A DNA stretch of 64,000 nt from assembly GCF_025836975.1 (NCBI RefSeq), contig NZ_CP107548.1, positions 2,294,001 to 2,358,000 of the forward strand, read 5' to 3'. The DNA comes from Pollutimonas sp. M17. GTDB taxonomy: Bacteria > Pseudomonadota > Gammaproteobacteria > Burkholderiales > Burkholderiaceae_B. The notes under the pieces were generated by a model. The model searched no databases. It was not told the DNA's origin and saw nothing but the letters and a program-made list of their open reading frames with translations. Below, piece after piece: positions 1 through 64,000 of the stretch. The translations under genes were made by a program, and so were the position numbers. The stretch's first letter is position 1, and each line of letters begins with the position of its first letter.

Positions 1-401
1 ACGTCCAGATTGCGGTAATGGAAATAGGACTCCAGCCTGGGCATGTACTTCACCATGAAGCGGCGGTCCTGCCCGATGGTGTTGCCGCACATGGGCGACT
101 TGCCCGCCGGAACATGCTGGGCCAGAAAGGCCAGCAACTGGTCCTCGGCCTGCTCTTCCGTAAGCGTCGACGCCCTGACCTTGTCGATCAGGCCGCTTTT
201 GCCGTGCGTGGACTGGTTCCACTTGTCCATGGCGTCGAGCAGCGCATCGCTTTGGTGTATAACCAATACCGGGCCCTCGGCCACAAAAGTAAGGTCGGCC
301 TCGGTAACGACCACCGCCACTTCGATGATGCGTTCTTTTTCCGGATCCAGCCCGGTCATTTCCATGTCGAGCCATACTAAACGCTGGTCATTCGCCGCCA
401 T
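1..401 (-). CDS. orn: oligoribonuclease, 3' end cut by window edge
   Basis: Degrades 2-5 nt RNA fragments to mononucleotides in the cytoplasm. The reverse strand from the ATG at 401 reads about 133 codons before the window ends. The DEDDh exonuclease ExoI motif WLDMEMTGL (D12, E14) is at the N-terminus and the ExoII region [10 protein letters not shown] lies near residue 112, both typical of Orn. A strong Shine-Dalgarno (AAGGAAGGA) precedes the ATG. It is divergent from the M48 peptidase with only 46 bp between starts. The C-terminal ExoIII part is outside the window. Confidence 0.93.
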
Positions 402-447
402 ATAATCCTTCCTTAAAACATAGATTTTCGCACACGGTCCGCCTCTT

Positions 448-1692
448 ATGTTTACCTTGCTGTTCGTCGCCTTCCTGCTGACCGATATCCTGGCCCGGCT
501 GTGGCTCGCATCGCGCCAGTTGCGCCACGTCCAAAAGCACCGGGACAGCGTCCCCGCCGAGTTCTCCGATCGCATCGGGCTGCACAGCCATCGGCGCGCG
601 GCCGACTACACCATGGCCAAGATGCAATTCTCCATGGTGGAGCACGTTGTCGAGGCCGCCGTGCTCGTCGGCCTGACCTTGCTGGGCGGCCTGCAGTTCC
701 TCGACATGCAGCTGGGCTTGCTCATCGAAAACGAAATGCTGCGCCAGCTGGCGCTGATCGGCGTCGTACTGGCCCTGATGGGGGTGGTCGGGCTCCCCTT
801 TTCCGCCTGGCGCAAGTTCAGGCTGGAGGCCCGCTTCGGCTTCAACCGGGTCACGCCGCGCCTGTTCGCGATCGACACCCTCAAAACGCTTATCGTAACC
901 CTGATACTGGGCACGCCGCTGGCGGCCAGCGTGTTGTGGATCATGGGCAATGCCGGCCCCAACTGGATCTGGTGGGCCTGGGGCACCTGGGTGCTGTTCA
1001 ATTTCCTGATCCTGTGGCTGTTTCCCACCGTCATCGCCCCGCTGTTCAATAAATTCACGCCGCTGGACAACCCGGAAATGGCGGAGCGCATACATCAGTT
1101 GGCCAGGCGCTGCGGCTTTTCATTAAGCGGCCTGTTCGTCATGGACGGCTCCAGGCGCTCCGCGCACGGCAATGCCTATTTCACGGGCTTTGGCAAGGCG
1201 CGCCGCATCGTGTTCTTCGACACGCTGCTGAGCCGGCTGAACACGGATGAAATCGAAGCCGTCCTGGCGCACGAGCTGGGCCATTTCAAGCACAAGCATA
1301 TCGTCAAGCGGATGTTCGTCAGCTTTGCCGTGGCGCTGGGCTTCTTCCTGCTGCTGGGCTGGCTGTCCACCCAGGTATGGTTCTATACAGGCCTGGGCGT
1401 GGTGCCGCAGCTTGGCCGGCCCAACGACGCGCTGGCGCTCATCCTGATCTTCCTGGCCGTTCCCGTGTTCACCTTCTGGCTGACGCCGCTGGCAAGCTGG
1501 CTGTCGCGCCGCGACGAATTCCAGGCCGACCGCTATGCGGCCCAGCAGTGCCCTCCGGACTGGCTGGTGTCGGCGCTGGTCAAGCTGTACGACGACAACG
1601 CCGCGACACTGACCCCCGATCCGGTGCACTCGGCGTTCTACGACAGCCATCCGCCCGCCGTGATACGCATACAAAACCTGAAGCATGGCTGA
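448..1692 (+). CDS. M48 family zinc metalloprotease (Ste24/CAAX-protease-like)
   Basis: Predicted integral membrane metallopeptidase of family M48, 414 aa. The zinc motif HELGH is at residues 275-279 and the third ligand lies in EFQAD (357-361). Several hydrophobic helices precede and follow the active site (about 66-88, 100-118, 145-165, 175-195, 292-315, 328-348), the layout of Ste24-type rather than the shorter HtpX proteases. Likely role in membrane-protein quality control, by family only. It overlaps rsgA by 8 bp, so the two are probably cotranscribed. No obvious Shine-Dalgarno precedes the ATG. Confidence 0.88.
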
Positions 1693-2590
1693 TACCCCTG
1701 CCCTGCAGGGGCGCATCATCGCCGCTCATGGCCGCCACTACACGGTGGAGCTGCCCGACGGCCATATCCGCAAATGCTTCCCCCGTGGCAAGAAGGCCGG
1801 CGCCGCCGTGGGCGATTACGTCATCGTCAGTCCGCAAGGCCGCGACGAAGGGTCCATAGACCGCATCCTGGAGCGCCGCAACCTGCTCTACCGCTCGGAC
1901 GACATGCGCACCAAGCAATTCGCCGCCAATGTGGATCAACTGCTTATCGTGGTGGCGCCCGAGCCCTCTTTTTCCGACGACCTGCTGGGCCGCGCCCTGG
2001 TGGCCGCGCAAAGCGCCGACATCGCGCCCATCGTCATCCTGAACAAGATCGACCTGCCGGCCGGCCTGCCCCAGGCCCGCGAGCGCCTGGCGAAGCTGGC
2101 CAGGACAGGCGTGCAAGTCATCGAGCTGAGCGCCCTGGCGCCGCAGGCCATGCGCGACACGCTGCTGCCCCTGCTGGAGGGCCGCTGCAGCCTGCTGCTG
2201 GGTCAAAGCGGCATGGGGAAATCGACCCTGCTCAATGCGCTGGTGCCGGAGGCCCGCGCCCACACGCAAGAGCACTCGCTGGCCCTGGGCACGGGCAAGC
2301 ACACCACCACCAGCACACGCCTGTATCATCTGCCCGGCGGCTCGGGCGACGTCATCGACTCCCCGGGCTTCCAGGCCTTCGGCCTTTACCATCTGACAGC
2401 CAGCGACATCGAGCACGGCTTCCCGGAATTCCGGGAAGGCATACAACACTGCCGATTCTATAACTGCACGCATCGCCACGAGCCGGGCTGCGGCGTGCTG
2501 GCTGCTTTGGAACGCGGTGAAATCGCCATTGAGCGCCATGAGTTGTACAAGCGGATACTGGCCGAGAACGAGGCGCAGGGGCGATACTAG
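1685..2590 (+). CDS. rsgA: ribosome small-subunit-dependent GTPase A
   Basis: Circularly permuted GTPase that acts late in 30S subunit maturation. 301 aa: N-terminal OB fold (about 1-70), then G4 NKID (120-123), the P-loop GQSGMGKS (173-180), G3 DSPG (225-228), and a C-terminal zinc knuckle with C256, C261, H263 and C269 ending in EPGCGV. The order G4-G1-G3 is diagnostic. Starts inside the end of the M48 peptidase gene. It is the last core gene before an AT-rich islet. Confidence 0.95.
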
Positions 2591-2615
2591 ACATAATATT
2601 AATAGAAAATCTGGC

Positions 2616-3314
2616 ATGGTAACCAATAAGAAAGACTACTTATACCGAATTGTGAAGTTCCATCACGCCGTCGATATTCTTAGAGGCGAACTGCACTTCT
2701 CACATCCTTCTTTATGGGAGGATCCATACGAAGTGCGCGTCAAGCACGAGTACGAAAACGCTATTTTTGCGCAATGTTGGTGCAAGAAATCGCTTTCGGA
2801 TGCCATGTGGCGAATTTATTCGCCGGACCAATTAGGAGTACGTATTAGAACTACGCGAGAGAAACTAACTGAGGTGATGCTCAATTTCATTCAGCATCAA
2901 AAGGACAGCGGAGAAAAATACAAATACAGACTTCAAGTCGTTAAGTACAAATCAACCCTCGGCCTACATAGGTTCACTAAAAAAATCGTTGGTCATAATG
3001 ATGAGCTATTTAGCCCATCTAAAGCCGCAGACATACTTTGTGTAAAACGTAATGCTTTTGAACACGAAGCAGAAGTTCGGGCGTTCCTCTATCGCGCTAC
3101 CAAGCTAGAGGAGAAATCGGAACCGTTTCTAAAAGTACCGGTTGATGGACACTATTTAATTGATAGTATTTTGATCGACCCCCGGGCCCCAAACGATCTA
3201 TATTTAGCACTCAAGAAGTATCTCGAAGAATCAATGAGATATAACGGTGTGATTGCGCAATCAGAATTGTATAGAACCCCGCCAATACAAATCGTCGAAT
3301 CTTTAGAGCTATAA
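2616..3314 (+). CDS. DUF2971-like protein of unknown function
   Basis: 232 aa, cytoplasmic, no membrane segment. The N-terminal LYRIVKFHHAVDIL, the FSHPSLWEDPYE segment, the AQCWCKKSLSDAMWRIYS segment and the FEHEAEVRAFLY segment match the layout of DUF2971 proteins (a residue-of-interest 'shellfish'-like W/E core of unknown chemistry). The ATG at 2616 is chosen because upstream in-frame codons lie inside rsgA. The gene and its two downstream neighbours are clearly AT-rich compared with the core genes on both sides, which suggests transfer. DUF2971 genes often sit in variable islands; function here is unknown. Confidence 0.65.
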   Translation: MVTNKKDYLYRIVKFHHAVDILRGELHFSHPSLWEDPYEVRVKHEYENAIFAQCWCKKSLSDAMWRIYSPDQLGVRIRTTREKLTEVMLNFIQHQKDSGEKYKYRLQVVKYKSTLGLHRFTKKIVGHNDELFSPSKAADILCVKRNAFEHEAEVRAFLYRATKLEEKSEPFLKVPVDGHYLIDSILIDPRAPNDLYLALKKYLEESMRYNGVIAQSELYRTPPIQIVESLEL

Positions 3315-3547
3315 ATTAGATTGTAGATCCACTGAGCTAAGTGTGAACCTTCTCTGGATGTTGTGCAGCACGAATTTCAAACCCCATTAATACCTTACGC
3401 TGTACTCATGTCTACACCGTCTCGCTATTCTCCATTACCTGCTGCTTGATGAACGCCTGCATGGATCGGATCATTCGAATCAGGAAAAAAGAAAACACGA
3501 TTAAAAGATATGTCAAGCTGGTATTAAGTAGATAGCTAGGGATATGA

Positions 3548-4048
3548 TTGATGAGCCGAATTCAAAGCATTGAGCCATATAGCATGACTAAAGCTGACCC
3601 ACCAGATGTCGAAATTACGAATCCAGACCATATTAAAATTTTGGAAGCTGCGTTGGCTGACGCTTATAAAACGGAACTACAGGCGACAGAAACGTGGGGG
3701 TTAGAGGTAGTGAAAACCTTGTTCCTTTTGAATTCCGTGGGACTGACGGGCGTGTTTGCTCTTGTGGCGACAGACCATGTCATGAGGCCAGATCTGCCGT
3801 TTTTGCAATTTTCTTTAGGTATTGTTCTCGCCGTAATCAGCATGACTCTCGGTAGATATGTCCATTTGACGGCTCAGGAAGGTTGGTGGAAATCACTAGA
3901 GCAGTTTCGCATCGAGGCAAAATTAAGCTTGTTGAAGCTTTCCAATCTCAAAATCGTGAATATATTACAAATATTCTGTGTCTTATGCGCTTACGCCTCA
4001 GGGCTTCTGTGCATATGGGCCGGGGTAAGGCTATATCTGCTTTTTTAG
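3548..4048 (+). CDS. hypothetical membrane protein (about 3 TM)
   Basis: Not recognised. Up to 166 aa; the start could be 3548, 3551 or the ATG at 3584 (MTKADPPDVEI). A charged N-terminal helix (about 24-50) is followed by hydrophobic stretches near 52-75, 85-105 and 138-165, with a conserved-looking amphipathic segment QEGWWKSLEQFRIEAK between TM2 and TM3. AT-rich like its neighbours. Preceded by 233 bp in which no convincing gene is seen. The length and arrangement of TM helices around a soluble hairpin resemble small effector-type membrane proteins of variable loci, but that is only a guess. Confidence 0.5.
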   Translation: MMSRIQSIEPYSMTKADPPDVEITNPDHIKILEAALADAYKTELQATETWGLEVVKTLFLLNSVGLTGVFALVATDHVMRPDLPFLQFSLGIVLAVISMTLGRYVHLTAQEGWWKSLEQFRIEAKLSLLKLSNLKIVNILQIFCVLCAYASGLLCIWAGVRLYLLF

Positions 4049-4207
4049 ATTTATCAAACACATGTCCCCGTGCAATCCATTCAGTCGGTAGGTTTTTTCT
4101 AAACGTTGCGGGAGCACCAAAAAATATTCCTAGCAGGTGCCAGATGCCAGATGCGAGTGCGGCCGTATGAGAGCTTCAACCCAGTTTTATTTTAAGGACG
4201 ATCTAAT

Positions 4208-4918
4208 ATGGATGATAAAAAAACAGCTGCGCTAGAAAAAATATTAGGTATCCCATTCTTCGGAGATCTTCCTGATAACGGCCTCAAGGTGCGCAGGAAC
4301 TTACTCGCATGTAGTTCAATATCAACATTACTCGTTCTTAGTAATGCCAAGTTTGATCCGAATCCAACGGTTTTCGGTTTCAAATTCAATGACGTACCAG
4401 GCGAATTGGTGCCAATATCATTATTCGTCTTCTGCCTCTATTTTTTCCTGCACTTTCTATCATATGCTGTGGAGGCCTTCCTTGAGTGGCGCATACGCCT
4501 CACTGGTCAGATCGCGCCTCGCTATGCTAATAATGACATCCTTACAATCGGCGACCCTAATTCCGATAACTCGTTAGATAGTCGACAGTCAACCCTTTAC
4601 TCATGGTGGCTACAGCATATCCCGAGATTTCAAGCAATTAGCGACAGGTTCGCTGAAATGGACAATCTTCGTGCTACGAACACAGTCATTACTGAATCAC
4701 CCACTGAAATCGAATTACGCCTTCTGAAAGCTTCTGTGGAGAGCCTAGACCTGCACGTACCCCGGATCACCAAGTCATTGGAGCGATTTGACAACTGGTT
4801 TCAACTGAGTTTCCGTGTTCAGAGTCTACGATGGATCATCCTTGATTTGACATTGCCGCTTGCTCTAGGGCTAATGGCCTTGTTCCTCTTGCTTACCCGA
4901 ATCGTCCCTGCTTGCTGA
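4208..4918 (+). CDS. hypothetical membrane protein with C-terminal TM helix
   Basis: Not recognised. 236 aa, AT-rich. Hydrophobic segments lie near residues 36-48, 65-90 and 212-232; a soluble stretch of about 110 residues (95-205), partly helical, sits between TM2 and TM3. The sequence TAAGGACGATCTAAT ahead of the ATG gives a reasonable ribosome binding site. Same strand as the DUF2971-like gene and the preceding membrane protein; the three could form a unit, though gaps of 233 and 159 bp argue against tight coupling. Confidence 0.5.
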   Translation: MDDKKTAALEKILGIPFFGDLPDNGLKVRRNLLACSSISTLLVLSNAKFDPNPTVFGFKFNDVPGELVPISLFVFCLYFFLHFLSYAVEAFLEWRIRLTGQIAPRYANNDILTIGDPNSDNSLDSRQSTLYSWWLQHIPRFQAISDRFAEMDNLRATNTVITESPTEIELRLLKASVESLDLHVPRITKSLERFDNWFQLSFRVQSLRWIILDLTLPLALGLMALFLLLTRIVPAC

Positions 4919-5161
4919 GTTGTATATACGCCTGCAGTCCATTTACCTGGACGGCCCATTTTGCAGCATCGTTTGATCCCGATGTTCTGGAGGGCCTACG
5001 CGCTACGCGAAGGGCTACGTGACCATCGCCGTCTGTAAACAAGAAAGCTGGATAGCCATTCCAGTTTAGGATGGATACTAGTCTCTTAGACACGGAAGCC
5101 TGAAAGACCACATGAGTAAAGGCTTTCTGAAATGATTATGTATTCGGTCAATACCTAATGC
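4919..5161. other. end of the AT-rich islet, no gene seen
   Basis: This 243-bp stretch between the last islet gene and the Nudix gene shows no open frame that looks coding on either strand. It probably holds the right junction of the islet with the core sequence; I see no clear direct repeat or inverted repeat marking it. Confidence 0.4.
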
Positions 5162-5908
5162 CTATGGCAACAACTCCGCCTGTGCAGCCGCCAGATAATG
5201 ATAGAAGTTACGTATCAAAGCCGCCGTCGCGCCCCAGATGAAATAGGACTGCCAGGTGATCGAAAAGTAGAACCGGTGGCCGCCGTCGGGCAACTGAGCC
5301 CGATGCAGGCGATGCTGCTGGACATCCATCAATACCGACAGGGGCACTTCGAAAACCTCGGCCACTTCCGTGACGTCGGGTGTGATGGTGAAGCCGGGAC
5401 GGATCAGGCCGATGACCGGCTTCATGGTGAAGCGCGTGGACGTAAGAAAACTGGGCTGAGAGCCGATGAGCTGGATGAACTCCGGCGCCACGCCGATTTC
5501 CTCTTCGGTTTCGCGCAGCGCGGCGGCGGCGGCGCTCAAGTCGCGCGGCTCGATGCGGCCGCCCGGAAAGCTGATCTGCCCCGCGTGATCGTATAAATGC
5601 GAGGCGCGCCGCGTAAACAATACGTGCAGGCCCGAAGGACGCTGGACCAGTGGGAAAAACACGGCCGCCTGGACGACACCTTTTTGAGTCAGGGCGTCGT
5701 CGGTATAGAAGGATTGGGAGAAAACGGGTTCGACCTGCCAGCTGATGTCGCTGGAAAAGGCCTTGCAAATGAAATCCAGCGACATGCTGGCATCGGCCAG
5801 GGACGGCAAAGCCTCGCTCGGCACGACAGGCTGCGTCTGCGGATCAAAACTGGGAACGACGATACGCCTGGTTTGCGAAGGTAATAGGCTTTCGGACATA
5901 AAATTCAT
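5162..5908 (-). CDS. Nudix hydrolase, CoA pyrophosphatase type
   Basis: Predicted to hydrolyse CoA or related diphosphates. 248 aa (245 if the second Met at 5899 is used). The CoA-specific signature LFTRRASHLYDHAGQISFPGG (read as two parts, about 98-117) leads directly into the Nudix box, GG(116-117) to RETEEEIGV (132-140), with the one-residue-longer spacing seen in NudL-type enzymes. About 80 N-terminal residues precede the fold. Located just downstream of rplS on the same strand, past a terminator, so it probably has its own weak promoter or depends on read-through. Confidence 0.88.
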   Translation of the reverse strand: MNFMSESLLPSQTRRIVVPSFDPQTQPVVPSEALPSLADASMSLDFICKAFSSDISWQVEPVFSQSFYTDDALTQKGVVQAAVFFPLVQRPSGLHVLFTRRASHLYDHAGQISFPGGRIEPRDLSAAAAALRETEEEIGVAPEFIQLIGSQPSFLTSTRFTMKPVIGLIRPGFTITPDVTEVAEVFEVPLSVLMDVQQHRLHRAQLPDGGHRFYFSITWQSYFIWGATAALIRNFYHYLAAAQAELLP

Positions 5909-5911
5909 AAA

Positions 5912-5938
5912 ACAAAGGCACCCGCCGGGTGCCTTTGT
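5912..5938 (-). terminator. rho-independent terminator after rplS
   Basis: A 12-bp perfect stem (ACAAAGGCACCC / GGGTGCCTTTGT) with a 3-nt loop, followed on the minus strand by TTTTATGAATTTT. It ends just 4 bp before the Nudix gene start, separating rplS from that gene. Confidence 0.85.
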
Positions 5939-5961
5939 GGGTTTGCATCGGTGAACGGCGC

Positions 5962-6351
5962 TTATTCAGCGGCGCCCTTCCTGGCCGATTTGCGAACCAG
6001 TTTTTCCTTGATGCGAGCGGCTTTACCCGAACGGCTGCGCAGATAATAAAGTTTAGCACGGCGTACATCGCCACGGCGCTTGACTTCGATGCTGGCAATT
6101 TGCGGGGAATACAGCTGGAACGTACGCTCGACCGCTTCGCCGGAAGAAATCTTGCGAACGATGAAGGACGAGTTCAGGCCGCGATTACGCTTGCCTATGA
6201 CGACGCCTTCATAGGCCTGCACGCGCTTGCGCGTGCCTTCGACGACGTTTACATTGACGATGACGGTATCGCCAGGGCCAAATACGGGTTTGGCTTCGCC
6301 GCCGGTAAGGCGTGCGATTTCTTCTTGTTCAATAGTTTCGATCAGGTTCAC
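5962..6351 (-). CDS. rplS: 50S ribosomal protein L19
   Basis: Structural protein at the 30S-50S interface. 129 aa from the GTG at 6351, which reads [17 protein letters not shown] and matches the usual L19 N-terminus; a GGAG sits 8 nt upstream of this GTG. An ATG at 6372 would add seven residues not expected for the family. The core [23 protein letters not shown] (split) and [19 protein letters not shown] segments are highly conserved. L19 is normally the last gene of rpsP-rimM-trmD-rplS; here none of those genes lies upstream. Confidence 0.93.
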
Positions 6352-7320
6352 AACGAACACTCCAGGTTTCATCTTGATGCGGGCGTTTTAAAACGTTTTT
6401 AACCGGCAACACGCAATGTGTTCGATCATGAACGCCAGTACCCATGCAATACGCACATGCCCACGCGCTTACGTGCGTGTGCGTACTACTTGCCTATATG
6501 CATACAGGAACTACGCGCCTACCCGTCAGAGGATGAGTTAGCAAAGCCTGCCATTATACGGGGAAACCGTCGCTTTTAAAAGCCCCCCGCTACCCCCAGC
6601 CACATAAGACCAGGAATGGTGGCCCCCCAGGCCGCGACCATGCAGATATCGGCAACCATGGCGCCCCGGCTTAAGCCGCCGGACTTGTCCTGACCGCGGC
6701 GGGCGGGAAACGGCCATTTGGAAGGAAGTTTTTTTGCGTGCTGAGCTTGCATTGTTTTTCTCGCATAAAAGGCGGCGGCTGCTGTTTATGATTACCTGCT
6801 GCAGCCGTCCGCCGAAATAGCCGCAACATGAATACTGTTTAAAAACACAGTCAATCCATAAAACGTACTGTATAAAACAACAGCTAAATTTGCAAGCATT
6901 TATTTTCCCCAATCCGTAAAAATACGGCTTCCCAGCCGGGAGTTGGAAGCAAGGAGCAACAAAAAAGCTCTCGCGTCAAGTCCTTCGCGCTAACGACGGA
7001 AGGCATGAAACGGTAAGTCGGACAATAGGCTAGCTCTTTCGGAGGCGGCTATGGGAGGCCGCGGAGCCGTGAGCTAGGTGCCACACAGGAGCATCGGGCT
7101 GCGCGCCCGAAGAATGCTCCATGTAGGCGGCGAATAGCATCGGCTCGGTTTCGGGCGTGCTGTCTTGCTGCTAGTGGATCAAGACTGTTAATGCTGGGTG
7201 ATGAACGCAATGCGCATCAGCCAGCCAGTCGATTTTCGGATTAACGCCTGGCGTTGGAAAGCGCCGCGCTGGGCTTACACCCTGGTGGGCGATGCGCGCG
7301 GCCTCGTGCAAACAACCGGG
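6352..7320. other. 969-bp gene-free stretch upstream of rplS
   Basis: No open frame here looks coding. Contents I can support: the leader and a candidate promoter of rplS at the left end, repeats of short CGTG/CACG motifs around 6450-6490, and otherwise unassignable sequence up to the NmrA-like gene. The normal neighbours of rplS (trmD, rimM, rpsP) are absent, so this is a likely rearrangement junction. Confidence 0.5.
6553..6558 (-). promoter_or_regulatory. candidate -10 box for rplS
   Basis: The minus strand reads CCCCGTATAATGGC, a consensus TATAAT, about 195 nt upstream of the rplS start. The -35 region 17 nt upstream is AT-rich (CTTTTAAA) but not a clear match. It could serve a monocistronic rplS transcript with a long leader. 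Confidence 0.4.
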
Positions 7321-8256
7321 TCAGGCTTCCAACAAGTGCTGCAGGTAATGCGCGACGTCGACCGTATCAATGCCGTGCTTGGCATTGAAGGTGTTGGCCT
7401 TGTCCCACCACATGCCGTCACCCAACGCGAAGGCGGCCCGGTAGCGGGTCATGACATCATCGGGTGCCTGCGCAAGGTCAGCGCGTAACTTGTCCAGCGA
7501 CCACAGTGTCTTCTCGAATGTCTGTCCCGTGACGCGCTCGACGACCTCGGCCAACTCACCATAGGAAATCGTATCGCCGGCCACATACACCACCTCGTTG
7601 GCGATGCGCGGCCCGGCTAGCAAGATCTCCGTGGTGAGCCTGCCAATGTCCTCTGGCGTCGTGACCGTGACCCTGGTGTCCCAAGTGCCCAGGCCATGGA
7701 CAGTCCTGGCCGCCAGGTTCACCACGTCGAACGCCGGCTCGAACAGGAAGCTGGTGAACATACCGGTGGAGACGATCACCCACTCGGTCTGCTGCTGCGC
7801 GCGCAGCAGTTGGCGTACCTCATATTGCTCGTCGAACACCGGTTGGCCGCTGCCCCGTCCGACCACATCGTAGTCGACACCGAACTGCCACGGGAAATAG
7901 CGCTCGACCTTGGCAGCTAGCGCGGCGCGGGTGATCTTCAACTGCGTGCCGGGGCCGGCCACGAAGCCGGTGCAATTGACCACCGTGCGATAGCGCTCAA
8001 ACAAGGCTTGCAGGGCGGCGGCATCGTCCGCCAAATCGAAGCCGATGACCTCCACGCCCCACGCCCGCAGGATACCGAGACTTTCGATGTCGCCGGGCTG
8101 AGAGCTGGAGACAGTCTGCGGCGAGACGACAACCGTGACCGATTGGCGGAGCTCGGCCGCGCGCGGAGCGAGCGCACGCAGCACCGCCATGCCCAGTTGG
8201 CCGGCACCAAGGACCAGCAGGTCACGGCGATTGGATTTGCTTTCTGACATAGTCAT
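7321..8256 (-). CDS. NmrA-like NAD(P)-binding reductase/epimerase
   Basis: 311 aa. Rossmann motif GAGQLG at residues 17-22 and a TVVNCTGFVAGPGTQ (about 93-107) substrate-side loop indicate an atypical SDR of the NmrA/isoflavone-reductase family; substrate unknown. An AGGAAA ribosome site lies 5 nt before the ATG at 8256. It is transcribed divergently from a LysR gene 267 bp away, the classic arrangement for a regulator and its target. Confidence 0.75.
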   Translation of the reverse strand: MTMSESKSNRRDLLVLGAGQLGMAVLRALAPRAAELRQSVTVVVSPQTVSSSQPGDIESLGILRAWGVEVIGFDLADDAAALQALFERYRTVVNCTGFVAGPGTQLKITRAALAAKVERYFPWQFGVDYDVVGRGSGQPVFDEQYEVRQLLRAQQQTEWVIVSTGMFTSFLFEPAFDVVNLAARTVHGLGTWDTRVTVTTPEDIGRLTTEILLAGPRIANEVVYVAGDTISYGELAEVVERVTGQTFEKTLWSLDKLRADLAQAPDDVMTRYRAAFALGDGMWWDKANTFNAKHGIDTVDVAHYLQHLLEA

Positions 8257-8523
8257 AATTTCCTATACTCGAATAAGTTGATGATTTCGCACCGACCAGC
8301 CAGGAGGGCCAATTAGCGGCTTTGTGACGAGAATCACGCAAAATTTGGCTGATATGCTTGTCACATGCGTTGAAGTTTAGGTCCCAGACAGTAGATGAAA
8401 AAGCGGACAAATCAACTTTAATAATTTGAATAAATGCAATAATTTGCCACTCTAGTCCTGATGCGATGAGATACCCCAACCCTAGCACCTTAGCTCGCCC
8501 ACCCTCCCAAAGAGATGTTCACC
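8257..8523. promoter_or_regulatory. divergent promoter region, NmrA-like gene / LysR
   Basis: The 267-bp intergenic is AT-rich around 8395-8450 and should carry both promoters and the LysR binding sites. I could not single out a convincing T-N11-A box. Confidence 0.4.
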
Positions 8524-9429
8524 ATGGATAGACTGCAAGCCATGGAAACTTTCGTGCGCGTGATCGAGGCCGGCAGTTTCAAGCAGGCCGCCGATACGCT
8601 GAACGTGCTTCCGTCAACCGTCACCCGCAACATCAAGGAGCTGGAATCGCATCTGGGCACGCGGCTACTCAATCGCACGACGCGCGCTGTCAGCGCCACC
8701 GATGCGGGTCTGCGCTTCTACGACAGTTGCAAGGCGATCCTGCGTGAACTGCAGGAGGCCGAAGCCCAGGCCTCCCAACAAGCCGGAGCGCTGCACGGCA
8801 CGATCAAGATCGGTACTACCTCGTCGCTGGCGAGGCATTGCCTCATTGCTGCCTTGCCGGCGTTCACGCGCCGCCACCCCCGAGTCGAACTGGAGCTGCA
8901 TCTGTCCGACACCACGGCGGACGTCGTACGACAGGGGCTGGACTGTGTCATCCGCACCGGTGCCCTGCGCAGCTCACAGTTGGTGGCCCGGCGAATCGGT
9001 CGCTTCCACTGGATCATCTGCGGCGCCCCAGATTACCTTGCGCAGCACGGGACGCCCGACAGCCTGCAGGTCTTGCAACAGCACGTAGCGGTGGGCTACC
9101 TCGGCGGCCACGCTGGACGCCTGGCACATTGGAATTTCCGGGACGGCGCGCAGACCACTGTCATCGCCATGCAGGAGAGCGTTCGCGTCAACGACACCGA
9201 CGCTTACGTGGAAGCCGGCATCGCCGGCCTGGGTCTAATCCGCGTGGCCAGTTACATGGTGCGTGAGCACTTGGCCGCGGGCCGGCTGGTCCGCGTGCTG
9301 GGGGCAGCACAGACCGTACCGGAGCCGATTTCCGTTCTTTACCCACACAGCCGGCACCTTTCCCCGGCCGTGCGGGCTTTCGTCGACTGGAGCAGCGAAG
9401 TGGTTGCGCGGGCGTCAAGCCAGTGGTGA
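8524..9429 (+). CDS. LysR-family transcriptional regulator
   Basis: 301 aa. N-terminal winged helix-turn-helix (MDRLQAMETFVRVIEAGSF to LNRTTRAVSATDAG, about 1-66) followed by a LysR substrate-binding domain. The ATG at 8524 fits the family N-terminus; an ATG at 8515 adds three residues. Probably controls the divergent NmrA-like gene, judged from position only. Typical CrgA-subgroup length. Confidence 0.88.
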   Translation: MDRLQAMETFVRVIEAGSFKQAADTLNVLPSTVTRNIKELESHLGTRLLNRTTRAVSATDAGLRFYDSCKAILRELQEAEAQASQQAGALHGTIKIGTTSSLARHCLIAALPAFTRRHPRVELELHLSDTTADVVRQGLDCVIRTGALRSSQLVARRIGRFHWIICGAPDYLAQHGTPDSLQVLQQHVAVGYLGGHAGRLAHWNFRDGAQTTVIAMQESVRVNDTDAYVEAGIAGLGLIRVASYMVREHLAAGRLVRVLGAAQTVPEPISVLYPHSRHLSPAVRAFVDWSSEVVARASSQW

Positions 9430-9584
9430 TGCGACCAGCGCCCCACCAATAAAATCCTCTCCGGTCACTTTCTTGCCTGCCACGCAAGCGCACCAGCGGT
9501 ATATCCACCGTTTGCGCCGGCGTCGGCGTCAGGCCGAAATTCGCGAACTTGTCGAGCGCATCCGACCTTACGCCGTTGGCAAAA

Positions 9585-9779
9585 GGGTCGTCCGATTTTC
9601 CAAAACACACTGTCACCACGTACCGTCGCGGCGAGTTGCTGTCCCAACCGCAGTTCGATCACCGGCCTCCACGGCACGAAACTGAATCCTACGCCGTCAT
9701 CGAGCATCGCATAGCGTCCACTCACGAGCATGACCGAGCGCCGGTAGATGCCGGCCACGCGCTGGCGGAGGGGATCGAA
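9585..9779 (-). pseudogene. fragment of a relaxase C-terminus (DUF3363-like)
   Basis: On the minus strand, right after the araC stop codon, the frame reads FDPLRQRVAGIYRRSVMLV then SGRYAMLDDGVGFSFVPW and LGQQLAATVRGD, ending near WKIGRP. I recognise this as the C-terminal end of the relaxase/DUF3363 proteins of conjugative and integrative elements. The rest of that about 600-aa protein is missing and the frame is not preceded by a start. The remaining 9430-9584 stretch has no recognisable gene. This is a scar of a lost mobile element. Confidence 0.5.
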
Positions 9780-10589
9780 TCAGCACATCAAGGCTTCATA
9801 GCGCCTTGGCGTGGCGCCAAAGACCCTGCGGAACATGGCGATGAACGCGCTCGCATTGTCATATCCCAAATCCAACGCAATCGCCGTCACCTGCCTGCCA
9901 GATGCCAGCAGTTCCAGCGCCTTGAGCAAACGCACGCGCTGACGCCATTCGGTGAAAGTGAACCCGGTCTCGGCAACGAAACGGCGGGTCAGTGTCCGGG
10001 ATGCGATGCCAGCCCAGTCAGCCCATTCCTCCAACCGCCGCCCATCATCGGGCCGGTCAGACAATGCTTGGGTGATCTTCAGCAGCCGCGCATCCTGCGG
10101 CATAGGCAGGCCGAGAGCAACCTGCGGCGACGAACGGATCTCGTCGAGAATGACACCCGCCAGTCGTATCTGCGGCGCATCAAGCGCGTTGCCCGTCCAC
10201 GAGGCGGCCCGCGCCACGGCCTCGCGCATCAGGCCTGAGACAGCCAGGACGCATGGCTCGTTGGGCAGTTCGGCGCAGGCGGGTGCCGCGACATACAAGC
10301 TCCACCCCGCGAAAGGCCCATGTGAGCGCAGTCCATGCGGCACGTTTGGCGGTATCCAGACAGCATGCGTGGCGGGCACTACCCAACGGCTACTGCCCGC
10401 ATCGACCGATAGCAGGCCCGTTGTCGCGCCGAGCAACTGCCCGCGCGCATGGCGATGTCGGCGCGTGGCCCGTACCGTACTGGACTGTCGCGCCACGGCC
10501 AGCAGGAGCGGGCCGTCAGCAGCGGCGGCTTGCGCCAGCGAAATCATCGGGCCGGGCATGTTTGGCGTGAAATCGTCATTGAATGTCAT
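9780..10589 (-). CDS. AraC-family transcriptional regulator
   Basis: 269 aa. N-terminal cupin-like sensor (RRHRHARGQLLG ... WVVPATHAVWIPPNVPH, about 42-85) and C-terminal double helix-turn-helix (RRLEEWADWAGIASRTLTRRF, about 183-203, then DLGYDNASAFIAMFRRVFG, about 240-258), the layout of AraC regulators with short cupin arms. Divergent from the NTF2-like gene with 70 bp between starts, so it may control that gene. Confidence 0.87.
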   Translation of the reverse strand: MTFNDDFTPNMPGPMISLAQAAAADGPLLLAVARQSSTVRATRRHRHARGQLLGATTGLLSVDAGSSRWVVPATHAVWIPPNVPHGLRSHGPFAGWSLYVAAPACAELPNEPCVLAVSGLMREAVARAASWTGNALDAPQIRLAGVILDEIRSSPQVALGLPMPQDARLLKITQALSDRPDDGRRLEEWADWAGIASRTLTRRFVAETGFTFTEWRQRVRLLKALELLASGRQVTAIALDLGYDNASAFIAMFRRVFGATPRRYEALMC

Positions 10590-10659
10590 TTATGCCGTAC
10601 AAACGCCATTCTAGCTTGCCTACAGTATTTCTTTCTACTCGCGGTCAGGAAGACACGAC

Positions 10660-11052
10660 ATGCAAACAACCGATATCCGCTCTGCCTTGGATGATCTCCT
10701 CAACCAGCAGCAACACCCCTTGGAAGATGTGCTCGCTCGCCATTTCAGCCCCGATTACCGGCAGCGCACCAACGGGCAATGGGACGACCGCGAAGCCTTC
10801 GCGCAGCATGCGTGCAAGCTGCGCGAAGTGGTGGCCTCGGCCCGCATTGACGTGCTGGACGAACTGCGCGATGGCAACCGTTATGCAGACCGCCACCGTG
10901 TGCATGTCACCAAGCGCGATGGCTCCAAGGTCGTGCAAGAGGTGTATCTGTTCGCGGAAATGGATACCGAGGGGCGTTTCGCTCGTATCGAGGAAACCAC
11001 GCTGATGCTCGAAGGCGCGGAGTCCGACCGCGAGATGGGCAGCATGAAATGA
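10660..11052 (+). CDS. NTF2/SnoaL-like small protein
   Basis: 130 aa, cytoplasmic. The pattern LEDVLARHFSPDYRQRTNGQWDDREAF, then an ANYADRHRVHV-like beta segment and VVQEVYLFAEMDTEGRFARIEETT fits the cone-shaped NTF2-like fold; no specific activity can be read. AGGAAG 8 nt before the ATG supports the start. Divergent from the AraC regulator and followed by the truncated IS110 element. Confidence 0.6.
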   Translation: MQTTDIRSALDDLLNQQQHPLEDVLARHFSPDYRQRTNGQWDDREAFAQHACKLREVVASARIDVLDELRDGNRYADRHRVHVTKRDGSKVVQEVYLFAEMDTEGRFARIEETTLMLEGAESDREMGSMK

Positions 11053-11095
11053 CCGTGGGCTGCATGTGAGATCACCGGGCAACGTTGGCTTTGCC

Positions 11096-12046
11096 TCATC
11101 GCTGGCAGCCACAGGCCACAACGTTGGAGTGTCGCCGTGTCAACATCGTACGCACCCATGCTCCCAGGGCGTCATGTCGCTGCTCGATACGTAGCATGAT
11201 GACACGGGCGCATTGCACCAGCAGGCGTCTCAGGTTCTTGTCACCCCGTTTACTGATGCCCAGCAGGATCGGTTTTCCGCCAGTGCTGTATTGCCGTGGT
11301 ACCAGCCCAACCGAGGCGGCGAATTGACGCGCATTGGCATACTGTTTGGCATCGCCCAGTTCCGTAGCAAGCACACTGGCTGTAATCGGCCCTACACCCG
11401 GGATCTCCAGTAGCCGGGAGCTCATGTCATCTTCTGAGAGCTGTTGCGTCAGCTCCCGTTCGAGTTCGACCATCTGCTCGCTCAGATATTTAAAATGCGC
11501 GCCCAGTCGCTCCAATACTCCAATTAACCGAGGGGGCAGCGTAGCCTCGTGTTCGGCCAGTACAGCGGGCAGCCGATTGATGATTGCCGGGCCCTTGGGC
11601 AGACTGACACCGAACTCCAGCAGAAAGCCGTGGTTGATTGTGGCAGTACGGTCGCGCACCAGTGCTTCGCGTACGCGGTGCAGTGCCGATATCGTCTGCT
11701 GGGCCTCAGTGCGTGGACTCACAAACCGCATGCTCGGGCGCGAGGCCGCCTCGCAAATTGCCTGCGCATCGGCAAAATCATTCTTGTTGCCTTGCACGAA
11801 AGGCTTCACGAATTGGGGAGAAATGAGCTTGGCCTGATGGCCTAATGCAGTGACTCGCCGCGCCACCCAGTGCGCACCCGCGCAGGCTTCCATCACAACT
11901 GTGCAAGAGGGGAAGTTACCCAGCAGCGTGAACATCTGGCTGCGAGTGAGCTTCTTGCGAAAGACCATGTGCCCAGCCTTGTCCTGCCCGTGCAGGTGGA
12001 AGCTGTGTTTGCCAAGGTCAATGCCGATTAATGTGACGTCGCTCAT
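11096..12046 (-). mobile_element. IS110-family transposase, 3' end truncated
   Basis: 316 aa from the ATG at 12046. N-terminal DEDD RuvC-like domain (GIDLGKHSFH with D10, VVMEACAG with E53, NDFADA with D90/D93) and C-terminal Transposase_20 domain (LLEIPGVGPITASVLATELG, then FAASVGLVPRQYSTGGK and ISKRGDKNLRRLLVQCAR). The protein ends HSNVVAC-GCQR, whereas relatives continue for about 20-25 residues (HSNVVACALANK... pattern), so the 3' end has been replaced. A 9-bp direct repeat CAACGTTGG occurs at 11080-11088 and 11119-11127, across the apparent breakpoint. The element is probably inactive. Confidence 0.85.
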
Positions 12047-12068
12047 GATGGCCTCCCAGAAAGGACAA

Positions 12069-12101
12069 ATCCCTACGTAGCGTAATCCGCTTCGTAGGGA
12101 T
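12069..12101 (-). repeat. inverted repeat upstream of the IS110 transposase
   Basis: Arms of 14 bp (ATCCCTACGTAGCG / CGCTTCGTAGGGAT, one mismatch) around a 5-nt loop, 22 nt upstream of the transposase start. IS110-group elements carry their bridge RNA in the non-coding segment before the transposase, and this hairpin lies in that place; it could be part of such an RNA or of the element end. Confidence 0.6.
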
Positions 12102-12117
12102 CGGGCTGACCATCTCA

Positions 12118-12137
12118 TTAAAACCCGCCGAAGCGGG
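12118..12137 (-). terminator. terminator with UUCG loop, downstream of peroxiredoxin
   Basis: The minus strand reads CCCGC-TTCG-GCGGG-TTTT. It also forms the left arm of a larger inverted repeat, AACCCGCCGAA (12122-12132) with TTCGGCGGGTT (12164-12174). It would stop transcripts from the peroxiredoxin gene before the IS110 element. Confidence 0.7.
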
Positions 12138-12186
12138 CTTCCCAAAGCATGGGAGAGGCCTGTTTCGGCGGGTTCTGGATCCAGAC

Positions 12187-12213
12187 GCCCCGGGCTTTTT
12201 TCAGCCCGGGCGC
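12187..12213. repeat. GC-rich hairpin after the peroxiredoxin gene
   Basis: GCCCCGGGCT / AGCCCGGGC arms around a TTTTTC loop, 18 bp past the peroxiredoxin stop. No T-run follows on the minus strand, so it may assist the stronger terminator at 12118-12137 or stabilise the mRNA end. Confidence 0.5.
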
Positions 12214-12230
12214 AAAGACGGCGGATCTTC

Positions 12231-12872
12231 TTACTTGTTGGGCTGGGGCGTGATGCGCAGGTAGGGGCGCACGGCGGTATAGCCCTTGGGGAATTTTTCC
12301 TTCAGGACGGCTTCATCCTTGATGGACGGCACGATGATGACGTCATCGCCGTCTTCCCAGTTGACCGGCGTCGCCACGCTGTGGCTGTCGGTAAGCTGCA
12401 GGGAATCGAGCACGCGCAGGATTTCGTTGAAATTGCGCCCCGTGCTGGCCGGGTAGGTCAGCGTCAGGCGTACTTTGCGGGACGGATCGATGAGGAAGAC
12501 CGAACGCACCGTGGCCGTCGTGCTGGCATTGGGGTGGATCATGTCGTACAGCGTGGAAACCTTGCGATCCTGGTCGGCCAGGATGGGAAATTCCACCTTG
12601 GTCTTCTGGGTGTCGTTGATGTCTTCTATCCATTTGCGGTGCGACTCGGCATCGTCCACGGAAACGGCAATGACCTTGGCATTGCGTTTGGCGAATTCGC
12701 CGGACACGATGGCGGTGTAGCCCAATTCGGTGGTGCAGACAGGCGTGAAGTCGGCGGGGTGGGAAAAAAGGACCCCCCAGCTGTCGCCCAGATAATCATA
12801 GAAACGGATTTTCCCGATAGAGGAATCCTGCTCGAAATCAGGGGCGGTATCGCCCAGACGCAAAGTAGTCAT
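12231..12872 (-). CDS. 1-Cys peroxiredoxin (Prx6 type)
   Basis: Reduces hydroperoxides. 213 aa from the ATG at 12872 (MTTLRLGDTAPDFEQD). The peroxidatic cysteine C46 lies in SHPADFTPVCTTEL, and no resolving cysteine is seen elsewhere; the long C-terminal region (VNWEDGDDVIIVPS to PKGYTAVRPYLRITPQ) is the Prx6 dimerisation part. A longer frame to 12899 adds MCCFTKRAA and is not expected. Monocistronic, between the IS110 remnant and the acyl-CoA dehydrogenase. Confidence 0.92.
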   Translation of the reverse strand: MTTLRLGDTAPDFEQDSSIGKIRFYDYLGDSWGVLFSHPADFTPVCTTELGYTAIVSGEFAKRNAKVIAVSVDDAESHRKWIEDINDTQKTKVEFPILADQDRKVSTLYDMIHPNASTTATVRSVFLIDPSRKVRLTLTYPASTGRNFNEILRVLDSLQLTDSHSVATPVNWEDGDDVIIVPSIKDEAVLKEKFPKGYTAVRPYLRITPQPNK

Positions 12873-12965
12873 GGCAGCTCTCTTAGTAAAACAACACACA
12901 GAAAAGGTATGCCTTATATTGTGGCAGCATAAGCCGGCTTAAGGAAATAAGATATTCGTATAACC

Positions 12966-14789
12966 TTATGCGCCGATTGCCGGGGAAGCATACCGGTTTG
13001 CCAGCCCTCCTTCCAGGATGGCGGCGGACAGGGATTCGGCCCGCGGCAGGACGTGGGCCGCGTAAAACACGGCGGTCGCGAATTTCTGGCGATGGAACTG
13101 CGTTGCCGTTCCCGCAGCCTCGTGTTCCAAGCAGGCCAGCGCCGCGCGGGCCATTTGCCAGCCCGCATGCACCACACCCGCCAGCATCAGATACGGAACA
13201 CTGCCCATGAAAACCGCCCGCAAGTCGCTGCGTGCATTGGCCAGCAGGAAGCCGCCGGCCTGCTCGTAGGCGTCGATCGCCCGTCCAAGGCGGCGGGCCA
13301 TCAGCGCCAGGCCTTCGGCATCGGCACCGTCGTTGGCGGCCGCCTGCTCAAGCTGTTGGGCCGTTGCGCGCATCTCCTGCGCCAGCGCCTTGGCGACGGC
13401 ACCGCCATCGCGCAGCAGCTTGCGGCCGATGAAATCATTGGCCTGTATGGCCGTGGTGCCTTCGTAAATGGGCAGTATCCGGGCATCGCGGTAATGCTGC
13501 GCCGCGCCGGTTTCTTCGATGAAGCCCATGCCCCCATGCACCTGGACGCCCAGCGAGGCGACCTCTACCGACGTCTCGGTGGAAAATCCCTTGACCACGG
13601 GCACATAGTATTCGTACAAAGCCTTGTTTCTGGCACGCTCGGCCGGATCGGCATGCCGGCGCGATTTGTCGCAGGCCGCCGCCGCCACATAGGCCAGGGA
13701 CCGCGCGCCCTCGGTCAAGGCCTTCATGGTCAGCAGCATGCGCTGCACGTCGGGGTGGTCGACAATGGCCACCGGCCCTTCCGACCCTTCCAGGGCCTGG
13801 CCTTGCAGGCGCTCGCGCGCATAGGCCGCGGCTTGCTGCAACGCCCGCTCGGACAAGGCCACCCCTTGTATGCCCACCGCATAACGGGCCGCATTCATCA
13901 TGATGAACATGTATTCCAGCCCGCGGTTTTCCTCGCCGACCAGATAGCCCACGGCGCCTTCGCCGACATCGCCCTTGCCCGACCCGTACAGGAGCACGGC
14001 GGTCGGGCTGCCGTGTATGCCCAGCTTGTGTTCCAGCGACGCGCACCAGACATCGTTGCGCGCGCCCAGCGAACCGTCGTCATCGACCAGGTATTTGGGA
14101 ACGATGAACAGCGAGATCCCCTTCACGCCCTTGGGCGCGTCCGGCGTGCGCGCCAGCACCAGGTGCACGATGTTTTCGGCCATATCGTGCTCGCCGTAGG
14201 TGATGAAGATCTTCTGGCCGGAAAGCCGGTAGCTGCCGTCGTCCTGCCTGGCCGCCCGGGTGGCAAGCAGGGCCAGGTCCGAGCCCGCTTGCGGCTCGGT
14301 CAGGTTCATGGTGCCCGTCCAGCGACCTTCGAGCATGGGCGGAATGAACAGGGATTGCTGCTTCGGCGTGCCCACGGTCGTCAAGGCCTCGATCACGCCA
14401 TCGGTCAGCAAGGGGCAGAGGGAGAACGCCAGGCTGGCCGCATTGATGTTTTCGCTGGCCGGCGCGCCCACCAGCTTGGGCAACCCCTGGCCGCCCCATT
14501 CCTGCTCATGCTGCAGGCCTTGCCAGCCCCCTTGTGCAAACTCGTTGAAGGCCTGCTTGAAGCCCGGAGAGGTCGCCACCTTGCCGTCCGACCATTTCGC
14601 GCCCGAGGTATCGCCCTGGCGATTGAGCGGCGCAATGGCCTGCTCCACGAAGCGGGCGTTTTCCTCGAGCACCGCATCGACCAGGTCTTCCGTAATCTCT
14701 TCAAACCCCGGCAAGGCGAGAACGCCGTCCAGATCGGCCAGTTCCTTGATGATGAAACGTATATCCTGGGTGGGGGCGCGATAAGTCAT
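12966..14789 (-). CDS. acyl-CoA dehydrogenase, long C-terminal form (FadE/DmdC-like)
   Basis: FAD enzyme that oxidises acyl-CoA to enoyl-CoA and passes electrons to ETF. 607 aa from the ATG at 14789, preceded by GGAGGAAG. N-terminal extension (about 1-75), the acyl-CoA dehydrogenase signature MNLTEPQAGSDLA (about 160-172), KIFITYGEHDMAENI, the VQVHGGMGFIEETG region (about 425-438) and IYEGTTAIQANDFIGRK are visible, followed by an about 130-residue C-terminal domain typical of 3-methylmercaptopropionyl-CoA dehydrogenase-like proteins. Which acyl-CoA is used is not evident. Lies just after etfBA, its electron acceptor. Confidence 0.9.
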   Translation of the reverse strand: MTYRAPTQDIRFIIKELADLDGVLALPGFEEITEDLVDAVLEENARFVEQAIAPLNRQGDTSGAKWSDGKVATSPGFKQAFNEFAQGGWQGLQHEQEWGGQGLPKLVGAPASENINAASLAFSLCPLLTDGVIEALTTVGTPKQQSLFIPPMLEGRWTGTMNLTEPQAGSDLALLATRAARQDDGSYRLSGQKIFITYGEHDMAENIVHLVLARTPDAPKGVKGISLFIVPKYLVDDDGSLGARNDVWCASLEHKLGIHGSPTAVLLYGSGKGDVGEGAVGYLVGEENRGLEYMFIMMNAARYAVGIQGVALSERALQQAAAYARERLQGQALEGSEGPVAIVDHPDVQRMLLTMKALTEGARSLAYVAAAACDKSRRHADPAERARNKALYEYYVPVVKGFSTETSVEVASLGVQVHGGMGFIEETGAAQHYRDARILPIYEGTTAIQANDFIGRKLLRDGGAVAKALAQEMRATAQQLEQAAANDGADAEGLALMARRLGRAIDAYEQAGGFLLANARSDLRAVFMGSVPYLMLAGVVHAGWQMARAALACLEHEAAGTATQFHRQKFATAVFYAAHVLPRAESLSAAILEGGLANRYASPAIGA

Positions 14790-14880
14790 ACTTCCTCCGT
14801 AAGCCAATGCTGGCGTGAATACCTACAGCTGGACGGCGGCGCGATTCGTGCGGCACGGGGCTGGCGCGGCAGTCCGGGGC

Positions 14881-14919
14881 AAAAAAAAGCCTGCAAACGT
14901 GGACGGGTTCGCAGGCTTT
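14881..14919 (-). terminator. rho-independent terminator after etfA
   Basis: Stem GCCTGC / GCAGGC extended by A/T pairs, followed on the minus strand by eight T's. Separates etfBA from the acyl-CoA dehydrogenase gene. Confidence 0.88.
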
Positions 14920-14936
14920 CATGGCAAGGTAAAAAC

Positions 14937-15866
14937 CTACAATGCCTGGACCAGTTCGGGGACCGCCTGGAACAGATCGGCCACCAGGCCGTAATCGGCC
15001 ACGCCGAAGATGGGCGCTTCGGCATCTTTATTGATGGCGACGATGACCTTGGAATCCTTCATGCCCGCCAGGTGCTGGATGGCGCCCGAAATACCGACGG
15101 CCACATACAGCTGGGGTGCAACGATTTTTCCGGTCTGGCCAACCTGCCAGTCGTTGGGCGCGTAGCCCGCGTCGACCGCGGCGCGCGATGCGCCAAGCGC
15201 CGCGCCCAGCTTGTCGGCCAGGGCATCCAGGATCTTGAAGTTCTCGGCGCTGCCCAGGCCGCGTCCACCCGACACCACCACCGAGGCGCCGGCCAGTTCG
15301 GGCCGGTCGCTTTTCGCGACCTCGCGGCCCACAAAGGAAGACAGGCCCGAATCGTCCGCCGCGCCAATCGATTCGACCGCCGCGCTGCCGCCCTGGGCCG
15401 CCGCGCCGTCGAACGCCGTGGTGCGCACAGTGATGACTTTGACGGCATCGGCCGACTGCACCGTGGCGATTGCATTGCCGGCGTAAATGGGCCGTGTGAA
15501 GGTATCGGCCGATTCAACCGAAAGAATATCGGAGATCTGGGCCACATCGAGCTTGGCCGCAACGCGGGGAGCCACGTTCTTGCCTGCCGCCGTCGCCGGG
15601 AAAAGGATGTGGCTGTAGCCGCCGGCCACCGCCAGCACCTGCGCCGCGACGTTTTCAGCCAGGCCTTCGGCCAGGGCCGGGCCATCGGCCAGCAGCACCT
15701 TGGCCACGCCGGCCACCTGTGCGGCCTGCTCGGCCACGCCCTGGGCGCCGTTGCCCGCGACCAGCACATGGATGTCGCCGCCCAGCTTGGATGCCGCGGC
15801 GACCGTATTGAGCGTCGCCGCCTTCAATTGCGCGTTATCGTGTTCAGCAATTACCAGTATCGTCAT
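14937..15866 (-). CDS. etfA: electron transfer flavoprotein alpha subunit
   Basis: FAD-carrying subunit of the ETF heterodimer, 309 aa. The C-terminal FAD domain is clear: [20 protein letters not shown] (about 197-216), [38 protein letters not shown] and [19 protein letters not shown]. Abuts etfB with no gap. Passes electrons from acyl-CoA dehydrogenases to ETF-ubiquinone oxidoreductase. Confidence 0.96.
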
Positions 15867-16616
15867 TTAAACCACCTTTGCTTCATTCTTCAGTTTGTCG
15901 ACCAGCGTGGCCACGTCGGGCACGGTGATGCCCGCGGAACGCGCCGGCGGCTCGGTAACCTTCAGGGTCTTCAGGCGCGGGGCGACGTCCACGCCCAGCT
16001 CTTCCGGCGTGACGACATCCAGTGTCTTTTTCTTGGCCTTCATGATGTTGGGCAGCGTCACATAACGCGGCTCGTTCAGGCGCAAATCGGTCGTGACGAT
16101 GGCCGGCAGCTTGAGCGACAGCGTTTCCAGGCCGCCGTCGACTTCGCGCGTGACGGTGACGTTGCCGCCTTCCACCTCGACCTTGCTGGCGAAGGTGGCT
16201 TGCGGCCAGTCCAGCAAGGCGGCCAGCATCTGGCCCGTCTGGTTGGCGTCGTCATCGATGGCCTGCTTGCCCAGGATGACCAGCTGGGGCTGTTCCTTGT
16301 CGACCAGGGCCTTGAGCAGCTTGGCCACGGCCAGGGGCTGCAGCTCGGCGTCGGTCTGCACCAGGGCGGCGCGGTCGGCGCCGATGGCCATGGCGGTACG
16401 CAGGGTTTCCTGGCATTGCGCAACGCCGCAGGAGACTGCGACGATTTCGGTGGCCACGCCCTTTTCCTTCAGGCGGGTGGCTTCTTCGACGGCGATTTCA
16501 TCGAAGGGATTCATGGACATTTTCACATTGGCGATATCCACGCCGCTTTGATCGGACTTCACGCGTACTTTGACGTTGTAATCAACGACACGCTTGACAG
16601 GTACCAGCACCTTCAT
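15867..16616 (-). CDS. etfB: electron transfer flavoprotein beta subunit
   Basis: AMP-binding beta subunit of ETF, 249 aa. [19 protein letters not shown] at the start, [18 protein letters not shown] (about 37-54), [11 protein letters not shown], and the ETF-beta signature region [21 protein letters not shown] (in parts, about 158-178) with [20 protein letters not shown]. Forms an operon with etfA and probably with the hydrolase gene 47 bp upstream. Confidence 0.96.
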
Positions 16617-16663
16617 CGAGCTCTCTCCAGAGGATCTAAAAACAGATATGCAAACGGCTTATT

Positions 16664-17587
<924 letters not shown>

Positions 17588-17597
17588 AAGGATGATT

Positions 17598-18821
17598 ATG
17601 TTCAAAGCAGTCCGCATATTGCAAGTCGGATCCATCGCCCTGTTCCTGGCCGGCTGCGCCGCCAACAAAACCACCGCGCTGGCGCAGGCGCCGCTGGCTT
17701 CCCCAGCCGCTGCAACATCCAGTTCGCCCATGACGGCAGAAGCAGCCATGCCTGTCCCGGAAGCGGCGCCGTCCATCGAAGCGGGTTCCTCCGTCGTCGG
17801 CCTGACAAGCTACCGGCAAGCCGATGGCCGGCTGATCCCGGCGATCCAGGCCTATGCCCTTGAAGTCGCGCGCGTGCGCCACATACCGCTGGCCCATGTG
17901 GAGGCCTTGCTAAAGGATGCCCAGTACAACGCCACGGCGGCCCGGCTGATGGCGCCGGCCAAGACGCGCATACGCCGCAGCTGGGTGACCTACCGAAACC
18001 GCTTCGTCGAACCCGTGCGCATCAACGCCGGCCGGACATTCTGGGAGCAGAACAAATCCACCCTGGACCGGGCGGCACGCGACTACGGGGTGCCGCCGTC
18101 CATCATCGTGGCCATCATAGGCGTGGAAACCATTTACGGCCGGCACACCGGCAACTTCCGCGTGCTCGATGCCCTGGCCACCCTGGGCTTCAGCTATCCC
18201 GACGACAGCCGGCCCGAACGCAGCCAGCTGTTCCGCGACCAGTTGGCCGACCTGATCCAGCTGGATTACGAAAAGAAGCTCAACGCCAAAGAAGCCATGG
18301 GCTCATTCGCCGGCGCCATGGGCCTGCCGCAATTCATGCCGGGCAGCCTGATGCGCTATGCGGCCGACGGCAACAGCGACGGCCGCATCGATCTCCTTTA
18401 CACCGTCGACGACGCCATTGTGTCCGTGGCGCGTTTCCTGCGGCTGCACGGCTGGGTCCCGGGCTTGCCTGTGTTCGCACCCGCCACCTTGCCCCCGAAT
18501 CCACAACCGATGGTCGTGGGAGGCTTGTACCCCACCTACGATTGGACTCAGCTACAGGCCCAGGGCGTGGCGGCGCGGCCGCTGCCCGGCGCGCAGGCGG
18601 CAAGCGCCCCCAAGCCGGCCAACGCCGCAGCCGACTGGCGCCAGTACAAAATGGGCATCGTCGACTTGCTGGACGAGCCGCGCAAGCTTGCCGAATACCG
18701 CATCGGCACGCCCAACTTCTTTGCCATCACGCATTACAACCGAAGCTATTTCTACGCCACCTCGGTCAACGACCTGGCAAAGGCCCTGGCGGACGGCATG
18801 GGATACGGCGGGCCGGACTGA
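17598..18821 (+). CDS. mltB: lytic murein transglycosylase B, lipoprotein
   Basis: Cleaves the MurNAc-GlcNAc bond of peptidoglycan at the periplasmic face of the outer membrane. 407 aa from the ATG at 17598 (AAGGA 5 nt upstream; an ATG at 17592 is the alternative). Lipoprotein signal ending in LFLAGC, so the mature protein starts at the Cys near residue 20. An Ala/Pro-rich linker (about 25-65) leads to the SLT domain: catalytic Glu in IIGVETIYGRHTG (E177), AMGSFAGAMGLPQFMPGS, and NGDGRIDL-like calcium loop DGNSDGRIDLLYTVDDA. Family identification is firm; which paralogue (MltB versus MltB-like) is less so. Confidence 0.9.
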   Translation: MFKAVRILQVGSIALFLAGCAANKTTALAQAPLASPAAATSSSPMTAEAAMPVPEAAPSIEAGSSVVGLTSYRQADGRLIPAIQAYALEVARVRHIPLAHVEALLKDAQYNATAARLMAPAKTRIRRSWVTYRNRFVEPVRINAGRTFWEQNKSTLDRAARDYGVPPSIIVAIIGVETIYGRHTGNFRVLDALATLGFSYPDDSRPERSQLFRDQLADLIQLDYEKKLNAKEAMGSFAGAMGLPQFMPGSLMRYAADGNSDGRIDLLYTVDDAIVSVARFLRLHGWVPGLPVFAPATLPPNPQPMVVGGLYPTYDWTQLQAQGVAARPLPGAQAASAPKPANAAADWRQYKMGIVDLLDEPRKLAEYRIGTPNFFAITHYNRSYFYATSVNDLAKALADGMGYGGPD

Positions 18822-18841
18822 GGCCCGCGGCAGCCCTCCCG

Positions 18842-19477
18842 TCAAGCCGATGGCGCCGTGATGGGAGGGCGACCGGAGGAGATGGCCCTATCCAGCAGGT
18901 CCAGCCTGTCCTGCCCCCAGAAAGGCTCGTCTCGATAAAAATAAAAGGGCGCGCCGAAGACCTGGCGCGCAATGGCCTCCTGGGTCAGCGCCGCTTCCTG
19001 CCGGCCCAGTTCCGCATCCGGAGCTTGTGCCGACAGCCTGTCGCCGTCGAGGCCGTTGGCCGAGGCCAAGCGGCGCAAGGTGGCCGGATCGGCGATGTCC
19101 AGCTCGTCGGCCCAGACCGCCCGCAAGCATGCATGGACAAAGGTTTCCACGTCCTGGCCGTCACGCAGAGCTGCCAGCAGCATGCGATGCGCCAGAGAGG
19201 GATCGGCCGGATAATATCGGGGGTGCAGCACCAGGTCTATCCCGCGGATATCGCGCCAACGCTGCATCTCCACCAAGCGATAGGCCTGCCTTGGCAGGGC
19301 GCGTTCCTTCACGGGCTTGCCCCCGCCGGCGGCGAATACGGCCAGCAGGTCGACCGGCTTATATACGATCTCGGCATCATGCCTTTGCGCCAGATCGCGG
19401 AAGACATGGCTGCCCACGTAGGACCAAAGAGAAATGAAGCTGAAGTAATACTCTATCTTGGGTTTGCTATCGCTCAT
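18842..19477 (-). CDS. 2-hydroxychromene-2-carboxylate isomerase/DsbA-family protein
   Basis: 211 aa, thioredoxin-fold protein of the HCCA isomerase (GST kappa-like) family. The N-terminal IEYYFSFISLWSYVG carries the serine-type active site (YFSF.SLWSY) in place of a CxxC, and RQVFGAPFYFYRDEPFWGQDRLDLLDRAI near the C-terminus is the family's signature end (GVPTF..... FWGQDRL). Start at 19477 (MSDSKPKIEYY). Likely role in aromatic degradation or glutathione chemistry; natural substrate unknown. Confidence 0.85.
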   Translation of the reverse strand: MSDSKPKIEYYFSFISLWSYVGSHVFRDLAQRHDAEIVYKPVDLLAVFAAGGGKPVKERALPRQAYRLVEMQRWRDIRGIDLVLHPRYYPADPSLAHRMLLAALRDGQDVETFVHACLRAVWADELDIADPATLRRLASANGLDGDRLSAQAPDAELGRQEAALTQEAIARQVFGAPFYFYRDEPFWGQDRLDLLDRAISSGRPPITAPSA

Positions 19478-19526
19478 ACGGCTGCTCCGGTTTGAATTCA
19501 GTGCCTGGCCACCATTTTCCAGGAAA

Positions 19527-20242
19527 TCAGATCCCCAGATAGGCCGCGCGTATCGCTGGATCGTTACGCAGCTGGTCCGCCGCACCCTGCGCCACGGTAC
19601 GGCCCTGATCCATCACATAGCCCCTGTCCGCCAGGTCGAGCGCCGTCGCCACGTCCTGCTCCACGATCAACAGGCTGGTGCCTTCGCCGTTGACGATACG
19701 CAGGGCGTCGACCAGTTCGCCCACCACCTTGGGGGCAAGGCCTAGGGACAATTCATCGATCATCAACAGCTTGGGCGACGCCATCAAGCCGCGCGCCACA
19801 GCGCACATCTGCTGCTCACCACCCGACAAGGTGGTGGCATCCTGACGGCGGCGCTCCGCCAGGCGCGGGAAAAGCGCGTAGACGCGTTCGATGTCCCTGG
19901 CTATCGCCGCATGGCCATCGCGGCGGCGATATGCCCCCAGCAGCAGATTGTCGTAGACCGACAATCCCGAGAACAGGCGGCGCCCTTCGGGGACATGGGC
20001 AATGCCGCGCTCCACCAACTGGACCGGACTGCAATCGGTCAAGGGCTGGCCTTCGAACATGACGCGTCCGGACGAGGCGGGAACCAGCCCGGACAGGCAG
20101 CGCAGGGTCGTCGTCTTTCCGGCCCCGTTTGATCCGACCAGACAAACGATTTCCCCCGCCTTCACTTCCAGGCCCACATCCCAGAGCACCTGGACGTCGC
20201 CATAGCCGGCCGCCAGCCTTTCCACCTGCAGCACGTATCCGC

Positions 20243-20246
<4 letters not shown>
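19527..20246 (-). CDS. livF: branched-chain amino-acid-type ABC transporter, ATPase LivF
   Basis: 239 aa ABC ATPase. Walker A GSNGAGKTTT (about 38-47), signature LSGGEQQM (about 141-148), Walker B LLMIDELSLGLAP and the LivF-typical HVPEGRRLF (about 92-100). Last gene of the livKHMGF unit, overlapping livG by 4 bp. The cargo could be branched-chain amino acids, amides or aromatic acids; the binding protein decides. Confidence 0.93.
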
Positions 20247-20994
<748 letters not shown>

Positions 20995-20998
<4 letters not shown>

Positions 20999-21957
20999 GA
21001 TGCCTTCCTTCTCCATGAGACGTAACGGACCCACCCGTTCCATAAGCCGTAGCGCCTCAGATCGCGCACGCCACCCGGCAGGAACAACACCAACGCCGCC
21101 ACCAGCAGCCCCAGCAGCCCCGCATGGAACTCCAGCACATTGCGCCAGAGCAGCTCTTCCAGCCCCAGGAACACCGCGGCGCCTATCAGAGGCCCCATGA
21201 GCGTGCCCACGCCTCCTATCAAGGCCATGACAATGGGCTTGACCGACAGCGAGACGTCGTAGACGTCCGTCGGATCGATGTAGGTCACCCACGAGGCATA
21301 AACCGCGCCGGTCGCGCCCGCCAGCAGGCCCGACAGCATGAAGACCGCAACCTTGCTGGCGCGCGTATCGATGCCGATGACCTGCGCCGCATCCTCGTTC
21401 TGCTCGATGCAGCGCAAGGCGACGCCCAGGCGCGATCGATCCACACCCCACGATATGAGCAAGGCCAGGACCGCCATGAGCGCCATGGCCAGGAAATAGA
21501 ACCGCGTCTGGCCGTCCACGCCGCCCAGGTTGAGCAGGGGCAAGCTCAGGCCCATCCCCCCTCCGGTGACGTCCGTCCAGACGTTGGTGACTTCACGCAG
21601 GACGTCGGCGATCACCAAGCTGGCGATGGCGAAATAGTGACCGCGCAGATGAAGGATGGCCCTGCCCAGCAAGCCCGCGAACACGGCAACCAGCAAACCC
21701 GCCAGGGGCCAGGCCAACGGGAAAGGCAGGCCCAACGATTGAAAGACACCGGCCGCATACGCGCCCAGGCCGAAGAACGCAGCCGTTGCAAACGACGGAT
21801 AGCCCGCATAGCCTCCGATCAGATTCCACGCCCAGGCCAGCGCCGCGTACATGCCCACGGTGGTAGCCAGGCGCAGCACATAATTGTCGGCGGTGAAGAC
21901 GAGAGCCAGCAGGGCCGCAAGCGCGATCAGCAAGCTAGCGGTCAAGCGCACGTTCAT
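20995..21957 (-). CDS. livM: branched-chain amino-acid-type ABC transporter permease LivM
   Basis: 320 aa with about 9-10 hydrophobic helices. The conserved GINVRAVK-like loop appears as GIDTRASKVAVFMLSGLLAG (about 197-216), after ALRCIEQNEDAAQVIG. Overlaps livH and livG by 4 bp on each side. Inner-membrane channel subunit. Confidence 0.93.
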
Positions 21958-22820
21958 TGGAACCCCCGTTTGCCCAGAAGCCCGGATGGCCGGAACATCA
22001 ACAAGGCGATCAACACCAGGAATGCCAGGGTCAGTGCAAGCTCGGGACCCAGCGCCAGGGTTCCGAAACTCTCGATAACGCCCAGCGCAAAACCGCCCAC
22101 TACGACACCCGGGATGCTGCCCAGGCCGCCCAGCACGCAGATGACGAAAGCCTTGCCCAGGTAGACCGATGACGTGACGGGCGAAATGGGGAATATGCCG
22201 CTCAGCAATGCGCCCGCCGATCCCGCCATGAATGCCCCCAAGGCAAAGGCAAGCGCATACGTGCGGTTGACGTCTATGCCCATCAGGGCGGCAGCCTGGC
22301 TATCCATACGGACCGCGATGATCGCCCTGCCCAGTTGCGTGTTGCGCAACAAAAGCCATAGCGCGAAAACGAGCGCCAGGCCCGTTGCCGTCGCCATCAG
22401 GCGGTCCACCGGCATCAGCACTCCGCCCAGATCCAGCAGCCCCCAGGGCTCATCGAAGGTGATCTTGCGGAAATCCGCGCTGAAGAACTTCAGCATCGCG
22501 TTGTCCAGAAACAGGTTCAAGCCGAAAGTCAGCGTCAGCGTGATCAGCACCGGCCTGCCCATGACCCGATTCACCACATGCTTCTGCAGGGGGTAGGCCA
22601 GCATGAACAGCGCCAGCCCCGCGATCGGAGCGAACAGGAAGGGATCGATGCCGAATTTCTGATGAGCGAAAAATGCCAGGTAGGCGCCCAGCACGATCAG
22701 TGATCCGTGCAGGATGTTGATGACATTGAGCACGCCCCAGACCAGCGAGAATCCGGCCGCTATGCAGGCATACAGGCCGCCAAGCGCCATGCCGTTCAGA
22801 AGGACCTGAAAATAAAACAC
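21954..22820 (-). CDS. livH: branched-chain amino-acid-type ABC transporter permease LivH
   Basis: 288 aa, about 8 helices, N-terminal LLNGMALGGLYACIAAGFSLVWGVLNVINILHGSLIVLGAY (in parts) is the LivH signature; IIAVRMDSQAAALMGIDVNRTYALAF is the EAA-like loop. Begins with GTG at 22820 with GGAG 8 nt upstream. Separated from livK by a hairpin at 22832-22869. Confidence 0.93.
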   Translation of the reverse strand: MFYFQVLLNGMALGGLYACIAAGFSLVWGVLNVINILHGSLIVLGAYLAFFAHQKFGIDPFLFAPIAGLALFMLAYPLQKHVVNRVMGRPVLITLTLTFGLNLFLDNAMLKFFSADFRKITFDEPWGLLDLGGVLMPVDRLMATATGLALVFALWLLLRNTQLGRAIIAVRMDSQAAALMGIDVNRTYALAFALGAFMAGSAGALLSGIFPISPVTSSVYLGKAFVICVLGGLGSIPGVVVGGFALGVIESFGTLALGPELALTLAFLVLIALLMFRPSGLLGKRGFQ

Positions 22821-22831
22821 GGAAAAACTCC

Positions 22832-22869
22832 AGAAGAGAAAAGACGGGCCGCTCGTGCCGCCCGTCTTT
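22832..22869 (-). terminator. hairpin between livK and livH (partial terminator)
   Basis: Perfect 10-bp stem AAAGACGGGC / GCCCGTCTTT with a 10-nt loop, followed on the minus strand by TCTCTTCT. Such a structure between the binding protein and permease genes typically leaves livK mRNA in excess over the membrane subunits. Confidence 0.7.
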
Positions 22870-22886
22870 CCGGAACGGATGGCCTG

Positions 22887-24104
22887 TTAATGGCCTATGC
22901 CGCTGCGGAAATCGCTGGTGGCGATATCGGCCGGATAAACAACCTGTACCTTGCCGTCCTGAATCTGATAGACCGGCGGGATATAGGAGTCGGCCATGCC
23001 ATTGGGTCCGAAGGAGATCGGCGCAAAGAAGGTCTTGAAGCCGCCTTTTTTCAGTTCGGCGCGCACGGCATCGCGGTCCTTGCTGCCGGCACGCTCGATG
23101 GCCTGTTGCAGGATGACTCCCACAGCGGCGCCGGACGCCTGGGTAAAGTCGGGCGAACTGCCGAACTTCGCACGGAACAGCTCAACGAACTTGGCGGTCG
23201 AGCCGAAGACATCTTCGCTTTGATACGACAGCACAGGATGGAACCAGCTTGCCGTTGTCACGTTCTCGGCGAGCTTGCCCGAGGCCGAAATCCATTCGTC
23301 GTAGGCGGGGCCGTTGATCATGGTCAAGGCTTGCGCGTCCACGCGCAGGTCGGCCAGTTGCTTGCGCGCCAGAATCAGGTCGTTGATGTAGCCCGTGATG
23401 ACGATCCAGTCCGGACGCTTCGCGGCCAACTGGGTCAGCGCCGCGGCATGGTCGAGCGTGCCGATGGCATAGCGCTCGAAATACACGACTTCCAGTCCGC
23501 GTTTCTTGGCCGACTTTTCGAATTCATGCGCCAGCGACAATGGATAGAGATCGTTGCGCGCAAGAATCGCGACGCGCTTGGCGCCGGGGATCTTGGCCTG
23601 CACCAGATCGGCAATGGGTTCGCTGAGGGTGCTGTTATCCGTATACAAGCCGAACAGGTTCTTGTAGCCCTGATCGAAGACTTCAGCGGAAGAAGCGCTG
23701 GATGCCAGGAGAGGCACGCCATTCTTCTCAGCCATCGTGCTGGCCGCCTTGGCCGCGCCCGAACCGAACGGCGAGAAGAGGAAGTCGACCTTGTCGTCGG
23801 TGATCAGTTTCTCGGCCAGTTGCACCGCCTTGGGCGTGCTGGACTGGTAGTCGTAGTAACGCATCTCGACGGCCAGCCGCTTGTCGCCGACCTTGATGCC
23901 GCCCTGGGCTTTCACCTGATCGAGCCATAAGTCATAGCCCTGCCGCAGCTTGGTCCCTTCAGGCGCAAGCGCGCCAGTGAGCGGCAGCGGAGCGCCGATG
24001 CGCAGCACTTCTTGCGCCACGGCCGGCGCGCTTAAGGAAAACGTTGCGGCAAGCGCCACCGCCGTCGTCGCGAATATACCTCGGCGTACCCAATTCAAAG
24101 ACAT
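22887..24104 (-). CDS. livK: periplasmic substrate-binding protein of the Liv-type transporter
   Basis: 405 aa from the ATG at 24104 (MSLNWVRRG), with GGAAAG upstream. A signal peptide spans about 1-31 (ATTAVALAATFSLSAPAVAQ). The mature protein begins EVLRIGAPLPLTGALAPEG and has the two-lobed type I fold with DDKVDFLFSPFGSGAAKA. This subfamily resembles binders of amides, urea or aromatic acids as much as of Leu/Ile/Val, so the gene symbol is positional. Confidence 0.85.
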   Translation of the reverse strand: MSLNWVRRGIFATTAVALAATFSLSAPAVAQEVLRIGAPLPLTGALAPEGTKLRQGYDLWLDQVKAQGGIKVGDKRLAVEMRYYDYQSSTPKAVQLAEKLITDDKVDFLFSPFGSGAAKAASTMAEKNGVPLLASSASSAEVFDQGYKNLFGLYTDNSTLSEPIADLVQAKIPGAKRVAILARNDLYPLSLAHEFEKSAKKRGLEVVYFERYAIGTLDHAAALTQLAAKRPDWIVITGYINDLILARKQLADLRVDAQALTMINGPAYDEWISASGKLAENVTTASWFHPVLSYQSEDVFGSTAKFVELFRAKFGSSPDFTQASGAAVGVILQQAIERAGSKDRDAVRAELKKGGFKTFFAPISFGPNGMADSYIPPVYQIQDGKVQVVYPADIATSDFRSGIGH

Positions 24105-24282
24105 GTTTCTTTCCACATAAGCTGTCGCACGACATATGCGATCAAGCTGCGTATGGTAATAACTTGAAATGGGCTGGGCCAAGATTTTATATTTCTATTT
24201 ATATAGCCCTAAGGTCTTAAAGAATTCTTCAGTCTTGCAAGAAGGAATAAAAGGCCGGGCCGCGGCGGTCGACCCGGGAGCC

Positions 24283-25188
24283 TCAGTTGAACACGCCCGT
24301 CGACAAATAGCGGTCGCCGCGGTCGCATACGATGAACACGATGGTGGCGTTTTCGACACGCGCGGCCACCCGCATGGCGGCGACCAATGCCCCCGCCGAC
24401 GATATGCCGCCGAAGATGCCTTCTTCGGCCGCCAGGCGGCGCGCCATGTCCTCGGCCTCGGTCTGGGAGATCAGTTCGAAACCGTCGATCTGTTCAGGAT
24501 GGTAGATGGCGGGCTGGTAGGCCTCGGGCCATTTTCGTATGCCCGGAATCTGGGAGCCCTCGGCCGGTTGGGCGCCGATGATCTGTACCGCCTTGTTTCT
24601 GGAGCGCAGATAGCTGCCCACGCCCATGATGGTTCCCGTGGTGCCCATGGCGCTGACGAAATGGGTGATGGCGCCGTCGGTCTGTTCCCAGAGTTCGGGG
24701 CCGGTGGTCTCGATGTGAGCCAGGGGATTGTCGGCATTGGCGAATTGATCCAGCACCTTGCCCTTGCCTTCGGCCTGCATGCGGATCGCCAGGTCGCGCG
24801 CGTACTCCATGCCGCCCTGGTTCGCCGGCGTGAGAATGAGTTCGGCGCCGTAGGCCGTCATGGATGCGCGCCGCTCGACCGACAGGTTGTCGGGCATGAT
24901 GAGTATCATCTTGTAGCCGCGCACCGCGGCCGTCATGGCCAGGGCAATGCCGGTGTTGCCGCTGGTGGCCTCGATAAGGGTGTCGCCGGGCTTGATGTCG
25001 CCGCGCTGTTCGGCGCGGCGGATCATGGAACTGGCCGCGCGATCCTTGACCGAGCCCGCGGGATTGTTGCCTTCGAGCTTGGCCAGGATCACGTTGCCGC
25101 GCTGCTCGCCGAATTCGCCTGGAATGCGCTGCAGCCGTACAAGAGGCGTTGCGCCGATCGTGTCTTCAATGGTCAGGTATTTTTTCAT
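24283..25188 (-). CDS. cysM: cysteine synthase B
   Basis: PLP enzyme making cysteine from O-acetylserine and sulfide or thiosulfate. 301 aa. The PLP lysine is K48 in NNPAGSVKDRAA, the phosphate loop is EATSGNTGIALA (about 69-80), and the C-terminal GGISSAGALVAA is present. VSAMGTTGTIMGVG (about 175-188) and the R-rich C-terminal CDRGDRYLSTGVF match CysM rather than CysK. Alternative start 12 bp upstream (25200). Confidence 0.94.
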   Translation of the reverse strand: MKKYLTIEDTIGATPLVRLQRIPGEFGEQRGNVILAKLEGNNPAGSVKDRAASSMIRRAEQRGDIKPGDTLIEATSGNTGIALAMTAAVRGYKMILIMPDNLSVERRASMTAYGAELILTPANQGGMEYARDLAIRMQAEGKGKVLDQFANADNPLAHIETTGPELWEQTDGAITHFVSAMGTTGTIMGVGSYLRSRNKAVQIIGAQPAEGSQIPGIRKWPEAYQPAIYHPEQIDGFELISQTEAEDMARRLAAEEGIFGGISSAGALVAAMRVAARVENATIVFIVCDRGDRYLSTGVFN

Positions 25189-25244
25189 GCTGGAAATCAT
25201 ACACCCAAGCGACTGACGCCGGCATGACAGGCGGCATGCCGGCG

Positions 25245-25751
25245 CTATCTGGCGCGCGGCCGCTGGCCGGACGGCGAGTCGGGACCCGATGCCGGGCGAT
25301 CGGCGGCCTTGCCGGACTTGGCGGCCAAGGCCCGGCCAGAAGACGATGCGGATGCGTCGGGACTCTGCTTGACGGCCGCGCCGGAACCCACGGTCAGCCC
25401 CGATGCCTGCAGCGCGGCCGCTTTCTTCGGCCCTATGCCCTTGACCCGGTCGGAAAGGTCGTCCAGGGATTCGTAGCGGCCGCCGCGCGCGCGTTCTTCG
25501 ATGATGACTTGCGCGGTCTTGGGGCCGATGCCGCGCAGTTCGCGCAGTTGCTCTTGCGTGGCGGCATTGACGTCGATGGCGAACGCCAGGCCATGCATGG
25601 AGACGCCGCCGGCCAGGACACCCAGCACCAGGCCGGCCAGTGAGCGGCGTCGCCTTCGGGCACGTGTGGCCACCGGCAGCGGCCCGGCCAGCTTTACGCA
25701 GGCCTTTTCGGCCCATGGACGGGCCACGGTGGATTCAGTAAAAGGATTCAT
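25245..25751 (-). CDS. ComEA-like helix-hairpin-helix protein
   Basis: 168 aa. Cationic N-terminus with RARRRRR (about 30-36) and one hydrophobic segment (SLAGLVLGVLAGGVSMHGLAFA, in parts 37-58), then two HhH motifs: IDVNAATQEQLRELRGIGPKTAQ and SLDDLSDRVKGIGPKKAAAL, about 59-117. The Ser/Ala/Pro-rich tail has no motif. ComEA-like proteins bind DNA in the periplasm during uptake; no other competence gene is near, so the role is open. Confidence 0.8.
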   Translation of the reverse strand: MNPFTESTVARPWAEKACVKLAGPLPVATRARRRRRSLAGLVLGVLAGGVSMHGLAFAIDVNAATQEQLRELRGIGPKTAQVIIEERARGGRYESLDDLSDRVKGIGPKKAAALQASGLTVGSGAAVKQSPDASASSSGRALAAKSGKAADRPASGPDSPSGQRPRAR

Positions 25752-25921
25752 GAGCAGCCTCCGAGAATGAAGTGAAGGAAAGTTCGCGGCGCCGTCCGTG
25801 GACGGACGCTGCCCCTTCCAAGCTCGATGATCCCCGTATGGCGCCGGAGCGGATAGCGGCCTCACAGGCATTGATCCATGCGTAAACCTACCTGGGCGCG
25901 CCGCCGCCGCGCCTTTGCCTC

Positions 25922-26917
25922 CTAGATGCGGCCCTGCTCCAGCAAGGCCCGGACGTAGTGCGCGACTCCCGTCTGGACGTCGCGGAACGGCTTGTCGTAG
26001 CCGGCGGCGCGCAACTGCGTCAGGTCCGCCTGCGTGTGGCTTTGATAGCGCCCCTTCAGGTCGTCGGGAAAAGCGATGTACTGGATGGCTTTCTGGCTGA
26101 CCAGTTCCTGCAAGGGCAGCTCGGGCAGGTCCCGGCTGGCGCGCAAGGTATTGACCACGGTGCGTGCCACATCGTTGAAGGGCTGTGCCCGCCCCGTCCC
26201 GCAATTGAATATGCCCGATTTTTGGGGATGATCGAGAAAGAACAGGTTGACGTCCACCACGTCATCGACATAGATGAAATCACGCAGTTGCCCGCCATCG
26301 ACATAGCCGTCCCAGCCGCCGAACAGCCTGACATGCCCTTCGGCCTGGAACTGGTTCATATTGTGGAAGGCGACCGACGCCATCCGGCCCTTGTGCTGCT
26401 CGTTGGGCCCGTAGACGTTGAAGTAGCGCAGGCCCACGACGGGCGCGGCCAGCGTATCCAGATGGCGGCGCAGCACCTGATCGAACAGGAACTTGGAATA
26501 GCCGTAGACGTTCAACGGCGATTCATACAGGGGATCTTCGGCATACACCGGCCCCGCGCCGTAGACCGCCGCCGACGAGGCGTAGATCAGGGGAATCCTG
26601 GCGGCCTGACAGTGCTGGAACAACTCAAGCGTTACGCGGTAATTGTTGTCCAGCATGTAGTGGCCGTTGCGCTCCGTGGTGTCCGAGCATGCCCCCTGAT
26701 GAAAAACGGCCTCGATATTCTGGATCTGCCCCTTGGCGATGCGCTGGCGAAAATCGTCCTTGTGCAGGTAATCGGCGATTTTTCCGTCCACCAGATTCAG
26801 GAACTTGTCGCCCTCGGTCAAATCGTCGACCACCAGGATATCGGTATGGCCGCGCCGGTTCAGGCCGCGCACGATATTGCTGCCGATGAAGCCGGCGCCT
26901 CCGGTTACTACAATCAT
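25922..26917 (-). CDS. hldD: ADP-L-glycero-D-manno-heptose-6-epimerase
   Basis: Last step of ADP-heptose synthesis for the LPS inner core. 331 aa extended SDR: GGAGFIG (6-12), active-site Y..K in YGYSKF (about 142-147), the [20 protein letters not shown] segment and [12 protein letters not shown]. Overlaps hldE by 4 bp and is the last gene of the long leftward supra-operon. Confidence 0.96.
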
Positions 26918-27843
26918 GATAGTTCTCCCGCGGTAACGACCGAAGTTCCAAGCTTTCCCACCACCACGCCGCCGGCGCGATTGGCCCACGACACCGCGTC
27001 GAACCATGGCAGCCCCGCCGCGCGGGTGACAGCCAGGGCGGCCAGTACGGTATCGCCCGCGCCCGAGACGTCGAAGACCTCGTGGGCATGCGCATCGGTG
27101 TGCTGGCGGCCCTCTTCGGTGAACAGGGTCATGCCCTGCTCCGATCGCGTCACCAGCAGGGCCTCCAGGTCCAGGTCGTTGCGCAGTCCTTGCGCGCGCC
27201 GCTCTAGGTCGTCCTCGTCTTTCCAGCGCCCGACGGCGTCCTGCATTTCCGAACGGTTGGGGGTAATGACGGTGGCGCCCCGATAGCGCTGGTACAAATG
27301 CCCCTTGGGATCGACCAGCACCGGTACGCCGGCCTCGCGCGCCGCGGCGATCAGCACCTCGACCCGGTCCAGGGCGCCTTTCGCGTAATCGGACAGCACC
27401 AGCATGTCGTGCTGCGCGACCAATTGCCTGGCCAGGGCATCGAGCCGGTCCAGGCATGGCGCGCCGGGACCTTCTTCGAAATCCACGCGCAGCAGTTGCT
27501 GCTGCCGCCCCAGCACCCGCATTTTCAGCGTGGTGGGCGAGGCGTCGTCGGTGACCAGGCAGGAATTGATGCCCGCTTCGCGAGCCAGCGCCGCAACCTT
27601 GGCCCCCGCCTCGTCGCTGCCGACGATGCCCAGCAGGCTGGCCTGCGCGCCCAGAGCCACGATATTGCGGGCAACATTGGCGGCGCCGCCCAGCCGGTCT
27701 TCGCGGCGCGCGACGCGCACCACCGGAACCGGCGCCTCGGGCGAAATGCGATCGACTTCTCCAAACCAGTAGCGGTCAAGCATGATATCGCCCGCCACCA
27801 GTACTTTTACGCGGCTTACCGCCTCTGCCGGAAACGGCATCAT
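26914..27843 (-). CDS. rfaE1: heptose-7-phosphate kinase (HldE kinase domain)
   Basis: Phosphorylates D-glycero-beta-D-manno-heptose 7-phosphate. 309 aa PfkB-family kinase: [26 protein letters not shown] (in parts, 16-41), [14 protein letters not shown] (about 52-65), and the C-terminal anion hole [13 protein letters not shown] (about 264-276). The E. coli protein also carries an adenylyltransferase domain; here only the kinase half is present, so the second activity (hldC/rfaE2) must be elsewhere. Overlaps lapB by 4 bp. Confidence 0.93.
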
Positions 27844-29111
27844 TTCATCTCCTCCAGACGGCGAGGTTCATAGGTTTCCCAGGAATTGCAGCCCGGGCAC
27901 TGCCAGTAGAAATGGCGCGCCTCGAAACCGCACACACGGCAGGCATAGCGGTCCAGCCGCTGGGTATGCTTGTGGATCAGGGAGCGCAACAGGCTCAGGT
28001 CGGCGCCCGAGGCAATGTCGGCCGCGGCCGTATTGGCCTGGGCCACGCGATTCGCGCCGTCGGCCGCGTCGACGATGGGGTTCTGGTCTTCGTAGGCCGC
28101 CAGTTCGGCTTCAAGCAGCCTGTCCAGCCCCAGCAGCGAGGGGTGTGCGCGCAGCGCTTCGCGGGCAAACGCCCAGGCGGGCTTGTACCCCTGCTGGGCG
28201 CGCAGTTCGCGAAACACCACATTGAACATGTCCAGCGAAGGATAGCGCAGGTAGTGCGCACGCAGCACCTCGAGGCCTTCGGCCTGCTGCCCCACCCGGC
28301 GATAGCATTCGAGCAGGTCGCCGGCGATCAGGCTGGCGTATTCGGGCGCGATGGTCAGCACCGAAGCCAGATAGGCCCGTTCGCGCTCGGGCTTATTGTC
28401 CAGGCGCGACAGCTGCGCCCGCAGCATGGCGATGCGCGCCTCGGAGGCCTGCCCACGAGCCTGGCCCCGCAATGCGGCCGCCGCATGGTCGGCCGCATCC
28501 AGCGCCTCGCTGGCGGCGGTCAGGTCGGGGGATTTGCCCGCCATGGCCGATACCGCGCGTTCGCATTGATAGTGCACCAGCTGGGGGACCGGCTCGTCGA
28601 TCAGGGCGCGCAGCCGCTTGACCGCTTCGATGGCGCGCGGCCAGTCGTGCTCGGACTCGTAAATGCGTATCAGCGCCCGCACGGCCGGCACGGCGAAACG
28701 CGTATCGAGGACTTGCTCGAAAGCCTGCTCGGCGCGATCCAGCATGCCGGCCTTCAGGAAATCCTGGGCCAGTTCATGCTGGGCGCTTTCGCGGTCGGCC
28801 TGCGGCAGATCGGCGCGGGAAAGCAGGCTTTGATGCACCCGGATCGCTCGTTCCATTTCGCCCCGCCGGCGAAACAGGCTGCCCAGCGCAAAATGCAGCT
28901 CGGACGTTTCGGGGTCGAGCTTGGCGACCTCGATGAAGGCATCGATGGCCCTGTCGGGCTCTTCGTTGAGCAGGAAATTCAGCCCCTTGAAATAGGAATT
29001 CGGCAAGGATCGCGTTTCGGAAAGCATCTGCCGAAAATCCACGCGCGCCGCGATCCATCCAAGCGCGAAGAGCAGAGGCAGAAATATCAACCACCAGGGT
29101 TCAAAGTCCAC
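27840..29111 (-). CDS. lapB: LPS assembly protein B, TPR/rubredoxin-like
   Basis: Adaptor that controls LpxC turnover and LPS assembly at the inner membrane. 423 aa from the GTG at 29111, which has AAGG 9 nt upstream; a TTG at 29120 is the alternative. N-terminal anchor WWLIFLPLLFALGWIAARV (about 5-23), several TPR repeats (about 40-300) and a C-terminal metal knuckle CRVCGFEARHFYWQCPGC with two CxxC pairs. Lies with lapA, as in other proteobacteria. Confidence 0.93.
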   Translation of the reverse strand: MDFEPWWLIFLPLLFALGWIAARVDFRQMLSETRSLPNSYFKGLNFLLNEEPDRAIDAFIEVAKLDPETSELHFALGSLFRRRGEMERAIRVHQSLLSRADLPQADRESAQHELAQDFLKAGMLDRAEQAFEQVLDTRFAVPAVRALIRIYESEHDWPRAIEAVKRLRALIDEPVPQLVHYQCERAVSAMAGKSPDLTAASEALDAADHAAAALRGQARGQASEARIAMLRAQLSRLDNKPERERAYLASVLTIAPEYASLIAGDLLECYRRVGQQAEGLEVLRAHYLRYPSLDMFNVVFRELRAQQGYKPAWAFAREALRAHPSLLGLDRLLEAELAAYEDQNPIVDAADGANRVAQANTAAADIASGADLSLLRSLIHKHTQRLDRYACRVCGFEARHFYWQCPGCNSWETYEPRRLEEMK

Positions 29112-29132
29112 TGAGTTCAACCTTGTTGCGGA

Positions 29133-29456
29133 TTACAGGGGAGCCAGAGGCGCGACGGTTTCGGGAGCCACCGCCGCGGCGGGCACGTTGGGATGCCGGC
29201 TTTGCTCTTCCAGTTTGGCCAGCTCGCGCCTGAGCCGGGCCGCTTCGCGGCGGCGGCGCATGATGGACGGCGCGGCAATCAGCAGTCCGAAGACCACGCC
29301 CAGCACAAACACCGCCAGCATGACGACGATAAGGGGCACGCCCGTAACGACATGGTCGGCGAAAAAGCTCACGTCCACCGGCCCGGTGTTCTTCAGGGCG
29401 AACATCAGGACGACGACGAACACGGCCAGTCTCAAGATCCAAACCAGGTAACGCAT
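29133..29456 (-). CDS. lapA: LPS assembly protein A (DUF1049)
   Basis: Small inner-membrane protein, 107 aa with two helices (about 3-22 and 40-62) followed by a basic coiled stretch RRRREAARLRRELAKLEEQ. The LKNTGPVDVSFF segment is the DUF1049 signature. Works with LapB. 21 bp upstream of lapB. Confidence 0.9.
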   Translation of the reverse strand: MRYLVWILRLAVFVVVLMFALKNTGPVDVSFFADHVVTGVPLIVVMLAVFVLGVVFGLLIAAPSIMRRRREAARLRRELAKLEEQSRHPNVPAAAVAPETVAPLAPL

Positions 29457-29527
29457 GGGAATACTCCATAAATCGGGAATCCGATAATTGTAAGGGGAAT
29501 CGGGCGCGAATCCCGCTTATGCGCCAA

Positions 29528-29557
29528 ATAGAAAAGGGCCCCCGTGCTGGAGGCCCT
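29528..29557 (-). terminator. rho-independent terminator after ihfB
   Basis: Stem AGGGCC / GGCCCT with an 11-nt loop, followed on the minus strand by TTTTCTATTT. It lies between ihfB and lapA and may limit downstream transcription of the LPS genes. Confidence 0.75.
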
Positions 29558-29600
29558 GTTTCAGCAATTGCGCCAATGGCAATGACGAGTCGAATCAGGC

Positions 29601-29966
29601 TTAACCGTGCATCATGCGCGTATCAAGCTGCCCCAGCGCGAAGACGGGCTCGGGGCCGTCTTCGTCGGCCGGAGCCTGCGCGTCGCAGGCCGAATCGACC
29701 CGTTCGCGCAGTTCCTTGCCGGGCTTGAAATGCGGCACCTGCTTGCCAGGCACCATGACTTTCTCGCCCGATTTGGGATTGCGGCCTATGCGCGGCGAAC
29801 GTTCGGACAAGGAAAAGCTTCCGAATCCGCGGATCTCGATGCGCTGACCGCCGGCCAGAGCCTGGGTCATGGCATCGAGCACCGTTTTAACGGCGTAATC
29901 CGTGTCGCGCGCCGCCAGCTGCGGGTAGCGGCTGGCAAGAATCGCTATCAGTTCCGACTTGGTCAC
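29601..29966 (-). CDS. ihfB: integration host factor subunit beta
   Basis: DNA-bending nucleoid protein. 121 aa, HU/IHF fold: [17 protein letters not shown], then [31 protein letters not shown] (in parts, about 40-70) with the intercalating proline P73-type residue in [21 protein letters not shown]. The tail of about 25 acidic/mixed residues after the family end is common in Bordetella relatives. Follows rpsA by 5 bp. Confidence 0.95.
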
Positions 29967-29971
29967 GCCAA

Positions 29972-31687
<1,716 letters not shown>

Positions 31688-31784
31688 TAAGTTAAATCCA
31701 AAAGCCGGAAATGGCTGTTAAAAACACACCGGGACGCAAAGCCCCAGTGGAGTAAAAAATAATCCCGGACACCCGTGGCAAGCT

Positions 31785-32483
31785 TCAGTCAGCCCGCCTG
31801 GCAGCCGCCCGGAACCCCAGGCTCGACCAGTGATCGAGTACTATCCCGACCGTTTCATCGATGCTCAAACTTGATGAATCGACCGTTTTTGCGTCAGGCG
31901 CCGCGACTAGCGGTGCGTTCGCCCTGTTGCGGTCGCGCTCATCGCGCGCACGCATATCTTCCAACAGGCCCGATAGATTAGCAGAAATCCCCTTTTCCTT
32001 CAACTGCTTACAGCGCCTTTCCGCCCTCGCCCGCACATCGGCCACCAAAAATATCTTCAGCGGCGCGTCCGGAAACACCACCGTGCCCATGTCACGGCCA
32101 TCGGCCACCAGGCCCGGCGCCAGACGAAAGGCCCTCTGGCGCTCCAGCAAGGCCTGGCGCACCGGTCCATAGGCGGCGACCCTGGAAGCCAGGTTGCCGA
32201 TGCTCTCCTGGCGGATCAGGGCGCCCACGTCCTGGCCATCAAGCAAAACCTGCTCGCCCTGGAATGAGACGTCCAGGTCCAGGGCGACCCCGGCCACCGC
32301 GGCCTCGTCGCCCACATCCACACCCTTCTGCTGCGCGGCCAGGGCCGTCAGCCGGTATAGCGCACCGCTGTCGAGCACCGCCCAGCCCAGAGCCTGGGCG
32401 ACCCGATGGGCTATGGTGCCTTTGCCGGAGGCCGTGGGGCCGTCGATGGTGATGACGGGGATATCTGCCGACGCTGAAGTCAT
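31785..32483 (-). CDS. cmk: cytidylate kinase
   Basis: Phosphorylates CMP and dCMP. 232 aa. P-loop GPTASGKGT (about 15-23), LDSGALYRL (about 38-46), the [23 protein letters not shown] segment (in parts, about 126-148) and [18 protein letters not shown]. Overlaps aroA by 4 bp. Confidence 0.96.
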
Positions 32484-33802
32484 GCTCGCACCAGTTCGCG
32501 GAATACGGAAAAATAATCGGGAAAAGTCTTGCTGACGCAGTCCGGATCCAATATGGTCACCGGCACCGGGCCAAAGGCGGCCAGCGAGAAGCACATGGCC
32601 ATGCGGTGATCGTCGTAGGTTTTTATCGAGGCCGACTTCCATTCCGACGAGGCGATGGGGGTCACCCTCAGCCAATCGGGGCCGGACTCCACCTGTGCGC
32701 CCAGCTTCTGCAATTCGGTATGCATGGCATGGATGCGGTCGGTCTCCTTCACTCGCCAACTGCCGATATTGCGCAACATGCAGGGGCCGTCGGCATACAT
32801 CGCCAAGGCGGCGGCGGTCATGGCCGCATCGGGAATCAGGTTGAAGTCGCGGTCGAAGGCCTTGAGCTTTTCGCCTTCGGCCACCCGCGGGCCGCTGACC
32901 TCGATGGAATCGGGGCGGCGCACGACCGTCGCTCCCATTTCCTGCACGACGTCCGCAAACGCCATGTCGCCCTGGATGCTGTCCGATCCCGCCCCTTGTA
33001 TATGGACCGGGCCTCCGCCAATGGCCCCCAGGGCCATGAAGTAGGACGCCGTCGACGCATCGCCCTCGATGGCGATGCGACCCGGCGAGGTGTAGCGCGA
33101 TCCGGCGGGAATCACAAAACGCCGCCACCCGTCGCGCTGAACCTGCACGCCGAATCTGGCCATCAGATTCAGGGTGATCGATATATAGGGCTTGGAAATA
33201 AGCTCGCCGTCGACCTGGATCGCCACATCGGTCGATGCGCGCGAGGCATGGATGGGCGCGGCCATCAGCAAGGCGGTCAGGAACTGGCTGGATACCGACC
33301 CCTTGACCCGGACGGGTTTGTCCGCCCGGATGCCGCCCCGGCCTATCGCCAGCGGCGGGTAGCCCGGGTTCCCCAGGTAGCGGACGTCCGCGCCCAGGGC
33401 CGCCAGGGCATCCACCAGATCGCCTATGGGCCGCTCATGCATCCGGGGCACGCCGGACAGCCGGTAATCCCCGCCCATCACCGCCAGGGCGGCGGTCAGA
33501 GGGCGGAAGGCGGTCCCGGCATTGCCCAGGAACAGTTCCGCGCTTTGCGTCGTGAATGGACAGTGGCCTCCGATGCGCGCCCTGTCCGTTCCGTCCAGCT
33601 CGACCTGCACGCCCAGCTGGCTCAAGGCCGCCAGCATCACCCGCGTATCGTCGGAATCGAGCAGTCCGTCCAGCTGCGTCACGCCGTCGGCCAGCGCCGC
33701 CAGCAACAGCACCCGATTGGAAATGCTTTTGGATCCCGGCAACTTCACCTGGCCCGATGCGGCGCGCACCGGCTGCAAACATAAACTGGGACTCATCGTC
33801 AT
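32480..33802 (-). CDS. aroA: 3-phosphoshikimate 1-carboxyvinyltransferase (EPSP synthase)
   Basis: Sixth step of the shikimate pathway. 440 aa. [19 protein letters not shown] (about 22-40), [18 protein letters not shown] (about 90-107), [14 protein letters not shown], and [14 protein letters not shown] (about 395-408) are conserved. The GNAGTAxRPL motif is the class I form. Overlaps tyrA by 4 bp. Confidence 0.97.
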
Positions 33803-34707
33803 GACAAACCGCTCCTGCTACCCCAAAAACGGCGCGCCAGCGCCGCACGTTCCAGAAAATCCTGCAGCTTGTCGCCGTCGGCGTCTTCCAGCGCCTGTTC
33901 GGCTTGCTCCAGGGCGTCCTTCACTTCGCGCAGCTCGGCCAGCACGGCGGGCCGGTTGCTCAGGAAGATATCCCGCCACACTTCGGCCGAACCGGCCGCA
34001 ATGCGCGTAAAGTCTCGAAAGCCGGTGCCGGCCAACGCCATGCGCAGGTCCGAGTCCTGCGCCGTCGCCACCTGCCACATGAAGACCGACGACAGGAAAT
34101 GCGGGACATGGCTGACCGACGCCAGCACCGTGTCGTGGATATCGGGCTCCATGCTCAGCACCCGGGCGCCGCAGCTCTCCCACGCTCGCGTCACATAGGC
34201 CTTTGCCGCGGCGGTATTTTCGGCCAGGGGCGTGAGGACCGTGGTGCGTCCCCTGTACAGCGATGCATCGGCCGCTTCGGGGCCGGTTTTTTCGGCGCCG
34301 GCTATCGGATGGCCCGGCACGAATTGTCCGATCCGGTCGCCCAGCGCCGAACGCGCCGCGGCAACCACGTCGGCCTTGGTGCTGCCTGCGTCGGTGACCA
34401 GGGTTTCAGGGCGCAGCAAAGGCCGCAGTTCGGCCATCACTGCGGCGGTGGCGCCTACCGGCATCGCCAGAAAGATCAGGTCGGCCCGCGCCGCGGCCTG
34501 CTCCAGGGTGGCGATCTCGTCGATCAGGCCCAGCCTGCGCGCCTGGGCCAGCGAGGCGGCCTGGCGTCCCACGCCCAATACCCGGCCGACGGCGCCGGCC
34601 TGGCGCAGGGCGCTGGCGAATGAACCGCCTATCAGTCCGACGCCTACGACGGCCAGCACCGGCATCCACGGCTGAGCCTGCACCGAAGAGGCGGTGGGGC
34701 CGCTCAT
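33799..34707 (-). CDS. tyrA: prephenate dehydrogenase
   Basis: Makes 4-hydroxyphenylpyruvate for tyrosine. 302 aa from the ATG at 34707, which overlaps the hisC stop as ATGA. NAD-binding [10 protein letters not shown] (about 22-31), [12 protein letters not shown] (about 107-118) and [18 protein letters not shown] (about 129-146). No chorismate mutase domain; that activity is in PheA next door. Confidence 0.94.
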
Positions 34708-35840
34708 GGCGCCCTGAGGGTGGCCGTCAACGCATCCAGAAAACGGGCGTTCTCGTCGGGCAGGCCTATGGAAACGCGCAGCCATTCCGGCAATCCGTCG
34801 CCCGCCACCGGGCGAACGATCACGCCCTGCTTGAGCAACTCCAGATTGATGCGTGCGGCATCGCCCACGCGCACCAGCACGAAATTGCCATAGCTGGGCA
34901 CGAATTCCAGGCCCAGGCGCGTGAACCCCTCGACCAGGACCTGCTTGCCCGTCTTGTTCAATTCATAGGACTGCTGCAGGAAGGCCGCATCGCCCAGGGC
35001 CGCGATGGCGGCCACTTGCGCCAGGCTGTTGACGTTGAACGGCTGCCGCACGCGATTGAGCACGTCGGTCAATCCGGGCTGGGCGATGGCGTAGCCCACC
35101 CGCAAGCCGGCCAGCCCATAGGCCTTGGAGAAGGTGCGCGAGACGATCAGGTTGCCATACTGCTCGATCCAGCGAGCGCTGTCGAAACGGAATTCGGGGT
35201 CCAGGTATTCGTTGTAGGCCTCGTCCAGCAGAACCGTGACCCGGTCGCCCCAGCGATCGTGCACCCGGGCCAGAAACGCCGCGATCCGGTCGGCCGGCAG
35301 AAAGGTTCCCGTGGGGTTGTTGGGATTGGCAATGAAGACCAGCCGGGTGTCCTCGTCGATGGCGTCGTACATGGCATCCAGGTCATGGCCATAATCGCGC
35401 GCCGGCACCATGATGTGGCGCGCGCCCCGCGCCTGCGTGGCCAGCCGGTACACGGTGAACGCATGCTGCGCATAAACGGCCGATGCGCCCGGCGCCAGCA
35501 GGGCCAGCGAGGCCAGTTCCAGCAAATCGTTCGAGCCATTGCCCAGGGTGATCCAGTCGGCCGGCACGCCGTAGCGCGCCGACAGGGCCGCCTTCAGCTC
35601 GAAACCGTTGGGATCGGGATAGCGGCCCAGGCCGCTTATGGCGTCCGCCATGGCGCGCCGCGCCGACTCGGGCAGTCCCAGGGGGTTTTCATTCGAGGCC
35701 AGCTTGACGATGCCGGCGGGGTCCAGCTTGAACTCGCGCGCCAGTTCGCCTATGGGCTTGCCTGCCTGGTAAGGGGCGATGGCCAGCACATAATCGGGGA
35801 CGGCCGCTGCGGCGGCCTTTTTAGTGTCTTCTAGGTTCAT
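34704..35840 (-). CDS. hisC: histidinol-phosphate/aromatic aminotransferase
   Basis: Class II PLP aminotransferase, 378 aa. KLASNENPLGLP (about 46-57), NPNNPTGTFLP (about 172-182), PLP lysine in SRTFSKAYGLAGLRVG (about 233-248). The position between pheA and tyrA suggests that it works in tyrosine/phenylalanine formation as well as, or instead of, histidine synthesis. Confidence 0.93.
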   Translation of the reverse strand: MNLEDTKKAAAAAVPDYVLAIAPYQAGKPIGELAREFKLDPAGIVKLASNENPLGLPESARRAMADAISGLGRYPDPNGFELKAALSARYGVPADWITLGNGSNDLLELASLALLAPGASAVYAQHAFTVYRLATQARGARHIMVPARDYGHDLDAMYDAIDEDTRLVFIANPNNPTGTFLPADRIAAFLARVHDRWGDRVTVLLDEAYNEYLDPEFRFDSARWIEQYGNLIVSRTFSKAYGLAGLRVGYAIAQPGLTDVLNRVRQPFNVNSLAQVAAIAALGDAAFLQQSYELNKTGKQVLVEGFTRLGLEFVPSYGNFVLVRVGDAARINLELLKQGVIVRPVAGDGLPEWLRVSIGLPDENARFLDALTATLRAP

Positions 35841-35852
35841 GCCAGCCTGTTC

Positions 35853-36938
35853 CTACTGCCTGGGATAGGATCCCAATACCTTGAAAAAAGCGACCTGTTT
35901 CTTCAGGTCGGCCAGTGCCTGCGCGACCGCCGGCTCATTGCGATGGCCCAGCAGGTCGACGTAGAAATAATATTCCCACTGGCCGGTGCGCGCCGGGCGC
36001 GACTCCAGGCGCGTCATGGACACCCCGTTGGCCGCCAGCGGGGCCAGCATGTCGTAGACGGCACCGGCGCGATTGGGCACGGCCAGGATGATGCTGGTCT
36101 TGTCGCTGTCGGTCGGCAGTGTCTCTATGGCCCCGACCGCGAGGAATCGCGTCCGGTTCTGCGGATCGTCCTGGATGCCCGAGGCCACGATTTGCAGATC
36201 CCAGGCTTGCGCCGCGGTTGCCCCCGCGATGGCGGCCACCGTGGGATCCTGGGAAGCCATGCGCGCCGCTTCGCCGTTGCTGGACGCCGCATCGCGCGCA
36301 AGCCGCGGATAATGCTGGGTCAGCCACGCCTGGCATTGCGCCAGCGCCTGCGGGTGCGCCATCACGCGCGTGACGCCGTCCAGCGTACCGGACTGCGTCA
36401 TCAGGTTGTGATGGATTTTTATCGAACGCTCGCCCAGCACCTTCAGGGGCGAATTCAGCAAGAGATCGAGGGTGCGATTGACCGCGCCCTCCGTGGAATT
36501 CTCGACGGGAACCATGCCGACGTTGGCCTGCCCGGCCTCGACCGCGCGAAACACTTCGTCGAAGGAATCGCAGCGCAGGCGGGTGACCGAATGGCCGAAA
36601 TGCTCCAGCGCGGCCTGTTCCGAAAACGAGCCCTGCGGCCCGAGGAAAGCCACCGTCAGCACGCTTTCAAGCCCGCGGCAGGTGGAGATGATCTGTGTCC
36701 AGACGGCATCGATGGCCTGCTCGGTAAACGGTCCCTTGTTCAGTTCCTGCAGGCGCCGGATGACCATGGCTTCGCGTTCGGGCTTGAGCACCGGGCCGTC
36801 CAGGTCGAACTCCTGTTTGACCTTGCCGACTTCCTGGGCGGTGGCGGCGCGCTGGTTGAGCAGATCCAGGATCTGCTCGTCCAGCGCATCGATGCGTTCT
36901 CGCAAAGGCAGCAGGCGGGCCTGCAATGAATTATCCAT
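35853..36938 (-). CDS. pheA: bifunctional chorismate mutase/prephenate dehydratase
   Basis: Makes phenylpyruvate from chorismate. 361 aa: AroQ chorismate mutase domain (about 1-92, [20 protein letters not shown]), prephenate dehydratase (about 94-270, [16 protein letters not shown], then [16 protein letters not shown]) and a C-terminal ACT domain (about 283-360, with [17 protein letters not shown]) for phenylalanine feedback. Overlaps serC by 8 bp. Confidence 0.96.
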
Positions 36939-38058
36939 GTCGGCGCTCGAAGTCCTGCAAGTAAGAAATCAGTGCCTGCACCGCCTCCAGCGGTACGGCG
37001 TTATAAATGGAGGCGCGCATGCCGCCCACGCTCTTGTGCCCTTTCAGCTGCATGAGCCCGGCGGCCTCGGCCTCGGACAGGAAGGCCGCGTTCAGCGACT
37101 CGTCGCGCAGGAAAAACGGCACGTTCATGCGCGACCGCGACGCCGCATGCACCCGGCTCACATAGAACCGGGAATCGTCCAGATAGGAATACAGGGCCTG
37201 CGCCTTGGCGATGTTGGCGGCCTGGATGGCGGCCACACCGCCCTGGCGCTTGAGCCACTTGAACACCAGGCCGGCGATATAAATGGCGTAGGTGGGCGGT
37301 GTGTTGAACATGGAGCCCGCAGCCGCCACGTTCGCGTAATCGAAGGCCGATGGGCACACCGGCAGCGCATGGCCCACCAGCTCCTTGCGGATGATGACGA
37401 CGGTCACGCCGGCCGGCCCGGCATTTTTCTGGGCGCCCGCGTACACCATGGACGCCTTGGAAAAGTCGATGGGGCGCGACAGGAAATGCGACGATGCATC
37501 CACCACCAGCGGCACCTGGGCGGCGCCCAGCGACGCCATGTCGGGCCAGTCGGCGAACTCGACGCCGCCTATGGTCTCGTTGCTGCACAAGTGCAGGTAC
37601 GCCGCATCGGGCCTGACCTTCCAGTCCTGCACCTTGGGGAACCAGGTCCAGGGGTCCTGCTTCACACCGTCCAGCGTGGCCTCGGCGCCGCTGCTTGCCG
37701 CGATGGCGATATCGCCGTAGCGCTGGGCCTCTTTGTGCGACTTGTTCGACCAGATCCCGGTAAGAATGTAGTCGGCCTTGCCCGATCCATTACGGCCGAT
37801 CAGGTTCAGGGGCACGATGGCATTCTCGGCCGTCGCGCCGCCCTGCATGAACAGGACTTCGAAATCGTCGGGCACGCCCAGCAATTCGCGCAGATCGGCT
37901 TCGGCTTCGTCGCGTATCTGCGTGAACTGCTTGCCGCGGTGGCTCATTTCCATGACCGACATGCCGCAGCCGTGCCAGTCCGTCATCTCAGAGGCCGCCT
38001 GCTGCAGCACTTCCAGCGGCAGGGCCGAAGGGCCCGCCGAAAAATTCCATGGACGCAT
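36931..38058 (-). CDS. serC: phosphoserine aminotransferase
   Basis: Converts 3-phosphohydroxypyruvate to phosphoserine, and acts in pyridoxal phosphate synthesis. 375 aa. [21 protein letters not shown] at the start (first 20 residues are diagnostic), PLP lysine in [12 protein letters not shown] (about 206-217), [14 protein letters not shown] near the end. Its ATG overlaps the gyrA stop (TAATG). Confidence 0.97.
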
Positions 38059-40772
38059 TACGATGGTTCCCCGCTGCCTTCGGAATCGGAATCGGAGCCG
38101 GCGGAATCGCCTTCAGCGGCCTGGTCCGGTGAAACGCCGGCATCGTCGCCCGCCGCCTCGGCCGTTGATCCGCCATCGATTTCGACGATGACGTCGTCAT
38201 CGGCATCGCTTTCGACCACGCGGCGCACGCCCGACAACATGCTGTCGTCATCCACGCTGATCAGGGTCACGCCCTGCGTCGCGCGGCCCATTTCACGGAT
38301 TTCCGACACCCGCGTGCGGACCAGCACGCCGCCGGTGGTGATCAGCATGATCTCGTCCGACGGCATGACCAGCACCGCGCCGACCACCTTGCCGTTGCGC
38401 GCCGTGGTCTGGATGGCGATCATGCCCTTGGTGCCGCGCCCATGGCGGGTGTATTCGCTTATCGAGGTGCGCTTGCCGAAGCCGTTTTCGGTGGCCGTCA
38501 GCACGCTTTGCGACTCGTCGCCCGCCACCAGCATGGCGATCACGGCCTGGCCGTCTTCCAGCATCATGCCGCGCACGCCCCGCGCCGTGCGGCCCATGGG
38601 GCGCACGTCGTTCTCGTCGAAGCGCACCGCCTTGCCCGCGTCCGAAAACAGCATGACGTCATGCTTGCCGTCGGTCAGGTCGGCGCCGATCAGGTAGTCG
38701 CCCTCGTCCAGCGCCACGGCGATGATGCCGGCCTTGCGCGGATTCGAGAAATCGGACAAGGGCGTTTTCTTGACCGTGCCGCGCGAGGTGGACATGAACA
38801 CATAGTGGTCTTCGCTGAATTCCTTGACCGCCAGCACCACGGTGATCTTCTCGCCGTCGAGCAGCGGGAACATATTGACGATGGGGCGTCCGCGCGAGTT
38901 GCGCGAACCTTGAGGCACTTCCCAGACCTTCAGCCAGTACACGCGGCCCCGGTCGGAGAAGCACAGCAGGTAATCGTGCGTATTGGCAATGAACAGCTGG
39001 TCTATCCAGTCGTTTTCCTTCATGGCCGTGGCCTGCTTGCCCCGCCCGCCGCGCTTCTGGGAACGGTACTCGGACAGCGGCTGGCTCTTGATATAGCCCG
39101 TCTGCGACAGGGTCACCACCATGTCCATGGGAGTGATCAGGTCTTCGGTATCGAGCTCGGTGGCATTGCGCTCGATATCCGAGCGGCGCACATCCTTGGT
39201 GGACGTGGAGAATTCCGCCTTGATGGCCAGAAGCTCGTCGCCGATGATGGTCGTTACGCGTGCGGGCCGCGCCAGGATGTCCAGCAGGTCGGCGATGGTC
39301 GCCATGATGTCTTTGTATTCGCCGACGATCTTGTCCTGCTCCAGGCCCGTCAGGCGTTGCAGACGCATGTTCAGGATTTCCTGGGCCTGGGTGTCGCTCA
39401 GGCGATACAGCCCGTCGCCCTGCAGGCCGAAGCCCTCGGGCAGCGATTCGGGCCGGTAGGCCGCGCGGCCCCCCGGCGTGTCGCCCTGGTCGGCCCGCTG
39501 CAGCATCTCGCGCACCAGCGACGAATCCCAGGATCGCGCCATCAGTTCCTGGCGCGCCACGGGCGGCGTCGGCGCCGCCTTGATGATGGCGATGAAGTCA
39601 TCGATATTGGCCAGGGCCACGGCCAGGCCCTCCAGCACATGGCCGCGCTCGCGCGCCTTGCGCAGCTGGAATACCGTACGGCGCGTCACGACCTCGCGGC
39701 GATGCAGCAGGAAGTACTCGACCATCTGCTTCAGGTTCAGCAGGCGGGGCTGGCCGTCGACCAGGGCCACCATATTCATGCCGAAGGTATCCTGCAGCTG
39801 CGTATTCTTGTACAGGTTGTTCAGGACCACTTCCGGAACTTCGCCGCGCTTGAGCTCGATGACCAGACGCATGCCGTCTTTGTCGGATTCGTCGCGGATA
39901 TCGGAAATACCCTCTATCTTCTTCTCGTTGACCAGTTCGGCAATCTTTTCCTGCAGGGTCTTCTTGTTGACCTGGTAGGGTATGGCATCGATGATGATGG
40001 CCTGCCGATTGCCCTTTTCCATGTCCTCGAAGTGGGTTTTCGCGCGCATGATGACGCGTCCCCTTCCGCTGCGGTAGCCCTCGCGCACGCCGGACAGGCC
40101 ATAGATGATGCCCCCCGTGGGGAAATCCGGCGCGGGGATCAGTTCGATCAGTTCGTCGATGGTGCAATCCGGGTTGCGCAGGCAATACAGGCAGCCTTCG
40201 ATGACCTCGGACAGATTGTGGGGCGGAATATTGGTCGCCATGCCCACCGCGATCCCCGAACTGCCGTTGACCAGCAGATTGGGCAGGCGCGAAGGCAGCA
40301 GCAGGGGCTCGCTTTCGCTGCCGTCGTAGTTGGGCCCGAAGTCGACGGTTTCCTGGTCGATGTCGGCCAGCATCTCGTGCGCGATCTTGGCCAGGCGGAT
40401 TTCGGTGTAACGCATGGCCGCCGCGCTGTCGCCGTCGACCGAACCGAAGTTGCCCTGCCCGTCGACCAGCATATAGCGCAGGGAGAAGTCCTGGGCCATG
40501 CGCACGATGGTGTCATACACGGCCGAGTCGCCATGCGGGTGATACTTACCGATGACGTCGCCAACGATACGCGCCGACTTCTTGTAAGCGCGGTTCCAGT
40601 CGTTATTGAGCTCATGCATGGCAAAGAGCACGCGCCGATGCACCGGTTTCAGGCCGTCCCGAACGTCCGGTAAGGCGCGCCCCACGATCACGCTCATGGC
40701 GTAATCGAGATAACTGCGGCGCATTTCCTCTTCCAGCGAAATTGGAAGGGTCTCCTTGGCGAAGGAATCCAT
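38058..40772 (-). CDS. gyrA: DNA gyrase subunit A
   Basis: Type II topoisomerase subunit. 904 aa. Catalytic tyrosine Y122 in [10 protein letters not shown]; the quinolone-resistance region reads [10 protein letters not shown] with S83 and D87, the susceptible residues in E. coli numbering. The C-terminal beta-pinwheel holds the GyrA box QKRGGRGKQ. The last about 40 residues are very acidic/Ser-rich. First gene of the leftward supra-operon. Confidence 0.98.
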
Positions 40773-41187
40773 AGCGTGTCTTAAGCGTAAAAGTCGTGAA
40801 GTCTGGCCGATGTCGGGCGAATGGGAAATTCTAGCACTTCCCTACATAAGCTCTCCCGGGCATGCGCGGGGGCATGCAGACATGTGGCAAGCCGGCTTAA
40901 ACAAGACCTTTCGCCCGATCACTTGATAAACCACTTTAAGCGCATGAGGGCGTTGTCAAAAACCAACATTTATCGGAGAGATAAGGTAGAAAACCGGATA
41001 TCTGGCGGATATGTATCATTCGTGCTTAACGAACCACCCAGAAATGCCGTAAGATTCGCCCTAACACGCATGAATCCAGCGCAACTCTTTGATCATCAAT
41101 GGTGTTGCTATACTGGCTCCGTTTTCTTGATATGCGGCGGGGATTCGCTGCGGTCACTTACCAGCATTAAGCTCAACGAGGAGAAAC
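40773..41187. promoter_or_regulatory. divergent gyrA / ompA intergenic region
   Basis: 415 bp without a gene. On the minus strand a TAGAAT -10-like box lies at 40828-40833, possibly for gyrA, but without a good -35. On the plus strand an ompA promoter and leader are visible at the right end. Nothing else recognised. Confidence 0.5.
41089..41114 (+). promoter_or_regulatory. ompA promoter, extended -10
   Basis: TGC-TATACT (extended -10 at 41106-41114) with a poorly spaced TTGATC at 41089-41094. It lies about 70 nt upstream of ompA and is followed by a leader ending in the strong site GAGGAG. Confidence 0.5.
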
Positions 41188-41772
41188 ATGAATAAACCCT
41201 CCAAAATCGCACTAGCACTCGCCATTGCCGCCGCAACGGCGTCTGGCGCTGTATCTGCACAAACCGTCGATAACTGGCGCAACCCGTTTGGCGACGTTTG
41301 GAAAAACGGCACCAACGAACTGTGCTGGCGTGACAACTTCTGGACCCCCGCCACCGGCATCCCCGGCTGCGACGGCGTACCAGTTGCTCAGGCTCAAGCT
41401 CCCGTGGTCGCTCCTACCGCTACCAAAGTTGTCCTGAATGCTGACACCTTCTTCGACTTCGACAAAGCCACCATCAAGCCTGAAGGCCGTCAAGTCCTGG
41501 ATCAAGTTGCCGCGCAAGCCAACACCATCAATCTGGAAACCCTGATTGCAACGGGCCACACCGATTCCATCGGTACCGAACAGTACAACCTGGGCCTGTC
41601 GCAGCGTCGTGCCAACTCGGTCAAGGCCTACCTGGTCAGCAAGGGCATTTCCGCCGATCGCATCTACGTCGAAGGCAAGGGCGAATCCAGCCCCGTCGCT
41701 TCGAACAAGACTCGCGAAGGCCGTGCCCAGAACCGCCGCGTAGAGATCGAAATCGTTGGTACCCGCAAGTAA
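41188..41772 (+). CDS. ompA: OmpA-family outer-membrane/peptidoglycan-binding protein
   Basis: 194 aa. Signal peptide about 1-24 ending ASGAVSA-QT, a short W/N-rich segment (VDNWRNPFGDVWKNGTNELCWRDNFW, in parts) with two cysteines, a Pro/Ala linker, and a C-terminal OmpA domain (about 82-190) with FFDFDKATIKPEG, TGHTDSIGTEQYN, LSQRRANSVK and NRRVEIEI. No eight-strand barrel is present. This short form is typical of Bordetella-like bacteria and anchors the envelope to peptidoglycan. Its codons are strongly biased (for example GCT, GTT, CTG), as expected of an abundant protein. Confidence 0.94.
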   Translation: MNKPSKIALALAIAAATASGAVSAQTVDNWRNPFGDVWKNGTNELCWRDNFWTPATGIPGCDGVPVAQAQAPVVAPTATKVVLNADTFFDFDKATIKPEGRQVLDQVAAQANTINLETLIATGHTDSIGTEQYNLGLSQRRANSVKAYLVSKGISADRIYVEGKGESSPVASNKTREGRAQNRRVEIEIVGTRK

Positions 41773-41808
41773 TACATCACTGTAATACCTGCAGCGTTCA
41801 ACGCTACA

Positions 41809-41842
41809 ATAAGGGCTCCGCACTGCGGGGCCCTTATCATTT
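41809..41842 (+). terminator. terminator after ompA
   Basis: Stem ATAAGGGC / GCCCTTAT with inner CCGC/GCGG pairs, followed by CATTT. It ends about 12 nt before ubiG. Confidence 0.75.
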
Positions 41843-41853
41843 CCGGACAGCCC

Positions 41854-42588
41854 ATGAACACGACAGCCACTTCTTCATCCAGCAGCAAGCACAACGTCGA
41901 TCAGGCTGAACTGGATAAATTCAGCGCCCTGGCCTCACGCTGGTGGGATCCCGAAAGCGAATTCAAGCCTTTGCACGCCATCAATCCGCTGCGCCTGGGC
42001 TGGATACAGGATCAGGCGGGCCCGCTTTCGGGCAAGACAGTGCTGGATGTAGGCTGCGGCGGCGGCATCCTGGCCGAGAGCATGGCGCAAGCCGGCGCCC
42101 AGGTTACCGGGATAGACCTCGCAGAAAAATCCCTGAAGGTCGCCAAGCTGCACGGGCTGGAATCCGGCGTTCCGGTCGATTACCAGGCCATCAGCGCCGA
42201 AGACCTCGCCAGCCGGCAGCCCGCCCGCTACGACGTGGTCACCTGCATGGAAATGCTGGAGCACGTACCCGATCCCGCTTCCATCGTCAGGGCCTGCGCC
42301 ACGCTGGTCAAGCCGGGCGGCTGGGTGTTCTTCTCCACCCTGAACCGCAACCCCAAGTCATTTCTCTTTGCCATTGTGGGCGCCGAATACGTTTTGCGCA
42401 TGCTTCCGAAGGGTACGCACAGCTACGAAAACTTCATCAAGCCCAGCGAACTGGCGGCAGCCGCGCGCCAGGCGGGCCTGGCGCTTGTGCAAATGGCCGG
42501 CATGGAATACAACCCCATCATTGATCTGTATAAACTCAGCGGCGACACGTCGGTCAATTACCTGATGGCAAGCCGCCGCGAAAATTGA
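41854..42588 (+). CDS. ubiG: ubiquinone biosynthesis O-methyltransferase
   Basis: Performs both O-methylations of ubiquinone synthesis. 244 aa. The UbiG N-terminal signature [26 protein letters not shown] (in parts, about 23-48) precedes SAM motif [17 protein letters not shown] (about 64-79) and [10 protein letters not shown]. Followed directly by gph, a common pairing. Confidence 0.96.
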
Positions 42589-42593
42589 TCCTT

Positions 42594-43259
42594 ATGCGCA
42601 AACTGGTTTTATTCGACTTGGACGGCACGCTCGCCGACACCGCTCCCGATCTGGCCGCCGCAGCCAACAGACAAAGAAGCCGCAAAGGCCTGCCGCCCCT
42701 GCCCTATGAAGCCTTGCGGCCCTATGCGTCGCATGGGGCGCGCGGCCTGCTGAAAGCCGGCCTCGACATGGACCCCGACCACCCCGACTACGAGGCCTGT
42801 CGCCAGCAGTTCCTGGAAGACTACGAACAGGACATGACCACCCACACCACGCTCTTTCCGGGTATCAAGCAGCTGCTGTCCACGCTGAAGGACCATGACT
42901 ACGCCTGGGGCATCGTCACCAACAAGATGGAATACCTGGCCATGCCGTTGGTCGTGCATCTGGGCCTGTATACCGATTGCGCCGTCACGGTGGGCGGCGA
43001 TACCACCAGCCACGCCAAGCCGCATCCGGCGCCGCTGCTGCATGCGGCCAAACAGGCGGGCTTCGACCCCTCGCAATGCATATACGTGGGAGACGACCAG
43101 CGCGACATCATCGCCGGCAAGGCCGCCGGCATGGCCACGGTGGTGGCCGCCTATGGCTATTGCGGCCAGGAAACCGCGCTGCACGCATGGCAGGCTGACG
43201 CCATCGCCGAATCGCCCGAAGACATCTGGCCCGCCGTCCAGGCCTGGGCGGTCCGCTAA
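42594..43259 (+). CDS. gph: phosphoglycolate phosphatase (HAD family)
   Basis: 221 aa from the ATG at 42594. HAD motif I LFDLDGTLADT (about 6-16), motif II TNKM region, and motif IV VGDDQRDIIAGKAAGM (about 164-179). Removes phosphate from 2-phosphoglycolate. Related to the MupP branch of Gph proteins found beside ubiG, which act on MurNAc-6-phosphate, so that activity is a real alternative. Confidence 0.88.
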   Translation: MRKLVLFDLDGTLADTAPDLAAAANRQRSRKGLPPLPYEALRPYASHGARGLLKAGLDMDPDHPDYEACRQQFLEDYEQDMTTHTTLFPGIKQLLSTLKDHDYAWGIVTNKMEYLAMPLVVHLGLYTDCAVTVGGDTTSHAKPHPAPLLHAAKQAGFDPSQCIYVGDDQRDIIAGKAAGMATVVAAYGYCGQETALHAWQADAIAESPEDIWPAVQAWAVR

Positions 43260-43288
43260 GGGCGGCCCGCTCCCCGGCCGCCACCTTC

Positions 43289-44911
43289 CTATGCGGCCAG
43301 GCTGCGCACGGCCCTGATCTGACGCGGGGCTCTGTCCTGCGGCAATGCGACCGCCTCGCCGCGGACATCCAACCGGAAGGCACTGATCGCTTCCGTCAGC
43401 TGCGTGGCCTGGCCTTGCAGGCTGCCGGTCGAGGCGGCCGCCTCTTCGACCAGAGAGGCATTCTGGCGCGTCACCTGATCCATCTGCACGATGGCCTGAT
43501 TGACCTGCTCTATGCCCACGCTCTGCTCGTTGCTGGCCATGGATATTTCGCCGACGATATCGGTAACGCGCTTCACGCTCGCCACGACTTCCTGGATGGT
43601 CGTGCCTGCTTCCCCGACCAGCTTGCTGCCCGCTTCCACCTTGCCGACCGCATCATCGATAAGCGCCTTGATTTCCTTGGCCGCCGTCGCGCTGCGCTGT
43701 GCCAGGCTCCGGACTTCGCTGGCAACCACCGCAAACCCCCTGCCCTGCTCGCCGGCACGAGCGGCCTCGACCGCAGCATTCAGGGCCAGGATGTTGGTCT
43801 GGAAGGCGATGCTGTCGATCACGTCGATGATATCGACGATCTTTCCGGCCGAGCTGTTGATGGACTCCATGGTCGCAACGACCTCGCCGGCGGCCCGGCC
43901 GCTTTTCTCGGCAATCTGCGAGGTCGATACCGCCAGTTGATTGGCCAGCTGGGCATTGTCGGCGGTCTGCTTGACCGTGGTGGTCAATTGCTCCATGGCC
44001 GATGCCGTTTCGGTCAGCGAGCTGGATTGCTCTTCGGTGCGTGAAGACAAATCCAGATTGCCCGCGGCGATCTGGCCGGACGCGCTTGCAATGCTGTGCG
44101 CGCCCTCCCGGACGTTGCCCACCAGCCTGGACAGGTTGTCGTTCATTTCATGCAGGGACTGCAGCAGTTGTCCCGTTTCATCGGTGGAATGCGCTTCGAA
44201 CCGGGAAGTCAGGTCGCCTCCGGCGATGTTGCGCGCCACCTGGACGGCGCGCATCAAAGGATGTGTGATTCCCTTTGTCAGGCGCCACGCAAACAGCATC
44301 CCGAACAGCACCACGACCAATGACAGCCCCAGGATGACGCGGCGGCTGGATTGGTTCGACGCCGAAATGGCCTCGGACGTCTTGTCCATGTACTGCCGTT
44401 GGGACTCCACCAGTTCCTCGACCAGGCTCTGGTACTTGCGGGCGCCCGGAATGAACTCGTTTTCAAAGATGCGCTTGGCCTCTTCCGGATTGCCCGCCAC
44501 TTTCTGTCGTGTCATGGCATCGCGCGTGGACAGGTAGATGGCACGCTGATCCATGATTTGCTGGAACAGCTCCTTTTCCGCATCCGCCTTGAGCAAAGGT
44601 ATTATTTTCTTCTGGAGCTCGGCCGATGCGCTGGTGGCGGCGGCGGTTTCCTTGGAAAAATAGGGCCCCAGGGACGGATCCGTGCTTTTGGCGATGGCGA
44701 TCGTGCGATTGACGCCATTGGTCAGGTTGCGATACCAGTCGCTGATCATCCGCTCTTTGGCCAGCGGCACTTCCATCATCTGCTGGTTGGCGGCATGCAA
44801 GGCCTGCAATTGCCAGATGCCCAGCCCTCCCGTCAGGACGGCCAGTGCCAGCACAATGCCAAAGCCCAGCGCCAGCCGGTTTCCAATACGCATATTCGTT
44901 AAAAAGTTCAT
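43289..44911 (-). CDS. methyl-accepting chemotaxis protein
   Basis: 540 aa. TM1 (about 11-33), periplasmic four-helix-bundle sensor (about 34-190, typical of Tar/4HB ligand domains), TM2 (about 193-212), HAMP (about 213-265) and a cytoplasmic signalling domain with the hairpin tip [20 protein letters not shown] (about 386-405). Ligand unknown. It lies alone, away from any che genes, and converges with gph. Confidence 0.93.
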
Positions 44912-45141
44912 TTTCCGGTATTTCCGAGGAATCATGGTTACAGGGACGCACCCGCTGGAAGACCTGGCGCGCATCAGTAGACCGATTCCAGGGAAAACCC
45001 TTAGTTGCGCCGGATTAACGGCGGAATATGAAGGCTCTTTAGGCAGGAATTTCAAATAAAAGCGTATCTGGCCCGGCGGACGTCGGGCACAGGGATTGCT
45101 GTCCACGGTGGACGCATGCCGTTGACGGGGGATAGACTGAT

Positions 45142-45672
45142 ATGGCTTGGCAAACACTATTTGGCGAACGGGCGACAACCAAGATCGCCGCAATCTTCGA
45201 TACCGAAAGCGGGGCGGCATCCGCAGCGGCAACGCTGCATTCCGCCGTCGGCTTGCACACGACGCAATTGCGCCTGGTCAAGCCTTATGAGAAAGGCTAT
45301 TCAAAGAAGCTGGAGCCCGAATCGCGCGGCATTGTGCGAACGGCCGTGCGCGCGCACCTGATTCTGGGCGCCGCCGGCGCCGTCGCCGGCGCGATCCTCT
45401 GGTGCGTGCTATATGCCCTCGAGCTGCCGGCCATCGTTTCATCGCCCCGTGCCAGCGCCGGCGCCATTCTTTTCTTCTCCGTCATCGGCGGCATGCTGCT
45501 GGGCGGGCTGATAACGGCCAGGCCCGATCACCAGTTGGTGATCCAGCGGGTACAGGAAGCCACCCAGGACGGCCGCTGGTCGCTGGTGGTGCATCCGCGC
45601 AGCCCGCGCCAGTGCGATGCGGTCATGGACACGCTTGCCCGCCTGGGGCCTGAAATCGTACGCAGCGTCTGA
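45142..45672 (+). CDS. hypothetical protein with two glycine-rich TM helices
   Basis: Not recognised. 176 aa. An N-terminal soluble domain (about 1-70, [19 protein letters not shown]) reminiscent of stress-protein or DUF1269-like folds, then two glycine-zipper helices [19 protein letters not shown] (72-90) and [19 protein letters not shown] (106-124), and a C-terminal soluble part. Positioned between the chemotaxis receptor and an alpha/beta hydrolase. Confidence 0.6.
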
Positions 45673-45840
45673 CAGCGGCCTGCGAGGCATAGCCCCGACC
45701 GTACCGTTCTCCCGATCGGGTCGCTTCAAGACATATCATCAAAAGAATCCCCGATGCCTTCCCGGTGAGTTGCCTGCTATGCTTTGAGACGCTGCATAAG
45801 CCTCGGAGGGCTGTTTGCATGCGCCACCAAGGAAGCCATA

Positions 45841-47064
45841 ATGAGCGAGACACTAAAGCGCGGCCGGACCCGTGTTCGGGGGTTCAACGATCCGGAAATG
45901 GATTTCCAGCTGATGCGCCAGCTGGGCGTGTCGCGTTACGGAGGCTCGTCCGTCGGCGAATGCCTGGCATTGGCCCAAAGCATACCGGATGCCGATCCCG
46001 ATGCCTGGGTCAGCGCCTTCGCCCAGGCCGGCGAGCGCCAGTCGGTCGATGCAAGCGCCAGGTTGGCGCGCGGCCATCGCGTCAGCGCCAGCCAGCAATA
46101 TCTGCTCGCCAGCAACAGCTACCGTGCGGCCGAGTACTACTGCGGCATGGCCGACCCCAAGCATGGGCAATACGGCCTGCTCAGCCGGCAGGCCTTTCTT
46201 GCCGCCATGCAGTGCGCAGGCCGGGATTGCGCCGAGGTCTGGATCGAGCTGGACGGCCAGAAGCTGCCCGCCTACCACATCCGCAATCCGCAGCGCTCCA
46301 CGGGCCGCACACTGATGATCATCAGCGGTTTCGACGGGACACTGGAAGAAACCTATATGGCCCACGGCCTGGCGGCGCTGGAGCGCGGCCGCGATCTGTT
46401 CCTGTTTACGGGGCCTGGACAAATGGACACGCTGCGCTTCAATCCCGGCAGCCATTTTGTGCCGGATTTCGAACGCGCCGGCCGCGCGGCGGTCGACCAT
46501 CTGCTGGCGCAACCCGATACCGCTCCCGACGCCCTGGCCCTGATGGGCATCAGCTTCGGCGGTTATTTCGCCTTGCGCATCGCGGCGGCCGACAGCCGGA
46601 TCAAAGCTTTGATCCTCAATTCCCCGATCAGCGATCTGCATGCTTATATGAGCTCTTTCGTCGGATTCGATCCGGCGCAGATGCCGGACCCGGACGATTT
46701 CGGACCAGGCGATATCGACATGCTGCCCCCGGAAGCAATGAACGCCCAGACACGCGAAATGGCGCGCAACCTGATGCTCCGCTTCGGGCAGGCAAGCTTC
46801 AAGCAGACATACGTGGCCATGCGCGAGTTCCGGGTGCCCGATGAGGCCTTGGCCCGCATCGCATGCCCGGTGCTGGCCCTGGCGGGCGAAGGCGAGGGCG
46901 CCGAACCCTTGCGGCAGTGGCGGCACGTGCGGGAGCACGTTTCAGGACCGGTGGGGTACTACTGCTTTACCGCCCAAGAAGGCGCGGATGGACATTGCCA
47001 GACGGGCAACCTGGCGTTCTCGGCGGCGGTGTCCATGGACTGGCTGGACGAGACCCTGCCCTGA
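45841..47064 (+). CDS. alpha/beta hydrolase, FrsA/dipeptidyl-peptidase-like
   Basis: 407 aa from the ATG at 45841. An N-terminal helical cap (about 1-140) and a C-terminal hydrolase domain with nucleophile serine in LMGISFGGYFALRIA (about 234-248), acid loop LALAGEGEGAEPLRQW and base near GADGHCQTG (H about 389). The layout resembles the 2,6-dihydroxypseudooxynicotine-hydrolase/FrsA group. Substrate unknown. Confidence 0.75.
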   Translation: MSETLKRGRTRVRGFNDPEMDFQLMRQLGVSRYGGSSVGECLALAQSIPDADPDAWVSAFAQAGERQSVDASARLARGHRVSASQQYLLASNSYRAAEYYCGMADPKHGQYGLLSRQAFLAAMQCAGRDCAEVWIELDGQKLPAYHIRNPQRSTGRTLMIISGFDGTLEETYMAHGLAALERGRDLFLFTGPGQMDTLRFNPGSHFVPDFERAGRAAVDHLLAQPDTAPDALALMGISFGGYFALRIAAADSRIKALILNSPISDLHAYMSSFVGFDPAQMPDPDDFGPGDIDMLPPEAMNAQTREMARNLMLRFGQASFKQTYVAMREFRVPDEALARIACPVLALAGEGEGAEPLRQWRHVREHVSGPVGYYCFTAQEGADGHCQTGNLAFSAAVSMDWLDETLP

Positions 47065-47079
47065 TCGATGCCAGCCTGG

Positions 47080-47337
47080 TCACCAACCTGAACGCAGCCG
47101 CGCGGCCTGGGCCTGATTCAGGCGTCTTGCCTCCTCTTCGGCATAGTCCCGTTCCCCTTGCTCATACCGCCCTTCATGCATGCAGCTGCTGCGATTCCAG
47201 GCGCATGCGCCGCTGCCCGAGGATGCGGCGCCCGCACGCGGGCTGGAATCCGACCCTAGATCGAGTACGGAGCACCCGGAAACAAGCGCGGCAAGAAACA
47301 GCGCGATGCCGCATCGGTTCAATGTTTGAATGGACAT
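47080..47337 (-). CDS. small lipoprotein, unknown function
   Basis: 85 aa. Lipoprotein signal with LAALVSGC (Cys at 22), a Ser/Gly-rich stretch and a charged C-terminus (GRYEQGERDYAEEEARRLNQ). Two further cysteines (about 45 and 52). Converges with the hydrolase gene. Not recognised. Confidence 0.6.
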   Translation of the reverse strand: MSIQTLNRCGIALFLAALVSGCSVLDLGSDSSPRAGAASSGSGACAWNRSSCMHEGRYEQGERDYAEEEARRLNQAQAARLRSGW

Positions 47338-47668
47338 TTTCCTGGCCCTGCAGAAATGCTATGGGCCTTTTATAGCACGCTACACGCCCCTTTACTGGTA
47401 ACAAAAAATGCACGCCAACCGTCGGCGGCAGGATCACCGCCCAGCCCGACAAGGATTCGGTCAGTCCGGGCAACAAAGATCTGACGGGCGTTGTCAGACT
47501 GCACCGCAAGCGCCATCTTGCAGTAAAGATAAATTTGTCATCAGAGTTGAAGGACATCAACAATATTTTGGAGAGCATGGGCTTGTGTTGCCTGCAACCA
47601 CCGTGATCCAAGCGCCTCTTCATGTCTTGCATCAACCTCGCTTCGGCGGGCTCTCTTTTGCACGTTTC

Positions 47669-47689
47669 AGCCCCGAAGGGGCTTTTTTT
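47669..47689 (+). terminator. strong orphan terminator
   Basis: AGCCCC-GAA-GGGGCT followed by seven T's. No gene on the plus strand ends just upstream, apart from the distant hydrolase gene (47064). Confidence 0.85.
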
Positions 47690-47755
47690 CGGCTGTTTCT
47701 TGCCCAGCCGGGAAGTCTGGAGGACACAGCTCGCATAGCTAACCCAGGCACCCTG

Positions 47756-47780
47756 AAAGGGCCGATATTTCTATCGGCCC
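47756..47780 (-). terminator. hairpin after the DedA-family gene
   Basis: Stem GGGCCGATA / TATCGGCCC with a 4-nt loop; the minus strand continues TTTC. About 60 bp past the DedA-family stop. Confidence 0.6.
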
Positions 47781-47841
47781 CGTCTACGTTGTAGCGTTAA
47801 ACATGAGTTGGCCAGAAATACAGCTTAAGCTGTCGCCAAAG

Positions 47842-48525
47842 CTATGGTTCCTCATCGGCAACGGTTTGCCGCAGCATTGAAATCGTACTGAGCGGTGCGA
47901 GTTTGATGAGCGGAGCGGCTCTGTGCCGGCTCTGCCATCGTGCTGCTATATAAGCAAGAACGATGAAGATCATCGCGATGGCACCAAGATATGCAAAACG
48001 AGTCAAGAGCGCCAGCGCTTGTGAAACGGTGTCCTGGAAGATATATCCCAAAGCCAGCGCGGAGCCGGCCCAGATCATGGAACCCATCGCGTCGTAAGCA
48101 AGGAACTTTCGCAAGCTTGTCCTGTTCGCCCCTGCAAGCAGTGTCGTCATTGCGCCGGCGCCCGGTAAAAACTTTGCAATCAATAATGTGTTAAGCCCAT
48201 GTTTTCGATAAAAACCGGCGCTACGCATGACACACACTTCCGGTGACATGGACAGATGGCAGATTCTACGCGTCAATGTGCTACCGAACCGGCGGCCCAT
48301 CCAGTACCACACGAGGTCGGCCGAAAGGCAGGCGAGAACAGCCATACCGAATATCTCGCAAAGTAAGGCGGCGTCAGCCAGGGTTGCCGGGAGCGAGCCG
48401 GCGACAATTAGTGAGGGATAGGCAGGCATAGGCAAACCGATCTGCTCCAGAAAAACCGTTGCGAACAAAAGTAGCTCGGTGTGCTCTTCGAAGGCCACCC
48501 GCACTAAATGAAGCAAATAGTCCAT
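47842..48525 (-). CDS. DedA-family membrane protein
   Basis: 227 aa. ATVFLEQIGLPMPAYPSLIVAGS (in parts, about 22-44), the YWMGRRFG segment (about 74-81), and the FAKFLPGAG-like AKFLPGAGAMTTLLAGANR (about 117-135) mark a DedA/SNARE-associated protein. Members move polyprenyl or phosphatidyl lipids across the inner membrane. Compared with core genes the GC content is moderate. Confidence 0.88.
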   Translation of the reverse strand: MDYLLHLVRVAFEEHTELLLFATVFLEQIGLPMPAYPSLIVAGSLPATLADAALLCEIFGMAVLACLSADLVWYWMGRRFGSTLTRRICHLSMSPEVCVMRSAGFYRKHGLNTLLIAKFLPGAGAMTTLLAGANRTSLRKFLAYDAMGSMIWAGSALALGYIFQDTVSQALALLTRFAYLGAIAMIFIVLAYIAARWQSRHRAAPLIKLAPLSTISMLRQTVADEEP

Positions 48526-49069
48526 GAAGTTGTCTCCGTTTGATCTTCCTATGTAAAGCCAATTCTAGAGAGTCGCTTCATCACGCGGTAGGCTTGAAGA
48601 AGGTCCCACTATATTGCCCTCCGGACATCAATCGAAGCGCGTCATCATCTTGCTGAACTGCTTATCTACTCGAGACGAATCGTTGGCGTTGTAGATATGC
48701 CTACCCTCAGTTTCGCTGCCGAAGGTTGACCGGGATTGATACGAATGCGCACAGGCAACGCTGTACTACCTTCGTGAAGTTGCCTGTGGCATTGTGTGGG
48801 GCAATAGGGACATGGCTGACTCCGCCGGCCGGCCCCAGACTGTCTAGGGTTCGTTTCCGCTGCACTTCGGACTGCTGTAGAGTCTGCACCGTTCCCGAAC
48901 CTTCAACCCACATGACGGCCCTATTTGGTGCGCATAGGGCAACACTGTGAGCATATTTGCAGGCCTACCGTCACACACCATTGCTACCTACCATGATGAC
49001 ACACGGCCTTCTGCCGTGATCAGTGTCCTGTAAACCAGGGCGCTCCCCCAATCGTCCTCTGGAGCAATC
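48526..49069. other. 544-bp region without a gene
   Basis: No coding frame is convincing on either strand. A short hairpin CACGGC-CTTCT-GCCGTG occurs at 49003-49019, and CGTCACA at 48969-48975 resembles an ECF41 -35 but lacks a matching -10. The promoter of the AhpD-like gene must lie here. Confidence 0.45.
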
Positions 49070-49549
49070 ATGACACACCGTATCAATTACATTCAACAAT
49101 CGCCTGAACTATTCAAGGCGTTCATGCAGTTCAGCAACGCCCTGAAGAACACCGCAATCGAAGAGTCAATTCGCGATCTGGTATCGATTCGCGCCTCTCA
49201 GCTGAACGGCTGCAGCTTCTGCCTCGATATGCATGTGAAGGAAGCGCGTATCCACGGCGAACGAGAACTTCGTATTCATCATTTGACAGCATGGCGCGAA
49301 TCCACACTCTTTGAGCCCCGTGAACGCGCAGCGCTTGCTTGGACCGAAGTCCTGACGAAACTACCTGAACATGGCGTCTCCGACGAAATCTACGATCGAG
49401 TGCGCACTCAATTAAGCGAAAAGGAGCTTTCCGACCTGACGTTCGATGTGATGGCCATCAACGCATGGAATCGCGCAAACGTTGCGTTTAAAACTGTCCC
49501 GGGTTCGGCTGATAAGGCTTTCGGATTGGACAAAGCCAACCTCGCCTGA
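49070..49549 (+). CDS. carboxymuconolactone decarboxylase/AhpD-like protein
   Basis: 159 aa. AhpD-type redox motif in ASQLNGCSFCLDMHVKEAR: C48, C51 and H55. This is the alkylhydroperoxidase-like core, so peroxide or thiol chemistry is more likely than lactone decarboxylation. Upstream of an MBL-fold gene on the same strand, 73 bp apart. This family is one of the standard companions of ECF41 sigma factors, one of which lies 4.4 kb away. Confidence 0.88.
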   Translation: MTHRINYIQQSPELFKAFMQFSNALKNTAIEESIRDLVSIRASQLNGCSFCLDMHVKEARIHGERELRIHHLTAWRESTLFEPRERAALAWTEVLTKLPEHGVSDEIYDRVRTQLSEKELSDLTFDVMAINAWNRANVAFKTVPGSADKAFGLDKANLA

Positions 49550-49622
49550 ACGGCGACCTGTTCCCAGTCGCCCCACTGGCTTGCATTCCGGGGCATCGAA
49601 AAACCTATTTGGAGATTTAATC

Positions 49623-50543
49623 ATGCTTAGTTTAGACGACACCCTTGCTCCCGACAGTGTGGATACCGCTGATCTGGTGCCATCACGTTACGCAGTGCAG
49701 ATCGGCAACATTGACGTATTGGTGATCAGCGATGGAGTTCTACCGCTTCCCACCGCAATGCTCGGACATAATGCAGATCCCGTCGACCGGGCAGCCTGGA
49801 TGGAAGACATGTTCTTGCCGCCGGACGCGTTCGATTGGGCACTGAACGTGGTCGTGGTACGCAGTGGCGAGCAAGTCATACTAATCGATGCTGGACTGGG
49901 GTCGGACCCCGACTTGCAGCTACCCCGTGCAGGGCAGACAGTAAAACGGCTGCAGTCCGCAGGCATCAATCTTGCCAGCGTGACCGATGTGGTACTCACT
50001 CATATGCATATGGATCACATCGGTGGACTACTTGTCGAAGGTGTGAAGGATCAACTGCGCCCCGACCTGCGTATCCATGTGGCGGCCGCCGAGGTAAAGT
50101 TTTGGGAGTCGCCCGACTTCTCCCTTACTTCGATGCCGACTGGGTTCCCCGATGCGCTTCGATCAACCGCGACGCGGTTCATAAAGGAGTACGGCAGCTA
50201 CTTGCGACCGTTCGAGGACGAATACGAGGTAGCCCCGGGGGTGGTAGCCCGACGTACGGGTGGTCATACCCCAGGGCACGTCGTAGTTCGTGTAGCGTCC
50301 GACGGTGAGGGATTAACCTTCGCCGGCGACGCCGTGTTTACAGTTGGATTCGACCATCCCGACTGGTACAACGGCTTCGAACATGATCCTGAGGAAGCAG
50401 CTCGCGTTCGACGTGGCCTCTTACAGGAAGTCGCGACATCCGGCGAGTTGCTGGTGGCAACTCACCTGCCGTTTCCATCCGTTGGTCGAGTGGCGGTCGA
50501 CGGCGACGCCTTCCGTTGGGTACCCGTCTTCTGGGACTACTGA
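49623..50543 (+). CDS. MBL-fold metallo-hydrolase
   Basis: 306 aa from the ATG at 49623 (GGAG 8 nt upstream). Zinc motif LTHMHMDHIGG (H127, H129, D131, H132), RRTGGHTPGHVVV for the next histidine, FAGDAVFTVG and VATHLPFPSVG for the remaining ligands. The fold is that of lactonases and related hydrolases; substrate unknown. Probably cotranscribed with the AhpD-like gene and the micro-ORF that follows. Confidence 0.87.
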   Translation: MLSLDDTLAPDSVDTADLVPSRYAVQIGNIDVLVISDGVLPLPTAMLGHNADPVDRAAWMEDMFLPPDAFDWALNVVVVRSGEQVILIDAGLGSDPDLQLPRAGQTVKRLQSAGINLASVTDVVLTHMHMDHIGGLLVEGVKDQLRPDLRIHVAAAEVKFWESPDFSLTSMPTGFPDALRSTATRFIKEYGSYLRPFEDEYEVAPGVVARRTGGHTPGHVVVRVASDGEGLTFAGDAVFTVGFDHPDWYNGFEHDPEEAARVRRGLLQEVATSGELLVATHLPFPSVGRVAVDGDAFRWVPVFWDY

Positions 50544-50594
50544 CCACTTGTCAAGTCTGGCCCGAGCAATCGGGCTTTCTCTTTGGAGGATTTT

Positions 50595-50669
50595 ATGGCT
50601 ATCCTAAAACAAGCCGCGTTCACCCTTGTGATGATCGTAGGCATACCGTTCTTCATCCCAGAGCATTAG
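50595..50669 (+). CDS. 24-aa putative membrane micro-protein
   Basis: A 24-codon frame, MAILKQAAFTLV then MIVGIPFFIPEH, with an optimal GGAGG located 6 nt before the ATG. The hydrophobic central part (about 7-21) would fit a single short membrane helix. It lies 51 bp after the MBL-fold gene. The ribosome site and the sequence character argue for translation, but length alone gives no proof. Confidence 0.45.
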   Translation: MAILKQAAFTLVMIVGIPFFIPEH

Positions 50670-50714
50670 GCCGCCTTGACATAATGTAATAGTTTGAAAA
50701 AACAAGACTGGCAG

Positions 50715-50741
50715 CGTCACACGAGGCAGTATTCATACGTC
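50715..50741 (+). promoter_or_regulatory. candidate ECF41-type promoter
   Basis: CGTCACA at 50715-50721, 16 nt, then CGTC at 50738-50741. The published ECF41 consensus, as I recall it, is TGTCACA near -35 and CGTC near -10. It would give a start about 10 nt before the LysR ATG at 50751, i.e. almost no leader. Confidence 0.35.
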
Positions 50742-50759
50742 TAGTCAGGTATGAATACT
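50728..50759. promoter_or_regulatory. inverted repeat over the LysR start codon
   Basis: Perfect 11-bp arms AGTATTCATAC (50728-50738) and GTATGAATACT (50749-50759), 10 nt apart. The right arm contains the LysR ATG and the left arm overlaps the candidate -10. This is a likely operator for autorepression. Confidence 0.55.
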
Positions 50760-51773
50760 CACGCTTTCCTCTCCACATCGCATGAGCAGCCGCGCCGTCC
50801 GCTTATCGGGGCGGCCGACTCACTCGCCAATACCTTCGTCACTAGTTATGCGGGTGTTATTGCATTTCTGGCCGTCGCCAATGAAGGCAGCTTCTCGCGT
50901 GCAAGTGAACGTCTGGGCATCGGACGCTCGGCGGTGAGCCGCAGCGTGCAAAAGCTTGAGGCACAGCTGGACGCTCGTTTATTTCACCGCACGACGCGCA
51001 GTACATCATTAACCCGCGAAGGCGAACTATTCTACGAAAACTGCCAGCCAGGCGTGATACGTATCGTGCGGGCGCTGGAGGACATGCGTGAACTGCGAAA
51101 CGGCCCGCCAAGGGGGCACCTACGCATTCACTCGACGCTCGGCTTCGGGCGCAAGGTAATTGCTCCGCTGCTACAAAGCTTTCATGCACAGTACCCTGAT
51201 ATCACGCTGGAGCTTCTGCTGGACGACCGTCCTGCTGATTTCACCGCAGACCGTATCGACGTATCGTTTCGCGACGGCCGAATGGAAAACTGCGATATCG
51301 TAGCTCGCCAGTTGATTCCAATGCAGATGATCGTATGTGCTTCGCCTGGGTATGCGGCAGCCTATGACCTACCGCGCCATATCGATGATCTGGGTGAACA
51401 TCACTGCATTAACTTTTGCACGACCTTGGGGCGTGCCAGAGAATGGGAGTTCAAGATCGATGGCTATGCCCAGAGATATGTTCCGTCCGCCCACCATACG
51501 TTCAATGATTTGGATCTGATTTTACAAGCGGTACTGAACGACCAGGGCATCGCACAACTTCCTGCTTACCTGGTATGCGACCTGCTCAATGACCGAAAAC
51601 TGGTCGCTTGCCTGGCACAGTATGCTCCCGACGATGGCGGCCACTACCTATGCTATCTAAGTCGCAAACAGCTTCCTGCCAGAATTCGTGTATTCGTTGA
51701 CTACATCACCGAACAAATTCGTTCGCTCGATATCCAATGCCTGACTACGCTGGTGAACGTGGCTGCGGCCTGA
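50751..51773 (+). CDS. LysR-family transcriptional regulator
   Basis: 340 aa. About 34 residues precede the winged helix-turn-helix (VIAFLAVANEGSFSRASERL to LFHRTTRSTSLTREGE, about 36-93), an unusual N-terminal extension for LysR proteins; no internal start codon gives the normal length. The substrate-binding domain follows (about 120-320). A weak AGG is the only ribosome site. Probably controls the NmrA-like gene 112 bp downstream or the cluster upstream. Confidence 0.85.
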   Translation: MNTHAFLSTSHEQPRRPLIGAADSLANTFVTSYAGVIAFLAVANEGSFSRASERLGIGRSAVSRSVQKLEAQLDARLFHRTTRSTSLTREGELFYENCQPGVIRIVRALEDMRELRNGPPRGHLRIHSTLGFGRKVIAPLLQSFHAQYPDITLELLLDDRPADFTADRIDVSFRDGRMENCDIVARQLIPMQMIVCASPGYAAAYDLPRHIDDLGEHHCINFCTTLGRAREWEFKIDGYAQRYVPSAHHTFNDLDLILQAVLNDQGIAQLPAYLVCDLLNDRKLVACLAQYAPDDGGHYLCYLSRKQLPARIRVFVDYITEQIRSLDIQCLTTLVNVAAA

Positions 51774-51885
51774 CGAACCCTCCATTGATGCGCTCAATGC
51801 AACACCATGAGTCCGCTTTCGGCTCTACCGCATGTCCGGGCTCAACCCTACAATTTTCATATCCACCTACATCCAGGAGAATGCT

Positions 51886-52641
51886 ATGAAAATCGTTGTC
51901 ATTGGAGGCACCGGCCTCATCGGCAGCAAAGTGGTCGAAATATTAAAGGCGCAGGGACATGAGGTTATTGCCGCAGCTCCTGCAACAGGCATCAATACCA
52001 TCACCGGTGAGGGTCTATCGCAAGCCATGGCAGGCACCTCTGTTGTCGTGGATCTTGCCAACTCCCCATCGTTCGCCGACGAAGATGTACTGGAGTTCTT
52101 TGAAACCTCTGGTCGCAATATCTTCGCCGCCGAAATTGCGGCCGGGGTACAACATCACGTTGCCCTGTCTGTTGTAGGAACGGACCGCCTGGCACAAAGC
52201 GGCTATTTCCGCGGAAAAATAGCGCAAGAGAAACTCATACGAGAGTCAGGCGTGCCATATACCATCGTTCACTCAACACAATTTTTCGAATTTCTCGGCG
52301 GCATTGCGCAGGCAGGCAGCTCAGGAGAAGCGGTTCGGATATCACCTGCGTTCTTCCAGCCGATTTCTTCGAGTGACGTCGCAGCGGCGGTAGCGGATTA
52401 CGCAATTGGTGCTCCCTGCAATGGCATAGTCGAGATTGCTGGCCCAGAGCGTGTAAAGCTCTCTGACCTGGTCCAACGTTACCTGAAGGCAATCTCTGAT
52501 TCGCGTAGCGTGGTAGAAGATGAACACGCTCTCTATTTCGGTGCGGAGCTTAAAAACGACACGCTGATGCCCAAGGCCAACCCCCGCCTTGGCGCCGTGA
52601 ACTTTGATACATGGCTTGCCCAGTCGCACGTATCGAAATAG
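51886..52641 (+). CDS. NmrA-like NAD(P)-binding epimerase
   Basis: 251 aa. Rossmann motif GGTGLIG (7-13) with MKIVVIGGTGLIGSKVVEIL; a PTIVHSTQFFEFL-type segment (VPYTIVHSTQFFEFLGGIA, about 125-143) and SSSDVAAAVADYAIG mark the atypical SDR/NmrA family. AGGAGA upstream supports the start. Followed 19 bp later by the Ohr-type gene. Epimerase-type genes of this sort are regular ECF41 partners. Confidence 0.8.
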   Translation: MKIVVIGGTGLIGSKVVEILKAQGHEVIAAAPATGINTITGEGLSQAMAGTSVVVDLANSPSFADEDVLEFFETSGRNIFAAEIAAGVQHHVALSVVGTDRLAQSGYFRGKIAQEKLIRESGVPYTIVHSTQFFEFLGGIAQAGSSGEAVRISPAFFQPISSSDVAAAVADYAIGAPCNGIVEIAGPERVKLSDLVQRYLKAISDSRSVVEDEHALYFGAELKNDTLMPKANPRLGAVNFDTWLAQSHVSK

Positions 52642-52660
52642 GTGACAAGCTCAGCACGTT

Positions 52661-53176
52661 ATGGCCACATTAAAAGCACCACCCTTATCCTTATTAGAAA
52701 AATACCGTGGACGTGATACCAAAACGCTTTACTCCACCACCGTCACAGTGACAGGCGGCGATGCCAGTCATGGACGCGCATCTGGCGTTGCACGCTCTGA
52801 TGACGGCAATCTGGACGTCCACCTGCGCCTACCAGAGGCGCTGGGCGGACCCGGGGGTGGCTCCAACCCGGAGCAGTTGTTTGCCGCCGGTTATGCCGCC
52901 TGTTTCCATGGCGCTCTAAGCTTGCTAGCTGCGCGCGACGGAATCCCCATACCCGATTGTTCAGTGGAGGTTCAGGTTGACTTCAGCCGTGACCCTATGG
53001 ATGGCTTGTTTGTCCTGACCGCCTACACACGGATTCGTTTACCTGGTGTAGACCAAGCCATCGCCGAAGAGCTGGTTCGCAATACCGAACGCTTTTGTCC
53101 ATATACCAAGATGGCACGGCAAGGCATCACGAATATTGTGGCGCTCGTGTCAACGGACAAGACCGGCGAACGTTAG
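52661..53176 (+). CDS. ohr: organic hydroperoxide resistance protein (Ohr/OsmC family)
   Basis: 171 aa thiol peroxidase. Redox cysteines C81 in FAAGYAACFHGAL and C146 in RFCPYTKMARQGI; the N-terminus KTLYSTTVTVTGGDASHGRA and NPEQLFAAGYAACF are family-typical. The protein is about 25 residues longer at the N-terminus and C-terminus than ordinary Ohr. Detoxifies organic peroxides; usually controlled by OhrR, which is not seen here. Confidence 0.9.
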   Translation: MATLKAPPLSLLEKYRGRDTKTLYSTTVTVTGGDASHGRASGVARSDDGNLDVHLRLPEALGGPGGGSNPEQLFAAGYAACFHGALSLLAARDGIPIPDCSVEVQVDFSRDPMDGLFVLTAYTRIRLPGVDQAIAEELVRNTERFCPYTKMARQGITNIVALVSTDKTGER

Positions 53177-53214
53177 CACTAGAGGTTCCCCGCTTTTTAC
53201 TCTTGAATAACACA

Positions 53215-53967
53215 ATGACCAAACTCAATACTCAAGTTGTGCTGGTGACTGGCGGTGGCGCCGGCATTGGCCTTTCTGCAGCCTCAAAGTTTGCCAAAAG
53301 CGGCGCTCGCGTAGTCATCACCGGCCGCAGGCAGGAAGCACTGGAGCAAGCCGTACGCACCGACTCATGCATTGATTACATCGTGGCCGACGCAGGCAAC
53401 CCCTCCGACGCCGCGCGAACTATCGAAGAACTCATACATCGACACGGACGTCTCGATGTGCTGATCAACAATGCCGGGGCCGGTGCCATCCTGCCCCTGT
53501 CGCAGGCCAGCTTTGCGCAAATCAACGAAATATTCTCTGTCAACGTCTTTGGCCCGTCATTGTTGACTACAGCGGCCCTGCCTTATCTGAAGCGATCCGG
53601 CGGCAGCATCATCAATGTGACGAGCACCTTTGGACACAAGGCCGCAGAGGCTCTCTCACACTATGCAGCCAGCAAAGCGGCGCTTGAGCATATGACCAGA
53701 TGTTGGGCGCTCGAACTTGCTCGCGATGGCATACGCGTAAATGCCGTGGCTGCAGGCCCTACGGAAAGCAATTTCCTGTCGGAGAGAATGAAGTTATCGG
53801 CTGAGCAGATAGAAAGCGTTAAAGCGAGCGAGCGTGCTCGTATTCCGCTGGGTCGACGCGGAATACCTGACGATGTGGCCAACTGGATCGTTGCTCTCGC
53901 ATCTCCCGATGCCGCATGGATCACTGGCCAGGTGTTTACCGTCGATGGCGGGCTCAGTGTGACCTGA
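53215..53967 (+). CDS. short-chain dehydrogenase/reductase
   Basis: 250 aa from the ATG at 53215. Classical SDR: TGGGAGIG (12-19), NNAGAG (about 87-92), the YAASK active-site motif, and C-terminal IPDDVANWIVALASPDAAWITGQVFTVDGGLS. NADP preference is suggested by TGRRQEA after beta-2. Third gene of the NmrA-ohr-SDR row; substrate unknown. Confidence 0.9.
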   Translation: MTKLNTQVVLVTGGGAGIGLSAASKFAKSGARVVITGRRQEALEQAVRTDSCIDYIVADAGNPSDAARTIEELIHRHGRLDVLINNAGAGAILPLSQASFAQINEIFSVNVFGPSLLTTAALPYLKRSGGSIINVTSTFGHKAAEALSHYAASKAALEHMTRCWALELARDGIRVNAVAAGPTESNFLSERMKLSAEQIESVKASERARIPLGRRGIPDDVANWIVALASPDAAWITGQVFTVDGGLSVT

Positions 53968-53995
53968 TAAACCCCTGATGCTCGGCAAAATGCAG

Positions 53996-54844
53996 TCAAG
54001 CGGAGGGCGAGCGAGTGATTGAATGCGATGCCTCTTGTACGCTTACGCTTCCAAAAGGGTGTCGACCCTCTTTAGTCGAGTGCAGTCGGCGGTTGCTCCA
54101 TAGCCCTGGCGCCCTATGAGATAACACATGCACAGGTGATTGCGTATCCTGTTCTCGAGATTGGATCATCTGTGCATTATCACTACTCAGCAGCCGAGCA
54201 TCTTCTACCAGCAATGCACTGATGCCTGCAAAGTCAGCCCGTTCAAGAACCTGGACCAAGATCTTAAGCAGACGATGATGTACTTCCCGAGAAACGGAAA
54301 TATGTCGCCGTTTTTTTCGCAGCTGGAGTTTTGCTCGTCTAACGAGTTGGCGGCAGGCTTCCTGTGTCCTATGTAATATTTGAGCTATCTGATCGTAGTC
54401 AATATCAAACACTTCGTGCATCAGGAAGGCCGCACGTGTCTCCGGTGTAAGCTGTTCAAGCAGTACTAAGTATGCCATCGACACATCGTCAGCTCGCTCA
54501 TTGATATCTTGGGGTGTTGTAGGGGATTCCGTCATCTGAAACTCCTGCAACCATAGTTCTGAACAGTGTTCACGATGGGTTTTGATAACGCGTAGCCTGT
54601 CAACGGACAATCTTGTCGTGACTGAAACAAGCCATGCTTCCTCATTCTCGATCTCTTGCCCGATTGCTGCATTCCACCGCAACCAAGTATCTTGAACTAT
54701 ATCTTCAGCCTCGGCGACCGAACCCAAGATACGGTAGGCGATTTTTTCCAGCCGCCGCCGAAGTCGAATAAAAGTGCATTCGGCGTCTCCCCTACCTTGC
54801 TGACTTTGCTGGGTAGCAACTGACGACAATGATTCGTGCTTCAT
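53996..54844 (-). CDS. ECF sigma factor of the ECF41/SigJ type with decayed C-terminus
   Basis: 282 aa. Region 2 (FIRLRRRLEKIAYRILGSVAEAEDIVQDTWLRW, in parts) and region 4 (LLEQLTPETRAAFLMHEVFDIDYDQIAQIL then TQEACRQLVRRA) are intact; LWLQE between them is a drifted version of the ECF41 linker. ECF41 proteins then carry an about 100-aa SnoaL-like domain that governs activity; here only its start (VHHRLLKILVQVLERADFAGISALL) is recognisable and the last about 80 residues have no family likeness. Stands beside AhpD-like, epimerase and SDR genes. Confidence 0.8.
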   Translation of the reverse strand: MKHESLSSVATQQSQQGRGDAECTFIRLRRRLEKIAYRILGSVAEAEDIVQDTWLRWNAAIGQEIENEEAWLVSVTTRLSVDRLRVIKTHREHCSELWLQEFQMTESPTTPQDINERADDVSMAYLVLLEQLTPETRAAFLMHEVFDIDYDQIAQILHRTQEACRQLVRRAKLQLRKKRRHISVSREVHHRLLKILVQVLERADFAGISALLVEDARLLSSDNAQMIQSREQDTQSPVHVLSHRAPGLWSNRRLHSTKEGRHPFGSVSVQEASHSITRSPSA

Positions 54845-54891
54845 AGCATTCCCTCTGGCATGTGCCTTTGCTTACGGACTGCTTTGGCAGA

Positions 54892-54912
54892 CTGCCGCAC
54901 GATGTGCGGCAG
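54892..54912. repeat. hairpin between chloroperoxidase-like and sigma genes
   Basis: CTGCCGCAC / GTGCGGCAG around a 3-nt loop. It is not followed by T's on the minus strand, so it is a weak terminator at best. Confidence 0.5.
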
Positions 54913-54919
54913 CTTTATC

Positions 54920-55900
54920 TCAACTGCGGATAAAGGAAAGTAGGTCAGCATTGAATCTGTCTCGATGCGTCTCAGGCAAACCGTGTGGAGCGTTTGGGTA
55001 GACGATCAGTTTCGACTTTTTGATGAGCTTTGCTGAGGCACGGCCAGCTGCTTCGATGGGCACAATTTGATCATCGTCCCCATGGACGATAAGCGTAGGC
55101 ACATCGATCTTTTTCAGGTCTTCAGTGAAATCTGTTTCTGAAAAGGCCTTAATCGATTCGTAGGTGTTATGGTGCCCACCCTGCATACCTTCGCGCCACC
55201 ATTCGTCGATTAATCCCTGTGATGACTTTGCACCAGGACGATTAAAACCATAGAATGGGCCAGCAGGAAGATCTTTGTAAAACTGTGATCGGTTTGCTAG
55301 CTGCGCAGCCCGGATTTCGTCGAATACTTCGACCGGCAATCCTTTGGGGTTTCTCTCCGTCTTGAGCATGAGTGGTGTTACGGCTGAAACCAAAACGACT
55401 TTGGCAACACGCCGGGTACCGTGACGGCCAATATACCGGGCAACTTCTCCGCCACCCGTCGAGAAGCCGACGAGCACCGCGTCCTTAAGTTTCAAGGTTT
55501 CTATAACCGTTGCAAGATCATCTGCATAATGGTCCATGTCGTTACCCAGCCATGTCTGGCTGGATCGCCCATGACCGCGCCGATCATGGGCGATGGTGCG
55601 AAATCCCTGTGAGGCGAGGAACAGCATTTGAGCTGCCCAGCTATCTGAACTGAGGGGCCACCCATGGCATAGTATGACGGTGGGTCCAGACCCCCAATCC
55701 TTGTAGTAAATCTGTGTGCCGTCCGGCGTGGTGATTATGTTGGAGGATGTCAGGGGCGATGCAGCTTTCATGACGGTTGCTGGCGTGCCGCCGGCAACAG
55801 CACGATTGGCAACGCCTGAGGTCAATAGAGCACCGGCTGCAGAAGCGCTGCTAAGAAGCAGACTCCGGCGATTGGAGATAAAAGCGTCAGTAGGTGACAT
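54920..55900 (-). CDS. alpha/beta hydrolase, chloroperoxidase-like, Tat-exported
   Basis: 326 aa from the ATG at 55900. Tat-type signal with [17 protein letters not shown] (R11, R12). The hydrolase core has [10 protein letters not shown], nucleophile serine in [24 protein letters not shown] and the final histidine in [10 protein letters not shown]. Family resembles non-heme chloroperoxidases and arylesterases. A TetR-type operator 43 bp upstream suggests control by the TetR gene next door. Confidence 0.85.
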
Positions 55901-55942
55901 GATGATATTCCTTTGCAAGTTAAACATCAGAGGACAAAGCAC

Positions 55943-55974
55943 TTATTAATAGATGACCAGTCATATATTAATAA
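55943..55974. promoter_or_regulatory. TetR-type operator before the chloroperoxidase-like gene
   Basis: A 32-bp near-palindrome centred on ATGACC-AGTCAT; the arms TTATTAATAGATGACC and AGTCATATATTAATAA match at 14 of 16 positions. The same core ATGACCAGTC occurs ahead of tetR at 56612-56643. Confidence 0.7.
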
Positions 55975-55996
55975 GGTAAAAAAAGAGTTGAGGTGG

Positions 55997-56587
55997 TTAC
56001 TTCAAAATATGCGGTAATGTGATGTCAATGAAACGTTGAAATGCGTTGCCGTTGCGTTCTATCTTGGAACGTAATGTGGCTCCCTCGAAACTATCTATCA
56101 TGATAGCCGCCAGCTGATGTGCATCTCGCCGTTTGCTGGAGCCAGCATTGCTGGATGCTTCTTTTATACACGCCGCTATCGCGGCTTCCCACTTACCGAG
56201 AATATGGGTCAAAGTCGAGCGTACTCCATCACTGTTGTTGGCTAGTTCGAGAGACAGGTTCCCTATAAGACATCCGATAGTGAAGTTGTTCGCGGCATGT
56301 TCGTCCACAAGCAGACTAAAGAAGCGCTTGATTCGAATTAAGGGCTCTATGCTTGCGTCATACAATACAGGCACCAAGCGGTTCTCAATGTCGGTCCAAT
56401 ATTCTTGCAATATGGCAGACGCAAATGATTCCTTACTATCAAAATAGCTATAGAAGGATCCCTTGGGGATTTTCGCAACAGCCGCTATGTCTTGAACGCC
56501 AGAGGCATGGAACCCAACTTCATGAACCAGGCGTCCACCGTCTGTTAGCAAGCGCTGAAGAATTTCGGGATTGGGGCGTCTTGGCAT
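55997..56587 (-). CDS. TetR-family transcriptional regulator
   Basis: 196 aa. N-terminal helix-turn-helix ASGVQDIAAVAKIPKGSFYSYFDSKESF (in parts, about 28-55) and a C-terminal ligand domain with CLIGNLSLELAN (about 105-116), typical of the NemR-like group that uses redox-active cysteine near this position. It shares its operator core with the upstream region of the hydrolase gene, so both are probably repressed by it. Confidence 0.9.
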   Translation of the reverse strand: MPRRPNPEILQRLLTDGGRLVHEVGFHASGVQDIAAVAKIPKGSFYSYFDSKESFASAILQEYWTDIENRLVPVLYDASIEPLIRIKRFFSLLVDEHAANNFTIGCLIGNLSLELANNSDGVRSTLTHILGKWEAAIAACIKEASSNAGSSKRRDAHQLAAIMIDSFEGATLRSKIERNGNAFQRFIDITLPHILK

Positions 56588-56611
56588 ATAGTGCTTCCTC
56601 AGTTAGTTGGC

Positions 56612-56643
56612 TTGAATATAAATGACCAGTCGTTTATTGTCAA
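56612..56643. promoter_or_regulatory. TetR-type operator before tetR
   Basis: Imperfect palindrome centred on ATGACC-AGTCGT (12 of 16 positions match), 24 bp upstream of the tetR start. Shares the 10-bp core ATGACCAGTC with 55943-55974. Confidence 0.65.
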
Positions 56644-56781
56644 TGCTTTTTTCATCGACAAGATCCTGCAGCACTTAATCATCGGTCGGATCTTCGCCAA
56701 GCGGCTACGCTGGCCCAGACGTTTTGTGTCATGAGCCGAGCGGTCGCAGGTATGTGAGCTGTCATTTATCGAACTCATCAA

Positions 56782-56811
56782 GGCTTTATGCTTCGATATG
56801 AGCATAAAGCC
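56782..56811. repeat. inverted repeat at the end of the DUF4148 gene
   Basis: GGCTTTATGCT / AGCATAAAGCC, 8 nt loop, overlapping the stop codon. No T-run on the minus strand; a weak terminator or mRNA-stabilising structure. Confidence 0.5.
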
Positions 56812-57214
56812 AGCCTTTGCTTATCGCTTCGGCCAGTTCGGCTTTGACTTGCTCGCGGGTCTTACTTGCGAACCCATCCTGAAGAGGATAGTTATAAGGA
56901 AACTGTTCGTTCAGTTTCAGGCCGCTTTCGCCAAAACTTATGTTGCCTGTGCGCATCGCTTCAGCCAGTTCAGCATTGACTTGCTGACGGCTCTTCGTTG
57001 CGACCAATTGTTGTGCGGGATAGCGTTGAGGAAATTGCTCATTCAGCTTTAGGCCGCTTTCATCCGGACTGATGTTTCCTGTACGAATGGCTTCAGCGAG
57101 CTCCGCTTTGACCTGCTCCCGCGTAACAGGAGCGTTGATGCCGGCGGCCATGGCTTGGCCTGCAAGTAGAGAGGTAAAAACGAGCGCAATAGCGTAGGTG
57201 TGAGTACGTGTCAT
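56786..57214 (-). CDS. DUF4148 secreted protein with three internal repeats
   Basis: 142 aa from the ATG at 57214. Signal peptide about 1-23 (ALVFTSLLAGQAMA-AG). The mature part is three repeats: TREQVKAELAEAIRTGNI, SRQQVNAELAEAMRTGNI and TREQVKAELAEAISKG, the first two each followed by SGLKLNEQFP with YP. This is the DUF4148 family common in Burkholderiales, with unknown function; a periplasmic stress role is sometimes proposed. Confidence 0.85.
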   Translation of the reverse strand: MTRTHTYAIALVFTSLLAGQAMAAGINAPVTREQVKAELAEAIRTGNISPDESGLKLNEQFPQRYPAQQLVATKSRQQVNAELAEAMRTGNISFGESGLKLNEQFPYNYPLQDGFASKTREQVKAELAEAISKGWLYAHIEA

Positions 57215-57460
57215 GATAAATCCATTAAGTAAATTGATTGGCTTGAATGACCCCGGAACATATTTCAAGGGGCCTCGGCAAGGAGCTACCTTTACCTCGC
57301 CGATGTAGTCACTTTAAAAGCGACAACCAACTGAATAAATGGCTTGAAAGGACATGTACCTTCCACTCTAATGAAACAATGGAAAGAGCCGAACGGTGTG
57401 ATTAACCGAGTCTAATGAATGTGCTGGTCCCCGGTTAATGGGGAAGAGCCATGGGGAAGA

Positions 57461-57499
57461 GCCGGTAGAGCCGGTAGAGCCGGTAGAGCTGGAAGAGCC
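57461..57499. repeat. 9-bp tandem repeat near ssrA
   Basis: Three perfect copies of GCCGGTAGA (57461-57487) followed by a variant GCTGGAAGA and a partial GCC. A GGGGAAGA element also repeats just upstream. A small VNTR in an otherwise empty 310-bp stretch. Confidence 0.75.
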
Positions 57500-57524
57500 T
57501 GCCCACGTTGGGGCACACAAGAAA

Positions 57525-57552
57525 AACGCCAAGTATGCAAATACTTGGCGTT
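57525..57552 (-). terminator. ssrA terminator
   Basis: Perfect 12-bp stem AACGCCAAGTAT / ATACTTGGCGTT with a 4-nt loop, followed on the minus strand by TTTCTTG. Starts 4 nt after the tmRNA CCA end. Confidence 0.9.
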
Positions 57553-57556
57553 GAAT

Positions 57557-57922
57557 TGGTGGAGTCGGGGGGAATTGAACCCCCGTCCGCAAGCCCTCTG
57601 CAGGCAGTTCTACATGTTTATTCGGTTCACTTTAAGTTTTAACCTTGGAGCGTGCCAGCCGACAGGCCCTTCCTTGGCGATTCACATTAATTTAAGACCA
57701 TGCCGAGTGACCCGGCAAGGCCCGATTCTTTGTAGATGACGCTGCTGTAGGTTTGACCCTACCTAACCCAAAGACAAATTAGTGCAGCGGCTTACCGCAT
57801 TAAGCGGCTAAAGCGAAACGCTCGTCGTTGGCGTTTGTAGTGTTCCAGTGGATTTACGAGCTTACTGGTGCTCGACATGCCCTGCTCTGTTTCGCGACCC
57901 ACGTCGAAGCCGGATCGACCCC
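57557..57922 (-). ncRNA. ssrA: transfer-messenger RNA
   Basis: 366 nt on the minus strand. The 5' end GGGGUCGAUCCGGCUUCGACG pairs with the 3' end CGACUCCACCA to form the acceptor stem; the CCA is encoded. The T-arm reads GGGGGTTCAATTCCCCC. The tag frame at 57800-57832 encodes ANDERFALAA and a stop, the form seen in Bordetella-like bacteria. Rescues stalled ribosomes with SmpB. A consensus -10 lies 9 nt upstream. Confidence 0.97.
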
Positions 57923-57931
57923 AGAAAAGGA

Positions 57932-57937
57932 ATTATA
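57932..57937 (-). promoter_or_regulatory. ssrA -10 box
   Basis: TATAAT on the minus strand, correctly placed 9 nt before the tmRNA 5' end. The -35 region (TGTCTA, 17 nt upstream) is weak. Confidence 0.7.
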
Positions 57938-58132
57938 GCTTATTCCTGAGTTTTTAGACAGTATTTCAAGATGGTAAAATCGTCAGCTGCCTATTTTCAG
58001 GCTTCAGATACCCATAAAAAGATGCATCGCGACCGGGACGACAAGGGCGTGACAATGCGCGGCCCGTAGCGGGCGCCAGCGGTGGAGCGAGTTTGCCTAC
58101 ACAAGCCGACAGGCTTGGCTTTGGAGTCCGTC

Positions 58133-59374
58133 ATGCCCCGTGCCGCAGTCAAGAACCCGCTATTGCAATTCGTCAGCAATGGCAGCCTGGTAGTCCAGAT
58201 AGTGATAGGCCTGCTCGCAGGCATCGTGCTTGGGCTCGTGTCCCCCGCCGCAGCCGGCTGGGTCGATATTGTCGGCGATTTGTTCGTGAATGCCCTGAAG
58301 TCGGTGGCGCCCATCCTGGTGTTCGTGCTGGTGGCCGCATCCATCGCCAATCACAAGAAGGGCCAGCAGACCCGGATGGGGACCATTCTGGTCCTGTACC
58401 TGATCGGCACTTTCGCCGCGGCCCTGGTGGCCGTGGTGGCCAGCTTCATGTTTCCCCTGACCATCCAGCTGAAAACGGACGCCCAGACCCTCAGCGCGCC
58501 GGGCGACATCGTCCAGGTGCTGTCCAATCTGCTCATGAGCGTGGTGGACAACCCCATCACCGCGCTGGCCAATGCCAATTACATCGGCATTCTCGCCTGG
58601 GCCATCGCCATGGGGCTGGCCATGCGCCATGCCCACGGCGCAACCAAGAACGTGATCGCCGACCTGTCGCTGGCGCTGTCCTTTATCGTCAAGGCCGTCA
58701 TACGCCTGGCGCCCATCGGCATCTTCGGCCTGGTCGCCTCGACCATGGCCGAGGCGGGGCTTGACGCACTGCTGGGCTACGCCCGCCTGCTGACGGTGCT
58801 GATCGGCTGCATGCTGTTCGTTGCGCTGGCGGTGAATCCGCTCATCGTTTTTGCCAGGATCCGCCGCAATCCCTATCCACTGGTCTTCACCTGTCTGCGG
58901 GAAAGCGGCATTACGGCTTTCTTCACGCGCAGTTCCGCCGCCAACATTCCAGTCAACCTGGCGTTGTGCAAGCGCCTGGGCCTGCCCGAAGATACCTATT
59001 CGGTGTCCATACCCCTGGGCGCCACCATCAACATGGCGGGCGCAGCCGTGACGATTACCGTGCTGACCCTGGCGGCCGTGAACACGCTGGGCATCCCGGT
59101 GGACTTGCCGACGGCGCTGCTGCTGAGCGTCGTCGCCGCCATATGCGCCTGCGGCGCTTCGGGCGTGGCGGGCGGCTCCCTGCTGCTCATCCCGCTGGCC
59201 TGCAGCCTGTTCGGCATTTCCAATGATCTGGCCATGCAGGTGGTCGGCGTGGGCTTCATCATCGGCGTGCTGCAGGACTCCACGGAAACCGCCCTGAATT
59301 CATCCACCGACGTGCTGTTCACCGCCGCCGGCACCTATTCGCAGATCGCCGACGAAGCGGCCGCCGAAGCCTGA
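58133..59374 (+). CDS. sstT: serine/threonine:sodium symporter
   Basis: 413 aa from the ATG at 58133 (GGAG 8 nt upstream). Dicarboxylate/amino acid:cation symporter family, about 8 helices plus two re-entrant loops: the first near [15 protein letters not shown] (about 262-276, the SSAA variant typical of SstT) and the second near [17 protein letters not shown]. Sequence and length fit SstT better than GltP. An unusually long leader of about 150 nt with a CAAGCC...GGCTTG hairpin precedes it. Confidence 0.92.
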
Positions 59375-59396
59375 TCCCGTCGCCGCAAGCCTGAAA

Positions 59397-59434
59397 AAGA
59401 AAGCCTGGATCGCATCATGCGATCCAGGCTTTTC
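59397..59434. terminator. bidirectional terminator after sstT
   Basis: A perfect 14-bp stem AGCCTGGATCGCAT / ATGCGATCCAGGCT with TTTTCT on the plus side and AAAAAGA on the left side, between the convergent sstT and the 2-hydroxyacid dehydrogenase gene. Confidence 0.88.
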
Positions 59435-59470
59435 TGTTCCGGCAAGGCGCTCTGTCGGGCGCGAGGACAG

Positions 59471-60454
59471 TCAGCCGGCCTGCGCCTCGCGAATGACGGC
59501 GCCGTCCTCCAGCCAGGCCAGCAGGTTTTCGCGCAGTCCCTGCGCGAACTTGCGGTATACCGGCTCGCTCACGAAGCCGTAGTGCGGCGTCAGCAGTACA
59601 TTGGGCAGCTTGAGCAGGCTGTGGTTCGGGTCCAGCGGTTCGGCGTCGTACACATCCAGCGCGGCGAAACCCGGCCGGCCTTCCTTTAAGGCTTCAACCA
59701 GGGCGCCGGTGTCGATCAGATCGGCACGGGATGTGTTGACCAGCAGGCTTCCCGGCTGCATCAGGCGGAGGCGGTCCCGATCGAGCAGGCGGCGCGTCTC
59801 TCCCGACGGAACCAGGTGCAGGCTGACGACCGCCGAGGTGGACAAGAGCTCGCTGAGCTCGACCGACTGCGCGCCGTGCTCCTGCGCCCGCTCTTGCGTC
59901 ATGTGCGGGCTCCAGGTCACGACATTCATGCCCAGCGCCTTGCCGACCGCGGCAACACGCTGGCCTATCTGGCCCAGGCCAACCAGGCCCAGCCGCTGGC
60001 CTTCCAGCACGCTGGGCAGCGGCGCACCGTCCGAACCCTTGCGCCACTCCGGACTCGAGGACGACAGCGCAATGCCGGCCAGCTGCTTGGACGCGGCCAA
60101 TATCAGCGACCAGGTCATCTCGCAGGTGCTGGCCTTGGAAGGCCCCCAGTCGGTATGGCTGACGCGGATGCCGGCCTCGCGGGCGGCATCCAGGTCCAGC
60201 TTCTTGTTGCGCGTGCCGGTGAAGGAGATATGACGCAAACCGGGCAATTGCTCGATGAGGGCGCGATCGAACGGCGTGCGGTCGCGCATCAGCACCACGC
60301 ATTCCGCCGGCCGCAACGCTTCCAGCAATGCGGCCCCGGACAGCGGCTGCTTGTGGATGACGACCGTGGCCCGCTGTTCGATGGCGGACCAGTCGACCAG
60401 CCGGCGCAGGCCGTCTTCCCAATCATCCAGCACGACGATCAATGGCTTGCTCAT
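59471..60454 (-). CDS. D-2-hydroxyacid dehydrogenase family protein
   Basis: 327 aa from the ATG at 60454. NAD-binding GLVGLGQIGQRVAAVGKALGM (in parts, about 153-173), then VSLHLVPSGETRRL, LVNTSRADLIDTGAL with the catalytic Arg, and AALDVYDAEPLDPNHSLLKLPNVLLTPHYGF with the catalytic His in TPHYGF. The downstream gene order with MmgE/PrpD and Bug suggests oxidation of an unknown 2-hydroxy acid. Confidence 0.9.
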   Translation of the reverse strand: MSKPLIVVLDDWEDGLRRLVDWSAIEQRATVVIHKQPLSGAALLEALRPAECVVLMRDRTPFDRALIEQLPGLRHISFTGTRNKKLDLDAAREAGIRVSHTDWGPSKASTCEMTWSLILAASKQLAGIALSSSSPEWRKGSDGAPLPSVLEGQRLGLVGLGQIGQRVAAVGKALGMNVVTWSPHMTQERAQEHGAQSVELSELLSTSAVVSLHLVPSGETRRLLDRDRLRLMQPGSLLVNTSRADLIDTGALVEALKEGRPGFAALDVYDAEPLDPNHSLLKLPNVLLTPHYGFVSEPVYRKFAQGLRENLLAWLEDGAVIREAQAG

Positions 60455-60461
60455 CAATGCC

Positions 60462-61832
60462 TCATTTCCTTGAAAGGCGGGCCACCTGGCTGACGTCCGG
60501 CGCATCGGCCAGCTTCCAGCACTCGGCGATCAACTGCGAGGTTTGCTCGCTGCCCAGCAGGGCGTCCGTCATGCCATGGAACTTGTTTTCAAGGTCGCCG
60601 TCCGTCATGGGGCGCTGCAAGGAACCGATGGCATGCTCGACATAGACATGCACCGTGCTGCCATCGGTCAGCGTGGCCACCGCATCCACGCTGGCCTCGT
60701 CCATGCCGCTGTCGACAATGGCATTGACTTTGCGGCGCACGTCGACCATGTCGGCGCGGTTCACGATGTCGTCGGCATACTCGTCTTCCGAGGCACGGCC
60801 GAAAATAAGGCCGGCCGCGCAGCCATGATAGACGCTGAACTTGCCCTGCAAACCATCGGTGGGTTCCTTCTTGCCGGTCAGCTCAAGGACCAGCGGATGC
60901 ACCTTCAGGTCGATGCGTGCCAGATTATCCGCGGTCACGCCTTTTTCGCGCAGCTGCACGCAGGCGTCGATGCTGGGATGGATGACGATGCCGCAGGCAA
61001 AGGGCTTGTAGGAGTTGAAGGAGATTTCAAAGCGCTCGCCCAACTGCTCGGTGATCTCGTTCCAGTCGTACTTGACCGAAACGACCTGGGCAAAGCCGCG
61101 GGGCGCCTCGATGGCACGGCTGCTGGAGGTGAACCCCGACTTGGCCAGCAGGGCCGACATCAGGCCCGCCTGGGCGGCCGCGCCCGGGTGGAAAGGCTTG
61201 GTCATGGTGCCGAACTGCTCCCGCAGGCCGATGGGCTGCGATGCGGCAATGCCCAGGGCCATGATGGTTTGCTCCACGTTCATGCCCAGCAGGCGCGCGC
61301 AGGCGGCGGCGGCGCCGAGCACGCCAGTCGTGCCGGTGATGTGCCAGCCGCGGTCGTAGTGATCGGGATAGATCATGTTGCCCGCGCGGCACGACACGTC
61401 GATGCCGATGACCAGGGCATCGATCAGCTGACGGCCGCTCGCGCCGGTATGCTCGGCCAGGGCCAGCAAGGCGGAACATACCGGCCCGGCCGGGTGAATG
61501 ATGGTCTTCAGGTGCGTGTCGTCGAAATCGAAGGTGTGCGATGTAATGCCATTGATAAGCGCCGCGCTTCCAATATCGACCTTCTCGCTGCGGCCCAGTA
61601 TGGTGGCCTGCGCCGAGGGCTGCAGCACACTGACGGCATCCAGCGCCGCCTGGGCCGCCTCGTGGCCCGATGCGCCCACGGCGCAACCCAGCCAGTTCAT
61701 GAAGGTGCGATGCGCCTCGTGTTCGACCTCGTCGCTCCAGCCGCGTGAGGGATGGTTGACGACATACTCCGCCAGAATGCGGGTGATGGGCGGTGCATTG
61801 CGGTCGGCATCGACCTGTGTATTACGAGCCAT
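60462..61832 (-). CDS. MmgE/PrpD family protein
   Basis: 456 aa. GHEAAQAALDAVSVLQPSA, the GAAALINGITSHTFDFDDTH-like INGITSHTFDFDDTHLKTI region (about 93-111), HPGAAAQAGLMSALLAKSG and FACGIVIHPSID are conserved family segments. Members include 2-methylcitrate dehydratase, cis-aconitate decarboxylase and related enzymes; specificity cannot be read. Only 7 bp from the dehydrogenase gene, so they are cotranscribed. Confidence 0.9.
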   Translation of the reverse strand: MARNTQVDADRNAPPITRILAEYVVNHPSRGWSDEVEHEAHRTFMNWLGCAVGASGHEAAQAALDAVSVLQPSAQATILGRSEKVDIGSAALINGITSHTFDFDDTHLKTIIHPAGPVCSALLALAEHTGASGRQLIDALVIGIDVSCRAGNMIYPDHYDRGWHITGTTGVLGAAAACARLLGMNVEQTIMALGIAASQPIGLREQFGTMTKPFHPGAAAQAGLMSALLAKSGFTSSSRAIEAPRGFAQVVSVKYDWNEITEQLGERFEISFNSYKPFACGIVIHPSIDACVQLREKGVTADNLARIDLKVHPLVLELTGKKEPTDGLQGKFSVYHGCAAGLIFGRASEDEYADDIVNRADMVDVRRKVNAIVDSGMDEASVDAVATLTDGSTVHVYVEHAIGSLQRPMTDGDLENKFHGMTDALLGSEQTSQLIAECWKLADAPDVSQVARLSRK

Positions 61833-61867
61833 GGAATTTCACTTCACTTAAAAAGACAATTAAACAA

Positions 61868-62842
61868 TCAAGCAGTCAAACTGATATTCTGCTCTTTGGC
61901 AAGTTTGGCCCAGCGCTCGTAATCGAGCCGCGCATAATCGGCGAACTCCTGCGGCGACATGGGCATGGGATCGATAGCCTCGATTTCAAGCTGCTTGGCC
62001 AGTTCGGGCTGTACCAGCACCTTGTTGAGGCTGTCGTTCAAGGTCTTGACCACGTCCGCATCCATGCCGGCGGGGCCGGACACACCATACCACTGCAGGA
62101 CATCGTCGAATCCGCCTACGCCCAGTTCCTCGAAAGTGGGCACATCGGGGAAGCGGGGGTTGCGCGCCTTGCCGGTGACGGCAATCGCCCTGACCGTGCC
62201 GTTCTTCAAATGCGGCACGGCGGCGGCCAGCCCGGGGAACATGGCCTGAGTCTGGCCGGCGACCAGATCGGTGAACGCGGGAGACACGCCCTTGTAGGCG
62301 ACGTGCAGCATCTTCGAATCCAGACGCTGCTTCAGCAATTCCATCAGCAGGTGGGTCAACGATCCCGCACCAGCTGATCCGTAATTGATGGTGCCGCCCT
62401 GTTCCTTGGCATAGGCCGCGAACTCCTTGAAGTCCTTGACCGGCACCTTGGCGTTGACGACGAGCACATTGGGCGTGCCGCCTATCATGCCCACGGGTGT
62501 GAAGCTCTTGATGGGGTCGTAGGGCACCTTGCGCGTGGCCGGGCTGGTCGCCAGAGTGGCCACGTAACCCTGCATCAGCGTATAGCCGTTGGGCGCCGAG
62601 CGCTCGGTCTTCTGGCAGGCGATGATGCCGCCCGCGCCGCCCTGGTTTTCCACCACGAAGGTCTGGCCCAGCTCTTTACCCCAGGCAGCGGTCACCGCCC
62701 TTCCGACGAAATCGCTGCCGCCGCCCGGCGAAACGGGCACGATGTAGGTGATGGCGCGCGACGGATAGGCGGCCTGCCCAAATGAAAGGGAAGGCAGGCT
62801 CATGGCGGCCGCGCCGGTGATTAGAAATGAACGACGGTTCAT
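61868..62842 (-). CDS. Bug-family periplasmic binding protein (TTT transport)
   Basis: 324 aa. Signal peptide about 1-24 (FLITGAAAMSLPSLSFGQA). The mature protein begins YPSRAITYIVPVSPGGGSDFVGR (in parts), the Bug signature, followed by VVENQGGAGGIIA and INYGSAGAGSLTHLLMELL. Bugs capture carboxylates for TctAB-type permeases or act alone as sensors; no permease gene is near. 35 bp upstream of the MmgE/PrpD gene. Confidence 0.9.
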   Translation of the reverse strand: MNRRSFLITGAAAMSLPSLSFGQAAYPSRAITYIVPVSPGGGSDFVGRAVTAAWGKELGQTFVVENQGGAGGIIACQKTERSAPNGYTLMQGYVATLATSPATRKVPYDPIKSFTPVGMIGGTPNVLVVNAKVPVKDFKEFAAYAKEQGGTINYGSAGAGSLTHLLMELLKQRLDSKMLHVAYKGVSPAFTDLVAGQTQAMFPGLAAAVPHLKNGTVRAIAVTGKARNPRFPDVPTFEELGVGGFDDVLQWYGVSGPAGMDADVVKTLNDSLNKVLVQPELAKQLEIEAIDPMPMSPQEFADYARLDYERWAKLAKEQNISLTA

Positions 62843-62895
62843 GGATTGTCTCCTCGTGTGTGACGGAATGAAATTCTGTTTGCCGCTGCGCGGGC

Positions 62896-63597
62896 TTACT
62901 CCAGGCCGTGCAGCCGGTCATGCGCATTGATCACGTGGTGATCCAGCAATTCGGCGCAGTAGTTGGCATGGGCAAGCGTCTTGGAATCGTGCAGCGCCCT
63001 GACGATCTGCTTGTGCTCGGCATTGGAACGCTGCCGATACGCCGCCGTGGACAGGTTCTTCAAGCGCGACAGGTGCAGCTTCTGTATGACTTCGCGGTAA
63101 GCCTTGGCTATTTCCTTGTTGCCGGCATACTCGATGAACAGCCAATGGAAATGCAGGTTTTCACGATAATAGGCCTGAGAGTTCTCGGCCTCGTTCGCCT
63201 CGTCCATGGCCGCGGTGCTGGCTTCCAGGGCTTCGATCAATTTGTGGCGGCTTTCGGACGGCAGCTGCGATGCAACACGCCCCGCGTGGCTGTCCAGCAG
63301 CGCCCGGAAATCATAGAGGTCGCGCACTTCGGTGTCGCTCAGCTCGCGCACATACACGCCTGAGTGCTTGCGCGAAACGACAAGGCCGGAGCTTTCCAGT
63401 TCGCGCAGCGCTTCACGCACCGGAACGCGCGACACCTTCAACTGGTCGACCAGTTCGGATTCCCTCAAGGCCTGGCCCGGCACGAATACGCCCGCCAGTA
63501 TCTGGCTGAGCAGTTGATCGCGCACCAGCTTGCCCAGCGATGTGTTCTTTATTTCGGCGAAATCGCCTTCGCCGACTTCATTGAAAAGCCATTCCAT
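62896..63597 (-). CDS. GntR-family regulator, FadR/FCD subgroup
   Basis: 233 aa. Winged helix (about 20-88: LREVRDQLLSQILAGVFVPGQAL-like, RVPVREALRELESSGLV) and an all-helical FCD domain with metal-binding residues (D98, H147 and H196-type positions in YDFRALLDSHAG, NLHFHWLFIEYAG, NAEHKQIVRAL). Probable repressor of the downstream Bug-MmgE-dehydrogenase unit, with a palindromic site at 63624-63641. Confidence 0.9.
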   Translation of the reverse strand: MEWLFNEVGEGDFAEIKNTSLGKLVRDQLLSQILAGVFVPGQALRESELVDQLKVSRVPVREALRELESSGLVVSRKHSGVYVRELSDTEVRDLYDFRALLDSHAGRVASQLPSESRHKLIEALEASTAAMDEANEAENSQAYYRENLHFHWLFIEYAGNKEIAKAYREVIQKLHLSRLKNLSTAAYRQRSNAEHKQIVRALHDSKTLAHANYCAELLDHHVINAHDRLHGLE

Positions 63598-63623
63598 GAA
63601 TGCCTCCTGCGAGTTTCGTAGAA

Positions 63624-63641
63624 TTGTATACGATTATACAA
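63624..63641. promoter_or_regulatory. candidate GntR operator
   Basis: TTGTATA-CGAT-TATACAA: perfect 7-bp arms, 27 bp upstream of the gntR start. FadR-type regulators of carboxylate pathways often bind TTGTATAC-type palindromes. Probably autoregulatory. Confidence 0.65.
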
Positions 63642-63655
63642 ATCACGCCAATACA

Positions 63656-63681
63656 AAAACGGCGGGCTGGAGAGCCCGCCG
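63656..63681 (-). terminator. nirK terminator
   Basis: Stem CGGCGGGCT / AGCCCGCCG with a 4-nt loop, followed on the minus strand by TTTTTG, about 50 bp after the nirK stop. Confidence 0.85.
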
Positions 63682-63733
63682 CATTCAAGCCGCGTTCGCC
63701 GTGCGCCGGCGCAAGCCGGCGGCGGCTGGAGGC

Positions 63734-64000
63734 TTAGTGGCCGGATGAATGATCTATTTTCTCGGTGGAATGGAAGATGCTGTGGTCTTCCTTTCCGGTC
63801 ACCGTCAGGATGCCCGACAAGCCTTTCTCGACCCTCGACAAGGCATGGTCGACCAGGATGTAGTTGCCCGGAACGTCGACCTTGAACTCGACCATAGTCG
63901 CGCCGCCCGGGGGCACCAGTGTGGTCTGCACATCGGTCAGCGGCGGGCTGGTGAACGATGCCTGGTTGTACACCTTGTCGAACACTTCGCCGATGACGTG
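63734..64000 (-). CDS. nirK: copper-containing nitrite reductase, C-terminal part
   Basis: Reduces nitrite to nitric oxide in the periplasm. Only the last about 89 codons are inside the window; the 5' end is beyond the right edge. The visible part reads HVIGEVFDKVYNQASF, VQTTLVPPGGATMVEFKVDVPG (in part) and YILVDHALSRVEKG, matching the second cupredoxin domain: HVIGE holds a catalytic-site His and LVDHAL another type 2 copper-region residue. The tail EDHSIFHSTEKIDHSSGH is His-rich. Confidence 0.9.
   Translation of the reverse strand, partial: HVIGEVFDKVYNQASFTSPPLTDVQTTLVPPGGATMVEFKVDVPGNYILVDHALSRVEKGLSGILTVTGKEDHSIFHSTEKIDHSSGH

Follow-up and report, generated by a model that had tools for sequence, protein, structure and literature searches.

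An ECF41-derived sigma factor gene without a SnoaL domain, near a NemR-like repressor gene, in a low-GC island of Pollutimonas sp. M17

ECF41 sigma factors, which include Ecf41Bli, Ecf41Rsp and Mycobacterium tuberculosis SigJ, carry at their C-terminus a SnoaL-like extension, about 100 residues long. Their genes have carboxymuconolactone decarboxylase (CMD), epimerase and oxidoreductase neighbours, and the locus has a TGTCACA-N16-CGTC-type promoter. When part of the extension was removed, activity rose approximately 20-fold in Ecf41Bli (204 residues left) and 120-fold in Ecf41Rsp (206 residues left), while removal of the whole extension yielded an inactive protein (Wecke 2012; PMC3426412). The same founding study could name no condition that induces ECF41-dependent expression (PMC3426412). 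NemR, a TetR-type repressor, controls nemA and gloA, and the role of its Cys106–Lys175 pair is taken here from PMC7464077. The window analysed in this study, a 64,000-nucleotide stretch of the Pollutimonas sp. M17 genome, contains genes related to both systems, with the following features.

47790–57556, no strand: low-GC island with approximate bounds, bordered by a terminator-like sequence on one side and by the 3' end of ssrA on the other
47842–48525, minus: DedA/VTT membrane protein (PF09335)
48857–48907, no strand: deletion scar with emrA-like remnants, from comparison with locus L029 of genome G055
49070–49549, plus: AhpD/CMD family protein with CxxC (PF02627, TIGR00778; PDB relatives 2gmy and PA0269 2o4d)
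49623–50543, plus: MBL-fold hydrolase, lactonase/organophosphate-hydrolase-like (PF00753; PDB relatives ancestral lactonase 5hif and methyl parathion hydrolase 1p9e)
50595–50669, plus: internally deleted cupin gene remnant, translated into 24 residues
50715–50741, plus: ECF41-type promoter CGTCACA-N16-CGTC before lysR, 10 of 11 consensus bases
50729–50758, no strand: inverted repeat GTATTCATAC-N10-GTATGAATAC, candidate LysR operator, which overlaps both the −10 element and the start of lysR
50751–51773, plus: LysR-type regulator (PF00126, PF03466)
51886–52641, plus: NmrA/NAD(P)H-binding epimerase-like SDR (PF13460, PF05368, PF01370)
52661–53176, plus: Ohr organic hydroperoxide reductase (TIGR03561, 116 bits against a cut-off of 88.9)
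53215–53967, plus: SDR oxidoreductase (PF13561)
53996–54844, minus: ECF41-derived sigma factor without SnoaL domain (sigma-70 regions 2 and 4); homology to full-length ECF41 stops near residue 222
54920–55900, minus: cofactor-free chloroperoxidase-like alpha/beta hydrolase (PF00561), with an N-terminal Tat-type RR motif recognized by eye
55949–55964, no strand: predicted TetR box before the hydrolase and sigma genes
55997–56587, minus: NemR/AcuR-like TetR repressor (PF16925, PF00440)
56615–56643, minus: sigma-70-type tetR promoter TTGACA-N17-TATATT, with a predicted TetR box (56618–56633) in the spacer
56786–57214, minus: small open reading frame, which we take to be DUF4148-like, present in the G055 and G082 islands
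57557–57922, minus: tmRNA gene ssrA (ARAGORN), the right edge of the island

The sigma factor is most similar in the PDB to SigJ (5xe7). It matches TIGR02957 over 2–197 of 281 and the SigJ model PRK09636, in both cases below the cut-off (211 vs 323 bits and 194.5 vs 271, respectively). An earlier note on this DNA had assigned it to the ECF41/SigJ kind and had named a position outside ECF41 as grounds for refutation. The protein falls inside ECF41 in a tree from a quick search, in which two outgroup rows are very long-branched and the root is unsure; duplicates (window_54167, L011), L017 and the fragment L081_19922 were left out. The assignment thus stands for the sigma-2/sigma-4 grouping but not for the SnoaL extension or the WLPEP and DGGGK/NPDK motifs. 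The extension is absent, and the AF2 model contains no strands from residue 195 onwards, with pLDDT below 50 from a shallow alignment of 8. In place of WLPEP, which 56 of the 58 full-length ECF41 proteins have, stands WLQEF, and the D.GGK/R and NP.K motifs (43/58 and 55/58, respectively) have no counterpart. Among the positions conserved in at least 85% of the 58 full-length proteins (window_54167, L011, L081_19922 and two other-ECF rows being left out), the window sigma retains 26/27 in sigma-2 and 21/21 in sigma-4, against 5/9 in the linker and 2/7 in the residual extension (Fisher p 4e-6, although the positions are not independent). Inspection by eye spoke against a frameshift behind the short protein, as the other two same-strand frames hold stops and no SnoaL continuation, and this cause was rejected.

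The truncated form also occurs in three other genomes of the family (G055, G082 and G079), and the four proteins form one clade within ECF41 (SH-aLRT 99). The other three keep 25–26/27 of the conserved positions in sigma-2, 19–21/21 in sigma-4, 3–5/9 in the linker and 3–4/7 in the residual extension; all four proteins differ from the YxGxWLPEP signature at Tyr94, Gly96, Pro100 and Pro102. In the full-length protein of G082, the point where homology ends corresponds to approximately residue 205. The extension is cut at about the same place as in Ecf41Bli-204 and Ecf41Rsp-206, with its first part left, but the truncation here is natural, shared by a clade of four, accompanied by loss of the linker signature and probably complemented by a repressor. 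Comparison of the four sequences indicates purifying selection: dN/dS is 0.09–0.20 in sigma-2/sigma-4 across dS values reaching about 1.5, 0.17–0.36 in the linker and 0.32–0.69 in the residual extension (five of six pairs, one sigma-4 value being undefined), and no stops occur in the four genomes. The family search matched 163 of 250 genomes. Loci were kept for 20 matches, and wider neighbourhoods comprised 13 places in 13 genomes plus L064 and L070, with G020 and G058 passed over though among the best-ranked. Since C-termini were examined for part of the sigma matches, further truncated forms may exist beyond these at least four genomes.

The surroundings of this gene bear marks of gain and loss. 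GC content is 0.529 over the island and 0.616 in the remaining window, in line with the previously noted rise in AT content. In G019, G055, G082 and G079, the cluster genes and ssrA lie on separate contigs, so that the island is absent beside ssrA. In G079, the counterpart of window positions 47756–47786 sits 28 bp from the tmRNA end, the spacing in the window being about 9.8 kb. No integrase was found among 10 Pfam-scanned island proteins, and no convincing att-site repeats flank the island within 44000–64000; a 60-bp sequence at 57391–57450 is a dispersed repeat with further copies in the window's own genome (G000) and its relatives. A plasmid origin was considered and set aside: megablast gave 10 records with pieces covering at most 9% of the query, in MBL, CMD or SDR genes, and the plasmid TetR relatives at E ≤1e-20 (189 records) were all less than 60% identical. 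The DedA/VTT protein shares 85% amino acid identity with the copy in the G055 island. At the scar, window 48865–48904 matches L029 2001–2040, and the sequence from 48907 on matches L029 from 6794 on, a point 31 bp after the stop of a full-length ECF41 gene in G055. Between these edges, L029 holds emrA/emrB/oprM-like reading frames (named by eye) and this ECF41 gene (5882–6763). The full-length ECF41 gene, which heads the cluster in relatives, has been deleted from the window island. The cupin gene has lost most of its length at a joint placed at window 50644–50646 against L029 8536 and 8867. As read from these comparisons, the island and deletion boundaries are approximate, and we read the island as acquired, partly decayed and composed of two units.

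All the genes named earlier (sigma, AhpD/CMD, MBL, LysR, epimerase, Ohr, SDR, hydrolase and TetR) were recovered with Pfam and NCBIfam models. The earlier description was right in gene content but omitted the cupin remnant, the ECF41-type promoter, the two TetR boxes and the tmRNA gene, and its single unit gives way to two. The AhpD–MBL–(cupin)–LysR–epimerase–Ohr–SDR unit is part of a conserved ECF41 stress cluster. A full-length ECF41 gene is present in 13 of the family stretches fetched, including L070 of G079; AhpD adjoins this gene in 12 and a close LysR is present in 12. The neighbours are conserved, and the other ground for refutation named in the earlier note, their free variation in all relatives, is not borne out. 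Gene order was mapped for 33 of 80 named loci: in the 16 nearest genomes (L072–L087, of the 80 fetched), AhpD and LysR each occur in 15, and no LysR match was found in the 17 more distant loci (L088–L104). The L070 cluster has no AhpD match and a perfect promoter 36 bp before LysR. The three reported partner types (CMD, epimerase and SDR) do occur in the island as claimed; their tie to the present sigma does not hold, because in relatives they belong to the cluster of the full-length sigma. Gene families and the NemR-like repressor make a peroxide or halogen theme plausible. In a Burkholderia cenocepacia microarray study, NaOCl induces decarboxylase and Ohr genes (PMC2830190); from that text, these genes could not be tied to an ECF41 cluster and were set aside as support for HOCl induction.

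In this unit the promoter precedes LysR instead of the decarboxylase gene. The TGTCACA-N16-CGTC promoter, with at least 10 of 11 bases, lies before all 14 family LysR genes examined. In 12 of the 15 LysR-bearing loci of L072–L087 it lies 36–167 bp before the LysR match; in the remaining three, the Lysobacteraceae loci L082, L084 and L087, the distance is about 330–340 bp, again upstream and on the same strand, with a −10 of CGAC in L082 and L084. Before AhpD, the 14 loci scanned each reach a best score of 7 or 8 of 11, and the window reaches at most 8 of 11 before AhpD and before the sigma gene, all at chance level. Genome-wide, if at most one mismatch is allowed, there are 8 matches to the promoter (32 for a reversed-pattern control) and 5 to the TetR box (8 for its control), and therefore only position and conservation carry weight. 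The genome's only perfect promoter match lies before a LysR paralogue (0.7077 Mb). The idea that truncated-sigma islands have an altered −35 of their own was rejected, since CGTCACA also occurs in L040, L072, L077 and L081, four loci at which no truncated sigma was seen. The inverted repeat at lysR is perfect in 3 of 28 sequences (the window, G082 and G019) and 9/10 in G055; being perfect in just three, it is only a candidate operator. As a general operator it was discarded, for it is weak, absent or mostly near chance in more distant species.

The TetR–hydrolase–sigma genes form a second unit, whose hydrolase is predicted to be exported. The hydrolase matches chloroperoxidase F (PDB 1a8s, E 2e-135) strongly along the whole catalytic domain but differs by the N-terminal twin-arginine type stretch (by eye). 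The repressor shares TetR_N and TetR_C_13 domains, a palindromic box at its own promoter and the register of Cys106 and Lys175 with NemR/AcuR (NemR 4yze, E 7e-18; a two-residue chain offset is inferred), but scores only 136 bits against an AcuR equivalog cut-off of 247 and would govern a sigma gene instead of nemA/gloA; its best PDB match is 3bru, of unknown function (E 4e-26). The Cys–Lys pair is invariant in four TetR relatives. At E 1e-30, 268 family genomes gave 4 strong and 3 weak matches; at E 1e-40, 399 genomes of the order gave one, the window's own. In four genomes (the window's, G055, G082 and G079), the same operator-like box precedes tetR and the hydrolase or sigma gene. The layout of tetR promoter and box is the same in G055 and G082, and likewise in G079 with TTGACG. 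In G079, which lacks the hydrolase gene, the box lies directly before sigma. The two window boxes are the only exact sites in the 3.85-Mb genome, and four of six more distant tetR relatives have a GACYRGTC box no more than 100 bp away.

These arrangements, which are read from the sequences as are the truncation, the lost linker signature, the clade and the selection pattern, suggest a mechanism to which we give an even chance: an ECF41 sigma freed of its extension, placed under a NemR-like repressor and serving the LysR–epimerase–Ohr–SDR operon. From them we infer that the sigma is active and what it transcribes, that TetR binds the boxes and which signal it answers. The sigma would have lost its on-board SnoaL brake together with the linker patch that the brake contacts, and would be active whenever made; control would consequently have moved to its transcription. 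The repressor would occupy both its own promoter and the one before the hydrolase and sigma genes until modified by hypochlorite, other reactive chlorine or an electrophile, the signal being a guess. The hydrolase and sigma would then be made, and the sigma would transcribe the LysR-headed operon. Slightly less assured is the wider reading as a natural rewiring, in which the sigma dropped its fused sensory/inhibitory domain and the interface, a thiol-based TetR repressor took control, the sigma's promoter replaced the protein as the point of oxidant sensing, and the freed sigma serves the old ECF41 promoter of the operon. Several observations count against the mechanism. Whole-gene dN/dS of the truncated sigma (0.19–0.26) exceeds that of neighbouring enzyme and regulator genes (0.035–0.13), its tail is nearly free (0.28–1.3), and the residual extension is weakly constrained, which recalls the inactive extensionless form of Wecke 2012. 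The island −35 is one base off consensus, the Cys–Lys pair also occurs in the non-NemR relatives 3bru and 3knw, and a full-length ECF41 elsewhere in the genome could drive the operon. The island has decayed by deletion of the full-length sigma, emrAB/oprM and cupin genes, and the sample is four genomes, three with closely related islands.

The truncated sigma might instead be a decaying gene without sigma activity, with TetR serving itself and the hydrolase, and the operon read from LysR or housekeeping promoters. Its evolution, faster than that of full-length ECF41 (whole-gene dN/dS 0.05–0.10), its loose tail, the variable C-terminal ends of the four proteins and the clear deletions elsewhere in the island would fit. 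This explanation is unlikely in view of the low sigma-2/sigma-4 dN/dS at the dS reached, the lack of stops, the retention of conserved positions there though the linker signature is gone, and the box directly before sigma in G079. A similarly low probability attaches to the genome's own full-length ECF41 (3.35 Mb) acting in trans on the island operon, with another target for the truncated sigma. This full-length gene (L032) adjoins an AhpD gene, the paralogue's promoter is perfect while that of the island lysR scores 10/11, and G055, G082 and G079 also carry a full-length ECF41 with the cluster. However, the positions conserved in sigma-2 and sigma-4 persist in the truncated sigma, which may well recognize the ECF41 promoter too, and both sigmas may act. 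Quite improbable is a dominant-negative role, in which the truncated sigma would tie up RNA polymerase or ECF41 promoters and start no transcription: truncation moved polymerase binding one way and activity another, and total loss of the extension abolished activity, yet partial truncations at a similar place are hyperactive (PMC3426412), and the conserved sigma-2/sigma-4 positions are again retained.

A natural brake-less ECF41 with an apparent NemR-like repressor, whose chemistry is known, may offer a handle on the signal and on the job of the SnoaL domain. In addition, the data point to ECF41 acting, in this bacterial branch, on a LysR-headed operon and not on the decarboxylase gene.

The sigma factor gene at window 53996–54844(−) encodes an ECF41-derived protein without the SnoaL extension, and truncated counterparts occur in the relatives G055, G082, and G079. 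The four proteins form one clade inside ECF41 (SH-aLRT 99). The earlier note had called the window protein an ECF41 sigma factor; the tree supports its grouping inside ECF41, but it lacks a defining feature of the group, which bars membership, and the protein is therefore ECF41-derived. Judged against 58 full-length ECF41 proteins, it retains 26 of the 27 highly conserved positions in sigma-2 and 21 of 21 in sigma-4, together with 5/9 in the linker and 2/7 at the extension start, an uneven conservation across the regions (Fisher p 4e-6, with positions that are not independent). The loss of four signature residues around WLPEP is common to all four truncated proteins. Wu 2019 is reportedly a study on the contacts of the ECF41 extension. 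PMC7730460 and PMC8999054 describe the WLPEP signature as the site that the inhibitory domain touches.

Among the named ECF41 loci, 78/80 run for at least 272 residues from the match start to an in-frame stop (the other two are L144, which meets a contig end, and L138, with a stop at 146), and a WLPEP-like motif is found in 76/80. The AF2 model of the window sigma predicts the sigma-2 and sigma-4 helices fairly confidently, with nothing ordered past approximately residue 195 (mean pLDDT 55.6, alignment of 8). By our own Nei-Gojobori script, the truncated sigma has a whole-gene dN/dS of 0.19–0.26, above those of the adjoining enzymes and regulators (0.035–0.13) and of full-length ECF41 (0.05–0.10), and resembling those of DedA (0.28) and the small ORF at 56786–57214(−), which we take to be DUF4148-like (0.12–0.25). 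The residual extension gives 0.32–0.69, and the tail is hardly constrained (0.28–1.3). According to Wecke et al. (PMC3426412), ECF41 proteins gain 20- to 120-fold in activity when the greater part of the extension is cut away, and become inactive when none of it is left. The natural break, at about residue 205 as counted on the G082 full-length protein, would lie close to the engineered truncations 204 and 206. As far as sequence can say, the truncated sigma would work like a truncated ECF41. No description of a natural ECF41 without the extension was found in the portions available of the ECF41 literature (PMC3426412, PMC8999054, PMC7730460, PMC6180224, PMC8103513, PMC9023288), or in titles or abstract openings on ECF41.

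The neighbours are conserved, with AhpD and a close LysR each beside the full-length ECF41 gene in 12/13 of the family stretches fetched; the presence of cupin, epimerase, Ohr, and SDR varies among the 13. AhpD and LysR also each occur in 15/16 of the nearest named genomes, L072–L087 (Burkholderia, Paraburkholderia, Caballeronia, Achromobacter, Bordetella, Lysobacter, Stenotrophomonas, Parapusillimonas, and Variovorax), the exception being Variovorax L085, and none of the 17 more distant mapped loci (L088–L104) gave a LysR match. The published ECF41 promoter, TGTCACA-N16-CGTC (PMC3426412), stands ahead of every one of the 14 LysR genes examined in the family, which represent 12 genomes; each site matches at 10 or 11 of 11 positions and has a spacer of exactly 16. 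The window and L064 represent the same genome, and G079 contributes only L070, its full-length ECF41 cluster. By chance, 8 of 3000 random 260-bp window pieces reach 10. Before AhpD, 0/14 loci reach at least 9 of 11. In the named loci with LysR, the promoter lies 36–167 bp ahead of the LysR match in 12/15; in the remaining three, all Lysobacteraceae, it lies approximately 330–340 bp upstream on the same strand as LysR. The window site is as follows.

Window 50715–50741: ECF41-type promoter CGTCACA-N16-CGTC, before LysR.

Its −10 element and the LysR start codon as annotated are nine bases apart (50741–50751), which would leave the mRNA almost without a leader unless the true start codon lies further downstream. 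The only perfect site in the genome precedes a LysR paralogue at 0.7077 Mb, and the island site is among seven one-mismatch sites; since a reversed-pattern control gives 32 matches, the genome-wide count itself is uninformative. That perfect site belongs to a second, partial cluster copy, comprising cupin, LysR, and an epimerase remnant, at about 0.707 Mb (L064:9500–11150).

All the genes claimed by the earlier note at 47842–57214 are present, and the AT rise that it described corresponds to a GC of 0.529 in the island stretch versus 0.616 in the rest of the window. On its right, the island runs up to the 3′ end of ssrA, the tmRNA gene (57557–57922). In G079, just 28 bp separate the match to window 47756–47786 from the end of the tmRNA gene; in the window, the corresponding distance is about 9.8 kb. 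The Pollutimonas sp. M17 genome is a single contig of 3.85 Mb; ssrA and the cluster genes are on separate contigs in G019, G055, G082, and G079. The island DNA is 89–92% identical to G055, compared with 79–80% for the core flanks on the ssrA and left-hand sides (70% for one piece), a difference that fits horizontal acquisition. Neither an integrase, by Pfam scan of 10 island proteins, nor a convincing att repeat, by repeat search over 44000–64000, was found for the island. A 60-bp sequence at 57391–57450 has further copies in this genome, G055, G019, and G082, several of them near contig ends. Elsewhere in the window, GC drops to 0.44–0.49 at 2001–5000 over ORFs 2517–3314, 3548–4048, and 4208–4918, possibly a second insertion.

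The island varies among relatives. Two G055 segments are absent from the window, L029 1634–2000 and 2041–6793; the latter, about 4.75 kb, starts within an emrA-like gene and ends 31 bp beyond the stop codon of a full-length ECF41 gene. The window cupin gene has lost its middle relative to G055, leaving a 24-residue ORF. In G082 the cluster includes the cupin as well as both sigma genes, and a second chloroperoxidase-like hydrolase gene stands between SDR and the truncated sigma (L031:10148–11134), approximately 71% identical to the exported one and by eye without the RR stretch. Within the G055 island, SDR is separated from the truncated sigma by IS66-like genes and a reverse-transcriptase ORF, both named by eye, and by a Gabija-type GajA/GajB pair (L030:846–4626). 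G079 carries the two units apart: contig C1 has full-length ECF41-cupin-LysR-epimerase-Ohr-SDR, and contig C31 has TetR-truncated sigma facing MBL-AhpD.

The island TetR matches PF16925. Its best PDB match is 3bru (E 4e-26), whose function is not named, followed by NemR (4yze, E 7e-18), to which it aligns at C106 and K175; Cys106-Lys175 is the hypochlorite switch of NemR (PMC7464077). Since equivalent residues are also present in 3bru and 3knw, the pair may be family-wide. The window holds two predicted TGACYGGTCA-like boxes, one ahead of tetR, inside a TTGACA-N17-TATATT promoter, and one ahead of the hydrolase-sigma genes. These are the only exact matches in the genome; allowing one mismatch gives five in all, of which one is the same box read on the opposite strand, and eight for the reversed control. 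The two-box layout recurs in G055, G082, and G079; in the last of these, the second box directly precedes sigma. Among six more distant tetR relatives, four (L156, L157, L172, and L173) carry a GACYRGTC box no further than 100 bp from the gene; L174 has one only at a distance, and L158 has none.

Our proposed mechanism is that an ECF41 sigma, having lost both its inhibitory extension and the linker signature that this extension contacts, came under the control of a NemR-like TetR repressor. The inducing signal is a guess by analogy with NemR chemistry and the enzyme families; an oxidative stress role is described for some ECF41 members and none for others (PMC8103513). The exported chloroperoxidase-like hydrolase would be made together with the sigma, and the output would likely be the LysR-epimerase-Ohr-SDR operon.
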